Positions 1 to 49,725 of a stretch of DNA of 49,725 bases are shown here, in pieces (position 1 is the first letter of the stretch; each line of letters opens with the position of its first letter). The DNA is taken from the IMG/VR virus record IMGVR_UViG_3300022187_000044, positions 1 through 49,725 of that record; one strand, written 5' to 3'. A program made the position numbers and the translations under genes. The notes beneath the pieces are model-generated. The model saw nothing but the letters and a program-made list of their open reading frames with translations. It was not told where the DNA came from and did no database searches. The DNA is from a virus.

Positions 1-2
1 CA

Positions 3-266
3 GATGAAGTTTTAAACGACCCTGAAGAAGCAGCTATCATGGCACAAATCATAGGAATGCAAAATGTTGGACAAACAACTGGCGAGGAAGCTCAACCCAA
101 TAGTCAACAACCCGGAGGTATGGGAAGTCTTGCAGGAACACCTGCAGAACCTCAAGAGCTTGGACCTACAGGCACTGGCGGTGGCAACATCGGAATCGGA
201 AATGTTCCGGTTGCAGGGGAAGATCAATTCTCTGGTACGCCTAGAGCAGTTGCCGGAGCAGGTTAA
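3..266 (+). CDS. Portal protein, C-terminal end only (partial)
   Basis: The frame is open from the window edge and ends at 266, giving about 87 residues. The visible part is a short acidic helix followed by a tail rich in Gly, Pro, Gln and Thr that looks disordered. I infer portal from position, since terL ends the window, scaffold and capsid follow, and the portal normally lies there. No portal core is visible. Its last 200 bases also encode the 64-297 gene in another frame, so the tail's low complexity may reflect that double load. Confidence 0.6.
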   Translation, partial: DEVLNDPEEAAIMAQIIGMQNVGQTTGEEAQPNSQQPGGMGSLAGTPAEPQELGPTGTGGGNIGIGNVPVAGEDQFSGTPRAVAGAG

Positions 267-297
267 AGAAGCAGCAAATAGAAAAGAGGAAATATGA
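64..297 (+). CDS. Small helical protein overlapping the portal gene
   Basis: This 77-residue protein is read in the +1 frame relative to the portal tail and overlaps it for about 200 bases. It is strongly helical, with heptad-like Leu spacing and a charged end (LPEQVKEAANRK). Small helical proteins with a similar 'RLQGKINSLVRLEQL' pattern are common beside portals in T7- and P22-like phages, as I recall. An AGGA motif lies about 8 bases before the ATG, and its TGA overlaps the next ATG (ATGA), as expected for coupled translation. The ordered character of this frame against the disordered portal frame suggests it is the more constrained product. Function unknown. Confidence 0.75.
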   Translation: MLDKQLARKLNPIVNNPEVWEVLQEHLQNLKSLDLQALAVATSESEMFRLQGKINSLVRLEQLPEQVKEAANRKEEI

Positions 298-1049
298 AAA
301 AAAAGAGTTTATTAAAAGACGATAGCTTTCCAGATTTAAATAAAGACGGTGAAGTTACTTATGCTGATGTATTAGAAGGCAGAGGTGCTTTTGCGGTTGG
401 TGGTTCTCTTTTAGCAGATGATATGCCTGTAGAAGAAAACAAAATGGATGAACCTATGATGGAAGAACCTATGGTTAAAGAACCTATGATGGATGAACCC
501 ATGATGGATGAGCCTGAAGAGGATATGCTTCCTGATGATGAGATGGAAGATGAATACTTAGATTTTATTTTAGACGAAGCATTAGATAGCGAAGAAGAAG
601 ACTATCTAATGTCACAGTTACAAAGCAACGAACAACTTAGCGAAATATTCGACAAAGTTATAGACGTTGCACAAGAATTTGCTGGGTCTGGTCCTGTTGA
701 AGGTCCGGGTTCAGGAGTCTCTGACAGCATACCCGCAAGGTTATCTGATGGAGAATTTGTCTTTACTGCTAAAGCTGTAGAAGAAATCGGAGCCGACAAC
801 TTAATGGCGATGATGAAAGATGCAGAAATGAAAGCAGATGATAGACAAGGTTTAGCTGAAGGTGGAGAACCTGAAGAAGATACTGTTGAAATGGAGGTTG
901 AAAAACCTGCAACTAAACAGGATATTAGAGTAGTGAAAACTACTGTAGATAATGGTGGTAAAGGATTATTAGATGAAGATGAAATATCTAAAAGTATTAA
1001 ATCTAAAATGATGCTTGACAACCGAACTGGAAGACACGTCCAAAGCTAA
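294..1049 (+). CDS. Acidic virion-cluster protein with EF-hand-like loop
   Basis: This 251-residue, very acidic protein begins with a calcium-loop-like segment (DLNKDGEVTYADV, residues about 15-27). A run of Met/Glu/Pro repeats (EEPM, DEPM) follows at about 46-80, then an acidic helix, then a more ordered region with 'SDGEFVFTAKAVEEIGADNL' at about 150-170. That last motif recurs in marine phage proteins encoded beside the portal, as far as I recall. Two GG motifs are present (VGGSLL, EGGEPE). A head-assembly or internal role is inferred only from its place between portal and scaffold. No enzyme motif is visible. Confidence 0.65.
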   Translation: MKKKSLLKDDSFPDLNKDGEVTYADVLEGRGAFAVGGSLLADDMPVEENKMDEPMMEEPMVKEPMMDEPMMDEPEEDMLPDDEMEDEYLDFILDEALDSEEEDYLMSQLQSNEQLSEIFDKVIDVAQEFAGSGPVEGPGSGVSDSIPARLSDGEFVFTAKAVEEIGADNLMAMMKDAEMKADDRQGLAEGGEPEEDTVEMEVEKPATKQDIRVVKTTVDNGGKGLLDEDEISKSIKSKMMLDNRTGRHVQS

Positions 1050-1060
1050 ACAAACTTAAC

Positions 1061-1173
1061 GGTAGGGCTACCTTATGTCATAAGCACCCTATCATTTTAT
1101 AAACCGAAAGGCTACCTTTACATACAAGCCCTCTAGTCGACATAGAGCTACCTTGTGAACGAAGCCCCCGTAG
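1061..1173 (+). repeat. Three-copy GCTACCTT...AAGC(A)CCC leader repeat
   Basis: In the 133-base gap before the scaffold gene, a unit of about 30 bases occurs three times (about 1061-1093, 1106-1136, 1142-1173). Each copy has GCTACCTT, 8-9 variable bases, then AAGC(A)CCC and a short AT or TAG tail. Copy 1 can fold (AGGG/CCCT with TTATG/CATAA), and copy 2 pairs GGCT with AGCC. The third copy runs into the scaffold Shine-Dalgarno (GTAGGAGAAG). This suggests an RNA element acting on scaffold/capsid mRNA. No promoter or T-tract is visible. Confidence 0.6.
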
Positions 1174-1182
1174 GAGAAGAAT

Positions 1183-2043
1183 ATGACTACAGAAGTACAA
1201 GAGGAAAATGCCAATCCTTACAACATGAACAAATCATGGCATACAGAAGATGAAGTAGGTTTTGAAGATGCAAATGGAGTTTTTTTCGAAAAGCCCAGAG
1301 CAAAAACAAAAGCTAATATAGAAGAACCTGTAGAACAGGCAGCTCAAGAGGAGACTCCAAAAGACGAACCTTACAAGCGACCAGACTACAAGAAACGCTA
1401 TGACGACTTGAAAAAACATTATGACTCTAAGTTAAATGAATTTAAGTCTAGAGAACAAGAGTTATTAGAACAGGCTGCTGAAAACAGACCTAATTATGTA
1501 GCTCCTAAATCTCAAGAAGACTTAGAAAAGTTTAGAGAAGAGTATCCTGATGTCTACGAAGTTGTAGAAACTGTTTCTCATTTACAGGCTGAAGAGAAAT
1601 CTAAAGACTTAAAAGAGAAGCTTGAAAGACTACAAGCTCGTGAGCAAGAACTACTTCGTAAAGATGCTGAAAAGCGATTGATGGATAAGCATCCTGATTT
1701 TGAAGATATTCGCAACAGCGATGATTTTCATGGTTGGGCTAAAGAGCAGCCAAAGTCTATCCAAGATTGGGTATACAACAATGCTGACGATGCTGATCTA
1801 GCTTCAAGAGCTTTAGATTTGTTTAAGAAAGATATTGGTATGGATGTTGCACCGAAGAAGTCACGTTCTAAACAGTCTAATAAATCTGCTGCTGATATGG
1901 TTTCCACTAAAACAACTAGTGTAGAACCACAGCAAGAGAAAATTTGGACTGAAAGGGAAATTGCAAAAATGTCTATAGCTGAATTTGACAAGCACGAAGC
2001 TGAGATAAGCCAAGCTATGCAAGAAGGCAGGATTGCAAAATAA
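1183..2043 (+). CDS. Capsid assembly scaffolding protein
   Basis: This 286-residue protein is highly charged and mostly helical, with a long predicted coiled coil (residues about 65-165, rich in Glu, Lys, Gln and Leu), no cysteine and no enzyme motif. Its location immediately before the major capsid gene, its size and its composition match podovirus scaffolds, which fill the procapsid and leave at packaging. The basic patch PKKSRSKQSNK (about 225-235) and the C-terminal helix would be the likely capsid-binding end, by analogy with T7 and P22 scaffolds. A GGAG motif lies 8 bases before the start. Confidence 0.8.
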   Translation: MTTEVQEENANPYNMNKSWHTEDEVGFEDANGVFFEKPRAKTKANIEEPVEQAAQEETPKDEPYKRPDYKKRYDDLKKHYDSKLNEFKSREQELLEQAAENRPNYVAPKSQEDLEKFREEYPDVYEVVETVSHLQAEEKSKDLKEKLERLQAREQELLRKDAEKRLMDKHPDFEDIRNSDDFHGWAKEQPKSIQDWVYNNADDADLASRALDLFKKDIGMDVAPKKSRSKQSNKSAADMVSTKTTSVEPQQEKIWTEREIAKMSIAEFDKHEAEISQAMQEGRIAK

Positions 2044-2078
2044 TTAACTATTAACTAAAAACTTAGGAGAATATCAAC

Positions 2079-3053
2079 ATGGCTCAATATTTTGAACCCG
2101 GAACTGATACTAATGCTAACTTTGCAAACTCTGTAAGTGGACAAACTAATAGTTTCTTTTTACCTTCGGTTTACTCTAAAAAGGTTTTAAACTTTTTTAG
2201 AAAATCGTCTGTTATCGAAGCTATTACTAACACCGACTATGCCGGTGAGATCACTGCTTACGGAGACTCTGTAAAGATTATCAAAGAACCCGTTATCTCT
2301 GTGTCAGATTACACAAGAGGTAGCGATACTACTGCCACTAAACTAACAGACCAAGAAACATCTTTGGTTGTTGACAGTGCTAAAGCTTTTAAATTCATCG
2401 TAGATGATATTGAGAGCAAAATGTCACACGTCAACTTCAAAGAAGTAGCTTCAAGCTCTGCTGCATATGCATTGAAAGATTCATATGATGCTGCTGTCTT
2501 AGCTGTTATGTTTGCTGGATTGTCTGCTTCATCACCTAACCACGTTTTAGGTTCTGACAACGCTACTGATTTAGCTGCTGGAACTTTTGACGGTACAGGT
2601 AACCTAGACATAGGTTTTGATTCTAACGAACATGACCCTCTAGACCTTATGGGTAGAATGTCAAGACTATTAGACGAACAGAACGTACCTGAAGAAGGTC
2701 GTTGGTTTGTTGCAAGTCCTGATTTCTATGAAGTTCTAGGACAATCTAGTTCTAAATTGTTGTCAGTAGACTACAATGGTGGACAAGGTTCGATTAGAAA
2801 CGGACTAGTATCAAGTGGAAAACTACGTGGATTTAGTATGTATAAATCAAACAACATTGCTGCACCATCTAATGCTGCTGGTAAATGTTTGGCTGGACAT
2901 ATTTCATCTACAGCTACAGCTCAAGCTATCACTTCAACTGAGGTCCTTAGAGACCCTAGTTCTTTCGGTGATATCGTGAGAGGTCTTCATGTCTATGGTG
3001 CGAAAGTACTTAGAGATGAAGCAATTGTAGGTGCTTTCTACGGTATTGATTAA
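2079..3053 (+). CDS. Major capsid protein
   Basis: This 324-residue protein builds the icosahedral shell. It begins with a Gly/Asn-rich arm, then 'SVYSKKVLNFFRKSSVIEAI', a pattern typical of the N-arm and E-loop region of HK97-fold coat proteins from T7-like and marine phages. Next come mixed alpha/beta segments with 'VDDIESKMSHVNF' and a helix containing KDSYDAAVLAVMF. Length, place after scaffold, a strong GGAG site and a terminator directly after the stop all fit a highly expressed capsid gene. No maturation protease gene is visible nearby. Confidence 0.9.
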   Translation: MAQYFEPGTDTNANFANSVSGQTNSFFLPSVYSKKVLNFFRKSSVIEAITNTDYAGEITAYGDSVKIIKEPVISVSDYTRGSDTTATKLTDQETSLVVDSAKAFKFIVDDIESKMSHVNFKEVASSSAAYALKDSYDAAVLAVMFAGLSASSPNHVLGSDNATDLAAGTFDGTGNLDIGFDSNEHDPLDLMGRMSRLLDEQNVPEEGRWFVASPDFYEVLGQSSSKLLSVDYNGGQGSIRNGLVSSGKLRGFSMYKSNNIAAPSNAAGKCLAGHISSTATAQAITSTEVLRDPSSFGDIVRGLHVYGAKVLRDEAIVGAFYGID

Positions 3054-3063
3054 TACCAACTTT

Positions 3064-3094
3064 GGGGGAGTCTTAGGACTCCTCCTCTTTTTTT
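3064..3094 (+). terminator. Rho-independent terminator after capsid gene
   Basis: The hairpin is GGGGGAGTC, a TTA loop, then GGACTCCTCC, followed by a run of eight T between 3087 and 3094. It lies 10 bases after the capsid stop codon. Since late genes continue downstream, it probably reduces rather than stops transcription, keeping capsid mRNA in excess. Confidence 0.85.
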
Positions 3095-3123
3095 AACGCA
3101 TAAATTTTACAGAGGTAAATAAT

Positions 3124-3600
3124 ATGGCAATAGTAAACATAAGAGACACTGGTCGAAACTCAGCAAGAACATCTGATGTTCGTGAGTTAGCGACTAAGGT
3201 CCAAAAACCTTCAGACACTGAAGCAATTACCGCAGCAAATACCATTACCGCAGCAGAATCTGGCACACGTTACGTTTTAAATGTAGCAGCAGCTAAAATT
3301 CAAACTCTACCTACTCCAGCAGCAGGATTAGAGTACTGGTTTTACATTGGAGCAACAGAACCTACTGGTACACATACCGTAGTTACAGCATCCAGTGCTA
3401 ATATCATTGTGGGTAACGTATCTTCTCCGGAAGATGCAGCAGGAAGTGTAGCAACTGTTACAGATGCAGATACAATCTCATTTGTAGCTAACAAGGCAGT
3501 ACATGGCGATTTTGTTCATGTATGGTCTGATGGCACTAACTGGTATCTTGATGGACAATGTAAAGTCCAAGACGGTATAACAACAACCCAAGCAGGTTAA
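3124..3600 (+). CDS. Putative head decoration / accessory capsid protein
   Basis: This 158-residue protein is rich in Ala, Thr and Val, with a short helical N-terminus and a predicted beta-sandwich from about residue 35. Motifs include 'ESGTRYVLNVAAAKIQTLP', EYWFYIGATEPT and 'VWSDGTNWYLDGQCKVQDG'. Proteins with this pattern sit directly after the capsid gene in many marine phages. Decoration or head-fibre function is inferred from position and the beta-rich fold. The gene is framed by two near-identical hairpins (3064 and 3636), giving it its own transcription unit look. Confidence 0.6.
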   Translation: MAIVNIRDTGRNSARTSDVRELATKVQKPSDTEAITAANTITAAESGTRYVLNVAAAKIQTLPTPAAGLEYWFYIGATEPTGTHTVVTASSANIIVGNVSSPEDAAGSVATVTDADTISFVANKAVHGDFVHVWSDGTNWYLDGQCKVQDGITTTQAG

Positions 3601-3635
3601 TATACAGTTTTAAGGTATTGACGAAACAGTCTAAC

Positions 3636-3664
3636 GGGGGAGTTTCCGGACTCCTCCACTTTTA
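3636..3664 (+). terminator. Second copy of the capsid-type hairpin
   Basis: GGGGGAGT, TTCC, GGACTCCTCC is followed by a short T run (ACTTTT). The stem arms are almost identical to the hairpin after the capsid gene, while the loop differs. The T-tract is weaker, so it may act as a partial terminator or RNA-stability hairpin. Confidence 0.65.
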
Positions 3665-3675
3665 AAGGAATAATT

Positions 3676-3855
3676 ATGAAAATGTATGGAATGAAAAGAA
3701 AACAACGTGCTTATGGTTCTACAAAACCTGAAAGAAAACAAGCTAGTATGGGTCGCATGATGTATGGTAAAGGTGGTTATGCTAGTATTCAAGACATGGA
3801 AAAACAATGCATGACTAAAACTGATTACAACGAAAGCTTAAAAAGCAAAGATTAA
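3676..3855 (+). CDS. Small basic GG-motif protein (59 aa)
   Basis: The start is chosen at the ATG after AAAGGAATAATT. The product is Lys/Met-rich, begins MKMYGMKRKQR and carries the recurring motif YGKGGYASIQDME. It contains one cysteine and no membrane segment. I do not recognise a family. The basic N-terminus and place among head/tail joining genes suggest a small virion or DNA-contacting protein, but this is inference. The next gene begins 5 bases downstream. Confidence 0.6.
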   Translation: MKMYGMKRKQRAYGSTKPERKQASMGRMMYGKGGYASIQDMEKQCMTKTDYNESLKSKD

Positions 3856-3860
3856 TTAGT

Positions 3861-4031
3861 ATGAAAGGCGTACCTCATTACAAAAGAGATGGAACTGAAT
3901 GGAAAGGCAAGACTCATAAAATGCCTAACGGAGATTTACATACTAATACAAATCATACAAAAACAAGTGTAAAACTATTTCACTTTAAAGATTTAAGTAA
4001 GAAAGCAAAACTAAAAGCTAAAGGTAAATAA
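3861..4031 (+). CDS. Small basic protein (56 aa), unknown
   Basis: The 56-residue product contains 'KMPNGDLHTNTNHTKTSVKL' and a Lys-rich end (LSKKAKLKAKGK). Its TAA shares the A with the ATG of the tail adaptor gene at 4031, which supports real translation in the operon. The start follows the previous stop by five bases and lacks a clear Shine-Dalgarno, so translational coupling is likely. I do not recognise it. Confidence 0.6.
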   Translation: MKGVPHYKRDGTEWKGKTHKMPNGDLHTNTNHTKTSVKLFHFKDLSKKAKLKAKGK

Positions 4032-4798
4032 TGGCAACAACATATTTAGATTTAACTAACGAAGTACTAAGAGAACTCAATGAGATACCTCTTACGTCTG
4101 CAAACTTTTCAAGTGCTGTAGGACTTCAGCAGTTTACTAAGGATGCCATCAACAAGTCTATATTCGATATAGCAAATGAAGAACCACAGTTACCATTTTT
4201 TGCAGTAGGTGAAAGTGGTGGAACTGACCCATTCTATGGAAACGTGACAGTGGCTACAGTAGCTGGTACTAGATGGTACGAGTTAAAAGCTAGTAGCTCA
4301 AGCGTTCAAGACGATTACGCTTCGATAGACTGGGACGATTTTTATTTAACCACCATTAACGTGAGTGGTGAATCATCTCCTTTTGTCTCAAGAGGATTAC
4401 AGTTTTTAAACTTAGCTGATTGGAAAAGATATTACAGAGACAACGAAAACATAGACGATGCAGATTCACAGGCTTATGGTGAGCCTTGCAGAGTTATTAA
4501 ATCACCAGATGGCAGGAAGTTTGGCTTAAGTCCAATCCCTGATAAAGTTTACAACGTACACTTCTATGCGTTTGAAAAGCCTACAAAGCTTTCAGCTCAT
4601 GGAGATACCGTTGTATTCCCAGAACAATACACGAATGTTATAACTGCTAAAACAAGATACTATGTATGGCAGTTCAAAGAATCTCCACAACAAGCAGCTT
4701 TTGCTATGGATGATTACAAGAAAGCATTGAGGAGCATGAAATCTAATTTGATTAATCCTACTCCTCGTACTATGACAGACGATAGAAAGTACTTTTAA
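4031..4798 (+). CDS. Head-tail adaptor / tail tubular protein A-like
   Basis: This 255-residue protein has an N-terminal helical segment (TYLDLTNEVLRELNE), a central domain and the closing pattern 'VFPEQYTNVITAKTRYYVWQ' with an amphipathic C-terminal helix. This matches the adaptor family (T7 gp11, P22 gp4) that forms a ring below the portal. It sits two small genes after the decoration protein and before the nozzle gene, the standard podovirus order. The exact branch of the family cannot be decided by eye. Confidence 0.7.
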   Translation: MATTYLDLTNEVLRELNEIPLTSANFSSAVGLQQFTKDAINKSIFDIANEEPQLPFFAVGESGGTDPFYGNVTVATVAGTRWYELKASSSSVQDDYASIDWDDFYLTTINVSGESSPFVSRGLQFLNLADWKRYYRDNENIDDADSQAYGEPCRVIKSPDGRKFGLSPIPDKVYNVHFYAFEKPTKLSAHGDTVVFPEQYTNVITAKTRYYVWQFKESPQQAAFAMDDYKKALRSMKSNLINPTPRTMTDDRKYF

Positions 4799-4810
4799 TA
4801 GGAGAAAACA

Positions 4811-5053
4811 ATGAAAAGATTTTTAAAAGGTGTAGGTAAAGCAGCGTACAATATTAAAACAGCCCCCGTAAGGGCACAAGCAAAAGTAGTAGGAGCTGTA
4901 GCTGGAGCACTTCCGGGTAAAGCTGCAAAAGCTGTTTCTAATGCTGCAATGAAAGTTGCACAACCTTTAAACAAAGGTGGTAGAGTTGGTTTAAATAAAG
5001 GCGGACAACCATCTTACAAAAATGGCGAAATGCCAACAGCCAAACCTAATTAA
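4811..5053 (+). CDS. Small basic Ala/Lys-rich protein with two KGG motifs
   Basis: The 80-residue product starts with an amphipathic basic helix (MKRFLKGVGKAAYNIK), continues Ala/Val/Lys-rich, and ends with NKGGRVGLNKGGQPSYKNG. RBS GGAGAAAACA precedes the ATG. The amphipathic helix could bind membrane or DNA. Such small proteins in ejection or tail operons are often packaged, but no family is recognised here. Confidence 0.6.
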   Translation: MKRFLKGVGKAAYNIKTAPVRAQAKVVGAVAGALPGKAAKAVSNAAMKVAQPLNKGGRVGLNKGGQPSYKNGEMPTAKPN

Positions 5054-5063
5054 AAAATAATTT

Positions 5064-6674
5064 ATGGCAACATCACAACCTTATACAGTTGCATGTGCTG
5101 GTGGTTTAGTCAAAGCTTCTAATCAGATTGACTTACTTAAAACTCCCGGTGTAGCTACAGACCTTAGTAACTTTGAAGTTTCTATCGAAGGTGGTTATAG
5201 ACGTATTAATGGTTTTAGTAGACTAGGAGCTGGTAGTGCAGCTCAAGTCAGTGGTAGTACTGATACTATTCTTGGAGTTATACCTTACGGTGATGGAGTT
5301 ATAGCTTGTGCATCGACAGGGATATTCTTTAGTCAAGATGGCACAAGTTGGTTGAACGTAAGTAGAAGTTCAGTAGCTAGTAGTGGCGATAACTATACAG
5401 CCTTTACAGGTCGTAGTACACTATCAAGAACATCACAAGGACAAGTAAGTTTTGCATTGTTTGAAGGACCAACATACGATTATGGTATGTTAATGATTGC
5501 TGATGCAAATAATTTAATATATTATTTTAGAATGGAAGGTACTGGTGCTAACATTAACACTAGAACTTTTTTTTCAGGAACAATAGACCCAACACACTCA
5601 TCTACTAAAAAAGCTCAACATGTAACAATACATGACAAGCGTTTAGTTGCAGCAGGTGTTGAAGATAATTTAAGTACAGTATTCTATAGTTCTTTATTAG
5701 ACCCGACAAGTTTTAGTGGTAGTGGTGCAGGTTCAATAACTTTATCAGACCAAATAGTAGGTATTAGAAGTTTCCGTCAAGAACTTTTTATATTTTGTAG
5801 AAACAGTATATTCAAGCTACAAGATATAAACGGTACACCGGTGGTAGTTCCAGTGGCAAAAAACATTGGGTGTCTATCAGGTTACAGTATCCAAGAGATA
5901 GGTGGTGACCTTATTTTCTTAGCACCCGATGGATTAAGAACGGTTGCTGGTACTGCAAGGATTGGAGACGTTGAGTTAGGTACAGTTAGTAAAGCTATAC
6001 AACCTATTATTACACAGTTAGCAGAAAACATTAACAAGTTTGTAATATCAAGTGTTGTTATTAGAGAAAAGTCTCAGTATAGATTATTTTACACAGATAC
6101 TACAGTTATCAATGCACAACAAAAAGGAATTATAGGAACACTTAGACCAAACGGGTTTGAGTGGTCAGAAACAAAAGGAATAGAAGTAACCAGTATAGGA
6201 GCTGGATTTAATGATGATGGTGTTGAAAAATATTTTCACGGTGATACTGATGGCTATGTGCTTGTACACGATTCAGGTAACGACTTTAATGGGTCTAACA
6301 TACTTGCTAGATACGCCACACCAGACTATGACTACGGAGACTTAGGAACTTTAAAAACTTTACACTATGTTAGAGTTTCTTGTTCAGCCGAAGGAGTTGT
6401 AACTCCAGCACTACAAATTAAATACGACTTTAACAGTCAAGATATTCCACAACCAACAAGTGATTTTTCTTTTGGTACAGTTAATCCACCTGCAATCTTT
6501 GGAGATGCAGTGTTTAATGCAACAGTATTTGGTGGTACTGCAGCACCGATGATAAGAATACCAGTACAAGGAAGTGGTACAAGTAATAACTTTACAGTTG
6601 TTACAGAAGATACAAAACCACCATACAAGATAAATGGTTTATATATAGATTTTATACCTTCAGGTAGGAGATAA
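5064..6674 (+). CDS. Tail nozzle / stabilisation protein (tail tubular B-like)
   Basis: This 536-residue protein is almost entirely beta-strand, with repeating short blades ('GVIPYGDGVIACASTGIFF', 'IFKLQDINGTPVVVPVAKN', 'GGDLIFLAPDGLRTVAG'). These patterns fit the beta-propeller nozzle proteins of podoviruses (T7 gp12, P22 gp10) and marine relatives. The opening 'GGLVKASNQIDLLKTPGVA' and 'SIEGGYRRINGFSR' are typical of that family in my recollection. Its place between adaptor and fibre supports the call. Confidence 0.75.
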   Translation: MATSQPYTVACAGGLVKASNQIDLLKTPGVATDLSNFEVSIEGGYRRINGFSRLGAGSAAQVSGSTDTILGVIPYGDGVIACASTGIFFSQDGTSWLNVSRSSVASSGDNYTAFTGRSTLSRTSQGQVSFALFEGPTYDYGMLMIADANNLIYYFRMEGTGANINTRTFFSGTIDPTHSSTKKAQHVTIHDKRLVAAGVEDNLSTVFYSSLLDPTSFSGSGAGSITLSDQIVGIRSFRQELFIFCRNSIFKLQDINGTPVVVPVAKNIGCLSGYSIQEIGGDLIFLAPDGLRTVAGTARIGDVELGTVSKAIQPIITQLAENINKFVISSVVIREKSQYRLFYTDTTVINAQQKGIIGTLRPNGFEWSETKGIEVTSIGAGFNDDGVEKYFHGDTDGYVLVHDSGNDFNGSNILARYATPDYDYGDLGTLKTLHYVRVSCSAEGVVTPALQIKYDFNSQDIPQPTSDFSFGTVNPPAIFGDAVFNATVFGGTAAPMIRIPVQGSGTSNNFTVVTEDTKPPYKINGLYIDFIPSGRR

Positions 6675-6678
6675 ACAA

Positions 6679-9456
6679 ATGGCAGGGTACATAAGACAGA
6701 GTTCGTTTTCCGATGGAGACACAATAACTGCTGCACTATTCAATAACGAATACAATCAAATTTTAAATGCTTTTAGCAACACATCAGGTCACGCACATGA
6801 TGGTACTGCTGCTGAAGGTCCAGTGATTGGTCTTATTGGTGATGCAGGAGAAACTGCTCCCAATAACAAAGTATTAATTGATACAACAAATAACTATATT
6901 GAGTTTTATGTACAAGTATCTAGTAGTCCTGTACAACAGTTATACATAGCCGATGGTGCTATTGTACCTGTTACAGACAGCGATATTGACTTAGGTACAA
7001 CAAGTTTAAGATTTAAAGATACCTATACCGATACAATTACCACAACCGGAAACGTAAGTGTTGGTGGTAATCTTACAGTTACAGGCACAACAACTTTTAA
7101 CGGTGGTACAATCACTATGGGTGATGCAGCTACTGATAACGTAGTCTTTGGTGCTGATGTTGATTCTAATATTATACCTGATGATGATGATACTTATGAC
7201 TTAGGAAGTTCTTCACAACAATGGAGAAACTTGTATATTGATGGCACTGCTGAAATTGATACCCTTGCTATTAATGGTACAACAGTTACATCTACTGCAG
7301 CAGAACTAAACATATTAGACGGAGTAACATCTACTGCTGCTGAACTTAATATCCTTGATGGTGTAACAGCTAGTGCAGCCGATATAAACCTTATAGATGG
7401 CATAACTAATGGAACTGTTATAGCAAGTAAAGCTATTATTACAGACTCTAACAAAGATATTACTGGTGGACGAAACATCACAATCTCTGGAGAACTTGAT
7501 GCTGCTACCCTAGATATTAGTGGTGATGCAGACATTGACGGAACTTTAGAAGCTGATGCAATTACCATAGCTGGTGTAACATTAGCAGAAACAATTAGTG
7601 ATACTGTAGGAGCTATGGTTGGCTCTAACACTGAAACAGGTATATCTGTAACTTACGATGATTCAGATAATACATTAGACTTTGTAATCGGTGCTGACTC
7701 TATTGTTAGTTCAATGCTTGATACTAATATAGATATTGCAGGTACGTTAGATGTTACTGGTGTTTTAACAGCAGATACTAATGCTACGATTGCAGGAACA
7801 TTAGGTATTGCTGGTGGCTCTACAAATGGAGTAGCAATATCTCAAGGTGCTATAGCAATTAAAAATGGTGGTTCTAAGTCAAGAATTGATTTATATTGTG
7901 AATCATCTAATGCTCATTATACTAGAATAGAAGCAGCAGCTCACGCAGCTTATAGTGGAAATGTTACTGTAACTTTACCTACAACAACAGGTACACTTGC
8001 ATTAACTTCAAGTGACATTACAGGTACAGCAGCAGTTGCTACAGCAGTTACAGTAAGTGCTAATAACTCTACAGACGAAACAGTTTATCCGTTATTTGTA
8101 GATGGTGCTACAGGTACTCAAGGTGCAGAAACAGATACTGGATTAAGTTATAATCCTAGCTCTGGAAACTTAACTATTGGTGGTGAATTATCAGCAGCTA
8201 CATTAGATATTTCAGGAAATGTAGATGTAGATGGTACACTTGAAGCTGATGCTATTACAGTTAATGGTACAACACTTGCTGAAACTATTTCAGATACTGT
8301 TGGTGCTATGGTTAGTTCAAATACAGAAACTGGAATAGAAGTAACCTATGATGATAGTGATAATACACTAGACTTTGTAATTGGTAGTGATGTTATTGTA
8401 AATTCTATGATAGCAGACGATGCTATTGATTCAGCTCAAATAGCTGACGGTAGTATTGATACAGCACATATTGCAGACGACCAAGTTACAGGTGCTAAGT
8501 TATCTAACGATGTAACCATTGCAAATGATTTAACAGTTGCAGGAAACTTAGTAGTTACTGGTAGTACAACACAAACAGGTTCAATAGTATCTAACTCTAA
8601 TTTTCAATCACTAGCTAATAATAATAGTGGTAATGCTACAGACTTTGGTTTTTTTGGTAAGTATGTAGAGTCAAGTACAACTAAATATGCAGGTTTATTT
8701 TATGATGCATCTGATGACAATACATTTAGATTATTTGTAGATACACAAACAGAGCCAAGCACTACAGTAAATACAGGTGCAACAGGTTATGCAGTAGGTA
8801 CACTCGTAGCAAACGTAACAGGTAATGTATCAGGAACAGCAGCTACCGTAACAGGTGCAGCTCAATCAAACATTACAAGTCTTGGTACGCTTACAACTCT
8901 TACAGTTGATAATGTTATTATTAATGGTTCTACTATTGGACACACAGGAGATACAGATTTAATAACTGTAGCTAGTGGTGTTGTTACAGTAGCAGGTGAA
9001 GTTGATGCTACAAGTTTAGATATCTCCGGAGACATAGATGTCGATGGTACTTCAAACTTAGATAACACAGACATTGATGGTACGCTTAACACTTCAGGTG
9101 TAGTAACTTGTCAAACGTCTGCAAACATTTCTCAAGTAGCACTATCTAATGCATCAAGTGTCGCATGGGATACTGCAGCAGCTGCAAATTCGTTTTTAGG
9201 ATTAAATACAAACAGTTACTCAGGTAACGTAACTATGGCTGCGCCAAGTAATGCAGTAGAAGGTGCAATTATTTCTGTTGAAATAGCACAAGATGGTACT
9301 CCAAGAACAGTATCGTGGAATACAATATTCGAGTTCGCAGCTTCAACAGCACCTACTGTAACTGCTACAGCTAACAAGACTGATATCTTTAGTTTTAGAT
9401 ACAACGGTTCTGTCTGGCAAGAGATTGGCAGAGTACAGAACATGGCACAAACTTAA
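6679..9456 (+). CDS. Repetitive tail fibre protein
   Basis: The 925-residue protein has an N-terminal virion-binding section with 'SFSDGDTITAALFNNEYNQI' and HAHDG (about residues 8-40), typical of marine phage fibres. A long shaft follows with repeats such as TAAELNILDGV (twice in tandem, about 208-232) and many Asp/Gly/Thr-rich beta-helix-like turns. A 72-residue block (about 272-343) recurs at about 503-574. The C-terminal roughly 100 residues, with 'VSWNTIFEFAASTAPTVTAT' and FSFRYNGSVWQEIGR, would form the tip. It recognises the host surface, by family. Confidence 0.85.
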   Translation: MAGYIRQSSFSDGDTITAALFNNEYNQILNAFSNTSGHAHDGTAAEGPVIGLIGDAGETAPNNKVLIDTTNNYIEFYVQVSSSPVQQLYIADGAIVPVTDSDIDLGTTSLRFKDTYTDTITTTGNVSVGGNLTVTGTTTFNGGTITMGDAATDNVVFGADVDSNIIPDDDDTYDLGSSSQQWRNLYIDGTAEIDTLAINGTTVTSTAAELNILDGVTSTAAELNILDGVTASAADINLIDGITNGTVIASKAIITDSNKDITGGRNITISGELDAATLDISGDADIDGTLEADAITIAGVTLAETISDTVGAMVGSNTETGISVTYDDSDNTLDFVIGADSIVSSMLDTNIDIAGTLDVTGVLTADTNATIAGTLGIAGGSTNGVAISQGAIAIKNGGSKSRIDLYCESSNAHYTRIEAAAHAAYSGNVTVTLPTTTGTLALTSSDITGTAAVATAVTVSANNSTDETVYPLFVDGATGTQGAETDTGLSYNPSSGNLTIGGELSAATLDISGNVDVDGTLEADAITVNGTTLAETISDTVGAMVSSNTETGIEVTYDDSDNTLDFVIGSDVIVNSMIADDAIDSAQIADGSIDTAHIADDQVTGAKLSNDVTIANDLTVAGNLVVTGSTTQTGSIVSNSNFQSLANNNSGNATDFGFFGKYVESSTTKYAGLFYDASDDNTFRLFVDTQTEPSTTVNTGATGYAVGTLVANVTGNVSGTAATVTGAAQSNITSLGTLTTLTVDNVIINGSTIGHTGDTDLITVASGVVTVAGEVDATSLDISGDIDVDGTSNLDNTDIDGTLNTSGVVTCQTSANISQVALSNASSVAWDTAAAANSFLGLNTNSYSGNVTMAAPSNAVEGAIISVEIAQDGTPRTVSWNTIFEFAASTAPTVTATANKTDIFSFRYNGSVWQEIGRVQNMAQT
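7492..7707 (+). repeat. Fibre shaft repeat, copy 1 (72 codons)
   Basis: This block encodes ELDAATLDISGDADIDGTLE through ...DFVIGADSIV. It matches the block at 8185-8400 at about 60 of 72 residues, while many third codon positions differ. Confidence 0.85.
8185..8400 (+). repeat. Fibre shaft repeat, copy 2 (72 codons)
   Basis: This is the second protein-level copy of the shaft block at 7492-7707. Serine, leucine and glycine codons are frequently swapped relative to copy 1. A shorter third relative (EVDATSLDISGDIDVDGT) is near 8998-9051. Confidence 0.85.
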
Positions 9457-9462
9457 TAATCT

Positions 9463-10911
9463 ATGGAAGTATTACAACGCACAGCTAATCGTGGAAGTAT
9501 ATCTACTGGGTCTTATGATATTGATAACTCTGTAAAGCTACAAACATCAGGAGTCAATTCAGAATTTTTTAATTACACTATTGGAACAACAGGCAATAGA
9601 ACCAAAGGCACTGTTAGTATGTGGATTAAAAGAACTTCATTTGGCACAACTCAATTTCTTTGGGAACAAGGAAACACTAACAGTGAATCAGGAAGGCTTT
9701 TTGTTAGATTTGATACAGATGATACTTTAAGAATTGCAACAGGCTCTACTGTTTTAAGAGTAACAAACAGAGTTTTTCGTGATGCTTCTGCTTGGTACAA
9801 TATAGTTGTAGCCATAGATACGACAAGTGGCACAGCCGACAACAGAACAAGATTATATGTTAATGGTGTTGAAGAAACATCTTTTAGTACAAAAAACAAT
9901 TTTTCTCAAAATGATACTACAGGGATGAATTTTGAAAAACAACACATTGGTCAATCTACTGTAGATGAAAGCAGTTTTGCAACTTTTAATGGCTACATGG
10001 CAGAAGTTCTTATCCAAGATGGAACTGCATCAGCACCTACAGACTTTGGTGAGTTTGATGATGATAGTGGTATTTGGAAACCTAAAGATTTAAGTGCTAT
10101 ATCCGTAGGAACTAATGGCACATATTTAAAATTTGAAAATGCTGCAAGCATGGGTGCAAACTCAGCAGGTAGCGGACATGGATTTTCGGTACAAAATATA
10201 AATCAAAATGACCAAGCTACGGATGTTCCAAGCAATAATTTTTGTACGCTTAATCCACTTTTTACAGGATTTAATAGCAGCGTACAATTACCTTCAAATG
10301 GTGCAACTCAATATGGATTAAGTGGGGGCAACCAAGACCTTTCATATGCAGGAACTATGGGAGTAACAAAAGGTAAATGGTACTTTGAAAATTATATTAA
10401 TGAAGTAGGAGCAACATATGGTGCAAGAATTTATGTTGGTTTTCACACATTTCAACAAGACTATGATGGCGTACAAGTAGGAGCAAGCACCAATGGCGAT
10501 GCTCTTGCTGTATGGCAACTGAATGATGGTAATTATGTTGCATGGAATGGTGGAAGCAGGTCAATTACCTCTGGACTAGGAACTGTTGGCTCTGGTGGGG
10601 TAGGTAAGGTTGTTGGTATTGCTCTAAATTTAGATGATAACCAAATAAGTTTTTATTATGATGGCAGTGCAGTTACCAATGGAACAAATTTATCTTTGTA
10701 TAACATGGGAAGTCAGACCGATGATGGCATCTTTGCTATTCCTGTTGTTCAAACTAAAGGTAGTGTCCAAACAGCAAACTTTGGTGGCTACATTCCTTCT
10801 AACTTTATATCAAGTGCAGCAACAGATGCTAATGGCTACGGAACTTTTGAATACGCACCCCCATCAGGCTACTATGCCTTATGCACTAAAAACTTAGCGG
10901 AGTACGGATAA
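9463..10911 (+). CDS. Tail tip protein with LamG-like and SPRY-like domains
   Basis: The 482-residue protein has a concanavalin/LamG-type fold at about 15-195 (GTVSMWIKRTSF, 'WYNIVVAIDTTSGTADNRTR', LYVNGVEE) and a SPRY-like domain at about 290-470 ('KWYFENYINEVGATYGARIY', VGIALNLDDNQISFYYDG). Both folds bind carbohydrate or protein ligands and are frequent in phage adhesion devices. It overlaps the next gene by one base (TAATG), so the two are probably co-translated parts of the host-recognition apparatus. No RBS is seen at the ATG, which follows the fibre stop by six bases. Confidence 0.7.
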   Translation: MEVLQRTANRGSISTGSYDIDNSVKLQTSGVNSEFFNYTIGTTGNRTKGTVSMWIKRTSFGTTQFLWEQGNTNSESGRLFVRFDTDDTLRIATGSTVLRVTNRVFRDASAWYNIVVAIDTTSGTADNRTRLYVNGVEETSFSTKNNFSQNDTTGMNFEKQHIGQSTVDESSFATFNGYMAEVLIQDGTASAPTDFGEFDDDSGIWKPKDLSAISVGTNGTYLKFENAASMGANSAGSGHGFSVQNINQNDQATDVPSNNFCTLNPLFTGFNSSVQLPSNGATQYGLSGGNQDLSYAGTMGVTKGKWYFENYINEVGATYGARIYVGFHTFQQDYDGVQVGASTNGDALAVWQLNDGNYVAWNGGSRSITSGLGTVGSGGVGKVVGIALNLDDNQISFYYDGSAVTNGTNLSLYNMGSQTDDGIFAIPVVQTKGSVQTANFGGYIPSNFISSAATDANGYGTFEYAPPSGYYALCTKNLAEYG

Positions 10912-11963
10912 TGGCTTATACAAATATAGACGACCCTTCAGCACATTTTCAAGCTAAGGCTTATACTGGTAATGGAGATAGTTCTGATGATACAAACGCA
11001 ATTACTAATGATGGTAATAGTGATTTAAAACCTGACCTTACTTGGTTTAAAAGAAGAAATTACGATAACCAACATTTGTTATTTGATTCAACAAGAGGAG
11101 TTACTAAATACTTAACTTCTGATAGAAATGATGCAGAGGGAACTATAGCAGATAGACTAGTTTCTTTTAATACAGATGGATTTACGGTAAAAAGTAGTTC
11201 AGGAGCTGTTAATCAACACGATGAACCTTTTATTTGTTGGCAATGGAAAGCCAATGGTGGTACGACTAGTACCAATAATGATGGTAACCATAGTAGCGTA
11301 GTTCAAGCCAACCAAGACGCAGGGTTTAGTATTATAACTTATACAGGTACAGGAAATACATCTACTACTATAGGACATGGACTAGGAGTAAAGCCCGACC
11401 TTATAATTTTTAAAAGAAGAGATGCTGGAACAAATAACTGGGATGTTCAAATTAAAGGCGAAGCAAGAACTACTTTAAATACTGATGGTACAGAAGCAAC
11501 TAATGTTTTGTGTACATTTACCTCAACAACAACTAATCTTGGTAGCACTGCAACAGCAGAAAAAAACGCTGCTAATGCAACATATGTTGCTTATGCATTT
11601 GCTTCTAAACAAGGTTATAGCAAAATTGGTAGGTATGTCGGTAATGGAAATGCAAATGGTCCGTTTGTCTATACAGGCTTCAAACCTGCTTTTATATTAA
11701 TTAAAGGTAATTCAAATTATAAATATTGGTATATTTTTGATAACAAACTAGACCCAATAAATCAAGTAGACACAGGTATCTCACCATCAAATGTTTTTGC
11801 TGAAAATACAAACACAAACATAGGTATAGATTTTTTAAGTAATGGATTTAAATTAAGAAATAGTGCTACAACAACAAATGAAAGCGGTACTAATACACTT
11901 TACATGGCATTTGCAGAAAATCCATTCACAACATCAACAGGAATCCCAACAACAGCGAGGTAA
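10911..11963 (+). CDS. Tail tip / receptor-binding region protein
   Basis: The 350-residue protein contains two related segments: 'DLTWFKRRNYDNQHLLFDST' with 'FICWQWKANGG', and 'PDLIIFKRRDAGTNNWDVQI' with 'YVAYAFASKQGYSKIGRY'. The second continues 'VYTGFKPAFILIK'. This repeated W/F-K-R-R pattern is a recurring module of marine phage fibres (I believe of the DUF7483 type), often fused to or beside SPRY domains, as here. Adhesion is inferred. It is translationally coupled to the preceding gene. Confidence 0.6.
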   Translation: MAYTNIDDPSAHFQAKAYTGNGDSSDDTNAITNDGNSDLKPDLTWFKRRNYDNQHLLFDSTRGVTKYLTSDRNDAEGTIADRLVSFNTDGFTVKSSSGAVNQHDEPFICWQWKANGGTTSTNNDGNHSSVVQANQDAGFSIITYTGTGNTSTTIGHGLGVKPDLIIFKRRDAGTNNWDVQIKGEARTTLNTDGTEATNVLCTFTSTTTNLGSTATAEKNAANATYVAYAFASKQGYSKIGRYVGNGNANGPFVYTGFKPAFILIKGNSNYKYWYIFDNKLDPINQVDTGISPSNVFAENTNTNIGIDFLSNGFKLRNSATTTNESGTNTLYMAFAENPFTTSTGIPTTAR

Positions 11964-11966
11964 ATT

Positions 11967-12566
11967 ATGTGGGCTTTAGTAGAATCAGATAACGTAACAC
12001 AGGTCTATACAAGACCTAAAGGTTTAACCATAGGTGATGTAAATTATCCTAGTAATATCTTTATGCTTTGGACATCTTCTGAATTAGAAGCTATAGGGAT
12101 TTATGAAGTTGTTATAGACAACTCAAACTTAAAAGACAAAGAGTATTACGTAAATACAAATCAGTCTTTTGCGTTTGCAGACGGTACAGTCACAGCATCT
12201 TATGGTACAGCTACAGCAAAAAATATAGCAGATACTTTATACACTGCACAAGACGAGACTGATGGTTTAGGAACTGAAGGTGAAGTTAAACAACCGGGCA
12301 TCCGTCAAGGTCATATAGACAGGATAAACGCACAAGCTGCTGGTATATTACAACCTACAGACTGGATGGTTGTTAGAGCTGCAGAAGGTGGTACAGCAGT
12401 TCCTAGTTCTATTACAACTAAAAGAGCTGCAGTAAGAACCAAAGCTAACGCTATGTGTACACAGATAACAAACGCTGCAAACGTTGATGCTTTAGCAGCT
12501 TTATACGTTTACAACGATGCAACACCACCAGTAAGACCTCTTGGCGAACTACCACAGGTAGACTAA
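11967..12566 (+). CDS. Fibre-associated protein (assembly/chaperone-like)
   Basis: The 199-residue protein opens with MWALVESDNVTQVYTRPKG and has a central linker. It ends in a helical region ('PTDWMVVRAAEGGTAVPSSI', then KRAAVRTKANAMCTQI). 'PTDWMVVR' followed by Arg/Ala helices resembles the C-terminal part of fibre-assembly proteins next to fibres in many phages (DUF4376-like). Position directly after three fibre/tip genes supports that. The assignment is tentative. Confidence 0.5.
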   Translation: MWALVESDNVTQVYTRPKGLTIGDVNYPSNIFMLWTSSELEAIGIYEVVIDNSNLKDKEYYVNTNQSFAFADGTVTASYGTATAKNIADTLYTAQDETDGLGTEGEVKQPGIRQGHIDRINAQAAGILQPTDWMVVRAAEGGTAVPSSITTKRAAVRTKANAMCTQITNAANVDALAALYVYNDATPPVRPLGELPQVD

Positions 12567-12567
12567 C

Positions 12568-12813
12568 ATGGAAATGGTATCACCTTACATTGTTTGGAAT
12601 GTTCTCATAACTTTGATACTTGCTCCAATCTGGTTTCAGATTAGAGTAAACTCTTCAGAGCTTAAAAGACAAGACATACTCATTAATAAAACACGTGAAG
12701 AGATTGCAAAAGAGTATGTCACAAAACTAGAACTAAAAGATGATTTTAATCTATTAATGGAAAGAATGGAAAAGTTACATGAAAAGGTTGACAAACTCTT
12801 TGAAGTTAAGTAA
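12568..12813 (+). CDS. Small membrane-anchored coiled-coil protein (81 aa)
   Basis: The protein has one N-terminal membrane segment (about residues 7-25, YIVWNVLITLILAPIWFQI) followed by a charged coiled coil (about 30-80). It begins two bases after the preceding stop. Its shape resembles small holin- or spanin-like phage proteins and also the 27893 protein. No lysis partner adjoins it, so a role in ejection or membrane contact is equally possible. Confidence 0.6.
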   Translation: MEMVSPYIVWNVLITLILAPIWFQIRVNSSELKRQDILINKTREEIAKEYVTKLELKDDFNLLMERMEKLHEKVDKLFEVK

Positions 12814-12835
12814 AATAGGTATATAGGAAATAAGA

Positions 12836-14863
12836 ATGTCAAAAAGAAAAGATAGAAAAAGAAGTTCAGTAGAAAGACAAGACTATCGTCAAGGTGGTAG
12901 AGTACAAGCTCAAGAAGGTGGTCGTTTTGAATACGATCAAATTCGTGGTTTACAAAATCAACAAGCTTATGACCCTGTTGCAATAGCACAAGCTCAACAA
13001 GATGCTGCAGAAGCTGCTGCTAAAAAAGCAGAAGAAGAAGCTGCTGCAAAAGCTGCAGAAGAAGCTGCAAAGGCTGCAGAAGAAGCAAAGAAAGTTGAAC
13101 TAAGACAATCTATTGATGATGCTGCTGCTGGTAAAGTTCCAACACAGGCTGTAGTACCAGATGCTATTCCAGTTCCAGATACTGCTCCTCAACAAGTTAC
13201 AACAATGGCTGCACCTACCACAGTTCAAACAAGAACTGCACCGGGTGTTGGACAAGAACAAGTAACTACAGTAGATCAAACTGCACAAGCTCAAACACCA
13301 GAACAAATACAAGCTGCACAGATGGCAGCAACTACAGTTGATACAGATGCACAAGTAGAAGCTGCAACTGGAGAAGTTTCTGATGAATCTATTGCTCAAG
13401 CTGCAGGTGTTGAACGTGTACCAACAATTCAAGCTGCAGATGTAGAAATACCAGAAGGTGCTTTAACTGAAAGAGTTATTGGTACATTAAGTCCTGAAGC
13501 TCAATCAACTGCTGTAATGAACGTTGGTAGTTCTCTAGCAAGAGTTACAAGGGCTAAGAAACAATTAGCAAATGCTGGACTAAGTGATGCAGATATTACA
13601 GAGCTTGGTAACGACCCAGAAGCTTTAGAAGATAGACTAGCAGACTTTAGTGAAGCTGAAAGAGGTATTATAGCTGGATTACCAGAAGAAGCTTTAGTAT
13701 CTAATCAGATAGACACATTATTAAAAGGTATTGAAGAAGGTGAGATTCCTACATGGGCTAGACCTGCTGTAGCAGCAGTAGAGTCTGTATTAGCTCAACG
13801 TGGTATGTCTGCATCCACAGTCGGAAGAGATGCCTTGCTCAATGCTATTATACAATCAGCAATGCCTATTGCTCAGTCTAATGCACAAGCAATACAAGCT
13901 AGTGTTGGACAACAAAGAACAATAGAAGCACAAGAAGCTGAAGCTAACGCAGTTAGAGGACAACAGACAGCATTAACAAATGCAAGTAATGTCTTCCAGC
14001 TTAACATGGCTCAGTTTAGTGCTGACCAACAAACCGCATTATCTAATAGTAAGTTCTTACAAACTGTAGGATTAACAGATGCTAGTATGGACCAACAAGG
14101 GATTATGCAAGATGCTGTAATGATGTCTCAAGCTAATCTAGCTGAAGCAGACTTTAATCAGCGTACTCAAATACAAAATGCTCAAGCTTTTTTACAAATG
14201 GATTTAACAAACCTAAGTAATCAGCAACAAGCAAACGTATTAAGGTCTCAACAAACTCAGCAACGTTTGTTAAGTAATCAAGCTGCTCAAAATGCTGCAG
14301 CTCAGTTTAATGCTACAAGTGAGAATCAAACTAATCAGTATATGGCTAGTTTAAATGCTCAGATTAATCAGTTTAACGCAGCTCAACAAAATGCTACAGA
14401 ACAGTTTAATGCTACACAGTCTAACGCTGCTGCAGCTAGAGATACACAAAGACAAGCTGATTTAAATAAGTTTAACACACAGTTAGCAACACAAGTAGAT
14501 CAGTTTAATGCTAATCAAGACTTCGCAAGGAATCAATGGAACGCACAAAACGTTGCTGCTGTTGAAGCTTCTAACGTACAGTGGAGAAGACAAACAAACG
14601 TAGCTAACACTGCTGCTCAGAATGCAGTTAATATGCAGAATGCCCAGAATGCTTTTGCAATGTCACAAACTGCACAATCTTTCTTATGGCAAGAACTAAG
14701 AGATCAAGCTGATTATGATTTTAGAAACTCTGAAAATGAGAAGAACAGAATTGCACAACTTGTAAACACTGCACTAGCTTCAGACCCTTCTAAATATAAT
14801 TCAAGTTTAGGAAACTTAAACAGTCTGATAGGACTAATAGCCGGAGACGTAACAGGAACATAG
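12836..14863 (+). CDS. Internal virion / ejection protein, Gln-Ala-Asn rich
   Basis: The 675-residue protein begins basic (KRKDRKRSSVERQDYR) with GG motifs (RQGGRVQAQEGGRF), then an Ala/Glu/Lys helix at about 45-90 and a Thr/Pro/Gln linker to about 215. A compact domain follows at about 220-345 with 'EEGEIPTWARPAVAAVESVL' and ARPAVAAVESVLAQRGMSAS. From about 360 to 620 it is an extended Gln/Asn/Ala helix with recurrent QFNA units (AAQFNATSENQ, QINQFNAAQQ). Comparable proteins head the ejection-protein block of marine podoviruses. By analogy it is stored in the head and injected with DNA. Confidence 0.65.
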   Translation: MSKRKDRKRSSVERQDYRQGGRVQAQEGGRFEYDQIRGLQNQQAYDPVAIAQAQQDAAEAAAKKAEEEAAAKAAEEAAKAAEEAKKVELRQSIDDAAAGKVPTQAVVPDAIPVPDTAPQQVTTMAAPTTVQTRTAPGVGQEQVTTVDQTAQAQTPEQIQAAQMAATTVDTDAQVEAATGEVSDESIAQAAGVERVPTIQAADVEIPEGALTERVIGTLSPEAQSTAVMNVGSSLARVTRAKKQLANAGLSDADITELGNDPEALEDRLADFSEAERGIIAGLPEEALVSNQIDTLLKGIEEGEIPTWARPAVAAVESVLAQRGMSASTVGRDALLNAIIQSAMPIAQSNAQAIQASVGQQRTIEAQEAEANAVRGQQTALTNASNVFQLNMAQFSADQQTALSNSKFLQTVGLTDASMDQQGIMQDAVMMSQANLAEADFNQRTQIQNAQAFLQMDLTNLSNQQQANVLRSQQTQQRLLSNQAAQNAAAQFNATSENQTNQYMASLNAQINQFNAAQQNATEQFNATQSNAAAARDTQRQADLNKFNTQLATQVDQFNANQDFARNQWNAQNVAAVEASNVQWRRQTNVANTAAQNAVNMQNAQNAFAMSQTAQSFLWQELRDQADYDFRNSENEKNRIAQLVNTALASDPSKYNSSLGNLNSLIGLIAGDVTGT

Positions 14864-14864
14864 T

Positions 14865-15860
14865 ATGGGATTATTCAAATCAATTAAAAAAGCTTTTAAA
14901 AAAGTAACACGTGGAATTAAAAAAGTAGTCAAGGGTGTTGTTAAAGGAGTTAAAAAAGTAGTTAAAAAGATTAGCTCTAGTAAAATACTTAAAGCGTTAG
15001 CCATTGCTGCTGCAGTCGTAGTGACGGGAGGTGCTGCTATTGGGGCATTTGGAGGAACAGCAGCTTCGTCTACTTTTGGAAGTTGGATGGTTGGAGCTAG
15101 TAATGCTATTACTGGATTTACAGTAGCAGGTATTCCTGTTGGAGCTGTTATGAAACCGTTTCAATATGTTGGAGCTGCTATTGGTTCAACTGCTGGTAAG
15201 CTTACAGACTTAACAGGTATAACTACTGAAGCAGGAAGAACTGGTATTACAGTTACAGCCCCTGCAGCTCCGGGTGCAGTTCCTACAGTAAGTAACACAA
15301 CTGTCACTGCTCAAGCAGCTCCGGGTGCAGTGCCGGGAGTAACTGAAACAGTTGTAACTCCGGGAACAGCAGGAACAGGAGCAAGAACAGTGGGCACTCA
15401 ACTAAATGCTAGTAATACAATTACCGCAAAGGGTACAGCAGCAACTACTCCTTATGTAAGCACACCATTATCAGACCCTATTGTTGCTACAGCTACTAAA
15501 GCACCGGGAAGTATAGCTCCTATAACAAATACAGTTGTAACTCCTACAGAAGCAGCATCAACTTTTGCAACTAGAAATCCAAAGACTGCAGCTTTTTTAA
15601 AGGGAGCAGGAACGGTAGCAACTCAAGTTGGTACAAGTGTAGCTGCTGGATATGCCATGCATCAGCTAACCGCACCAGATGAAACAGGTTCAATGGGTGG
15701 TTTAAGAACTGAAGGGGCTTCAAGCTTTGACCCACTTAGAGTTTATGCTGCTGAAAGAGGTATTGCAGATTCAGACATATCTAAATACTTTACATTTGGC
15801 AACACTGCAGAAGCAGGTAACATGCCACTGTTTCAACAACAAACTATAGGAGTAGCATAA
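14865..15860 (+). CDS. Membrane-active internal virion protein candidate
   Basis: The 331-residue protein starts with an extremely lysine-rich amphipathic stretch (MGLFKSIKKAFKKVTRGIKK, continuing to about residue 40). A hydrophobic Ala/Val/Gly segment (about 42-70) comes next, then a Thr/Val/Pro repeat region (APGAVP, VTAQAAPG) and a short ordered C-terminus. A cationic helix next to a hydrophobic helix suggests membrane insertion during DNA ejection. Its TAA shares a base with the next ATG. The family is recognised only by position and composition. Confidence 0.6.
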   Translation: MGLFKSIKKAFKKVTRGIKKVVKGVVKGVKKVVKKISSSKILKALAIAAAVVVTGGAAIGAFGGTAASSTFGSWMVGASNAITGFTVAGIPVGAVMKPFQYVGAAIGSTAGKLTDLTGITTEAGRTGITVTAPAAPGAVPTVSNTTVTAQAAPGAVPGVTETVVTPGTAGTGARTVGTQLNASNTITAKGTAATTPYVSTPLSDPIVATATKAPGSIAPITNTVVTPTEAASTFATRNPKTAAFLKGAGTVATQVGTSVAAGYAMHQLTAPDETGSMGGLRTEGASSFDPLRVYAAERGIADSDISKYFTFGNTAEAGNMPLFQQQTIGVA

Positions 15861-16594
15861 TGGCACAACCTACCAGAGGTCCAAGACCAATTGTTTCAGA
15901 CAGTATATCTGATGTAGCTGCACAATCCGTACTAGATGGTTTAGATGCCGGGTTTACTATTGATGAAATAGCCCCAGATAACGGTCCTAAGATACGAGGA
16001 GAAGCTAAATTTAATCAAGAAGGCTTAGATGAGGTGGTAGCTTTATCATCACAAGGCAGACCTATACCGGGTCAAAGTCTAGTCAATGACCCATCACAAC
16101 CCTACATGTGGGAACAACCACCAGAGTTTGCTAATCCAAGAGATGCATTAGACTATATGACTGGTCTTATTATGCAGCCAGATGCAATGAAAGAAATTGT
16201 AGGAGCTTTAGCAAATGGTGCAGCAGTTGCAGACATTGCAATGGTTATGCTATATACAAAGTTTACAGAGGGTAAATTTAATCCTGATGTTTTACTTTTA
16301 TTAGCAGAGCCGGTTATGTATGTAATTATGGCAATTGGTGAAGAAGCTAACATCAAATATAACATTGAAGATAGTAACGATTTAGATGAGTTTGATGAAG
16401 ACGATAACGAAGAAGAGATTGAAGGTAAGCTTAATGAGTTTAGAAATGTCTTTGAAGATATCAAAAACGGTACAACTAAAAAAGGCATAGAGCCTAGCAA
16501 AATTAAAAGTGGTGTAGTACCACAAAACATTCTAGACAAGGTTAAAGAACAAGGTCCAGAAATTAGAAGTTTATTAAGTCAAGGAGAAGAATAA
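15860..16594 (+). CDS. Internal virion protein candidate (244 aa)
   Basis: An ordered helical core at about 85-165 ('FNPDVLLLLAEPVMYVIMAI' and DALDYMTGLIMQPDAM) is followed by a very acidic stretch (DEFDEDDNEEEIEG) and a helical tail. The hydrophobic helix could bury in a membrane or an oligomer. It overlaps both neighbours by one base, so the ejection genes are translated as a chain. Similar proteins occur in marine podoviruses and myoviruses as I recall, without known function. Confidence 0.6.
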   Translation: MAQPTRGPRPIVSDSISDVAAQSVLDGLDAGFTIDEIAPDNGPKIRGEAKFNQEGLDEVVALSSQGRPIPGQSLVNDPSQPYMWEQPPEFANPRDALDYMTGLIMQPDAMKEIVGALANGAAVADIAMVMLYTKFTEGKFNPDVLLLLAEPVMYVIMAIGEEANIKYNIEDSNDLDEFDEDDNEEEIEGKLNEFRNVFEDIKNGTTKKGIEPSKIKSGVVPQNILDKVKEQGPEIRSLLSQGEE

Positions 16595-18336
16595 TGGCAC
16601 AAGAAGATTATCTATCAGGTTCACAGTTTGGACAAGTTGCTGGTTCTTTATTAGCAGGTAAACGTAAAAGAGATAAGAAAGACTTTAGAAGGGCTTTATT
16701 AGCTTCAGCAATTTTTGAAGGTTTTGGAGCTTTACAAAGAAATATGAAACAAAAAATTGTTGATGGAGTTAATGATGTTAAAGATAAGTATACAGATATT
16801 TTTCAAAACAATCAGGTGTTATATGAATTACAAGATAAAAACAGAGGAAAATATCAGTCTTATCTAGAAGATAAAGATGCTTACTTACAAAAAGAAGCTA
16901 TTAGATTATTTAATGAGCATCCTAATTCACAGGCTGAAGGTATTCAGTACAGTGATATCAGAGGGTTAAATCCTGAAAGTAAAAAACATGCAATGGCTGA
17001 ATACAACAGACTAAGAACAGAAGCTGAACAAAAAATTATGGCTCTTGGTAAAAATCCAGCAGTTTCTATAGCAACTCCAACTCAATACAACGCAGCAGCA
17101 AAGGCTGAATATAAAGCAGCATTAGCTCAAGTAGAAGACGACCCATACAAACAAGGACTTATTAAATCTGCTTTTGCTAAGATATTTGGAACCGGTGCAA
17201 AGACACAAGCTGACTTAGCTGATGAATTAGACAAAGCTCAAAGATTAAGAATTGCTAGAGAAGAGTTGTCTTCACCAAGTGAAAGCATTGAAGTACAAGA
17301 CGATGAGGAAATTAAAGATATTATTAATGCTAACAACAAAGCAGCTACAGATATAAAAGATGGTAATCCAGATTTCTTTGACTATATAAGTACAGAAGAA
17401 GACCTTAAATTAAAACGTACTGCTTTTTCAAATAAGATTAATCAGTCTGGTTATGCATACACTTTAGATGATTTAAATATGGCAGGAGAGTTAGGTATAG
17501 ATTTACCCGGACTACCCGGCTTTAATAAAGTTATGACTGAACAACGTGAAGCTCTTGTTGGTGCATCGAAAAAAGCTAGAGAAGCTTATCAAAAAGGTAT
17601 ACATCCTTTTGAGGTATTAGAAGGTGAAGAAGCTGTGGTTTATGGTTTAGCAATTGGTACAAGTTTAGACACGTACAAAGGAAATAAAATTACAAGACAG
17701 CTTAATGAATTAAGATTAAATAAAATTTTAAATCCAGACGTTGAGCAGTTAGACCTTGCTGAAGTCAATGGATTAATTAATAATAAAAATAATATTGCTT
17801 TAGCAGAAAGTCAAATTTTAAGTATTGCAAGAGAAAAAGATTTAAATTTATTTAATGATGTTTCAAGAAAATTACCAGATGCAGAATTTAGTGCTATGAA
17901 AAGTAGAGTTATTATTACTGCAGAAATGCTTTTAAGAGAAAAAAGTTCGCAATATACAGGAACTGAAGCATTTAATAATGCGATAAAAGATGCTGTAGAA
18001 ATTCAACTTATGGGAGTTTATACAGCACAAAATTTAATGTTTGACCCGTTCAAAAATAGAAATAATTTAAAACATGAAATGGTAGACATTAATGATTTTA
18101 GGTTATTACAAGAAGACATAGAAACAAATGACCAAGCTCAACGACTTGTTAATCGTTTAAATAAAAAACAATATATGCAAAATCAAATAATTATGGAAGA
18201 CGATAAAGAAATGACATTGGTTCCTGATGAACTAGGTAAATTTTTTACAGAAGAAAATTATCGTTTTTCTGTAATTCAAGTAGATGAAAACGACCCAACA
18301 TCTTTAAGATGGTCTTGGGAAAGTATTAGTAATTAA
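16594..18336 (+). CDS. Internal virion protein candidate (580 aa)
   Basis: The long protein is almost wholly helical, with a basic N-terminus (AGKRKRDKKDFRRALL), many Lys/Glu pairs and no Cys. No enzyme motif is seen. Size, helicity and place between smaller ejection proteins and the lysozyme-bearing giant resemble the T7 gp15 position, where the protein forms part of the trans-envelope channel. That equivalence is positional inference. Confidence 0.6.
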   Translation: MAQEDYLSGSQFGQVAGSLLAGKRKRDKKDFRRALLASAIFEGFGALQRNMKQKIVDGVNDVKDKYTDIFQNNQVLYELQDKNRGKYQSYLEDKDAYLQKEAIRLFNEHPNSQAEGIQYSDIRGLNPESKKHAMAEYNRLRTEAEQKIMALGKNPAVSIATPTQYNAAAKAEYKAALAQVEDDPYKQGLIKSAFAKIFGTGAKTQADLADELDKAQRLRIAREELSSPSESIEVQDDEEIKDIINANNKAATDIKDGNPDFFDYISTEEDLKLKRTAFSNKINQSGYAYTLDDLNMAGELGIDLPGLPGFNKVMTEQREALVGASKKAREAYQKGIHPFEVLEGEEAVVYGLAIGTSLDTYKGNKITRQLNELRLNKILNPDVEQLDLAEVNGLINNKNNIALAESQILSIAREKDLNLFNDVSRKLPDAEFSAMKSRVIITAEMLLREKSSQYTGTEAFNNAIKDAVEIQLMGVYTAQNLMFDPFKNRNNLKHEMVDINDFRLLQEDIETNDQAQRLVNRLNKKQYMQNQIIMEDDKEMTLVPDELGKFFTEENYRFSVIQVDENDPTSLRWSWESISN

Positions 18337-18345
18337 AAGGCTCTT

Positions 18346-21300
18346 ATGGCATTAAAAGATAAGTTGGTTAATTCTGGCATACCAACTGTACAACCCCTTA
18401 CAACTCCGAAACCTAGTTATACGCTAACTGATCTTCGTAACGATGATGAGTTTACTATGCGTAGTGAAAGGTATTTGAAGTCTTTAGGTGAGGGAGATAA
18501 TGTTGATGAAATGTTCCAATACTTTCGTGGTTCAGATTTAAATTTATATGATACTCACAAAGTGTATAGACAAAGTAAAAAGTTTACAGATGAGCAGAAA
18601 GACGATTATTTATATTTAAAAAATAAATTTGATAATGCTAGAGTAGGTGGTATTAAAGAAAAATATCAGTTAGGTGTAGATGCAGCTCAAGAAATTGTAT
18701 CCGACCCTACAATTTTAGCAAGTGCGTTTTTTGTTCCATTTACAGGTGGTGCTTCTGCAGCCGGAAGACTTGCAATGGGTGCTGCAGCTAAAACAGGATT
18801 AAAATCTATGGTAGCAAGTAATATTGCTAAAGGACAAGCACTTGGTATTCCTAAAGGTGTATTAACTGCTGGTCAAGTTTTATCTAAACCTCTTAGTAAT
18901 AAAGCTACCTATGGTGTGTTAGCAGCAGAAGGAGCCTTATATGCTGGTACTTTTGATTATGTTGCTCAAGATAGACAACTTGAACTAGGCTTAATAGATA
19001 AGAAAAACCTTGTGCAAACAGGTATATCAGCTACAGTAGGGGCTATTGCAGGTCCTGCATTACTGGGTGCTGGTAGAGGACTAGCAAAAATACCTTCCAA
19101 AGTTAAACAAATTGAAGAGGTTAGAGTTTCTAACATCGACAACAATGAAAATTATAAACCTACATTTATTGAACGTGGTAATCAAAAATTACTAGCAGGT
19201 ACTTATGGTGTGTTAGGTTTAATACCTTTAAAACCTACAACAATTTTATTAAAGAAAGCAGAGAAATCTCCATACTTGTTAAGCCTTTTAAAGTTATTTA
19301 GGTACGATGCTGCACAAGGCTTTGTAGCTCCTAAGATAGGTAGTCAAGAAACACTTGCTCCTAGTTATGATGAAGTCTTTAGAGATTTAGTAGGCTCATC
19401 ACAACAAAAGGTTAATGCTATTTTACGTAGTTATAAATCTTTATGGACTTACGATAAGGCTAATGTTGCATTACCTTTTAGTGCTGGTCACTTTTTAAAC
19501 CCCTTGAGAAGTAAAACTACTAGAACAAGAAAAAGTTTAAAATTTAAACAGGCTTTAACACAGGAAGCTAACGATGATCTTGCATACTATTTAAGATCAG
19601 GTAATATTTCTAGGGTGGTAGAAGTTGCACCTAATAAATTTAAACAAGTTAAATTGTCTGATGATATTGTTAGTGCTGGAAAACAAATTAGAAAAGAACT
19701 AGACAATACTTTAAAAAGAGCAGAAAATGCTGGTATTAAAATTGGTTCAGTTAAGGGGTTCTTTCCTAGATTTTGGAGAACAGACGTTATTAAAAATAAC
19801 AAAGATGAGTTTATTGAATTAATTAAAAGAGGAGAAGGTTTAAACGATGCTCAAGCTACAAAGCTCTGGGAAGAGTTGGCAACAGAAGGATCAGAAGTTG
19901 GTAGTAGTGCTGTTAATTTAAATGCACGTATTAAACAAAGCAGAAGACTAACAAAAATAAATGATGCTAGATTTGGTAAGTTTTTAGATAACGATGTGCG
20001 TAATGTTTTAGATGATTATTTTGCAGAAGCTTCTAAACTTATTATTAGAACTGAAATGTTTGGAGAAACAGAAGGTAAGTTTACGCAAAAATGGATAAAC
20101 AAAATTCAAAGACAACTAGGTAAAAACAGATTAACAAATACAGAGCTAGAGTATTTAAAAGATTTATACAATTATACAACTGGGATTAAAGGAAAGATAG
20201 ATACTTCTACTCCTCTTGGTAAACTTGGACAAGGTTTTTCAGATTTCTTAACCATAACAATGCAAACTTCTATGTTAGCATTTTCTACCGTTACAAGTTT
20301 ACCTGAAGTAGGAGTTAATTTATTAAGGGGAGCACCTGTTAGACCCGGTGTAAATGCAATGGTTAAGGGTATAGCAGACGGTACTTCTGAATGGTGGAAA
20401 TCTCAAAAAGTTAATTATGGTCCTTACTTAAATGTAATAGGAAAAGAATTTAAACAAGAAGCAAACTTAGATGTAAGAAGTCAAAATAGACAAGACTTAA
20501 ATGAGTTTTATATCTCTACAGATTCGTTAAAAGAAGACAGGCTTATGTCTATTTATGGTCAAGCAGTGGGTAAAACAGCTACAAAAGTACAAAATGCTTT
20601 TTTTAAAACAGTTTTACTACATCAGTGGACAAGGTATGTACAGCTTGTTGGTTATGATATGGGTAAGTCTATTATATATAGAAACTTAAAACAAATTGAT
20701 GATTACAATAAAGGCATAATTAAAAATACAAAAGCACAAGAAGTTAATATGCTTCGATTAAAAGATGAATTGGCTGAGTTAGATATAGATATGGTTGGAG
20801 GGCTTGAGTGGATTAACAGGGGAGCCAAACACACTGATGATTTTTTTAATAATGTTAAGGCTGGTGCTGCAAGATATACAAATGAAGTAGTAATGAATCC
20901 AACTGCAGCTTCAGCACAGAAACCACTGATGCATTCTAGACCTATTGGTAGAGTCATTTATGGATTAATGGGTTTTCCAACTGCATTTTCTAATACAGTT
21001 TTACGAAATGCTATGAGAAACTTAACCAGAGACGGTAAAACTTTATCTGCTGGAGGTACTAAAGTTTCTGCTGTTCATGCACTAACTGCTGCTATGTTTA
21101 TGACACAAGTCGGTATGCTAAACCACACACTTAGAACAGGTGGTAGAAACTTAGAGCAATATGAAAACGGTGAATTATCTGGTCTAGACTTGGTTCTGAA
21201 AGGAGCTTCTTACTCTGGACTAATGGGTCCAATGGAAATGTACTATCGTTATGGAAAATCAAAACGATACGAAAGTAATATTACTGCTGCAATCGGGTCT

Positions 21301-23919
21301 GCTATTGGACCAAATGTTCCAGACATTATTGATTATTTATATATGATTCAGTCTAGAGGTTCATTAACAGAAGTTGCTTTAAGACGAGCACCCTTTTCTA
21401 TGGCACTTAAAAGTTATCATCCAGATAAATATGAAGAAGTTTTAAAGAAAGCCAGAGAAATAGATAAACAATTGTTTGCACCTGATAGAGAAAAAGAAAT
21501 AGAACAAGTTCCTTTTGCAAAAGGCGGTATAGTTGAGGGAGAAGATAATGTTCCTTACACTAAAGAAGACCCAGCAGATAGAATTAATCCTTATACAGGA
21601 CAACCTTACAAACGTGAACAGCGTAACATAGGTGGAAGAATTATATCGAAAGAGATTTTAAAACTTATAGGAGACGAGCCAATTAAAAAAGTTAAAAGTG
21701 TTGGTTCACCAACTTTAGTAAAACCTGTTGATGAGGGTAAACATGCGTATGATGTTTTGGGTATTGACGATGAGTTTTTAAAAAATTGGAAAGTTGAAAA
21801 TTCAAAAGTCGTAAAGCAAAGACAAGAAGAGTTTGGGATAGATGATAAACTAAAAAGAAATAAAACAGTTTTAAAAGCTTTAGAAGAACTAAGTGAAAAT
21901 GAAATACCTTATGGTCAATACAAAAAAATTGTAGAACGAGAAAACCCTGCTAAACTTTTTGAAGATGTACCAGAACCACCATCTTATACTGACATCACCG
22001 CATCTTTACAAAGTAATAAAATTAAAAAGGGTATTGTTTATTTAAATAGAAACATACCAGACGGTACTATAGTAGGTGGAAGATTAGACATACCTGCTTA
22101 TAAAGACCACGATGTGTGGGTGGTAAGTCTTCATTTACCAAAAGGACAAGGAACTGTTTATGGTAAAACAGGATACTTTAAAGATGTAACTTTTGGTGAT
22201 GCAAAGTTATCGCAAAAAAGTTTTGACATTGCTGCCGGTAAAGCCAAAAGTCCAATTGCTCAAATGATTGGTAAATGGCAAAACCACACACCCGGTGAGT
22301 TATTTGCAAAAGCAAAAACATTATTAAATGACCCAGAATGGACACAGGTTGGATACAACCCGTTTAGGTTTGGATTTTTTTATGACAGAAAAACAATGAA
22401 TCCGGTTATAGCTGCTGACGAAGCTATTCAAATTGGTCCGTTTGTTATTGCTAAGAACGTAACAACAGCGTTACCAACTGACAAACGTTTTGAGGTTAAG
22501 TTAGACGATAAAAGATTTAACTTCGAAAAGGGTGGCACGGTTTCTACCAACGAACAAATGGATAGGTTAGGGTTTGATAAAGGTGGAGAAAATATTTTTT
22601 CTAAATTAATTGATAGTATAAAAGAAAAAGTTCCTGCACCTGCACGATTATATTATGATAAAGTTATAAGACAAGATAAAAATCCTATAACAGAAAAAGA
22701 TTTCACTGAAAAAGAATATCAAAATATTAAAAATTATTTTAAACAAACTTTAATAAATGATATTAAAAGTGGAAAAATTAAATTTGATAATCAAGGTAAT
22801 GCCCAATATATAAGACAAGATGAAAAAGGTAGAACTTTTACTAAACCTGTTATAAGTGGATATAGAAGTGTTGAAAAAAATTTTGAACCTTCAAGTACAA
22901 CAGTATCTCAAAAAAACAAAGAAGCTCTATCTGATTTGGGTCTATTAGACTTACAAGAAAAAATGAACAATTCTTCTGATGGTAATGTAAAAGATTTTAC
23001 AAATGTGTTTGGTGAAGCATCTTATAGTTTTAAAAAAGATGGTTATGAAAACTCTACAGCAAGTATTGATGATGTGTATGATTTTAATTTTACCTATGCT
23101 GGAGGATATAATCCAGAAAAAGAAAAAGCTGGTATTTTAAACACAGCAAACAGGAGAAAATATTTAGCTCTATTAAATCAAGAAACTTTAAGAGGTTCAA
23201 AAAATCAAAACATAATACAAAGATCACGACCTTTACTTGAACGTTATGCAGCGTTTAGACTTCCAGATAAAAAAACTGCAGAAATGTTAGAACAAGATTA
23301 TCAACCAGTTAATGTAAAGGTTAATATACCAATACAAGATATTTTTACACAGGATGAGTGGTCAAATTTATTTGGTTCAGAACAAACAAGACAAGGATTA
23401 CAAGAAGGTGGTCCAGTACTACCTGTTTTAACTTTTGCTGATGGAAATAGCAGAAAACTTACTCCAAAAGAATTTGATAACATGGTAGCTATAAATGAAT
23501 ATTTAAAAGGTAAAGGCTATAGAAAAGAAGCTAGGGCTGGAATTTTAGGTAATATACATATAGAAACTGGAGGAAGCTTTAGTCCTACTCAGATAGAAAA
23601 AGCACAAAATAAAAAATTAGGTTATGGAATTTTTCAATTAACTGGTAAAAAGAAAGATTATGATAAGTGGATGTCTGAACGAGGATTTGAAGAAGATAAA
23701 ATAAATAATATGGCTGCACAATTAGAATATATGCACGACACCATTCAAACAGGCAGAGAAATTGGTGGAGGTAATGCTAACACATTACAAAAATCATTTA
23801 ATGAAAAATCTGCAGAAGACATTGCATTAGATTTTAGTAATATCTGGGAAAAACCGGGAGTTCCACATAATGAACAAAGAGTCAAAGCAACTTCTACTAT
23901 TTTTAATTTCCTAGACTAA
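18346..23919 (+). CDS. Giant ejection protein with C-terminal lysozyme domain
   Basis: This 1857-residue protein is the likely functional equivalent of T7 gp16, injected with DNA and opening the cell wall. The first 1050 residues are helical with Gly/Ala hydrophobic stretches (about 105-250). Three linkers carry GG motifs (FAKGGIVEGEDN about 1058, FEKGGTVS about 1394, QEGGPVLP about 1686). The middle part at about 1240-1390 ('VWVVSLHLPKGQGTVYGKTG', 'PEWTQVGYNPFRFGFFYDRK') resembles a domain recurring in large marine phage ejection proteins. Residues about 1706-1857 match the phage tail lysozyme pattern (ARAGILGNIHIETGGSFSP with Glu about 1743, and GYGIFQLTG). Modules may have been added at the GG linkers. 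Confidence 0.8.
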   Translation: MALKDKLVNSGIPTVQPLTTPKPSYTLTDLRNDDEFTMRSERYLKSLGEGDNVDEMFQYFRGSDLNLYDTHKVYRQSKKFTDEQKDDYLYLKNKFDNARVGGIKEKYQLGVDAAQEIVSDPTILASAFFVPFTGGASAAGRLAMGAAAKTGLKSMVASNIAKGQALGIPKGVLTAGQVLSKPLSNKATYGVLAAEGALYAGTFDYVAQDRQLELGLIDKKNLVQTGISATVGAIAGPALLGAGRGLAKIPSKVKQIEEVRVSNIDNNENYKPTFIERGNQKLLAGTYGVLGLIPLKPTTILLKKAEKSPYLLSLLKLFRYDAAQGFVAPKIGSQETLAPSYDEVFRDLVGSSQQKVNAILRSYKSLWTYDKANVALPFSAGHFLNPLRSKTTRTRKSLKFKQALTQEANDDLAYYLRSGNISRVVEVAPNKFKQVKLSDDIVSAGKQIRKELDNTLKRAENAGIKIGSVKGFFPRFWRTDVIKNNKDEFIELIKRGEGLNDAQATKLWEELATEGSEVGSSAVNLNARIKQSRRLTKINDARFGKFLDNDVRNVLDDYFAEASKLIIRTEMFGETEGKFTQKWINKIQRQLGKNRLTNTELEYLKDLYNYTTGIKGKIDTSTPLGKLGQGFSDFLTITMQTSMLAFSTVTSLPEVGVNLLRGAPVRPGVNAMVKGIADGTSEWWKSQKVNYGPYLNVIGKEFKQEANLDVRSQNRQDLNEFYISTDSLKEDRLMSIYGQAVGKTATKVQNAFFKTVLLHQWTRYVQLVGYDMGKSIIYRNLKQIDDYNKGIIKNTKAQEVNMLRLKDELAELDIDMVGGLEWINRGAKHTDDFFNNVKAGAARYTNEVVMNPTAASAQKPLMHSRPIGRVIYGLMGFPTAFSNTVLRNAMRNLTRDGKTLSAGGTKVSAVHALTAAMFMTQVGMLNHTLRTGGRNLEQYENGELSGLDLVLKGASYSGLMGPMEMYYRYGKSKRYESNITAAIGSAIGPNVPDIIDYLYMIQSRGSLTEVALRRAPFSMALKSYHPDKYEEVLKKAREIDKQLFAPDREKEIEQVPFAKGGIVEGEDNVPYTKEDPADRINPYTGQPYKREQRNIGGRIISKEILKLIGDEPIKKVKSVGSPTLVKPVDEGKHAYDVLGIDDEFLKNWKVENSKVVKQRQEEFGIDDKLKRNKTVLKALEELSENEIPYGQYKKIVERENPAKLFEDVPEPPSYTDITASLQSNKIKKGIVYLNRNIPDGTIVGGRLDIPAYKDHDVWVVSLHLPKGQGTVYGKTGYFKDVTFGDAKLSQKSFDIAAGKAKSPIAQMIGKWQNHTPGELFAKAKTLLNDPEWTQVGYNPFRFGFFYDRKTMNPVIAADEAIQIGPFVIAKNVTTALPTDKRFEVKLDDKRFNFEKGGTVSTNEQMDRLGFDKGGENIFSKLIDSIKEKVPAPARLYYDKVIRQDKNPITEKDFTEKEYQNIKNYFKQTLINDIKSGKIKFDNQGNAQYIRQDEKGRTFTKPVISGYRSVEKNFEPSSTTVSQKNKEALSDLGLLDLQEKMNNSSDGNVKDFTNVFGEASYSFKKDGYENSTASIDDVYDFNFTYAGGYNPEKEKAGILNTANRRKYLALLNQETLRGSKNQNIIQRSRPLLERYAAFRLPDKKTAEMLEQDYQPVNVKVNIPIQDIFTQDEWSNLFGSEQTRQGLQEGGPVLPVLTFADGNSRKLTPKEFDNMVAINEYLKGKGYRKEARAGILGNIHIETGGSFSPTQIEKAQNKKLGYGIFQLTGKKKDYDKWMSERGFEEDKINNMAAQLEYMHDTIQTGREIGGGNANTLQKSFNEKSAEDIALDFSNIWEKPGVPHNEQRVKATSTIFNFLD

Positions 23920-24068
23920 TGCTACTATACACAGAGAAACAATTAGGCATAGCCTATAACATTTATAGAATGCACCAGATTGGACAGGGGCTAAGTTTTA
24001 TGGAGTTAGAAAATTTTAGAAGGCTTTACGAAGAATTATTAGAAGAGGTGTATGATGTTCCCATTTGA
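23919..24068 (+). CDS. Small helical protein (49 aa), overlapping
   Basis: The ATG overlaps the stop of the giant protein (TAATG), and the gene runs 17 bases into the next one. The product begins MLLYTEKQLGIAYNIYRMHQ and continues with an acidic helix, YEELLEEVYD. Short proteins with the 'LYTEKQL..AY..YR.HQ' pattern occur just after ejection genes in marine phages, as I remember. Its last bases also supply the Shine-Dalgarno (AGAAGAGG) for the next gene. Function unknown. Confidence 0.7.
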   Translation: MLLYTEKQLGIAYNIYRMHQIGQGLSFMELENFRRLYEELLEEVYDVPI

Positions 24069-24486
24069 AATTATAACAATGCTTGGCTCTACACTTCTTA
24101 GTAGTGTATTAAGTCTATGGTCTCAACGCATGAAGGCTAAACAAGATGAGCAGAAAATGCTTATTACACGAGGAGAGTTTCAGCTTAAAGCTGTAGAGTC
24201 TGCACGTAACGTACAAGATAAAGGATTCCAATGGACAAGACGTATCATTGCGTTATCATCTATCTTTGCAATCGTTATACTACCTAAACTAGTAGCAGTA
24301 TATTATCCAGATGTTGATGTAACAGTAGGATATACACTATTTCATCCGGGCTTTTTATTCTTTACAGATGGTAGAGAAGTATTTGAATGGGTAACTTTTC
24401 AAGGCTTGGTAATAACACAACTAGATACAAACCTTGTATCAGCAATTATAGGCATGTACTTTGGTGGTAGCCTAGTTAAAAAATAA
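24052..24486 (+). CDS. Membrane protein, holin candidate
   Basis: The 144-residue protein has an N-terminal hydrophobic segment (about 3-20), a charged amphipathic stretch (about 25-60), a second membrane segment (RIIALSSIFAIVILPKLVAV, about 64-83) and a weak third near the C-terminus (LVSAIIGMYFGGSLVKK). Similar small membrane proteins are found at this position in marine phages and are often annotated holin-like. It sits in a row of membrane genes downstream of the lysozyme-bearing protein, consistent with lysis, but no direct motif proves it. The ATGATG leaves a one-codon ambiguity in the start. Confidence 0.55.
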   Translation: MMFPFEIITMLGSTLLSSVLSLWSQRMKAKQDEQKMLITRGEFQLKAVESARNVQDKGFQWTRRIIALSSIFAIVILPKLVAVYYPDVDVTVGYTLFHPGFLFFTDGREVFEWVTFQGLVITQLDTNLVSAIIGMYFGGSLVKK

Positions 24487-24495
24487 GAGGGCATT

Positions 24496-24861
24496 ATGCA
24501 ACAGAATAATATGGGTGGCTTTAGTGGCGACATGGATAGGAACGAGGTCGAGATAGACCTTAATAAGTTTATGGAGTTGCTGCAAGAAAAGTCAGCACTT
24601 AAAGATAGGATAAGAGAGTTAGAGGATATCAAGAACGATAACCCTTATCAAAAATTAATATTTGTAGCACAAGCTGTGGATAGTTGGAGAATAATACCTA
24701 GAGCTTTTCTAAGTGTGTATATGTTTTTATTATACTATACAACCTTTTGGTTTATGGAAATTAGTGACCCAACAATGGAACAATCAGGGTTCATATCAGT
24801 AGTAGTTGGAGCAGGTGCTGCATGGTTTGGATTATATACATCAACATCAAAAACTAAATAG
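24496..24861 (+). CDS. Two-helix membrane protein, holin candidate
   Basis: The 121-residue protein has an acidic coiled-coil N-terminus (about 15-50), then two membrane helices (about 72-90, AFLSVYMFLLYYTTFWFM, and about 98-116, GFISVVVGAGAAWFGLY). The cytoplasmic coil plus a Gly/Ala-rich hairpin fits a class II type holin or a membrane partner of the 24052 protein. RBS GAGGGCATT precedes the ATG. Function is inferred from topology and context. Confidence 0.55.
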   Translation: MQQNNMGGFSGDMDRNEVEIDLNKFMELLQEKSALKDRIRELEDIKNDNPYQKLIFVAQAVDSWRIIPRAFLSVYMFLLYYTTFWFMEISDPTMEQSGFISVVVGAGAAWFGLYTSTSKTK

Positions 24862-24869
24862 GAGATAAA

Positions 24870-25949
24870 GTGTCAAGAGGTGATTTAAATAGAGGATTTT
24901 TTGGACCATTATTTATATTAGGTTTATTAACAGTGTCGTTTGCTGCAAGTGCCGACCAAACAGGAGACTGTACATCCGGTACGCAGTATTGTGAAGACAA
25001 CGGTTTGACTACTATTAATACTACGGTTACGACTAATACCAACACAAACAATAATACCAATAGTAATACTAATACAAACACTAATACTAATAACAATACA
25101 AATGTAAATACTAACACTAATAATAATACTAATGTTAATACTTCAAATAATACTAACGTAAACACCTCGACATCAAATAACACTTCGACAAATACAAACA
25201 ATAATAACAACGTTAATACTTCGACATCTACATCTAACTCTACTGTAAACTCTACAGTAAATCAGAACGTAAATAACAACAGTAATTCTACTAGTAATAA
25301 TACAAATACTAATAATAATACTAACGTTAATACATCGACTTCAGATTCTAATGTTACTACTGACAATACTAATACCAATAATAACAATACAAAGTCTGAT
25401 AATACTAATAGAAATATTAACGAGTCTAACTCTACTCAGACTATTAATCAGAACGTAAAAAGCAAAGCACCTCCTGCTTCTGCTATAGCACCTAGTATTA
25501 TGTCTTACTCTCAAGACCTCTGTACTGTAGGTCGTTCTGGTGCCTTTCAAGGGCAAGTATTTGGGTTCTCTACAGGAGCTACTGTGACTGACGAGAACTG
25601 TGAACGCTTAAAACTTTCCAAGTATCTGTACGATACCGGTATGAAAGTGGCTTCAGTATCTATACTTTGTCAAGACCCAAGAGTATTTAAGGCTATGGAA
25701 ATGGCTGGTACTCCTTGCCCTTATCAAGGTCAGATAGGTAAAGAAGCAACTAAAGCTTGGGCAGAAAACAAATCTAAAAGACCCGATGCTAAAGAACAAG
25801 AAAAACTTTTTATACAGCAATGCACACACGACAGAAATCCTAACAGAGACAAGATAAACAAAGATGTTGTTGGGGCAGTCAAAGTTATTTATACAACTAA
25901 AACTAAAACAAAAAGGCAATGCAGAAAAGAATTCTATGCTACGCAGTAG
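24870..25949 (+). CDS. Secreted protein with Asn/Thr repeat region, unknown role
   Basis: The start is GTG after AGGAGATAAA, and no ATG fits. The 359-residue product has a signal peptide (hydrophobic about 11-25, likely cleavage after ASA at 28) and two cysteines just after it. A highly repetitive Asn/Thr/Ser tract (about 48-195, units like NTNTNNNT) follows. The compact C-terminal domain (about 200-359) has at least six Cys and the motif 'MKVASVSILCQDPRVFKAME' followed by AGTPCP. A related C-terminal domain occurs in cyanophage and pelagiphage proteins, as I recall. It is probably periplasmic or outside the cell, and it overlaps the next secreted gene by 31 bases. Confidence 0.7.
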   Translation: MSRGDLNRGFFGPLFILGLLTVSFAASADQTGDCTSGTQYCEDNGLTTINTTVTTNTNTNNNTNSNTNTNTNTNNNTNVNTNTNNNTNVNTSNNTNVNTSTSNNTSTNTNNNNNVNTSTSTSNSTVNSTVNQNVNNNSNSTSNNTNTNNNTNVNTSTSDSNVTTDNTNTNNNNTKSDNTNRNINESNSTQTINQNVKSKAPPASAIAPSIMSYSQDLCTVGRSGAFQGQVFGFSTGATVTDENCERLKLSKYLYDTGMKVASVSILCQDPRVFKAMEMAGTPCPYQGQIGKEATKAWAENKSKRPDAKEQEKLFIQQCTHDRNPNRDKINKDVVGAVKVIYTTKTKTKRQCRKEFYATQ

Positions 25950-27883
25950 CGTGTCTCTTAAGTCTTAATGTCTTTAGTCAGTATATCTACGAAGGCAATC
26001 AGTCTTTAGTAGACCTTACAAACGAATCAAATACAACCAGTCTAAACTCAGGAGACGACCAGCTTTCGTCTGCTTTTAATTTAGATTTTACATTTACTTT
26101 TTACGATAAACAATTTACATCTGCTCGTATGGCTACGAATGGTTGTCTTCACTTTGGGTTAGGTACAGGTAATGTAAACTATAATAATTACTGTGGTGAT
26201 TACACACCTGACCCACTACCACAATACAACTACACACTGTTTCCGTTCTGGACTGACTTGATAAGAGATAACAACTCTAAAATGTTAGCCAAGAACTTTA
26301 GTGATAAGACAGTCTTTGGTTGGTACGACATGCGTGAGTATAATCGTAGTAATACTGATAACAGTTTTGAAGTAATACTTTGGACTAACTCTACCTTTGA
26401 TTTTAGATATGGTGACTTAAATATTATACAGCACGATGTTCTTATTGGACAACAGAAAGATTCAGATACTTACTATCAATACTTGTTTCACGATGAATGT
26501 AATACAGGCACAACCAATACTAGCTCTTGTGTAAGTAAGGACTGGAACAGCACTACATCAAATACTTTATTAGAAGCTGGTGGTTCGTTGTATGGTACAA
26601 GCGAAACCATTGACTGTAGTAATCCTTTAAATGATGTAAGCTGTGCAGGGTATTGGGAAGCGTATGATGATTTTCAATGTGACCTTGACCCACAGTATGG
26701 ACCATTCTGTCAAGGCTATCGACAAGAAGAAGATATAGGATACTATCAAGAAGAAGAATACTTTGATTACGGATACGAGGAAGAACTGTTTGACTATGGC
26801 TACGAAGAGTATGACATGTATGACACTTTTGAAGAGCCAGAAATATTTGAAGAGTATATCTTTGAACCTGAGTATGATACTTTTGAAGAACCTGAATACG
26901 TGTTTGAAGAAGAGATAATCTTTGAACAGTTTCAACCACTTGAAGAATTTGTAGAACCTCTTCCGTTTATGCGTGAAGAAGAAGTCTTTATACCGATTGA
27001 AGAGTTGATGATTGAGGAGTTTGTATTTCAAGAAACATTTATTGAAGAAGTGGAGGAGTGGTTTGAGGAAGAGACAACAATGGAAGAAGAACTTGCGTAT
27101 TCAGAAGAGCCGGAAGAAGAGCTTATTGAGGAGCTGGTTGAAGAAGAAGATGAGGTTATAGAAGAAGAGATAGAAGAAGAACTGGTTGCTGAAGTTTCAG
27201 AAAGTGAAAGTTCAATAAGTAAGGAAACAGCGTTACGTGTTGTCTCCTCTACTCTAAGCACAGCTAAGTCTAGTGTTAGTGGAACTACATCAGGAAACTC
27301 TATACACGCTACAGGTGGAACGACAGGAGCTTCTAGCGTATCATCGTCTAGTTCTGGTGGTGGTGTAAGTACTAGTAACTCACCTAGTATATCAGAACAA
27401 TTTGCATCTTCTACTGCACAAAACAATCAAGTGTTAGATATGAGTGCTAGTGTTACAAGCTCTACAAGTGTAGAAGTTGAGACAGTTGAGACAGTTAGTG
27501 TCGCAGTTGATACAACCACTACTCAAACTTTACAAAGTCAAATAGATGTGTCAGTTTCTACAGATGCATCAGCCACAGAAGCTGAACAAACTGTAGCCAA
27601 TGTCATAGCCCAGAACTTACAAGATGCACAAGATGATGTTGAAGCTAGACAAGAAGAGACCGGTGAGTATGGGTCAGAGAATACTATTATAGCTTACATG
27701 GGATTTGTTCCTAACTTTAATAACTATAGGTTAGTGACATTACCCGATCAAGAAACATGGTACGAGTCGACAGATATCTATGCCAACAATATGTTGTCAG
27801 ATAACATCGAAGGCTTTTATCAAATGGCAGGTCAGAGTTTAGAAACTTTGATGGAAATGAGAGAACTACAACCAAAATTATAG
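25919..27883 (+). CDS. Large secreted acidic protein with nidogen-like N-domain
   Basis: The 654-residue protein has a signal peptide (RILCYAVACLLSLNVFS, cleavage about residue 20). Residues about 40-200 ('LDFTFTFYDKQFTSARMATN', GCLHFG, YTLFPFWTDL, FEVILW) resemble the NIDO domain of extracellular proteins. An extremely acidic Glu/Tyr/Phe region follows (about 270-430), then Ser/Thr/Gly low complexity (about 430-580). The ordered end has IIAYMGFVPNFNNYRLV and 'WYESTDIYANNMLSDNIEGF'. That end recurs in marine phage proteins of this position in my recollection. Role unknown; it may act in the periplasm during lysis or at the cell surface. Confidence 0.7.
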   Translation: MQKRILCYAVACLLSLNVFSQYIYEGNQSLVDLTNESNTTSLNSGDDQLSSAFNLDFTFTFYDKQFTSARMATNGCLHFGLGTGNVNYNNYCGDYTPDPLPQYNYTLFPFWTDLIRDNNSKMLAKNFSDKTVFGWYDMREYNRSNTDNSFEVILWTNSTFDFRYGDLNIIQHDVLIGQQKDSDTYYQYLFHDECNTGTTNTSSCVSKDWNSTTSNTLLEAGGSLYGTSETIDCSNPLNDVSCAGYWEAYDDFQCDLDPQYGPFCQGYRQEEDIGYYQEEEYFDYGYEEELFDYGYEEYDMYDTFEEPEIFEEYIFEPEYDTFEEPEYVFEEEIIFEQFQPLEEFVEPLPFMREEEVFIPIEELMIEEFVFQETFIEEVEEWFEEETTMEEELAYSEEPEEELIEELVEEEDEVIEEEIEEELVAEVSESESSISKETALRVVSSTLSTAKSSVSGTTSGNSIHATGGTTGASSVSSSSSGGGVSTSNSPSISEQFASSTAQNNQVLDMSASVTSSTSVEVETVETVSVAVDTTTTQTLQSQIDVSVSTDASATEAEQTVANVIAQNLQDAQDDVEARQEETGEYGSENTIIAYMGFVPNFNNYRLVTLPDQETWYESTDIYANNMLSDNIEGFYQMAGQSLETLMEMRELQPKL

Positions 27884-27892
27884 GAGAATATT

Positions 27893-28261
27893 ATGGATTG
27901 GTTACAGAATAAAACAACACAGTTTATTGCGTTGATGGGTATCATTGGAACTCTTGCAGGGTTTGGTTATACTGGTGCAACCTATGTCAATAGAATTGAG
28001 AACTTAGAAACTAAAGCTCAACAAGCTAAAGAAACTGATGATGGTTTAGGTGAGATTGAAAAAAGAATAGAAGCTTTAGAAACTTCTGTGTCTTATATGA
28101 ACAAGACGATTGATGAAACTATTTTAATTAAGATTGATAGTCAGTCTAACAAAGTCGAAGCAATCAAGTCTGATATGTCAGGTATGAAAGCTGATATCGA
28201 AAGTGTTAAGACTGATATCAAAATATTTAAAGAAGAGAATAAGAATCCTTTAGCTGGATAA
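27893..28261 (+). CDS. Membrane-anchored coiled-coil protein (122 aa)
   Basis: One N-terminal membrane segment (TQFIALMGIIGTLAGFGYTG, about 9-28) is followed by a long coiled coil (about 34-115). This is the shape of inner-membrane spanins and some holin partners. RBS GGAGAATATT precedes it. It is the last gene of the plus-strand late operon and ends exactly where the converging minus-strand gene ends. An i-spanin role is possible, but no outer-membrane lipoprotein adjoins it. Confidence 0.6.
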   Translation: MDWLQNKTTQFIALMGIIGTLAGFGYTGATYVNRIENLETKAQQAKETDDGLGEIEKRIEALETSVSYMNKTIDETILIKIDSQSNKVEAIKSDMSGMKADIESVKTDIKIFKEENKNPLAG

Positions 28262-28480
28262 TTACTTTAAAACATTTAACTCTCTTTGAAAATAATTATG
28301 TAAGTCTCCCATCTTTGACTTACCGTTACGGAGGATTGTTTTGATTACGTCTCTCTCATCAAGAGGGAATATTTCATCCACCATATCCTCCGGTAACATA
28401 CTAAACTCTGTAACGATTTCATTGTTACGTGTAAGAAGCACTTTAAAACTTACTAAGTTAGCTTCACTTTTATTAACCAT
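28262..28480 (-). CDS. Small protein of unknown function (72 aa)
   Basis: The start is placed at 28480 because GGAGAG lies 6-7 bases upstream within the end of nrdB; a longer in-frame start at 28501 has no such site. The product is mixed alpha/beta and acidic (MVNKSEANLVSFKVLL, EDMVDEIFPLDE). It is the last gene of the leftward operon, overlaps nrdB by 8 bases, and abuts the convergent plus-strand gene with no spacer. Not recognised. Confidence 0.65.
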   Translation of the reverse strand: MVNKSEANLVSFKVLLTRNNEIVTEFSMLPEDMVDEIFPLDERDVIKTILRNGKSKMGDLHNYFQRELNVLK

Positions 28481-29456
28481 TATCACTCTCCAAGTTTGCA
28501 AAGGTTATCTTATCCTGTCTACCCCTTAGTCCTGCTTTCATATAAGAAGTAGCACGACCTTCAAAGAAGTTCTGGTGTTCAACACCCATCACTTCATCTA
28601 ACCACCCTAGAGGATTCTCACGTTGGTCATAGTTTGTTTTAAGACCAAGCTGTAACAATCTTCTATCTGCTATGTATCTATTGTAAGCATACATATCTTT
28701 CTTGGTAAGACCTTCAAGGTCTCCCATATCAAACACTAAGTCTAAGAACTTATCTTCTAGTGTTACCATCTGTCTACAAATCTCGTAGAGTTCTGCTTTA
28801 AAATCATCTGTCCAGATATCTATGTTCTCTTGGATAAACTCTCTAAACAATTTAGTCATAGCTTCAACGTGCATAGACTCATCCCGTATAGAGTAAGTAA
28901 CTATCTGTCCCATACCTTTCATACGCCCAAAGCGTGGGAAGTTTAACAAGATTGCAAAGCTACTGAACAACTGTAGTCCTTCTGTAAAAGCTGAATAAAC
29001 TGCTAAAGTTTTTGCAATGCTTTTCTTGTCAGACTTGGTTGTCTTAATTTTATGAACATACTCATGTTTGTTAGCCATCTCTTCGTACTCAGAAAAAGCT
29101 TTGTACTCTATCTCAGGCATACCAACTGTATCTAGTAATAAGCTGTAGGCATGTTGATGAATTGATTCCATGTTAGCAAACGAACCCATCATCATTCTAG
29201 CTTCTGGCTTTCTAAAGATACGCATGTATCTGTCAACATAACCTGCACCTACATCTACATCTGATTGAGTAAACAATCTAAAGATTTGTGTTAGTAAGTT
29301 TTTTTCTTTAGGGTCCATCTCTTGCCAATCTTTTACATCTGTATGTAATGGAACTGACTCAGGCATCCAATGCATTTGATTTTGTAATACATAGTAATCA
29401 AACATCCATGCATGATCGAAAGGTTTGTAGTAATTTCTTGTATCTAATAAGCTCAT
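28473..29456 (-). CDS. nrdB: Ribonucleotide reductase, class I beta subunit
   Basis: The 327-residue protein supplies the tyrosyl radical for reducing ribonucleotides to deoxynucleotides. The diiron ligands are visible: Asp66 (TQSDVDVG), Glu97 and His100 (NMESIHQHAY), Glu159 (AFTEGLQLF), Glu193 and His196 (SIRDESMHVEAM). The radical Tyr is Tyr104, in the normal spacing E-x2-H-x3-Y. The C-terminal tail (KITFANLESDNG) should bind NrdA. It is shorter than the bacterial protein, as in other phage enzymes. Its start overlaps the preceding small gene by ATGA. Confidence 0.95.
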   Translation of the reverse strand: MSLLDTRNYYKPFDHAWMFDYYVLQNQMHWMPESVPLHTDVKDWQEMDPKEKNLLTQIFRLFTQSDVDVGAGYVDRYMRIFRKPEARMMMGSFANMESIHQHAYSLLLDTVGMPEIEYKAFSEYEEMANKHEYVHKIKTTKSDKKSIAKTLAVYSAFTEGLQLFSSFAILLNFPRFGRMKGMGQIVTYSIRDESMHVEAMTKLFREFIQENIDIWTDDFKAELYEICRQMVTLEDKFLDLVFDMGDLEGLTKKDMYAYNRYIADRRLLQLGLKTNYDQRENPLGWLDEVMGVEHQNFFEGRATSYMKAGLRGRQDKITFANLESDNG

Positions 29457-29632
29457 TTGTTTTCCTCGTTAAATCTTTTAACTAAATATTTTAAATTTTC
29501 AATTACGTATCCTGCGTAATCTTTTGTTTTTGCGAATGGATTATTATTTTCATCACAATAATCTAACCACATCCTACTTGTAAAGCCAGAAAACTTCTGA
29601 CTAAACACCTTGTCAAATTCTGATTGTTTCAT
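29453..29632 (-). CDS. Small protein between nrdA and nrdB (59 aa)
   Basis: The product begins MKQSEFDKVFSQKF and includes FTSRMWLDYCDENNNPFAKT and a helical end. Its TGA overlaps the nrdB ATG (ATGA), so it is co-translated with nrdB. One cysteine and no metal motif are seen. Not recognised. Its placement suggests a role linked to nucleotide reduction, or merely compact packing. Confidence 0.65.
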   Translation of the reverse strand: MKQSEFDKVFSQKFSGFTSRMWLDYCDENNNPFAKTKDYAGYVIENLKYLVKRFNEENK

Positions 29633-29633
29633 A

Positions 29634-29777
29634 TTAATCCTTTGGTAAATAAACTATTACAGCAGAGTTACATTTAGGACAACTTAAATTAGTTTCCATA
29701 ATGTATTCATCGTTCTCATCTTCTATGTCGTGATCTCCACCCCATATTAATCTTGTTCCACAATGCCAACAATCCAT
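29634..29777 (-). CDS. Zinc-ribbon miniprotein (47 aa) next to nrdA
   Basis: This tiny protein has two CxxC pairs, CWHCG (residues 3-6) and CPKC (33-36), separated by an acidic stretch, the layout of a zinc ribbon. The start follows the nrdA stop by one base and uses GAGGG inside the nrdA tail as Shine-Dalgarno. A zinc-binding regulator or small redox partner of the reductase is possible. No thioredoxin or glutaredoxin gene is visible in the window. Confidence 0.7.
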   Translation of the reverse strand: MDCWHCGTRLIWGGDHDIEDENDEYIMETNLSCPKCNSAVIVYLPKD

Positions 29778-29778
29778 A

Positions 29779-31674
29779 TCAACCCTCACAAGCTATACAC
29801 TCAGCATCATCTAATTTAATACGCTGAACTTTAGTGTTTACGTTTTCTGCATTACGAGCAGCATTAGTTCTAAAGTAATACAAAGATTTAAGTTTGTTCA
29901 TCCCATACCAATGCACATCATTAACATACTGCATATACTCATCGTGTACTTCTTGTGGCTCTGTAGCTGTAGGTATAGTAAAGAAAAGATTAACTGATTG
30001 TGCTTGACAAATAAACTCTTGTCGTTTAGCAGCGTGTTCTATAATCCATATCTGATCTATCTCATTAGCAGTCTTGAATATTTCTTTTTCATCATCTGTA
30101 AGAATATCAAGGTGCTGTACTGAACCCTCGTTACCTGCAATGTCTTTCCATAAAGCAGTAAGCTCATCTTTCTTTAATCCTTTATCCTTTAGAATTTCTT
30201 CTAGGTATTTGTTCTTAACTTGGAACGAGCCTGAGAGAGTTTTGTGCGTATAAACATTAGCCCTGTATGGCTCAATCGAAGGAGATGTCCCACCACATAT
30301 GATACTAGAAGAAGCATTAGGAGCAACAGCGAGTAGATGAGCATTACGCCTACCACTACCACTGACATCAGGTGACTCACCACGTTCATCAGCAAGTCGT
30401 TCAGTTGCTCTAAGCGAATGTCTCTTAATGTGTTTAAATGCTTTGTAATTAAAGCCCGTAGCGAAGATACCCTCAAAAGGAATGCTGCGTGATTGGAGAT
30501 ACGAATGGAATCCCATCGCACCCAAACCCAACGACCTTTCTCGATAAGCTGAGTAGGCAGATTTAAGAAACCCTTCTTTGCCCGGCTTAATATGTTTTTG
30601 AAACCTTTTAAAATTTGCATTATATTCTCCTAAATTATCTGTGTCAACAGCGTTATCAATGTAATGTTGAAGAACGTTGTCAAGCATGGTTATTAAATCA
30701 TCTATAAACATAGGGTTCTCACTCCATTCATCAAAGTATTCTAAGTTTACAGAAGATAAACAACACACTGCTGTTCGTTCTTCATTCGTAGGTAAAGTAA
30801 TCTCAGAACATAGATTGCTCTGTTTGATTTCTAATCCTAAATCTTTTTGTTCTTTAGGCAATGCTTCGTTACATGTGTCTATATTAATCATGTATGGCTC
30901 ACCTGTCTCTGCTCTTGCATTGATGATCTGCCACCACAAGTCTCTAGCATTTACAATCTTTGTAGGCTCGTGAGTCTTAGGGTCAATCAATCTAAAGTCT
31001 GCATCTTCTTGTACAGCTTTAAGAAACTCATTGGTAAGGTTGATACCGTTATGAAGATTAAGATTCTTCCTGTTGATATCACCACCAGATTCTTTACGCA
31101 TGTTAATAAACTCTTCAATCTCCGGATGAGATATGTCCATGTATGCAGCATAAGAACCACGTCTTGTAGTGCCTTGGTTAAAGGCTAACATCTGAGAATC
31201 AACTACATGCATGAAAGGAATTGAACCAGTAGACTTACTACCGTGAGTAGTAGAAATACCATTACTCCTAATATCTCCCCAAAATCCACCAATACCTCCA
31301 CCCGAACTTGCCAACCAAATATTCTCGTCATAGTGAGCAGATAAACCATCCCTGCTATCAGGTACATAATTGAGGAAACAGCTAATAGGAAGACCACGAC
31401 TTGTTCCCCCGTTACTAAGTATAGGAGTGCTAAACATGAACCAACAAGAGGAACTGTAGTGATAAAGTCTTTGAGCCAACTCAAAATCTGTGTGACCTTT
31501 GTAGGTTGCTCCGAAGACTGATGCTCTGGCAAACGCTTCTTGTGCATGTGTTTCATTCTCCCATAAGTATCTATCCTTAAGTGTGTCAAGGCTAAACTTA
31601 TCTAATAGTTTTTCATTGCTATAATTAATCTTTATACCAAGATATTCCTTGATACCTACTTTATCATCTACCAC
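29779..31674 (-). CDS. nrdA: Ribonucleotide reductase, class I alpha subunit
   Basis: The 631-residue catalytic subunit carries the active-site Cys99 (GLPISCFLNY), Cys289 and Glu291 (NLCSEITLP), Cys305 (TAVCCLSSVNL), the radical-transfer pair Tyr599/Tyr600 (LKSLYYFRTN) and the C-terminal CxxC (CIACEG) that is re-reduced by a redoxin. The N-terminal ATP cone that senses dATP in cellular enzymes is missing, so the enzyme should resist dATP shutdown. The start is a GTG at 31674 after GGAGAGAGCAA. It overlaps the preceding gene by 7 bases. Confidence 0.95.
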   Translation of the reverse strand: MVDDKVGIKEYLGIKINYSNEKLLDKFSLDTLKDRYLWENETHAQEAFARASVFGATYKGHTDFELAQRLYHYSSSCWFMFSTPILSNGGTSRGLPISCFLNYVPDSRDGLSAHYDENIWLASSGGGIGGFWGDIRSNGISTTHGSKSTGSIPFMHVVDSQMLAFNQGTTRRGSYAAYMDISHPEIEEFINMRKESGGDINRKNLNLHNGINLTNEFLKAVQEDADFRLIDPKTHEPTKIVNARDLWWQIINARAETGEPYMINIDTCNEALPKEQKDLGLEIKQSNLCSEITLPTNEERTAVCCLSSVNLEYFDEWSENPMFIDDLITMLDNVLQHYIDNAVDTDNLGEYNANFKRFQKHIKPGKEGFLKSAYSAYRERSLGLGAMGFHSYLQSRSIPFEGIFATGFNYKAFKHIKRHSLRATERLADERGESPDVSGSGRRNAHLLAVAPNASSSIICGGTSPSIEPYRANVYTHKTLSGSFQVKNKYLEEILKDKGLKKDELTALWKDIAGNEGSVQHLDILTDDEKEIFKTANEIDQIWIIEHAAKRQEFICQAQSVNLFFTIPTATEPQEVHDEYMQYVNDVHWYGMNKLKSLYYFRTNAARNAENVNTKVQRIKLDDAECIACEG

Positions 31675-31961
31675 TTGCTCTCTCCTGTTTTAAAGAACTT
31701 ATCTCTATCATCGTGTATATCAAGCATTATTATACCATAATGTAATATTTTTAGCAAGTCTTTTCTGTTATGTCCATCTTTATTTCCATAACGTTTTGCA
31801 TACTTTATAATGTTACCCATACAAAAACCCATACCATGTCCTGAGTCAATGATAACATCAGTAGCTTGGTACTTATCAGAAGCATAGTGCTCACCATATG
31901 TACCATCAATGTAAGCCTTTAGTTCTTGTATTAATTCATCTTCATTAAATTTATAGTTCAT
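31668..31961 (-). CDS. DUF3310-like protein
   Basis: The start is chosen at 31961 (MNYKFNEDE) because GGAG lies just upstream; the longer frame runs back into the endonuclease gene. The 97-residue protein shows the DUF3310 pattern 'GFCMGNIIKYAKRYGNKDGH' and RKDLLKILHYGIIMLD. This family is widespread in phage nucleotide and replication operons and has no established function. It overlaps endonuclease I by 11 bases and nrdA by 7. Confidence 0.75.
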   Translation of the reverse strand: MNYKFNEDELIQELKAYIDGTYGEHYASDKYQATDVIIDSGHGMGFCMGNIIKYAKRYGNKDGHNRKDLLKILHYGIIMLDIHDDRDKFFKTGESKW

Positions 31962-32397
31962 CGTTTCTCCAATCATCAGGTAAAGTATCTTCACTGTACC
32001 ATCTGAAGTTATTTGTTTCAGCCCATTCAGCATGGGTTCTTTTGGTTCCGTTCTTTCTCATCTTAGCTCCCGGCATAGGAGCAAATGGTTTTTGAAATAA
32101 GAATACTAACTCGTAATCTTCTACCATTTCTGTAAAAGATTCTCGTATCCATATATACTTACTGTATTCAGCATAATCCCAGAATCTTCCTTTTGCTTCT
32201 AGTAATATTATTTTACCATCAATAGTCTTTACAAAGTCTGGCTCGTAAGTATGCTGTACTACATAGTCAAGCTTATCCCAGTGATGTTTCCAATCTTGTA
32301 AAATTGTTTGATGTATATTATATTCCCAAGTACTATCATATCCTTTTGGTACGTTAGTTTTTTTAGGTCTAGGTTTTCTTGGTACTCTTCTAGGCAT
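31951..32397 (-). CDS. Endonuclease I (Holliday junction resolvase)
   Basis: The 148-residue enzyme matches T7 gp3. The PD-(D/E)XK active site is visible as Glu25 (STWEYNIHQ), Asp54 (YEPDF), Glu67 and Lys69 (LLEAKG), with the downstream IWIRE helix and a closing 'FRWYSEDTLPDDW'. It resolves branched DNA and, in T7, helps degrade host DNA. The basic N-terminus (MPRRVPRKPRPKK) should contact DNA. RBS GGAGACTTAA lies in the preceding gene. Confidence 0.88.
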   Translation of the reverse strand: MPRRVPRKPRPKKTNVPKGYDSTWEYNIHQTILQDWKHHWDKLDYVVQHTYEPDFVKTIDGKIILLEAKGRFWDYAEYSKYIWIRESFTEMVEDYELVFLFQKPFAPMPGAKMRKNGTKRTHAEWAETNNFRWYSEDTLPDDWRNDEL

Positions 32398-32638
32398 TTA
32401 AGTCTCCGAGTGTCATATTAGGATTACGTTTTACTTGTTTGTAAAACCACCTTAAACTATAAGCACTCAATAGAAACTTGTTGTTAGCAAAGATGTGAGT
32501 CTGTTCTGGCAAGAACTCATTAAGATTCTTTCTATTAATCTTCGATGTATCCTCTCCATCTGGAACCATAGTTCTTAACCACTCAATGAGTAGGTCTTCT
32601 GCTCTTCGTCTAAGTTGTTTGGCTTTTGTTGAACGCAT
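32390..32638 (-). CDS. Conserved replication-cluster protein (82 aa)
   Basis: The small basic helical protein contains KQLRRRAEDLLIEWLRTMVP and 'SAYSLRWFYKQVKRNP'. I recall similar proteins beside the Cas4-like nuclease in other marine phages, without assigned function. It overlaps the nuclease by 29 bases and endonuclease I by 8, with GAGGTAACAG as RBS. Confidence 0.6.
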   Translation of the reverse strand: MRSTKAKQLRRRAEDLLIEWLRTMVPDGEDTSKINRKNLNEFLPEQTHIFANNKFLLSAYSLRWFYKQVKRNPNMTLGDLNA

Positions 32639-33527
32639 CTGTTACCTCTATAACGTTAGGGATTTTAGGTGACTTTGTTAAGTACCTATATCCATTTGAA
32701 TATTTAAATACACGTAAACCTTTACCCTCGTTAGAATCTTTATGGCATTCAAACTTGTGTCGGCAATAAGTACACTCTCTAGGTAGCTGCATGTTACCAG
32801 ACTTACCATCGGGAACAGGACTATAACATAGTTCTGGTGGTGTTGCTAACTTAACAGCTTTCTTTATATCAGTGATCTTCTTCTTGATATTAGGCTTGTC
32901 AAAGTTATCAGGTCTATACAAAGCTAACTCACCTGACTCTTTATTAAGAGCAAGGAAACCACCTTTGTCTGTGCCCTGTGCTTGTTCATACCCAGCAAGT
33001 TGAGCCATATATCCAAACATATCATTCTCTGCTAGTGTACCATCTTTAAACTTCTTAAAGGCATAACCAGAAGCTGTCTTGATATCTACTACCTCACCAT
33101 CAATAACACAATCCATGTGTCCTTTGATACCAGATACTTTGATTTCTTTTTGTTCATCGGTAACATCATGTCCAGATAGCTTGATCAGAAATATAACTAT
33201 CTCTTCAAGTAAATGTCCATATAAAAACTTAATGAATAAAGAAGGTGGCATCCTCTCCGGAGTACCTTCTGACTTCATATCAAACCAAAGTTGTCGTGAC
33301 TTCCTACCTATGTTAGACATACGTAAGGTTGCATCACCTCTTGGTTCAGGATGAGACCACTTGTAAAGTATCTCTTTCATAGACTCACCAAACTGTTCAA
33401 TGCTGTCTGGGTCTAGATCAATGTGCTCACCATCAGCAAGTACACCTATCTTATTATATATATCTTCGACTAATGTGTCAAGGGTTTTTGTTTTATTTTT
33501 AGAAATTAAATTCGCCTTGTTTGGCAT
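32610..33527 (-). CDS. Cas4/RecB-like PD-(D/E)XK nuclease
   Basis: The 305-residue nuclease has GHLLEE (residues 104-109), Asp139 (GHMDCVID), and Asp148 with Lys150 (VVDIKTAS), followed by Gln176 (MAQLAGYEQ), the canonical RecB-family order. Four cysteines at 234, 252, 255 and 261 could hold an iron-sulfur cluster as in Cas4/AddB, although the usual Cys before LWF (about 80) is replaced. It probably takes the place of T7 gp6 exonuclease in processing DNA ends. RBS GGAGGTAGCTA. Confidence 0.85.
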   Translation of the reverse strand: MPNKANLISKNKTKTLDTLVEDIYNKIGVLADGEHIDLDPDSIEQFGESMKEILYKWSHPEPRGDATLRMSNIGRKSRQLWFDMKSEGTPERMPPSLFIKFLYGHLLEEIVIFLIKLSGHDVTDEQKEIKVSGIKGHMDCVIDGEVVDIKTASGYAFKKFKDGTLAENDMFGYMAQLAGYEQAQGTDKGGFLALNKESGELALYRPDNFDKPNIKKKITDIKKAVKLATPPELCYSPVPDGKSGNMQLPRECTYCRHKFECHKDSNEGKGLRVFKYSNGYRYLTKSPKIPNVIEVTDAFNKSQTT

Positions 33528-33906
33528 TAGCTACCTCCTGTATAATAGTTTTATTTTTTCTAACGTGTGGCATGTAATCTCGTTCTTCCCATGTTTTAAT
33601 ACTGTGACAGTTTTGACAACGTACTTCACACTTTCTTATTTCATTAAACAAATCTTTAATATACTGTCTATTTTTTATTTTATCAGTAGGGGTAATACGA
33701 CATACTAAAGTGCTCATATTGGCTCCACTTTTAGCAGCATCTAATAATATTGTTTTATCTTCTCTTACTTTATGGTCAAAGCAAAGTGCTTTTGGATGTT
33801 TATTGTAACCACAATCTATACATCCTTTACTAAGTTTATATTTATTAATCCGTCTGTATCTATTATCACGAAGATATTTTCTGTATTCATCACTAGTGAG
33901 TGTCAC
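33499..33906 (-). CDS. HNH endonuclease
   Basis: The 135-residue protein has CxxC (29/32), the HNH-type Asp44-His45 (LCFDHKV), and 'CEVRCQNCHSIKTWEER' (Cys97/Cys100/His101), a zinc-stabilised HNH fold. The start is GTG at 33906, 8 bases after AGGAGG. It overlaps both neighbours (28 bases with the nuclease, 14 with DNA polymerase), so it is fitted into the operon. A free-standing homing endonuclease and a dedicated replication/packaging nickase are both possible. Confidence 0.82.
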   Translation of the reverse strand: MTLTSDEYRKYLRDNRYRRINKYKLSKGCIDCGYNKHPKALCFDHKVREDKTILLDAAKSGANMSTLVCRITPTDKIKNRQYIKDLFNEIRKCEVRCQNCHSIKTWEERDYMPHVRKNKTIIQEVANAKQGEFNF

Positions 33907-35623
33907 TCCAATTACCTCCTACTTTATATTCGCCATCCATTGGACAGCGTAGATTAAAATGTTCACCTGCTTCTATAATACTTTTTACTGCTAACTCTCC
34001 AACAAAATCTGCTTGAGATTCTTTGACTTCTATCTGCCATTCATCGTGGATGTTAGCAACAAATCTATAATCAATTGTATTAAGTCTTAACAAACTATCT
34101 AAGTTGACTAATGCTTTCTTCATTAAGATTGCACCTGCTCCTTGAAGTAGTGTGTTCAAAGCTGAGTGTTTGTTTCTTATGTATAGCTTCCTACCATCTA
34201 ATCCTTTGAGGTAATTTTTTGAAGCTGCTCTGTCAACTCGTTCCTTAAGAGACTTGTATGTTGGGAGACTACTAAGAAAGCGTTCTCGCAACTTCTTACC
34301 TTCTGCTCTGCTTCCTTTAATGATGCTTCCAATCTTCTCATCTCCTGCTCCGTAAACGAGTGCGTAGATGAAAGTTTTAGCCTGATCTCTTGATTTAAGT
34401 CCAGCAAAGTTTTTGTTAGTCGTGTGAATGTCTCCATTAATAATTTCATTTATGTACTCCTTATCATCCATGTAATGTGCTAACATGCGTAGCTCTAATC
34501 CACTTGCATCTACACCTACAAGCTTATGTCCTTCTGGTACAGTCCAACAGGCTCGACATTCTTTACCATAAGGACTATGAACAGAGGGAACTTGTGCAAC
34601 ATTAGGATTTCTATGTGTCATTCTTCCGGTGATAGTACCGTTGGGAATAACAAAACCGTGTATTCTACCATCATCCTTGACAGCTTCTACCCACGAATCA
34701 ATCTGAGCTATACGCTTTTGCAGTAATAAAAAATCTGCTATAAGTTTTGCTTCATGGATATGGGTTATCTTAGATAATGTTTTTTCATCTACAATAGGTT
34801 GACCAGTAGGTGTAAATCTATCTGGCTTCCAACCAAAGTCTATAAGATATTCTCCAATCTGTTTACGAGAACCAAGATTAAACTCTTGTAAAGTTTGTCG
34901 CATAAAAGGATTGAAGTTGTTGGTATCTAAACAACGTTGATATTCTTCATCAGTCATACCACGCTTAGATAGATTGCCATCTTTCTTGATGTAGGGTGTG
35001 ACCTCTTTTGTGTCTACCCATTTAGGTTTAAACGTTTCATGTACTTCTTCTTCTATCAGTTGTTTCTTTTCTCTAAGCTCTGCTAACAAACTTAATGCTG
35101 ATTGCATATCAAAAGCAAAACCATCTTGCTCTTGTTGTTTCATAATCTTAGCAATGCCTTGTTCAATATCAATTGACTGAGGTGAAAAACCTTTTGATTC
35201 TTTGCGAAGTTCTTGTAGTACTCTAGTGTTTAACTGTACATCCCGTACACAATAGTTTAACATATCAGTAGAGTAATTAAGATAATCTTCAAACTCAATC
35301 TTAGGATAGCCTAACTTGTATCCCCAAGTCTCAAGGCTGTGACCACCATCACGTGTTGGATTAAATAGTCTGGATAAAACTAAAGTGTCAATAAGTTTTT
35401 TATCACTAAGCTTTACTCCTCCAAACTTTTCCACAACTGGAATATCAAATCCAATAATGTTATGACCAATTAGCCTATCTGCTGTGGTAAGAAACTGATA
35501 CCCTTCTTCTAACTTATTAGGTGGGAACTTAAATATCTCACCTGAGTCAGGATTCTGGGCAACAATACACCATACCTTTGTGGCATGAATATCATCTGTT
35601 TCTATATCAAATACTAAATCCAT
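33893..35623 (-). CDS. DNA polymerase, family A (T7-like)
   Basis: The 576-residue replicative polymerase has a proofreading exonuclease domain (Asp6/Glu8 in FDIETD, Asp about 60 in IIGFDIP, Asp about 128 in YCVRDVQ). The polymerase domain shows motif A (GVDASGLELR), motif B (RDQAKTFIYALVYGAG) and motif C (IHDEWQ). The residue equal to E. coli Phe762 is Tyr (about 420), as in T7, associated with fast lytic replication. It is compact like T7 gp5, but no phage thioredoxin gene is seen. It shares one base with the primase-helicase stop. Confidence 0.95.
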   Translation of the reverse strand: MDLVFDIETDDIHATKVWCIVAQNPDSGEIFKFPPNKLEEGYQFLTTADRLIGHNIIGFDIPVVEKFGGVKLSDKKLIDTLVLSRLFNPTRDGGHSLETWGYKLGYPKIEFEDYLNYSTDMLNYCVRDVQLNTRVLQELRKESKGFSPQSIDIEQGIAKIMKQQEQDGFAFDMQSALSLLAELREKKQLIEEEVHETFKPKWVDTKEVTPYIKKDGNLSKRGMTDEEYQRCLDTNNFNPFMRQTLQEFNLGSRKQIGEYLIDFGWKPDRFTPTGQPIVDEKTLSKITHIHEAKLIADFLLLQKRIAQIDSWVEAVKDDGRIHGFVIPNGTITGRMTHRNPNVAQVPSVHSPYGKECRACWTVPEGHKLVGVDASGLELRMLAHYMDDKEYINEIINGDIHTTNKNFAGLKSRDQAKTFIYALVYGAGDEKIGSIIKGSRAEGKKLRERFLSSLPTYKSLKERVDRAASKNYLKGLDGRKLYIRNKHSALNTLLQGAGAILMKKALVNLDSLLRLNTIDYRFVANIHDEWQIEVKESQADFVGELAVKSIIEAGEHFNLRCPMDGEYKVGGNWSDTH

Positions 35624-37293
35624 TAAAAGCCTTCATCCCCAGAGTTATCAAACTCTATATCTTCGTTAGTTAATTCAGATAGTCTACCAGTTTCTGCATC
35701 ATAGATAACTCTAGCTGCCATACCTACATCACCTGTGTATCTTGATTTAAGTACACGTAGTCTTGTAGTCCTAGCTTCATCGGGGTCGTCTGATTGTTGA
35801 TTACGTTCTAATGCAATAACACAATCGGATAGTTGACCAATACTATTAGAGCCACGTAGATGAGAGAGACTTACTTCAATACCATTCTCGTGTCCTTTGT
35901 TTCCATCGACACGTCTGAGATGTGATACAAGTATAATCCCTGCACCAGTCTCTTCAACTAAACTTCTAAGTCTAGTCATAATAGAATCAATGGCTCGTCT
36001 CTCATCACCTTCATGTACTGCACTGACTAACATATGTAAATGATCTACGACCACCCACTTACAGTCACATCCAATAATCATAAAGCGAAGCTTAGTAAAG
36101 ATATCATCAATGTCGTTGGTGCCAAAGTGTGAGTGAACCCATACTCTGTTTTTATTCTCACCATCGTACAAGATGTCAAACATCTTATCAAGTTCTTCTT
36201 TAGAAAACTTCTCACGTTCTTGGTCAATGTATAACCTAGCGTTAGCTTCAATAGAAAGTATACCATCAATGGTACGTCTCCAATCTTCTTCTAATGCTAT
36301 GATACCTACGTTGTCTTGTGTTTGTTTCACAAGCCAATGCTCTAGTTCTCTGGTTACACTAGACTTACCAAGTCCTGTTCCACCTGTAAGAGTTACAAGC
36401 TCACCTTGTCTCAAGCCATACAGCTTTTTGTTGAGTCCTTCATAAGGATAAGGTATGCTTTGTTTCTTCTCACGATTGTGAAACTTCTCACGTTGCTCTG
36501 TAACATTGATAACACCGGATGGTGTATAAACTTTAGCAGACCACCAAGCTTCAACGAAATCCTTATGTCTATTAGACTTAAGCATATCGTTAGGGTCTTT
36601 AAACCCATTGGGAAGTGTGAGTATCCTAGCCTTTCCGGGCTTGAAAAGTCTTGCAACTTTTACTGCTGCATCCTTTCCTGCTTTATCATTATCAAAAGCA
36701 ACGATCACGTTTTCAAAGTTATCAAAGAACTCCAAGCTCTCCTTGATATCTCTTACTGCACCTTGTGCTCCACGCTTGATGGATACCACAGCCCACTTAC
36801 TACCAAGTAGTTCGTAAGCTGCCATAGCATCACACTCCCCTTCGGTTATGGTGACGTACTTGCCACCCTTAAACAATTGCTGACCAAACAATCCGGTGTC
36901 ATTGTAACTACCTTGTACAAAGAAATCTTTAGTAACAGAATTTCTGCACTTGGTAGCTGATAGTTCATGTCCATTGTAGTATGGATAGAAATGTTTAATG
37001 ACCTGACCCTTAAGGTCTTGAACAGCTTTAACCCCAAACTTCTGTGCAGTTGCTTGAGATATTTTTCTGTCAGTCAATGCAATGAAGTTACCTTCACTCA
37101 CATTGTCAGGTTGTTTAGGTTGAATTGTTTCTGTTTGTGTCATAGTTTTTCCGTTACATGCTTGTTCATAATTAGGCATAAATTCTCCACAACTAAAACA
37201 CTTTGCCGAACCATCTTCATTGATTCCTACAGCATCACTGCTTGGACAAAGTGGGCATGGTTGTTTCAACTTATCCCAAGTTTTCTCATTCAT
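35623..37293 (-). CDS. Primase-helicase (T7 gp4-like)
   Basis: The start is set at 37293 (MNEKTWDK) since AGGAGG stands 6 bases upstream; a GTG at 37308 would include that site. The 556-residue bifunctional protein has zinc cysteines 13/16/32/35 and Toprim residues Glu151 (ITEGECD) and Asp201/Asp203 (AFDNDKAG). Its RecA-like helicase domain has Walker A at about 304-311 (GGTGLGKSS), Walker B (WVVVDHLHM, about 417) and His459 (LVSHLRR). It unwinds the fork and primes the lagging strand. Confidence 0.95.
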   Translation of the reverse strand: MNEKTWDKLKQPCPLCPSSDAVGINEDGSAKCFSCGEFMPNYEQACNGKTMTQTETIQPKQPDNVSEGNFIALTDRKISQATAQKFGVKAVQDLKGQVIKHFYPYYNGHELSATKCRNSVTKDFFVQGSYNDTGLFGQQLFKGGKYVTITEGECDAMAAYELLGSKWAVVSIKRGAQGAVRDIKESLEFFDNFENVIVAFDNDKAGKDAAVKVARLFKPGKARILTLPNGFKDPNDMLKSNRHKDFVEAWWSAKVYTPSGVINVTEQREKFHNREKKQSIPYPYEGLNKKLYGLRQGELVTLTGGTGLGKSSVTRELEHWLVKQTQDNVGIIALEEDWRRTIDGILSIEANARLYIDQEREKFSKEELDKMFDILYDGENKNRVWVHSHFGTNDIDDIFTKLRFMIIGCDCKWVVVDHLHMLVSAVHEGDERRAIDSIMTRLRSLVEETGAGIILVSHLRRVDGNKGHENGIEVSLSHLRGSNSIGQLSDCVIALERNQQSDDPDEARTTRLRVLKSRYTGDVGMAARVIYDAETGRLSELTNEDIEFDNSGDEGF

Positions 37294-37311
37294 GTTAGCC
37301 CTCCTCACAGA

Positions 37312-37608
37312 CTATGTTTCTTTTTTTACTTTCGATTCATCCTCGATAGTTTCTGGGTCATCGCCAACGAACTGCCCCTTATCATTTCTGGCACGTTCTG
37401 TTTCAACGATTGCTTCGTCTCTATCTTTGAGCAACTCTTCTAAGTTGGCTCGATGTGTACGACTTGCAAAGTCTAAAGCTTCTATGATAACTTGTAAGTT
37501 ACCAACTTTCTGTACTATAACAGTAGCTTCTTGCTTTACTCCATCATCGTTGATGTTATTAACATCATATGAAGTTGTCCCATCATCATTATTAATAGTA
37601 ATAATCAT
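37312..37608 (-). CDS. Protein of unknown function between SSB and primase (98 aa)
   Basis: Beta-strand-like N-terminus (MIITINNDDGTTSYDVNNIN) with a central helix containing 'VIIEALDFASRTHRANLEEL' and a very acidic C-terminus. It starts directly after the SSB stop (TAAATG). The acidic tail could interact with replication proteins. Not recognised. Confidence 0.65.
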   Translation of the reverse strand: MIITINNDDGTTSYDVNNINDDGVKQEATVIVQKVGNLQVIIEALDFASRTHRANLEELLKDRDEAIVETERARNDKGQFVGDDPETIEDESKVKKET

Positions 37609-38022
37609 TTAGAATTCCTCGTTATCTGATTCACCTTCGACATACTCTACCAAGTTCTCAACCTTTACAGCCATAAGTTCAGCGAACTGACCATAATCAT
37701 TCTTGTAAGGTTTGATCTTGACAACAACTTCTGAACCATTACCTACGCTAACATCTAGATCAGCACCATCATTGTCAACAAGTTTAGGTGCAGCATTTGC
37801 AGTACCATCATTTCTTGTGGCTCTCTTACTGAAAGTAAATGCCGGTTCATCATACTTAGGCTGTCCTGATCTGTCTCTAACTTGATTAAGACCTATGCCT
37901 TCAAGTTTAGATGCAGTCTCAGGGTCTGTAAGAACAGTCAACCCATACTTGTGAGGTTGGAACCTCGTGTTTGGCGATGTGATATTAGCCCACATTGCCT
38001 TACCTTTTACATACTCATACAT
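37609..38022 (-). CDS. Single-stranded DNA-binding protein (gp2.5-like)
   Basis: The start is at 38022 because GGAGGA precedes that ATG by 6 bases; an upstream in-frame ATG would consume the site. The 137-residue protein opens MYEYVKGKAMWANITSP, shows an OB-fold-like strand pattern ('HKYGLTVLTDPETASKLEGI', VVKIKPYKNDYGQ) and ends in an acidic tail with terminal Phe (EGESDNEEF). That tail is the hallmark of T7 gp2.5 and bacterial SSB. It coats single strands and recruits polymerase and helicase. It is the first gene after the strong promoter at 38058. Confidence 0.82.
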   Translation of the reverse strand: MYEYVKGKAMWANITSPNTRFQPHKYGLTVLTDPETASKLEGIGLNQVRDRSGQPKYDEPAFTFSKRATRNDGTANAAPKLVDNDGADLDVSVGNGSEVVVKIKPYKNDYGQFAELMAVKVENLVEYVEGESDNEEF

Positions 38023-38057
38023 ATTATTTCCTCCATCGGTTTGTATTAAGTGCACAC

Positions 38058-38086
38058 ATTATATCATACTTTTGTATGAAAGTAAA
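38058..38086 (-). promoter_or_regulatory. Sigma70 promoter for replication operon, with operator-like palindrome
   Basis: TTTACT, 17 bases, TATAAT. The spacer contains the perfect dyad TCATAC-AAAA-GTATGA (plus-strand 38064-38079), well placed for a repressor to block RNA polymerase. The predicted start is near 38051, leaving a leader of about 30 bases with a strong RBS. Confidence 0.82.
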
Positions 38087-38094
38087 GTGTTTGG

Positions 38095-38140
38095 TTAAAA
38101 AAGTTAAGCCGGTTTTAGAGTGGCACAAGACCGGAAACTT
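38095..38140 (-). terminator. Terminator upstream of the replication operon
   Basis: Reading leftward, AAGTTTCCGGT pairs with ACCGGCTTAACTT around a 16-base loop (arms 38130-38140 and 38101-38113), followed by TTTTAA. It would insulate the early gene at 38197 from the replication operon. A TATAAT at 38147-38152 just upstream may be part of a second weak promoter. Confidence 0.55.
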
Positions 38141-38196
38141 GTAAATATTATAAGTTAAATAAAGGAGGGCAAAACTTCTTATAATATACCTTCGTA

Positions 38197-38397
38197 TTAA
38201 TCCCTAATAGCAGTGAGTATCTCTTCCCAAAATGTTAATGGAGTATCGTTAAGTCTTACCTTAAAGGTATCGTCTAACTTCTCCACCACATGCCCTACAT
38301 TTGGATAGTGTTCCGTCATATACAATCCAAACTTCCTATACTCATCACGAGTAAGTATCTCTGTATTGTATTGATCTCTTTCTGCTAAGTAGTTCAT
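38197..38397 (-). CDS. Early small protein (66 aa), unknown
   Basis: The product begins MNYLAERDQYNTEILTRDEY and is acidic and helical with a mixed C-terminus. The promoter at 38412 predicts a transcript start only about 8 bases before the ATG, and no Shine-Dalgarno is present, so it would be read from a nearly leaderless mRNA. It stands alone between a promoter and a terminator. Not recognised. Confidence 0.6.
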   Translation of the reverse strand: MNYLAERDQYNTEILTRDEYRKFGLYMTEHYPNVGHVVEKLDDTFKVRLNDTPLTFWEEILTAIRD

Positions 38398-38411
38398 CTT
38401 AATAAGCGTGT

Positions 38412-38440
38412 ATTATAACACAAGTTACTATAAAAAGCAA
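38412..38440 (-). promoter_or_regulatory. Sigma70 promoter for 38197-38397
   Basis: TTGCTT, 17 bases, TATAAT on the minus strand. The -10 is embedded in a small dyad (GTGT-TATAAT-ACAC). The predicted start is near 38405. Confidence 0.75.
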
Positions 38441-38443
38441 CCC

Positions 38444-39133
38444 CTAAATGTTAATTGTGAACGGTAATGTACAACCTGTAATAGTTATAGGATTATCAAA
38501 CTCTAAATCCATTACATAATTAAGTGTAGCTTGTTTAACTTTGTTAGGTATCTTACCATCGTATTGAACATTAACTACATTACCATTAAATAAATCATAG
38601 ATCACTGTAAACTTTAATGTTCTTTTAATTATAATGTTTTCAATGTAATCACCATAAGGTTTAGCTGACTTAACCTTTGGACATACAACAGGTTCTGGCT
38701 CTGGCTCTGGCTCTGGTATTATCTCTGGCTGTCCTAATACTTGTGTACCTGTAAGAACACCTAGTCCGGCATTGACACCTAGCTCTTCAGTAGGTTCTGG
38801 CTCTACAATCTCTGGCTCAATTACTGACTGTGTATTTAAGCGTTCATCTAGATCATTTAAGATACGATAAATTTCTGCGTTAGTTTCTTCCATGTTATCT
38901 AATCTATTGGATAACTCAACCAAAGAATTACGATAGCTTTCTCTGGTAGACTGTATCAAGTCTGCATTTCTATTTACGCTTTCGAACTCTTCGCTGAGAG
39001 ACAGGAAAGATTTGTTTAACCTTGTAAGTCCTGCTTTGTTTTCAGATATGTTATCCACTGTGATGTTGACTGAGCTAACCATAGCAACCATCATTGCTAT
39101 CATTACTGCTCCAAATATTATTTTAAATTTCAT
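38444..39133 (-). CDS. Anchored periplasmic protein with TonB-like C-terminus
   Basis: The 229-residue protein has an N-terminal membrane anchor or uncleaved signal (about 4-22) and a coiled coil (about 30-100). A Glu-Pro linker (PEIVEPEPTEE, PEIIPEPEPEPEP, about 107-148) leads to a compact domain (about 151-229) with Cys151 and Cys221. The layout and the strand-turn-strand-helix pattern ('RTLKFTVIYDLFNGNVVNVQ', then KIPNKVKQATLNYVMDLEF) recall the TonB C-terminal domain, which contacts outer-membrane receptors. The similarity is at pattern level only. RBS AGGAGGTAGCATAAA. Confidence 0.6.
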   Translation of the reverse strand: MKFKIIFGAVMIAMMVAMVSSVNITVDNISENKAGLTRLNKSFLSLSEEFESVNRNADLIQSTRESYRNSLVELSNRLDNMEETNAEIYRILNDLDERLNTQSVIEPEIVEPEPTEELGVNAGLGVLTGTQVLGQPEIIPEPEPEPEPVVCPKVKSAKPYGDYIENIIIKRTLKFTVIYDLFNGNVVNVQYDGKIPNKVKQATLNYVMDLEFDNPITITGCTLPFTINI

Positions 39134-39134
39134 T

Positions 39135-39632
39135 TTATGCTACCTCCTGTGTAGTCCACCATGTAGGTTTAGCTCTGTTCTGTTCCCACTTGGCATAGTG
39201 TTTTTCATTTATTACATATCTACGATACGCAACGATTGGGTCTTTGTGTTTATACTCCTCCGGCATAGCCTGTGCTAATGGTGTCATATCACCAATGTTT
39301 ATATTAAGTGGTAGTTGCATAAGAGGTGTTGATAGTTTATCAAAACTTAAATGCGATCTACCATATCTGTGACTGTACTCAATGGACAAGGCGATGAAGT
39401 GCCGATACAACCATTGATAGTTAGAACTAGATTCTCTTGCCCAGATAGTGCAAGGATGATTCTTGTATGCAGCTTTGTAAAGTCCTTGCTTGTCTGCCCA
39501 CTCATCACCATCCAGTTCTCTATGTGCTGTGCATAACATCTGTGCTGTTTCCAGTGGCATCTTGACTAGCATCTTATCTGGCTGTGCTAGTGCTGATTCA
39601 ACTGGACATTCATTAAAATAAAATATGTTCAT
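39135..39632 (-). CDS. Conserved phage protein of unknown function (165 aa)
   Basis: The protein shows MLVKMPLETAQMLCTAHREL, 'NHPCTIWARESSSNYQWLYR', EYSHRYGRSHLS and DPIVAYRRYVINEKHYAKW. This pattern recurs in many T4-like, cyanophage and marine phage early regions, as I recall, without a proven function. It is rich in His, Trp and Tyr, which suggests nucleic-acid or nucleotide binding. It overlaps the upstream gene's stop by one base. Confidence 0.65.
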   Translation of the reverse strand: MNIFYFNECPVESALAQPDKMLVKMPLETAQMLCTAHRELDGDEWADKQGLYKAAYKNHPCTIWARESSSNYQWLYRHFIALSIEYSHRYGRSHLSFDKLSTPLMQLPLNINIGDMTPLAQAMPEEYKHKDPIVAYRRYVINEKHYAKWEQNRAKPTWWTTQEVA

Positions 39633-39826
39633 TAAGCTTCTCCAATTAAAACAACTTCACCATGTAGTTCATATCCACTTTGTCCTGTGTTAGCTACATC
39701 AATTCTATCTATCCAATAATTTTCTAAATTGTAATCATCACTAAAAGGTTTATTCTCTAACACTCTAACAAATAAACTTTTATCTTTAATATTTTGTAAA
39801 GTATCTATTAAATCTTGTACTGTCAT
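39632..39826 (-). CDS. Early small protein (64 aa), unknown
   Basis: Begins MTVQDLIDTLQNIKDKSLFV and ends HGEVVLIGEA, an alpha/beta miniprotein. The ATG follows the neighbour's TAA immediately (TAAATG), with GAGG 9 bases upstream. Short proteins of the 'LI..L......V' type are frequent in phage early regions. Confidence 0.6.
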   Translation of the reverse strand: MTVQDLIDTLQNIKDKSLFVRVLENKPFSDDYNLENYWIDRIDVANTGQSGYELHGEVVLIGEA

Positions 39827-40015
39827 TTACTCATCCTCAATTTGAAATGCTTCATTAAGATGATACAGTAAGTCTGCTAGTGCATGTACCTCTTGGATAT
39901 CTATCCCACCATACTCAAACAAACTATTAGTACCTTGTTTAGCTTTACGATAGTTATTTTTTATCCATGTTAAATTTCTTTCTTGAAGTTTAACTGTTAT
40001 TATTTTCTCTTTCAT
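39827..40015 (-). CDS. Early small protein (62 aa), unknown
   Basis: Begins MKEKIITVKLQERNLTWIKN and ends acidic (LNEAFQIEDE), mixed alpha/beta. The start overlaps the TGA of the preceding 49-residue gene (ATGA). Not recognised. Confidence 0.6.
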   Translation of the reverse strand: MKEKIITVKLQERNLTWIKNNYRKAKQGTNSLFEYGGIDIQEVHALADLLYHLNEAFQIEDE

Positions 40016-40161
40016 TTACCTTGCCCTCTATATTTTTTTAAGTTGGCTTTCTTATTCTTGTTCATAGTAGAGGTGCCAACGTTACCTCTACCTTGACTTG
40101 TCTTCTTACCCCTGCCTTGTGTAGCAGAAGTATATGTACTCTTAGTCCATGTCTTCGCCAT
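40012..40161 (-). CDS. Small basic Lys/Gly/Thr-rich protein (49 aa)
   Basis: Begins MAKTWTKSTYTSATQGRGKK and stays strongly basic to the end (KKANLKKYRGQGK), with no acidic residue. It is probably disordered until bound to nucleic acid. It overlaps the upstream gene by 20 bases and the downstream ATG by ATGA, supporting real translation. Confidence 0.6.
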   Translation of the reverse strand: MAKTWTKSTYTSATQGRGKKTSQGRGNVGTSTMNKNKKANLKKYRGQGK

Positions 40162-40354
40162 ACCTATTCTCCTCTATCGTTGCTCTGCGTTTGTCTCTGT
40201 ACTCTGTAACCCTTCGACCATCAGCATAGTCAACTGTTTGTTTATACCATAACCCATCTTTGTATCTGGTGTCAATAGCTATGATTTGTTTAGCTTGTTT
40301 TTCTAATTCAAGTATCTCTCTTTGCTGTTCAACAGCTTCATAAAACTCAGTCAT
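40142..40354 (-). CDS. Early small helical protein (70 aa)
   Basis: Glu/Gln-rich N-terminal helix (FYEAVEQQREILELEKQAKQ), a short strand pair (KDGLWYKQTVDYADGRRV) and a charged end. RBS GGAGCACTACACT. Its ATG overlaps the stop of a 25-codon reading frame. Not recognised. Confidence 0.6.
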   Translation of the reverse strand: MTEFYEAVEQQREILELEKQAKQIIAIDTRYKDGLWYKQTVDYADGRRVTEYRDKRRATIEENRYGEDMD

Positions 40355-40428
40355 AGTGTAGTGCTCCTAATCATAAACCCCAACCAAAAACCAAAACACA
40401 TTCCTGTAAAAAACATTTTATGTATCAT
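40351..40428 (-). CDS. Possible 25-residue membrane peptide
   Basis: MIHKMFFTGMCFGFWLGFMI plus five residues forms a single hydrophobic helix. It overlaps the upstream gene by 11 bases and the downstream ATG by ATGA, and a GGAGAAAG motif lies upstream. The coupling argues for translation; the short length leaves doubt. Confidence 0.45.
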   Translation of the reverse strand: MIHKMFFTGMCFGFWLGFMIRSTTL

Positions 40429-40630
40429 CTTTTTCTTTCTCCTTTTTATTTTTAATTTTCATTAACTCATCCCACTTATAAAACTTCTTAGTCTCTGCAT
40501 CCCAGAAATTACCACGCTGTACATGTGAAGGAACATGTGGTTTAACTTTATCTTCATCAAGTAAATGCATGTATAAACTTGTCATTGCTATCAGTAAAAC
40601 AAACCCGACCACTACCAATATTATTTCCAT
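40418..40630 (-). CDS. Small single-span membrane protein (70 aa)
   Basis: N-terminal membrane helix (EIILVVVGFVLLIAMTSLYM) and a basic/acidic cytoplasmic tail with 'VQRGNFWDAETKKFYKWDEL'. RBS TATAGGAGATAGAGT. Early phage membrane miniproteins often alter host envelope functions or block superinfection, but nothing specific shows here. Confidence 0.6.
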   Translation of the reverse strand: MEIILVVVGFVLLIAMTSLYMHLLDEDKVKPHVPSHVQRGNFWDAETKKFYKWDELMKIKNKKEKEKDDT

Positions 40631-40640
40631 ACTCTATCTC

Positions 40641-40886
40641 CTATATAGATTTTTCAAAGTTACTACTACTTGTAATACTTTTAAACTTAACACCCAATAA
40701 CTTATGTATCCGATCCTCAAACAAACTCACTTGATTCATTATCTCAGCTTGTTCACGTGGTGTAGCGTTTGCAAATCCCTTATCCATATGAACCTCTGGA
40801 CTATCAAACAAACCCATCAAGTAATCAGACACTTGGTGTTTAGCATACACTTTTGGTGTGACTTTTTTATTATTATATTCTATCAT
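40641..40886 (-). CDS. Early small protein (81 aa), unknown
   Basis: Begins MIEYNNKKVTPKVYAKHQVS and has a helical centre with EQAEIMNQVSLFEDRIHKLL. RBS GGAGGATAGTA. It is the first gene after the promoter at 40978. The leader contains the palindrome CTTTATAAAG (40897-40906), also found in the control region. Not recognised. Confidence 0.6.
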   Translation of the reverse strand: MIEYNNKKVTPKVYAKHQVSDYLMGLFDSPEVHMDKGFANATPREQAEIMNQVSLFEDRIHKLLGVKFKSITSSSNFEKSI

Positions 40887-40977
40887 TACTATCCTCCTTT
40901 ATAAAGTTTTATAAATACTAATATAAATTATTAATATAATTAATTATTAATTTAATTAATGTTATAATATGTATAAG

Positions 40978-41006
40978 ATTATATCACAAAAATAAACAGA
41001 AGTCAA
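40978..41006 (-). promoter_or_regulatory. Near-consensus sigma70 early promoter
   Basis: TTGACT, 17 bases, TATAAT on the minus strand. The predicted start near 40971 gives an AT-rich leader of about 85 bases. A TGTGAC element (41022-41027) lies 16 bases upstream of the -35, as at two other leftward promoters. Confidence 0.85.
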
Positions 41007-41012
41007 ATTGTG

Positions 41013-41081
41013 TTACGAATCTGTGACATACAGTAAAATAAATAAAAATATTAGTATGATTGGTAAAAAATATATACTCAT
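41013..41081 (-). CDS. Possible 22-residue membrane peptide
   Basis: MSIYFLPIILIFLFILLYVT plus two residues, an almost pure membrane helix, preceded by AGGAG four bases before the ATG. It lies alone between a weak terminator and the 40978 promoter. It could be a toxin-like or envelope-acting micropeptide, or chance in AT-rich DNA. Confidence 0.3.
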   Translation of the reverse strand: MSIYFLPIILIFLFILLYVTDS

Positions 41082-41106
41082 TCTACTCCTCTCTAAGCAT
41101 AGGGTT

Positions 41107-41130
41107 AATTAAAAGGTAGGGCATACCCTT
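41107..41130 (-). terminator. Weak terminator-like hairpin
   Basis: Reading leftward, AAGGGTA pairs with TACCTT (one bulge) and is followed by TTTTAATTAA, right at the stop of the 41129 gene. The short stem gives modest support. Confidence 0.3.
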
Positions 41131-41359
41131 AGTACCTAAAAGAACGTGCAATACACGAAGCCACATGCTCTTCTACAAGCATGTTTATCTCCATCTCTGA
41201 TAGAGAATCTAAGTCTCTACGATTTATGACATAAGCATGGGTAGAATCTAGCAACAAATGTTGAGTTATACTTGTTAATTTACCATACAAATTTCCAAAG
41301 TCTCTGGCTAAAATTTCCTCAACTCTGGAATGCCATGTACCTTTTTCTATTCTTTGCAT
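41129..41359 (-). CDS. Early small protein (76 aa), unknown
   Basis: Helical and mixed: HSRVEEILARDFGNLYGKLT, then 'SEMEINMLVEEHVASCIARS'. RBS GGAGGATATAGA inside the upstream gene, which it overlaps by 13 bases. Not recognised. Confidence 0.6.
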   Translation of the reverse strand: MQRIEKGTWHSRVEEILARDFGNLYGKLTSITQHLLLDSTHAYVINRRDLDSLSEMEINMLVEEHVASCIARSFRY

Positions 41360-41481
41360 TCTATATCCTCCAATATTTGAGCAGACATTTCATCATCTTG
41401 CTCTTGTTGTTTAACAAAGTCTAACCACTCTTGACTGTTCTTGTCAACAGTATCAAACCATTCTCTAAATACTTTACTCAT
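41347..41481 (-). CDS. Early acidic miniprotein (44 aa)
   Basis: MSKVFREWFDTVDKNSQEWL followed by an acidic helix to ECKE. It overlaps the neighbours by 8 and 13 bases and has GGAGGACGAAG as RBS. Not recognised. Confidence 0.6.
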   Translation of the reverse strand: MSKVFREWFDTVDKNSQEWLDFVKQQEQDDEMSAQILEDIECKE

Positions 41482-41722
41482 CTTCGTCCTCCTTTTTAAG
41501 TATCGTTAAGCCATCCATTAATATCTTTTCTTTGACGTGTTCTCCAAAGCCTATGCACTCATCATCCTCATCATAAGCTACAGTCCAGACTTCTAACCTA
41601 AGTTTACCATCTGGTATATCATCAACCTCATTAGTCACTCGCACTTCAAACTCTGTTCCAGCCCATTCAAAGTGTAAGCAATCAAAATAACTATGGTCTA
41701 ACCATTTATATTTATTACTCAT
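41474..41722 (-). CDS. Early acidic protein (82 aa), unknown
   Basis: Beta-rich: 'FDCLHFEWAGTEFEVRVTNE' then LRLEVWTVAYDEDDECIGFG, ending in an acidic tail (KKEDEDE). RBS AAAAGGAGGATGAT sits in the preceding gene, whose stop overlaps this ATG. Small acidic DNA mimics have such compositions, but no match is claimed. Confidence 0.6.
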   Translation of the reverse strand: MSNKYKWLDHSYFDCLHFEWAGTEFEVRVTNEVDDIPDGKLRLEVWTVAYDEDDECIGFGEHVKEKILMDGLTILKKEDEDE

Positions 41723-41826
41723 ATCATCCTCCTTTTTAAAATTGGTGCTAGTTTTACAGGTCTAGCAACTGTGTCCTTCCTTACTCGGACAAATTTGTAG
41801 TTAGTGTATGGTGGTATAGTTCTCAT
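41719..41826 (-). CDS. Possible basic miniprotein (35 aa)
   Basis: MRTIPPYTNYKFVRVRKDTV continuing basic to KRRMI. Its TGA overlaps the next ATG (ATGA), and its last codons provide the neighbour's Shine-Dalgarno. It may be a coupling leader peptide rather than a functional protein. Confidence 0.45.
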   Translation of the reverse strand: MRTIPPYTNYKFVRVRKDTVARPVKLAPILKRRMI

Positions 41827-41921
41827 TTACTTTTATCCTTAACACGCACTTCAGACATATAAGACCAGTGGGATTTTACAAAGGCTCACTCCTAACTACA
41901 AAACATATCCTATCATATCAA

Positions 41922-41950
41922 TGTGTCATTTGTGTGACATCATTGTGACA
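41922..41950. repeat. TGTGACA direct repeats, 11-bp spacing (3 units)
   Basis: TGTGT at 41922, TGTGA at 41933 and TGTGA at 41944 stand exactly 11 bp apart in the 136-base gap between two minus-strand genes. On the minus strand a possible promoter (ATGTCA, 17 bases, TATGAT) overlaps them. They match the arrays at 44734 and 44861. Confidence 0.7.
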
Positions 41951-41962
41951 GTTCTGCAATAT

Positions 41963-42091
41963 CTATTCTTCTCCTATCAAAGCGTTAATATCTTCTTTAC
42001 AAGTTTGTAAACGTGCATTTATTACAGCGTTTAACTCTCTTATAAAGTCTAGTTCTTTCTCTAGTCTTTCTAGTTCTTCTGCTCTATTCAT
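41963..42091 (-). CDS. Early coiled-coil miniprotein (42 aa)
   Basis: MNRAEELERLEKELDFIREL is a textbook heptad helix; the protein ends KEDINALIGEE. It starts one base after the upstream stop, with GAGGAGAG just before. Probably dimeric. Not recognised. Confidence 0.55.
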   Translation of the reverse strand: MNRAEELERLEKELDFIRELNAVINARLQTCKEDINALIGEE

Positions 42092-42092
42092 A

Positions 42093-42380
42093 TCATCTCT
42101 CCTCTGTTGTTAGATTTACATCATCAAATTGTATATCATCTACATACAATAGTTTATTTTTGACACCTTTGAGATTGATAAGGATAGATTTTGTTATCAC
42201 TCCTCCTGCTCTGGTAGGTGCATCATCACACTGTATTTCTATTTGAACGTGGTCGTGTTCACCTGCTTGGTAATCATCGTTAGTTGTGTTAGCTTTCGTG
42301 TGTACTATCGACACCATAGTCGCTTCCTCAATGTTGATGGTCTCTCCAAAGTAGTCGTTCAATTTCATTTCTTTTATCAT
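42093..42380 (-). CDS. Early protein (95 aa), unknown
   Basis: The start is set at 42380 (MIKEMKLNDYFG) after AGGAGGAAGAG; the frame is open further upstream but lacks an RBS. Beta-rich, with 'VQIEIQCDDAPTRAGGVITK' and VDDIQFDDVNLTTEER. It overlaps the upstream gene by 53 bases in a different frame. Not recognised. Confidence 0.6.
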   Translation of the reverse strand: MIKEMKLNDYFGETINIEEATMVSIVHTKANTTNDDYQAGEHDHVQIEIQCDDAPTRAGGVITKSILINLKGVKNKLLYVDDIQFDDVNLTTEER

Positions 42381-42486
42381 ACTCTTCCTCCTCTTTGTAT
42401 GTTTCAGTTGTTTCTGGATTGGTGTCAATCAAGGGTGCATCTGCATAGTGTTGATCGACAACCTCGTTTATTATATCATCTTCCAT
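42328..42486 (-). CDS. Early acidic miniprotein (52 aa)
   Basis: MEDDIINEVVDQHYADAPLI leads to a Glu/Thr/Tyr region (TETYKEEEEYDKR) and a basic end. The start follows the upstream stop by two bases; an alternative ATG at 42510 would overlap that gene. A 53-base overlap with the next gene is long for this genome, so one of the two ends could differ. Confidence 0.5.
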   Translation of the reverse strand: MEDDIINEVVDQHYADAPLIDTNPETTETYKEEEEYDKRNEIERLLWRDHQH

Positions 42487-42488
42487 AC

Positions 42489-42689
42489 TTATCTCTTTGT
42501 TATCAAGCATAGGTATCTGCTTTCCAAGAAGTTAAAGACAATACCTCTACTTGTTTTGTAGATAGCTCTGTTATCAACCCTTGATAATCGCTTGTTGTTA
42601 GCAATCCTAAACTTCAACCCCAACAAATTCACGTGATGGAATTTCTTGTTGCTGTTATACTTATCACTAAATGTTTTTACATTTATCAT
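42489..42689 (-). CDS. Early basic protein (66 aa), unknown
   Basis: The start at 42689 (MINVKTFSDKYNS) has AGGAG eight bases upstream; an ATG three codons earlier is too close to that site. Basic and beta-like: LLGLKFRIANNKRLSRVDNR. Not recognised. Confidence 0.58.
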   Translation of the reverse strand: MINVKTFSDKYNSNKKFHHVNLLGLKFRIANNKRLSRVDNRAIYKTSRGIVFNFLESRYLCLITKR

Positions 42690-42707
42690 ATCATTCACTC
42701 CTAGCTA

Positions 42708-43418
42708 TTACGCTAATTGTATTACATTAATTACAAAGCCGGATGTATCTTGCCTAGCTTTGCCCTTTGCTTTCAGACCAACCACGCTATTTGGTTCGTC
42801 TAGAAATCTCATATCGTGGGTATCCCCATCAATAACTTTTAGTCCTTTGAACATACTCGGTAGTACTTTATTCTTGAACACTACTGCTTTGTTGTTCGGT
42901 ACTTTGTCAAACATCTTGGCATACTTGTCATTGGCTTCACTGTAGCTCCATGTCAAGTGATAGTTCGGTATATGATCTATCTTCCTCGTGGGTATCTTGG
43001 TATAGTCATAAAACTGTACCTCTGGGAACATGGCAAAGATGTTTTCATATCCATCAATCTCTATGTACTCCCATTGTATATCACTAGTCCCATTTAATCT
43101 TATCGCTGGTCGCTTGTCCTTACGCTGACAAGCTCGGATGAATGTATTGATATCCTTGACTAGCTGTTGCATAAATTCGTCTCTATCGTTTAAGAATAGA
43201 TCGGTTTTCTTTTGCCTAGCCTTTTGGATACTTGGATACACTCCACCAAGTCCAGCAGTATTTAAACAAGCATCCTTGCACTTGGCTATGTCTTGATATG
43301 GACATATCTTGGTGCTGATTGGTCTAAGGTGCATAATGCAAGACCAATATTTTTCTGATACTTTATTACTCTTATCAATTTTTGGATTAGAGTTTACGCT
43401 TAATAATTTATATCCCAT
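42708..43418 (-). CDS. GP88-like conserved phage protein
   Basis: The 236-residue protein opens MGYKLLSVNSNPKIDKSNKV and carries Cys-rich 'SCIMHLRPISTKICPYQDIA' with KCKDACLNTAGLGG, then 'RKDKRPAIRLNGTSDIQWEY' and 'TWSYSEANDKYAKMFDKVPN'. The Cys cluster and the RLNGTSD motif match, to my recollection, the phage 'gene product 88' family of unknown function. The four clustered cysteines suggest a metal or Fe-S site. RBS AAGGAGGAACT. It is the largest protein of the early block. Confidence 0.65.
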   Translation of the reverse strand: MGYKLLSVNSNPKIDKSNKVSEKYWSCIMHLRPISTKICPYQDIAKCKDACLNTAGLGGVYPSIQKARQKKTDLFLNDRDEFMQQLVKDINTFIRACQRKDKRPAIRLNGTSDIQWEYIEIDGYENIFAMFPEVQFYDYTKIPTRKIDHIPNYHLTWSYSEANDKYAKMFDKVPNNKAVVFKNKVLPSMFKGLKVIDGDTHDMRFLDEPNSVVGLKAKGKARQDTSGFVINVIQLA

Positions 43419-43430
43419 AGTTCCTCCTTA

Positions 43431-43718
43431 TTAATTTGGATACAGCATCAAGGTTCCTGCATCGTATGGCTCATAGAACCATCCTGCATCCTCGATTATT
43501 TTTAATAGGTCTGGATGTACACAATCATCCTCCGAACATCCTTGCTCATAGGCTAGGTAGTGTTCGTATAATAATCGTTCATAGTCTAGAGAGCCTTGAA
43601 ATGAATACTCACTCCCTCGAATCCAGATACCAGAGCCACCATCAAATTCCTCTTTGGGTGTTGCGTTTGCAATAGGTATTAATCTATTGATTTTATTTAT
43701 TAGATGTCCTTGTTTCAT
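43431..43718 (-). CDS. Early protein (95 aa), unknown
   Basis: The start at 43718 (MKQGHLINKINRL) has AAGGAG nine bases upstream. Contains 'GGSGIWIRGSEYSFQGSLDY' and EQGCSEDDCVHPDLLKIIED, ending beta-like. Not recognised. Confidence 0.6.
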   Translation of the reverse strand: MKQGHLINKINRLIPIANATPKEEFDGGSGIWIRGSEYSFQGSLDYERLLYEHYLAYEQGCSEDDCVHPDLLKIIEDAGWFYEPYDAGTLMLYPN

Positions 43719-43722
43719 AGGC

Positions 43723-43836
43723 TCATTCTCCTTGCTCGTAAAAGCGATTGTATGCTTCAGCTTCAGCATCAGCAGGTGTATATCCTTGCATAAGTAGTTC
43801 CTCGTACAAGTCGTTTAATATTTTATCGTTGTCCAT
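43723..43836 (-). CDS. Early acidic miniprotein (37 aa)
   Basis: MDNDKILNDLYEELLMQGYT followed by ADAEAEAYNRFYEQGE, a single helix-turn-helix-like unit. RBS AAGAGGTAAATT. Its end carries the RBS of the next gene. Not recognised. Confidence 0.58.
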   Translation of the reverse strand: MDNDKILNDLYEELLMQGYTPADAEAEAYNRFYEQGE

Positions 43837-43846
43837 AATTTACCTC

Positions 43847-44029
43847 TTACGTATCTTGACTGTATAAATACCATGTATCAAATATTTTATCTGATAATTT
43901 TTTTATAGCAGTTCTTGGTTTAAATCCTTCCTCTTTTAAAGCTCGAACCACATTTTTATGATCGTCTTTAGATTGAGTTATATAAAGTTTAATATTACCT
44001 TTATCAATTCTTATTATTTGTGAATACAT
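43847..44029 (-). CDS. Early protein (60 aa) behind a long leader
   Basis: MYSQIIRIDKGNIKLYITQS, then a helix (DDHKNVVRALKEEGFKPRT) and a beta end; a small alpha/beta fold. It is preceded by AAGAGGTAAT and by about 270 bases of leader if transcription starts from the 44308 promoter. Not recognised. Confidence 0.6.
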   Translation of the reverse strand: MYSQIIRIDKGNIKLYITQSKDDHKNVVRALKEEGFKPRTAIKKLSDKIFDTWYLYSQDT

Positions 44030-44373
44030 ATTACCTCTTTTTTATTTTTAAAACTAATGCTAGTTATTTGTATCCATCAACTAGCAACTGGAAATTTTCT
44101 ATATAATCGCAATGATGTCTATATAGATCGGGTGAGTTTCTTGCAGGTTATTTTAAATTTTCTATACGCTGGAGTTTCTCAATTTTCCCTTGACATAGCA
44201 GTATTTTATTTTGCCCGAGTCTTATATGTGCTCGGCTCTTTTAAGCTATGACTGTCCTATAGTCTGAGTCACTCGCCTACAAGGGCTATCTAACTCAATA
44301 TAATGTAATTCTAAGTCAATACTAAATCTCAATCAATAACATAATTCAGAAATTTAGTAGAAAGTTTTACGAA
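44030..44373 (-). other. Non-coding stretch with promoter and structured leader
   Basis: No convincing gene is present in 344 bases. Hairpins are visible at 44059-44085 (GCTAGTT/AACTAGC, perfect 7 bp, just before the RBS of the next gene), 44215-44235 (CCGAG/CTCGG) and 44250-44264 (GACT/AGTC). AAATTTTCTATA is repeated (44092 and 44155), and GAGTTTCT is repeated (44134 and 44172). Together with the promoter at 44308 this looks like a regulatory leader or a small RNA. Confidence 0.55.
44308..44336 (-). promoter_or_regulatory. Sigma70 promoter candidate for the early leader
   Basis: TTGATT, 17 bases, TAGAAT on the minus strand, predicted start near 44301. It would drive the early operon beginning at 44029. 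Confidence 0.55.
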
Positions 44374-44664
44374 TTATGAAGCTATTCTGTAATGCTTTAA
44401 AATCGTTGCTGGATTTCTGCAAATATTATGACTATCAAAATAGTTGTAATACTCTTTTGAAATCCCCTTTTCACTTTTACCAATTGCTGTAAGTTTAATT
44501 TCCTTATCAGCACTATTATAAAATGAAGCTCTTTTTACTTTATTACGCTGGTTTTGAGTTAACCCTTCAGCTCTCTCACCTGTACGCCTATCAATATAGC
44601 GATATTGTAGCCTTCCAGATTCCCAGCAAGTAAAGGCTTCATAATTATCTTTATTAAAAGACAT
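44374..44664 (-). CDS. First leftward early gene (96 aa), unknown
   Basis: MSFNKDNYEAFTCWESGRLQ opens a small basic protein with 'YRYIDRRTGERAEGLTQNQR' and 'KEIKLTAIGKSEKGISKEYY', ending in a basic helix. It is the first gene left of the control region, so it should be among the earliest made. The basic charge suggests nucleic-acid binding. RBS AAAAGGTGCATT. Not recognised. Confidence 0.6.
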   Translation of the reverse strand: MSFNKDNYEAFTCWESGRLQYRYIDRRTGERAEGLTQNQRNKVKRASFYNSADKEIKLTAIGKSEKGISKEYYNYFDSHNICRNPATILKHYRIAS

Positions 44665-44713
44665 AATGCACCTTTTCTGGTTTTACCTATCTGCTTAATT
44701 GCACTCGGTATGG

Positions 44714-44741
44714 AATCTAAGTTACAGATCAATTGTGACAA
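44714..44741 (-). promoter_or_regulatory. Leftward early promoter candidate
   Basis: TTGTCA, 16 bases, TAGATT on the minus strand. The -35 overlaps the first TGTGACA unit and the rest of the array lies directly upstream, suggesting the repeats control this promoter. It is weak against consensus. Confidence 0.45.
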
Positions 44742-44798
44742 TTGTGTGACAGTTATGTGAACTTTATGTGAACTATTGTGACAATTATGTGACATACT
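44734..44798. repeat. Six TGTGA direct repeats in helical phase
   Basis: TGTGA begins at 44734, 44745, 44756, 44767, 44777 and 44788, with steps of 11, 11, 11, 10 and 11. The consensus unit is TGTGACAATTA. All copies point the same way, so a protein binding each one would line one face of the helix. Confidence 0.9.
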
Positions 44799-44809
44799 AT
44801 ATAAATAAC

Positions 44810-44825
44810 TTATAAAGCTTTATAA
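44810..44825. repeat. 16-bp palindrome TTATAAAGCTTTATAA, copy 1
   Basis: This perfect palindrome, identical to 45122-45137, lies between the two TGTGA arrays. Shorter relatives (CTTTATAAAG) are at 45001, 45169 and, outside the region, 40897. Confidence 0.85.
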
Positions 44826-44860
44826 AGTTTATGAATATATGGATTTCCATACAGCATCAA

Positions 44861-44898
44861 TGTGACAATCGTGTGACAAGACTGTGACAATATTGTGA
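44861..44898. repeat. Second TGTGA array (four units, 11-bp steps)
   Basis: TGTGA begins at 44861, 44872, 44883 and 44894, exactly 11 bp apart and in the same orientation as the first array. Confidence 0.88.
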
Positions 44899-45121
44899 AA
44901 TATATAGGCTTCTCAGAATGCCCTGTATGAAGTTTATTTGATTTTTAGATGCTGTGGTATTGGTTAAGCATTGGGAAGCTTAGAATGGATATGGTGAAAC
45001 CTTTATAAAGTAGACTTATAATATATTATATTTATAAGACTTTATAAGGGGCGTGAATGATATAAACTAGATAAATTTTAAAAGCTTGTAAAATTTTACA
45101 GATCACTAACATATAAAAACT

Positions 45122-45137
45122 TTATAAAGCTTTATAA
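45122..45137. repeat. 16-bp palindrome TTATAAAGCTTTATAA, copy 2
   Basis: The exact second copy lies 312 bp from the first and is followed by further TTATAA and CTTTATAAAG elements to 45179. Confidence 0.85.
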
Positions 45138-45197
45138 GTGCAGTGAATAATTTGTGAAGCTTATAACACTTTATAAAGTGGGCTTATGTTTCTGATA

Positions 45198-45235
45198 TAC
45201 TGTACGTTTATACAGTATTGTACGTTTGTACAGTG
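45198..45235. promoter_or_regulatory. Two overlapping LexA/SOS-box-like sites
   Basis: TACTGTACGTTTATACAGTA (45198-45217) fits TACTG-N10-CAGTA, the E. coli-type SOS box, in both arms. A second site, TATTG-N10-CAGTG (45216-45235), follows 18 bp away with the same core (TACGTTT). They may bind host LexA or a phage repressor. No gene starts directly next to them. Confidence 0.55.
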
Positions 45236-45501
45236 GTAGGCAGGAGCCACCTAGCCCCCTACCCCCATATATATAAAACATATACATTTTAGGAAGATTT
45301 AGAATATTAACCAGCCCCCTAACTTTACAAAGGTTTCGGCATGTTTGATATATTATTTTGAATAAGTCTAGAACGACTAGGATGGGTTAGGTTGGGTTAT
45401 GTTATATATATAACTGGGGAGAACCTTACAATTCTATTGTACACATTTTTTACGAGTTTGTCAAGTCATTTGCGAAATAAAGTAAAAAACTTTACAAAGG
45501 C

Positions 45502-45530
45502 TTGACAAATTTGTAATATACCTCTATAAT
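45502..45530 (+). promoter_or_regulatory. Consensus sigma70 promoter for packaging operon
   Basis: TTGACA, 17 bases, TATAAT: both hexamers are perfect. The expected start, seven bases after the -10, is 45537, the A of the TerS-like ATG. An inverted repeat TTACAAA/TTTGTAA (45492-45498, 45510-45516) flanks the -35 and could be an operator. Confidence 0.9.
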
Positions 45531-45536
45531 ACCTAC

Positions 45537-45962
45537 ATGGCAACCAATTATTTAGCTGAAACAAAAGACAGGAATCTTACTGAAAAGCAGGAAGCGTTCT
45601 TGGGTCACCTCGTAGATACAGGAGGAGACTTTAAAAAGTCAGCCGAACTTGCAGGTTACTCCGGCAATCACTATCAAGTACTAAAAAGTTTAAAAGAGGA
45701 AGTAGTAGATTTAGCCCAAAACGTACTTGCAAGGGAAGCCCCTACAGCAGCGTTCAAGATTATAGAGGTTTTGAAGTCGGATAAGCCGATACCACAAGCC
45801 AACTATAAGCTACAAGCTGCACAAACTATACTAGATCGTGTAGGGGTTAGTAAGACAGATAGAATAGATGTTAATCATAATACCGGTGGTGGTATATTTA
45901 TTCTCCCAGAGAAAAAGGCGATTGACATTACAGAAGGTGACTATGAAGATATTTCTGACTGA
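45537..45962 (+). CDS. Terminase small subunit-like protein
   Basis: The 141-residue protein has an N-terminal helix-turn-helix ('LTEKQEAFLGHLVDTGGDFK', then SAELAGYSGNHYQVLKSL), a helical middle and an acidic C-terminus (DITEGDYEDISD). This is the usual TerS plan, in which a DNA-binding ring marks the packaging site and hands DNA to TerL. It leads the operon that ends with terL. There is no Shine-Dalgarno, and the promoter predicts a leaderless mRNA. Confidence 0.75.
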   Translation: MATNYLAETKDRNLTEKQEAFLGHLVDTGGDFKKSAELAGYSGNHYQVLKSLKEEVVDLAQNVLAREAPTAAFKIIEVLKSDKPIPQANYKLQAAQTILDRVGVSKTDRIDVNHNTGGGIFILPEKKAIDITEGDYEDISD

Positions 45963-46152
45963 GATCGAAGCCTACGGTACGACCTTTGCAGGTCCTAACA
46001 TCGTAGCTTCATCTTATGAGAAAGCAGAGATAGCTGCAGCCCAGAACCATTTAGTGGTTGTAGGTGAGTTAGACAGCATCTATGTGGATGATGATCTAGA
46101 AAAAGAATACTTAAATACTATACCAAAAGAAGAAGATAGGACGATACACTGA
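45943..46152 (+). CDS. Small protein (69 aa) after TerS
   Basis: The start is set at 45943 (MKIFLTEIEAYG), with AAGGTGA just upstream, because the frame further left is the TerS gene. Contains GPNIVASSYEKAEIAAAQNH and VVVGELDSIYVDDD, a small alpha/beta fold. It overlaps TerS by 20 bases and the next gene by one base. Not recognised. Confidence 0.65.
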   Translation: MKIFLTEIEAYGTTFAGPNIVASSYEKAEIAAAQNHLVVVGELDSIYVDDDLEKEYLNTIPKEEDRTIH

Positions 46153-46853
46153 TGTTATTAGAACGATTACAATTTAGAAAAGGTGCTAGAGTTTTATATG
46201 GAGACGGAGGTAGAGTATTATATGATTTTTATAAATTTGGTGGAAAAAAATTAGGAGTTACAGGTAAAGATATTGAAAAAGCATATGGAGATGCTTTAAC
46301 ATATACAGAAGATTGGTATAAAAATAAATATAATGAACCGTTTTTACCTACAGACTGGTCAACAAAACAAGGAAAAGAAGTAGATAATGCGGGAGAAATT
46401 TTTACACATGTTTTAAGTGCGTATCGATTTGGTGATTCTAAATTAAAAAGAGCAGCAGTTCAAGCTAAAGATTTAAGCCAAGCAGTTACACATTTATCTA
46501 AAGATGAATTTGGAGATTATTTAAATAATAAAGTTGGTTTTACATTACGGGATAAATATCCGGATAGTGAAAAAGATGCAATGAACGAATTAGAACAGTT
46601 AATAAATACAAAAGACAAAAGATTATATTTTAAAAATAAAAGTGACGAAGAAAGAATACAACGTAAAAAAGGTGGCAAAGCTAAATCCACCGTCAACAAA
46701 GCAGGTAACTATACCAAGCCCGGACTACGTAAAAGAATATTTCAACGTATTAAAGCTGCTGCTTCACACGGTACTGCAGCCGGTAAATGGTCTGCACGTA
46801 AAGCACAAGCACTAGCCAAAGCTTATAAGAAAGCTGGTGGAGGATATAAGTAA
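46152..46853 (+). CDS. Basic GG-motif protein with GNYTKP...WSARKAQ domain
   Basis: The 233-residue protein has a helical N-terminal part (to about 170). After KKGGKAKS it has a basic C-terminal module, AGNYTKPGLRKRIFQRIKAA, then GKWSARKAQALAKAYKKAGG. This module recurs alone or as a tail in marine phages and giant viruses, as I recall, and its charge suggests DNA binding. Encoded between TerS and TerL, it may condense or guide DNA or be carried in the virion. Confidence 0.6.
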   Translation: MLLERLQFRKGARVLYGDGGRVLYDFYKFGGKKLGVTGKDIEKAYGDALTYTEDWYKNKYNEPFLPTDWSTKQGKEVDNAGEIFTHVLSAYRFGDSKLKRAAVQAKDLSQAVTHLSKDEFGDYLNNKVGFTLRDKYPDSEKDAMNELEQLINTKDKRLYFKNKSDEERIQRKKGGKAKSTVNKAGNYTKPGLRKRIFQRIKAAASHGTAAGKWSARKAQALAKAYKKAGGGYK

Positions 46854-47740
46854 TGTTAAAGAAACCACAAGAGTCCCTAAAGAAATGGGGCGAACAAGAT
46901 TGGGGTACTAAGTCTGGTAAGAAGTCTAGCGATACAGGTGAAAGATATTTACCCAAGAAAGCTAGAGAAGCCTTAACTTCAGAAGAATATTCAAGAACAT
47001 CAGCAAAGAAAAAAGCAGATAAAGCTGCCGGTAAGCAACACTCTAAACAACCTAAGAAAATTGCAGAGAAGACAGCCCGATATAGAAAAAACACGGGTGG
47101 TTTAACAGATGCAGAAGTTATTAATATGGTTGAAGATAAGTCTTGGTTTAAAAGAGCTACTCAACCCGGTGGTGATAAATACAAAGGAAAACATACACTT
47201 CTAACAAGATCATCCGATGTAGACAATAAAGAATATTTATACCCTACTATTAGAGAAAAAAATGGTAAGCTTGTCCAGTTGTCTGATGATGATGCTTTAA
47301 AAGAAGCAATGTTGAAAAAAGATTACATTGTATTTGAAGGAGATAACAGAATAGAACAAGCTACAGCAGCATCTGAAAAGATTAGTGATTTAATTATACC
47401 AATGAGACAAATGAACAAACAAATGACAGAAGGAAGACTTCCACTTAAAAAGGGTGGTAAAGCAGATGGTAGATTAAAACGAGCAGGAGTCAGTGGTTAT
47501 AACAAACCCAAGCGTACTCCCAATCATCCTACTAAATCACATATTGTTGTAGCTAAATCAGGTAGTACAATTAAAACTATCAGATTTGGACAACAAGGAG
47601 CTTCAACAGCAGGTAAACCTAAAGCAGGTGAGTCTTCTAAAATGAAGAAAAAACGTAAATCATTTAAAGCTCGTCACGCTAAGAACATTGCTAAAGGTGT
47701 GTTGTCTGCAGCGTACTGGGCTAACAAGGTTAAGTGGTAA
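46853..47740 (+). CDS. Basic GG-motif protein with DUF5872-like N-terminus
   Basis: The 295-residue protein begins 'LKKWGEQDWGTKSGKKSSDT' and GERYLPKKAREALTSEEYS, then KQPKKIAEKTARYR, the DUF5872-type pattern seen in cyanophages and algal viruses. The centre ('GGDKYKGKHTLLTRSSDVDN', KKDYIVFEGDNR) is a different domain. The C-terminus ('KPKRTPNHPTKSHIVVAKSG', 'IRFGQQGASTAG', KSFKARHAKN) is another marine-phage module ending in YWANKVKW. Three modules joined by GG linkers suggest assembly from parts. Function unknown. Confidence 0.65.
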   Translation: MLKKPQESLKKWGEQDWGTKSGKKSSDTGERYLPKKAREALTSEEYSRTSAKKKADKAAGKQHSKQPKKIAEKTARYRKNTGGLTDAEVINMVEDKSWFKRATQPGGDKYKGKHTLLTRSSDVDNKEYLYPTIREKNGKLVQLSDDDALKEAMLKKDYIVFEGDNRIEQATAASEKISDLIIPMRQMNKQMTEGRLPLKKGGKADGRLKRAGVSGYNKPKRTPNHPTKSHIVVAKSGSTIKTIRFGQQGASTAGKPKAGESSKMKKKRKSFKARHAKNIAKGVLSAAYWANKVKW

Positions 47741-47895
47741 TACGAATAGTTAGTTTAGTTTTGTTAATAAGCTGTGTAAATACATCAAACAACAATGAGT
47801 TTGAAAAGTGTAAAGACATTTATTATGCTGCTTATTCTGAAGAAATAGTATTAGAAGAATGGCATAAATGTATGCAAGGAGAAGATCATGGGTAA
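47734..47895 (+). CDS. Small lipoprotein (53 aa), GTG start
   Basis: The GTG start overlaps the preceding stop, and AAGG lies just upstream. The product reads (M)VIRIVSLVLLISCVNTSNN: a charged residue, a hydrophobic core and a lipobox LISC with the acylated Cys at position 14. A short Cys-containing domain follows (EKCKDIYYAAYSEE, WHKCMQ). A periplasm-facing lipoprotein made with the packaging genes could act in superinfection exclusion or as an outer-membrane spanin. Neither is proven. Confidence 0.6.
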   Translation: MVIRIVSLVLLISCVNTSNNNEFEKCKDIYYAAYSEEIVLEEWHKCMQGEDHG

Positions 47896-48067
47896 ACAAA
47901 TAGGCAGTGACGAAAAGCCAATAACATTTAGATCACCCATCTATAAAAATACGCACGGAAGTAAAGGTGCTAATCCTAGACCCGGATTCTATACACAAGA
48001 TTATAGAGATAACTGGGATAGAATATTCGGTAAAAAGAAAACAGAGGATAGTCCAAAAGAGGACTAG
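47888..48067 (+). CDS. Small protein (59 aa), unknown
   Basis: MGKQIGSDEKPITFRSPIYK, then 'PRPGFYTQDYRDNWDRIFGK', ending charged. RBS AAGGAGAAGATC in the lipoprotein gene, which it overlaps by 8 bases. Not recognised. Confidence 0.62.
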   Translation: MGKQIGSDEKPITFRSPIYKNTHGSKGANPRPGFYTQDYRDNWDRIFGKKKTEDSPKED

Positions 48068-48077
48068 GAGAACAACA

Positions 48078-48191
48078 ATGACAATGATTAAGAGATGGTT
48101 AGAAAAAATAAAAAACTTTCTAGCTCCAAAAAAACAAACAACCAAGAGGAAAACAAATGTTAAAAGAACTACTAGAAAAAAAAGTAAATAG
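48078..48191 (+). CDS. Basic amphipathic peptide (37 aa)
   Basis: MTMIKRWLEKIKNFLAPKKQ continues Lys/Arg/Thr-rich to TTRKKSK. The start is placed at 48078 after AGGAG; the same frame is open further upstream but would overlap the preceding gene. An amphipathic helix plus a basic tail suggests membrane or nucleic-acid binding. Confidence 0.58.
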   Translation: MTMIKRWLEKIKNFLAPKKQTTKRKTNVKRTTRKKSK

Positions 48192-48288
48192 TCTTATTAA
48201 TACAAATGAACTTACAGACATGCAAGTCTGGGGTGTCATGTGTGGTATAGGATTTATATCAGCTTTTATAATTATGTGGATTATTTAA
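48157..48288 (+). CDS. Small membrane protein (43 aa)
   Basis: MLKELLEKKVNSLINTNELT followed by a membrane helix (WGVMCGIGFISAFIIMWII). RBS AAGAGGAAAACAA. It overlaps the basic peptide by 35 bases and ends one base before the next gene. Not recognised. Confidence 0.58.
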   Translation: MLKELLEKKVNSLINTNELTDMQVWGVMCGIGFISAFIIMWII

Positions 48289-48289
48289 A

Positions 48290-48586
48290 ATGAATATGGT
48301 TCCTGATGGTTATATTAAACGGACAACCTCTACCATACCATTCGGGTATGAGTTTGATGAGGTTACTGGATTTCTTAAACCTATAGAAGAGGAACTAGAA
48401 GCATTACAGATTGCTGAAAACATGATAGTCAACGAAGAGGTATCACTTCAGGCTGCATGTGATTGGTTAGAATATAAAACCGACAGAAGAATTTCTACTC
48501 CCGGTCTCAAGAAACACGTAGATAAAAAATATGGAAAACGAAACGAAAGACTGGGAGAGGAATCCTCATCTCTACTTGCAAGATGA
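48290..48586 (+). CDS. Helix-turn-helix protein before terL (98 aa)
   Basis: MNMVPDGYIKRTTSTIPFGY begins a protein with 'EFDEVTGFLKPIEEELEALQ' and an HTH-like region ('VSLQAACDWLEYKTDRRIST', then PGLKKHVDKKYGKR) resembling the DNA-binding end of recombinases. Similar genes precede terL in marine phages, as I recall. It overlaps terL by 56 bases. It could help define the packaging site. Confidence 0.65.
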   Translation: MNMVPDGYIKRTTSTIPFGYEFDEVTGFLKPIEEELEALQIAENMIVNEEVSLQAACDWLEYKTDRRISTPGLKKHVDKKYGKRNERLGEESSSLLAR

Positions 48587-49725
48587 TGATGGTAACTTTG
48601 TCTTAAAGAAAGACGGAACTCCTAAAAAGAAAGCAGGTCGACCTAAGACCAGCACCGAAAAAGCTATCAAGGCTGCACGTGCTACGGTAGGTCGTAAACA
48701 GCGTAACATTAAAAAGCTTGAAGCCAAGCTTAACAACGCTAGACAATCGTTTAAAAAACAAAAAGAAACAATTCAAAAACTTGACAAGACTGTAGAAGGT
48801 CCTGTCACCACAGATGAACTTGACAATCTTCCCAAAGCTGTACAAGAAAATCTAGACAATCACAAAGTATTATTCCACGCTAACGAAGGTCCACAGACAG
48901 ACTTCCTTGCTGCCGGTGAGAAAGATGTGTTGTATGGTGGAGCTGCCGGTGGTGGTAAATCTTTTGCTATGATTGTAGACCCACTCAGATATTGTCACAA
49001 GAAAGCTCATCGTGCTTTAATTCTCAGACGTTCTATGCCAGAACTTCGTGAGATGATTGATAAGTCTCGTGAGTTATACCCTCAAGCTTTTCCCGGTGCT
49101 AAGTTCAGAGAAGTTGAAAAGCTTTGGAACTTTCCAAGCGGTGCAAAGGTTGAGTTTGGATTCCTTGAGAGAGATGCAGACGTATATAGATATCAAGGAC
49201 AAGCATATAGTTGGATAGGCTTTGATGAGATTACTCATTTACCCACAGAGTTTAGTTGGAACTATCTTGCTTCACGACTTAGAACAACTGACCCAGAAAT
49301 AGAAACATATCTTCGCTGTACTGCTAATCCCGGTGGCGTTGGTTCTCATTGGGTAAAGAAAAGATACATAGAACCTTCAGAACATAATACCAGTTTTCAA
49401 GGTGCAGATGGTTTAACACGTAAGTTTATTCCAGCTAAGTTAGCTGATAACCCATATCTTGCAGAAGATGGTGTATATGAGCAAATGCTTAAATCTTTAC
49501 CACCGATTCAACGAAGACAATTGCTTGAAGGTAACTGGGATGTAGCAGAAGGTGCAGCTTTTGTAGAGTTTGACCCACTACATCATGTGATTACTCCGTT
49601 TGAATTACCTTTACACTGGGAAAGAGTTAAAGCAGTTGACTATGGATATGCTGCAGAATCCTGTTGTTTATGGGGAATAATGGACCAAAATGACGGAACT
49701 TTAATAATTTATAGAGAATTATACA
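48531..49725 (+). CDS. terL: Terminase large subunit, N-terminal part (runs off the window)
   Basis: The ATG at 48531 opens a frame still open at the window end (about 398 codons). A basic AT-hook-like KKAGRPKTS (about 33-41) and a coiled coil (about 55-95) precede the motor. Walker A is YGGAAGGGKS (about 135-144), Walker B GFDEIT with Asp232/Glu233, the coupling-type motif TANPGGVGSHW lies at about 265, and the first nuclease Asp is near 370 (VDYGYA). It pumps DNA into the procapsid. No Shine-Dalgarno precedes this ATG, so the start is less sure than the product. Confidence 0.9.
   Translation, partial: MENETKDWERNPHLYLQDDDGNFVLKKDGTPKKKAGRPKTSTEKAIKAARATVGRKQRNIKKLEAKLNNARQSFKKQKETIQKLDKTVEGPVTTDELDNLPKAVQENLDNHKVLFHANEGPQTDFLAAGEKDVLYGGAAGGGKSFAMIVDPLRYCHKKAHRALILRRSMPELREMIDKSRELYPQAFPGAKFREVEKLWNFPSGAKVEFGFLERDADVYRYQGQAYSWIGFDEITHLPTEFSWNYLASRLRTTDPEIETYLRCTANPGGVGSHWVKKRYIEPSEHNTSFQGADGLTRKFIPAKLADNPYLAEDGVYEQMLKSLPPIQRRQLLEGNWDVAEGAAFVEFDPLHHVITPFELPLHWERVKAVDYGYAAESCCLWGIMDQNDGTLIIYRELY

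Follow-up and report, generated by a model that had tools for sequence, protein, structure and literature searches.

Genome Context of the Repeat Arrays

The DNA analysed here, hereafter the window, is the IMG/VR virus record IMGVR_UViG_3300022187_000044, a stretch of 49,725 nt with 36% G+C. Rightward structural genes extend to ~28 kb of the window, and a leftward block holds the replication-side genes. The gap between this block and a further set of rightward genes, which begins with the terminase gene terS, contains two of the three repeat arrays described below. The genes to which the text refers are as follows.

28.5 to 44.7 kb, minus strand: leftward block, which contains the replication-side genes and many small open reading frames (ORFs)
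28473..40886, minus strand: ribonucleotide reductase, endonuclease, Cas4-type exonuclease, DNA polymerase, primase-helicase and small ORFs, downstream in the leftward block
42708..43418, minus strand: GP88-like gene (PF17338, phrog_1617), within the leftward region
44374..44664, minus strand: 96-aa ORF that opens the leftward region, on the downstream side of arrays 1 and 2
45537..45962, plus strand: terS (terminase small subunit), which begins the rightward genes

Sequence comparison assigns the phage to the HMO-2011 type. Its terS is 57% identical to those of HTVC103P and HTVC104P, both isolated on Candidatus Pelagibacter HTCC7211, and its DNA polymerase is 53–54% identical to the polymerases of HTVC103P, HTVC104P and HTVC115P. 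At the DNA level, the phage collection gave short, distant matches only. The window proteins examined include no phosphate gene and those scanned no response regulator, no integrase was seen in this phage, and the tRNA search returned no match. The 96-aa ORF matches no family; this first leftward ORF varies among relatives, and a basic motif like SKNAKRKAKRYG is kept in four of them (L478, L272, L277 and L083).

Repeat Arrays

Thirteen repeat units stand in three arrays, and a weaker single site lies further along the leftward region.

44734..44794, minus strand: array 1, six units (TGTGA on the plus strand at 44734, 44745, 44756, 44767, 44777 and 44788)
44861..44901, minus strand: array 2, four units (TGTGA on the plus strand at 44861, 44872, 44883 and 44894; steps of 11, 11 and 11 bp)
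41923..41951, minus strand: array 3, three units, CTGTCAC-AATG-ATGTCAC-ACAA-ATGACAC
41012..41029, minus strand: weaker single PHO-like site ATGTCACAGATTCGTAAC, PhoB-matrix score 13.3, which includes a lone TGTGAC at 41022

The original prediction had described arrays 1 and 2 as ten TGTGA units in one orientation, with 11-bp steps and one step of 10, and all of this was recovered on the plus strand, the steps of array 1 being 11, 11, 11, 10 and 11 bp. It had also listed three further units at 41922–41950; these belong to the same system, but just two of them are TGTGA (41933 and 41944), the first being TGTGTCA. The lone TGTGAC, likewise assigned to the system, is indeed part of the weaker PHO-like site. 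On the minus strand, array 1 reads TGTCACA-TAAT-TGTCACA-ATA-GTTCACA-TAAA-GTTCACA-TAAC-TGTCACA-CAAT-TGTCACA and array 2 reads TTTCACA-ATAT-TGTCACA-GTCT-TGTCACA-CGAT-TGTCACA; the units take the form (C/T)TGTCAC followed by four mostly A/T bases, in direct repeats of 7+4 bp.

The arrays lie far above chance expectation. The longest chain of TGTGA with 10–12 bp steps has six units in the window and at most two in 1000 dinucleotide shuffles of the intergenic region, and a chain of any pentamer reached at most three in such shuffles, against the real six. TGTGA is rarer than expected in the window overall (72 vs 133 expected).

Similarity to the PHO Box

The PHO box is the operator of the response regulator PhoB. 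It consists of two 11-nt direct repeats, in each of which 7 bases are conserved and 4 are less so (PMC4415409), and has the consensus CTGTCAT-A(AT)A(TA)-CTGT(CA)A(CT) (PMC3465305). The array units have this same organization, being 11-bp direct repeats with 7 conserved and 4 less conserved positions. The window was scored with a PhoB matrix built solely from 43 distinct Escherichia coli ChIP sites (PMC3465305). The highest site of the entire 49.7-kb window falls in array 1 (44735–44752) and scores 20.1, compared with 19.7 for E. coli phoA and 20.9 for pstS; the second falls in array 3 (41934–41951; 19.2), and the third again in array 1 (44778–44795; 18.9), whereas the sites of array 2 score 16.4, 14.2 and 14.1. 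Nine of the ten highest sites lie within the three arrays, the sole exception being one in a coding region at 15290, with a score of 17.7. Sites scoring at least 14 number 9 in the window, against a mean of 0.83 and a maximum of 4 in 300 shuffles, and a single one is left when the arrays are masked. Since one shuffle of the 300 contained a site of 19.1, a single matrix site proves nothing, and it is the clustering that carries the argument.

Promoter Geometry

TGTNACA is almost palindromic, and therefore the direction of the arrays rests on the −10 elements and the downstream genes. The elements read from the sequence are as follows.

44719..44724, minus strand: −10-like hexamer TAACTT, 10 nt past the last 7-mer of array 1, with the ATG at 44664 ~55 bp further on
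44846..44851, minus strand: −10-like hexamer TATGGA, 10 nt past the last 7-mer of array 2
41907..41912, minus strand: −10-like hexamer TAGGAT, 10 nt past array 3 (TATGAT in L296)
40978..41006, minus strand: consensus-like sigma-70 promoter TTGACT-17-TATAAT, a short way downstream of the 41012–41029 site

All three arrays face leftward, and the gap from array to hexamer is exactly 10 nt in each case, the same as that between the last 7-mer and TATAGT in the E. coli phoA promoter, as checked in E. coli genomes. Each array is thus positioned as a box in place of a −35 element, about 10 nt from a −10-like hexamer and aimed at a gene, the hexamers of the window being weak. The first leftward ORF starts (44664) ~70 bp from the end of array 1, and a relative with two arrays (L083) has one of them ~70 bp before a gene start. 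Hexamers at offset 10 were found in further relatives, namely TAAATT (L024), TAGGGA (L033), TTAAAT (L285), TATGAT (L296), and TTTAAT together with CATAGT (L083), while the arrays of L051 and L478 have no −10 there. Across offsets 0–25, offset 10 gave the highest mean match to TATAAT, with offset 15 a close second, in a comparison of twelve partly non-independent arrays. In three other phages (L015, L038 and L478), a TTGAC-type −35 element occurs ~9–10 nt after TGTCACA arrays, which suggests that arrays may also lie upstream of complete promoters.

Conservation, Gain and Loss among Relatives

Relatives were collected by terS. Array 3, its −10 and the leader that follows are orthologous in five of them (L271, L272, L286, L296 and L478); L285 carries TGTTAC/TGTAAC units at this position with unchanged spacing, and in L298 and L332 the leader is present but the array is not. 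Arrays 1 and 2 are both present in four relatives (L270, L271, L275 and L276), and L297 has array 2; in these copies some bases differ and the spacing is kept. They are missing upstream of terS in L272, L273, L277, L278, L280, L281, L283–L285 and L287, which include relatives with terS 93–99% identical, and no such array was found in the examined parts of HTVC103P, HTVC115P and HTVC033P. The original prediction had named absence from close relatives as evidence against its reading; such absence is found for arrays 1 and 2, but not for array 3. This pattern of gain and loss of arrays 1 and 2 would fit a regulatory input, and not an essential origin.

The leader downstream of array 3 (window 41790–41906, minus strand) is itself conserved, with the form GTAGTTAGGAGTGAGCCTTTGTAAAATCC ... 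GTTAAGGATAAAAGTAAATGAG ... CTAACTACA, and also occurs in L272, L285, L286, L296, L298, L332 and L478, even where the array is missing. Pairing of its outer stem, TGTAGTTAG/CTAACTACA, is kept in L332 through two-sided changes at two pairs. Folding of the single sequence was not better than that of shuffles, and the Rfam search, in which the leader was included, gave no match. It is possibly an unknown cis-acting RNA.

The Same Repeat in Other Viruses and in Bacteria

A search of viral contigs for TGTGA-N6 in four copies gave 90 stretches, which together with the window form 66 DNA clusters. In the controls, the reversed pentamer AGTGT at 11 bp gave 61 matches and TGTGA at 12 bp at least 120. 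Spacer identity was below 0.6 in 21 of 75 TGTGA 11-bp arrays vs 4 of 53 AGTGT control arrays, and TGTCACA in three copies gave 52 matches vs 11 for the reversed word. A universal TGTGA-array protein was considered and rejected, as the genes flanking the four-copy arrays share no common family, the placement relative to genes is varied and the controls contain generic tandem repeats; for the last two reasons, TGTGA at 11 bp is not diagnostic by itself. In unrelated contigs, 11-bp TGTGA arrays fall within genes of the Phage_rep_org_N (L016), HTH_36 (L020) and DUF1376 (L080) families, and in L045 one overlaps an integrase gene at its 3′ end; such arrays may be initiator iterons or integrase arm sites.

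In bacteria, a scan of ~85,000 species genomes for TGTCACA-N4 in three copies gave 89 stretches. The 34 genes that start within 350 bp in the TGTCACA direction include four of PstS type (L385, L391, L396 and L399, with L396 and L399 under the model's strict cut-off) and two PstC (L368 and L409); on the opposite side, the families shown for 36 genes include no PstS or PstC. The upstream regions of alphaproteobacterial pstS genes contain sites scoring up to 22.0 with the E. coli PhoB matrix, and of the 24 promoters tabulated, 10 have TA at offset 10. The boxes of the phage arrays therefore occur at alphaproteobacterial pst genes as well.

A Model of Host PhoB Control and Its Alternatives

The arrays are probably tandem PHO boxes, through which host PhoB would activate successive promoters of the leftward early/replication region. 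PhoB, the phosphate-starvation response regulator of the OmpR/PhoB family, would bind the boxes head to tail, and the boxes would replace the −35 element at a minimum of three leftward promoters, at about 44.85, 44.72 and 41.91 kb, with a weaker fourth site near 41.0 kb. In a phosphate-starved host, phosphorylated PhoB bound along an array would recruit sigma-70 RNA polymerase, acting as an activator rather than a repressor, and the leftward early/replication region would be turned on soon after entry of the phage DNA, presumably as one transcript that reaches the replication genes. The original prediction of helically phased sites for one protein at leftward promoters is borne out to this extent, that protein being probably a host one, and its suggestion of an early-promoter activator array gains support.

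Should these promoters be under the control of host PhoB, the phosphate status of the host would set the outcome of an infection, and the array would serve as a simple sequence marker for comparison with phosphate maps and metatranscriptomes. Phages of the HMO-2011 type are reported to be both dominant and widespread in the ocean (PMC9038755). A bolder proposal, which we offer tentatively and regard as somewhat doubtful, is that this marine phage group couples the start of infection, and not an auxiliary gene, to the phosphate-starvation signal of the host via PHO boxes stacked on successive early promoters; relatives with and without arrays would then represent ecotypes of phosphate-poor and phosphate-rich water, respectively, and the many boxes present on DNA in replication could in addition titrate PhoB and blunt the host response.

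OmpR/PhoB-family members bind 10–11-bp direct repeats head to tail. A different regulator of this family, encoded by host or phage, with PhoB-like specificity and a non-phosphate signal, would suit the arrays, and also the variation of the unit among relatives (TGTCAC, TGTTAC, TGTAAC). We consider it unlikely, however, given that the match to the PhoB matrix, the one matrix compared, equals that of phoA and pstS, that the same arrays stand upstream of bacterial pst genes, and that the scanned window proteins include no response regulator.

A replication origin, with the repeats as iterons bound by an initiator, was the other function that the original prediction had proposed. Arrays 1 and 2 do occupy an A+T-rich gap where the gene blocks diverge, at the minimum of the cumulative GC skew, and the array within the Phage_rep_org_N gene of the unrelated contig L016, made of TGTGACA at 11 bp, may provide a precedent. 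The turn of the skew falls at the coding-strand switch, however, and as the skew tracks gene direction it does not decide the matter. The PHO-box match, the fixed 10-nt spacing to the −10 hexamers, the presence of array 3 at an orthologous promoter 2.8 kb away and the loss of arrays 1 and 2 from relatives with near-identical terS all leave the origin function unsupported; nor did the scans, of 20 proteins against PHROGs and 10 against Pfam, give any initiator match, although several small ORFs had no match at all and may include an unknown initiator. An origin is therefore a very improbable explanation, and the PHO-box reading guards against taking phased direct repeats for an origin, an error easily made. 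Concerning DnaA, the array units do not match TTATNCACA; DnaA-box-like TGTGGATAA sites were observed upstream of terS in L280 (two, 11 bp apart) and L291, both of which have no arrays 1 and 2.

Binding of the terminase for packaging is harder still to credit: a ring-shaped TerS, by its rotational symmetry, would suit phased direct repeats, and arrays 1 and 2 lie ~640–800 bp upstream of terS, but array 3 is 3.6 kb off beside another gene, the array of L051 has the reverse orientation relative to terS, and arrays 1 and 2 are missing from relatives with TerS 96–99% identical. Of the five CTTTATAAAG palindromes in the window, four fall in the gap, at 44818–45178; this cluster is a candidate origin or packaging element, and many relatives likewise show a concentration of CTTTATAA/TTATAAAG within 1 kb upstream of terS. 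A neutral or generic tandem repeat is about as implausible, for although viral contigs often carry tandem repeats of 11 and 12 bp, the core is kept while spacers diverge, TGTCACA exceeds its reversed word and the spacing is conserved in diverged relatives.

Two other classes of site were rejected. The alphaproteobacterial LexA box is GTTC-N7-GTTC; this occurs once, within array 1, and in neither array 2 nor array 3. A CRP/FNR site is inconsistent with the arrays, which contain no TGTGA-N6-TCACA dyad; the units are direct, as the original prediction had already pointed out in setting them apart from such dyads.

Comparison with Known Systems

The closest likeness to the putative phage promoters is found in the PHO boxes of the pst/pho genes of E. 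coli and alphaproteobacteria, which share with them the 7+4-bp direct repeats, the sequence, the 10 nt to the −10, the replaced −35 and the tandem copies. The differences are that the boxes here are placed at phage early/replication-side promoters instead of phosphate-uptake genes, and that a phage array contains up to six units and includes one 10-bp step. Iterons of plasmids and phages, and the origin repeats of the lambda-O type, are likewise helically phased direct repeats; in contrast to these, the window arrays have no initiator found nearby, arrays 1 and 2 are not kept in relatives, and the geometry is that of promoters.

Host PhoB has been connected with phage genes in several systems. 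It binds the stx2 promoter of the prophage BP-933W (PMC3978041), a case of host PhoB at a phage promoter comparable to that predicted from sequence for the window phage; the former is a toxin promoter of a lambdoid prophage, whereas the latter lies among the leftward replication-side genes of a phage that showed no integrase. The pelagiphage HTVC027P raises the expression of host phoB and pst (PMC12753301). In cyanophages, host PhoB is reported to control pstS of P-SSM2, host PhoBR has also been linked to pstS of S-SM1, and host PhoB is reported to bind the gp43 and uvsX promoters of S-PM2d, a phage without pstS, although the authors caution that Pho-box predictions for phages are not always correct (PMC10976474). 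S-PM2d is a parallel in having no obvious phosphate genes and replication genes under host PhoB, which for the window phage is a proposal drawn from sequence. The cyanobacterial box, PyTTAAPyPy(T/A), differs from that of the window, which is of the CTGTCAY type, arranged in series along one leftward block and carried by an HMO-2011-type phage. Control of phage genes by host PhoB is already known in cyanophages; for HMO-2011-type phages, no report of PHO boxes or of host PhoB control was found in the literature searched.
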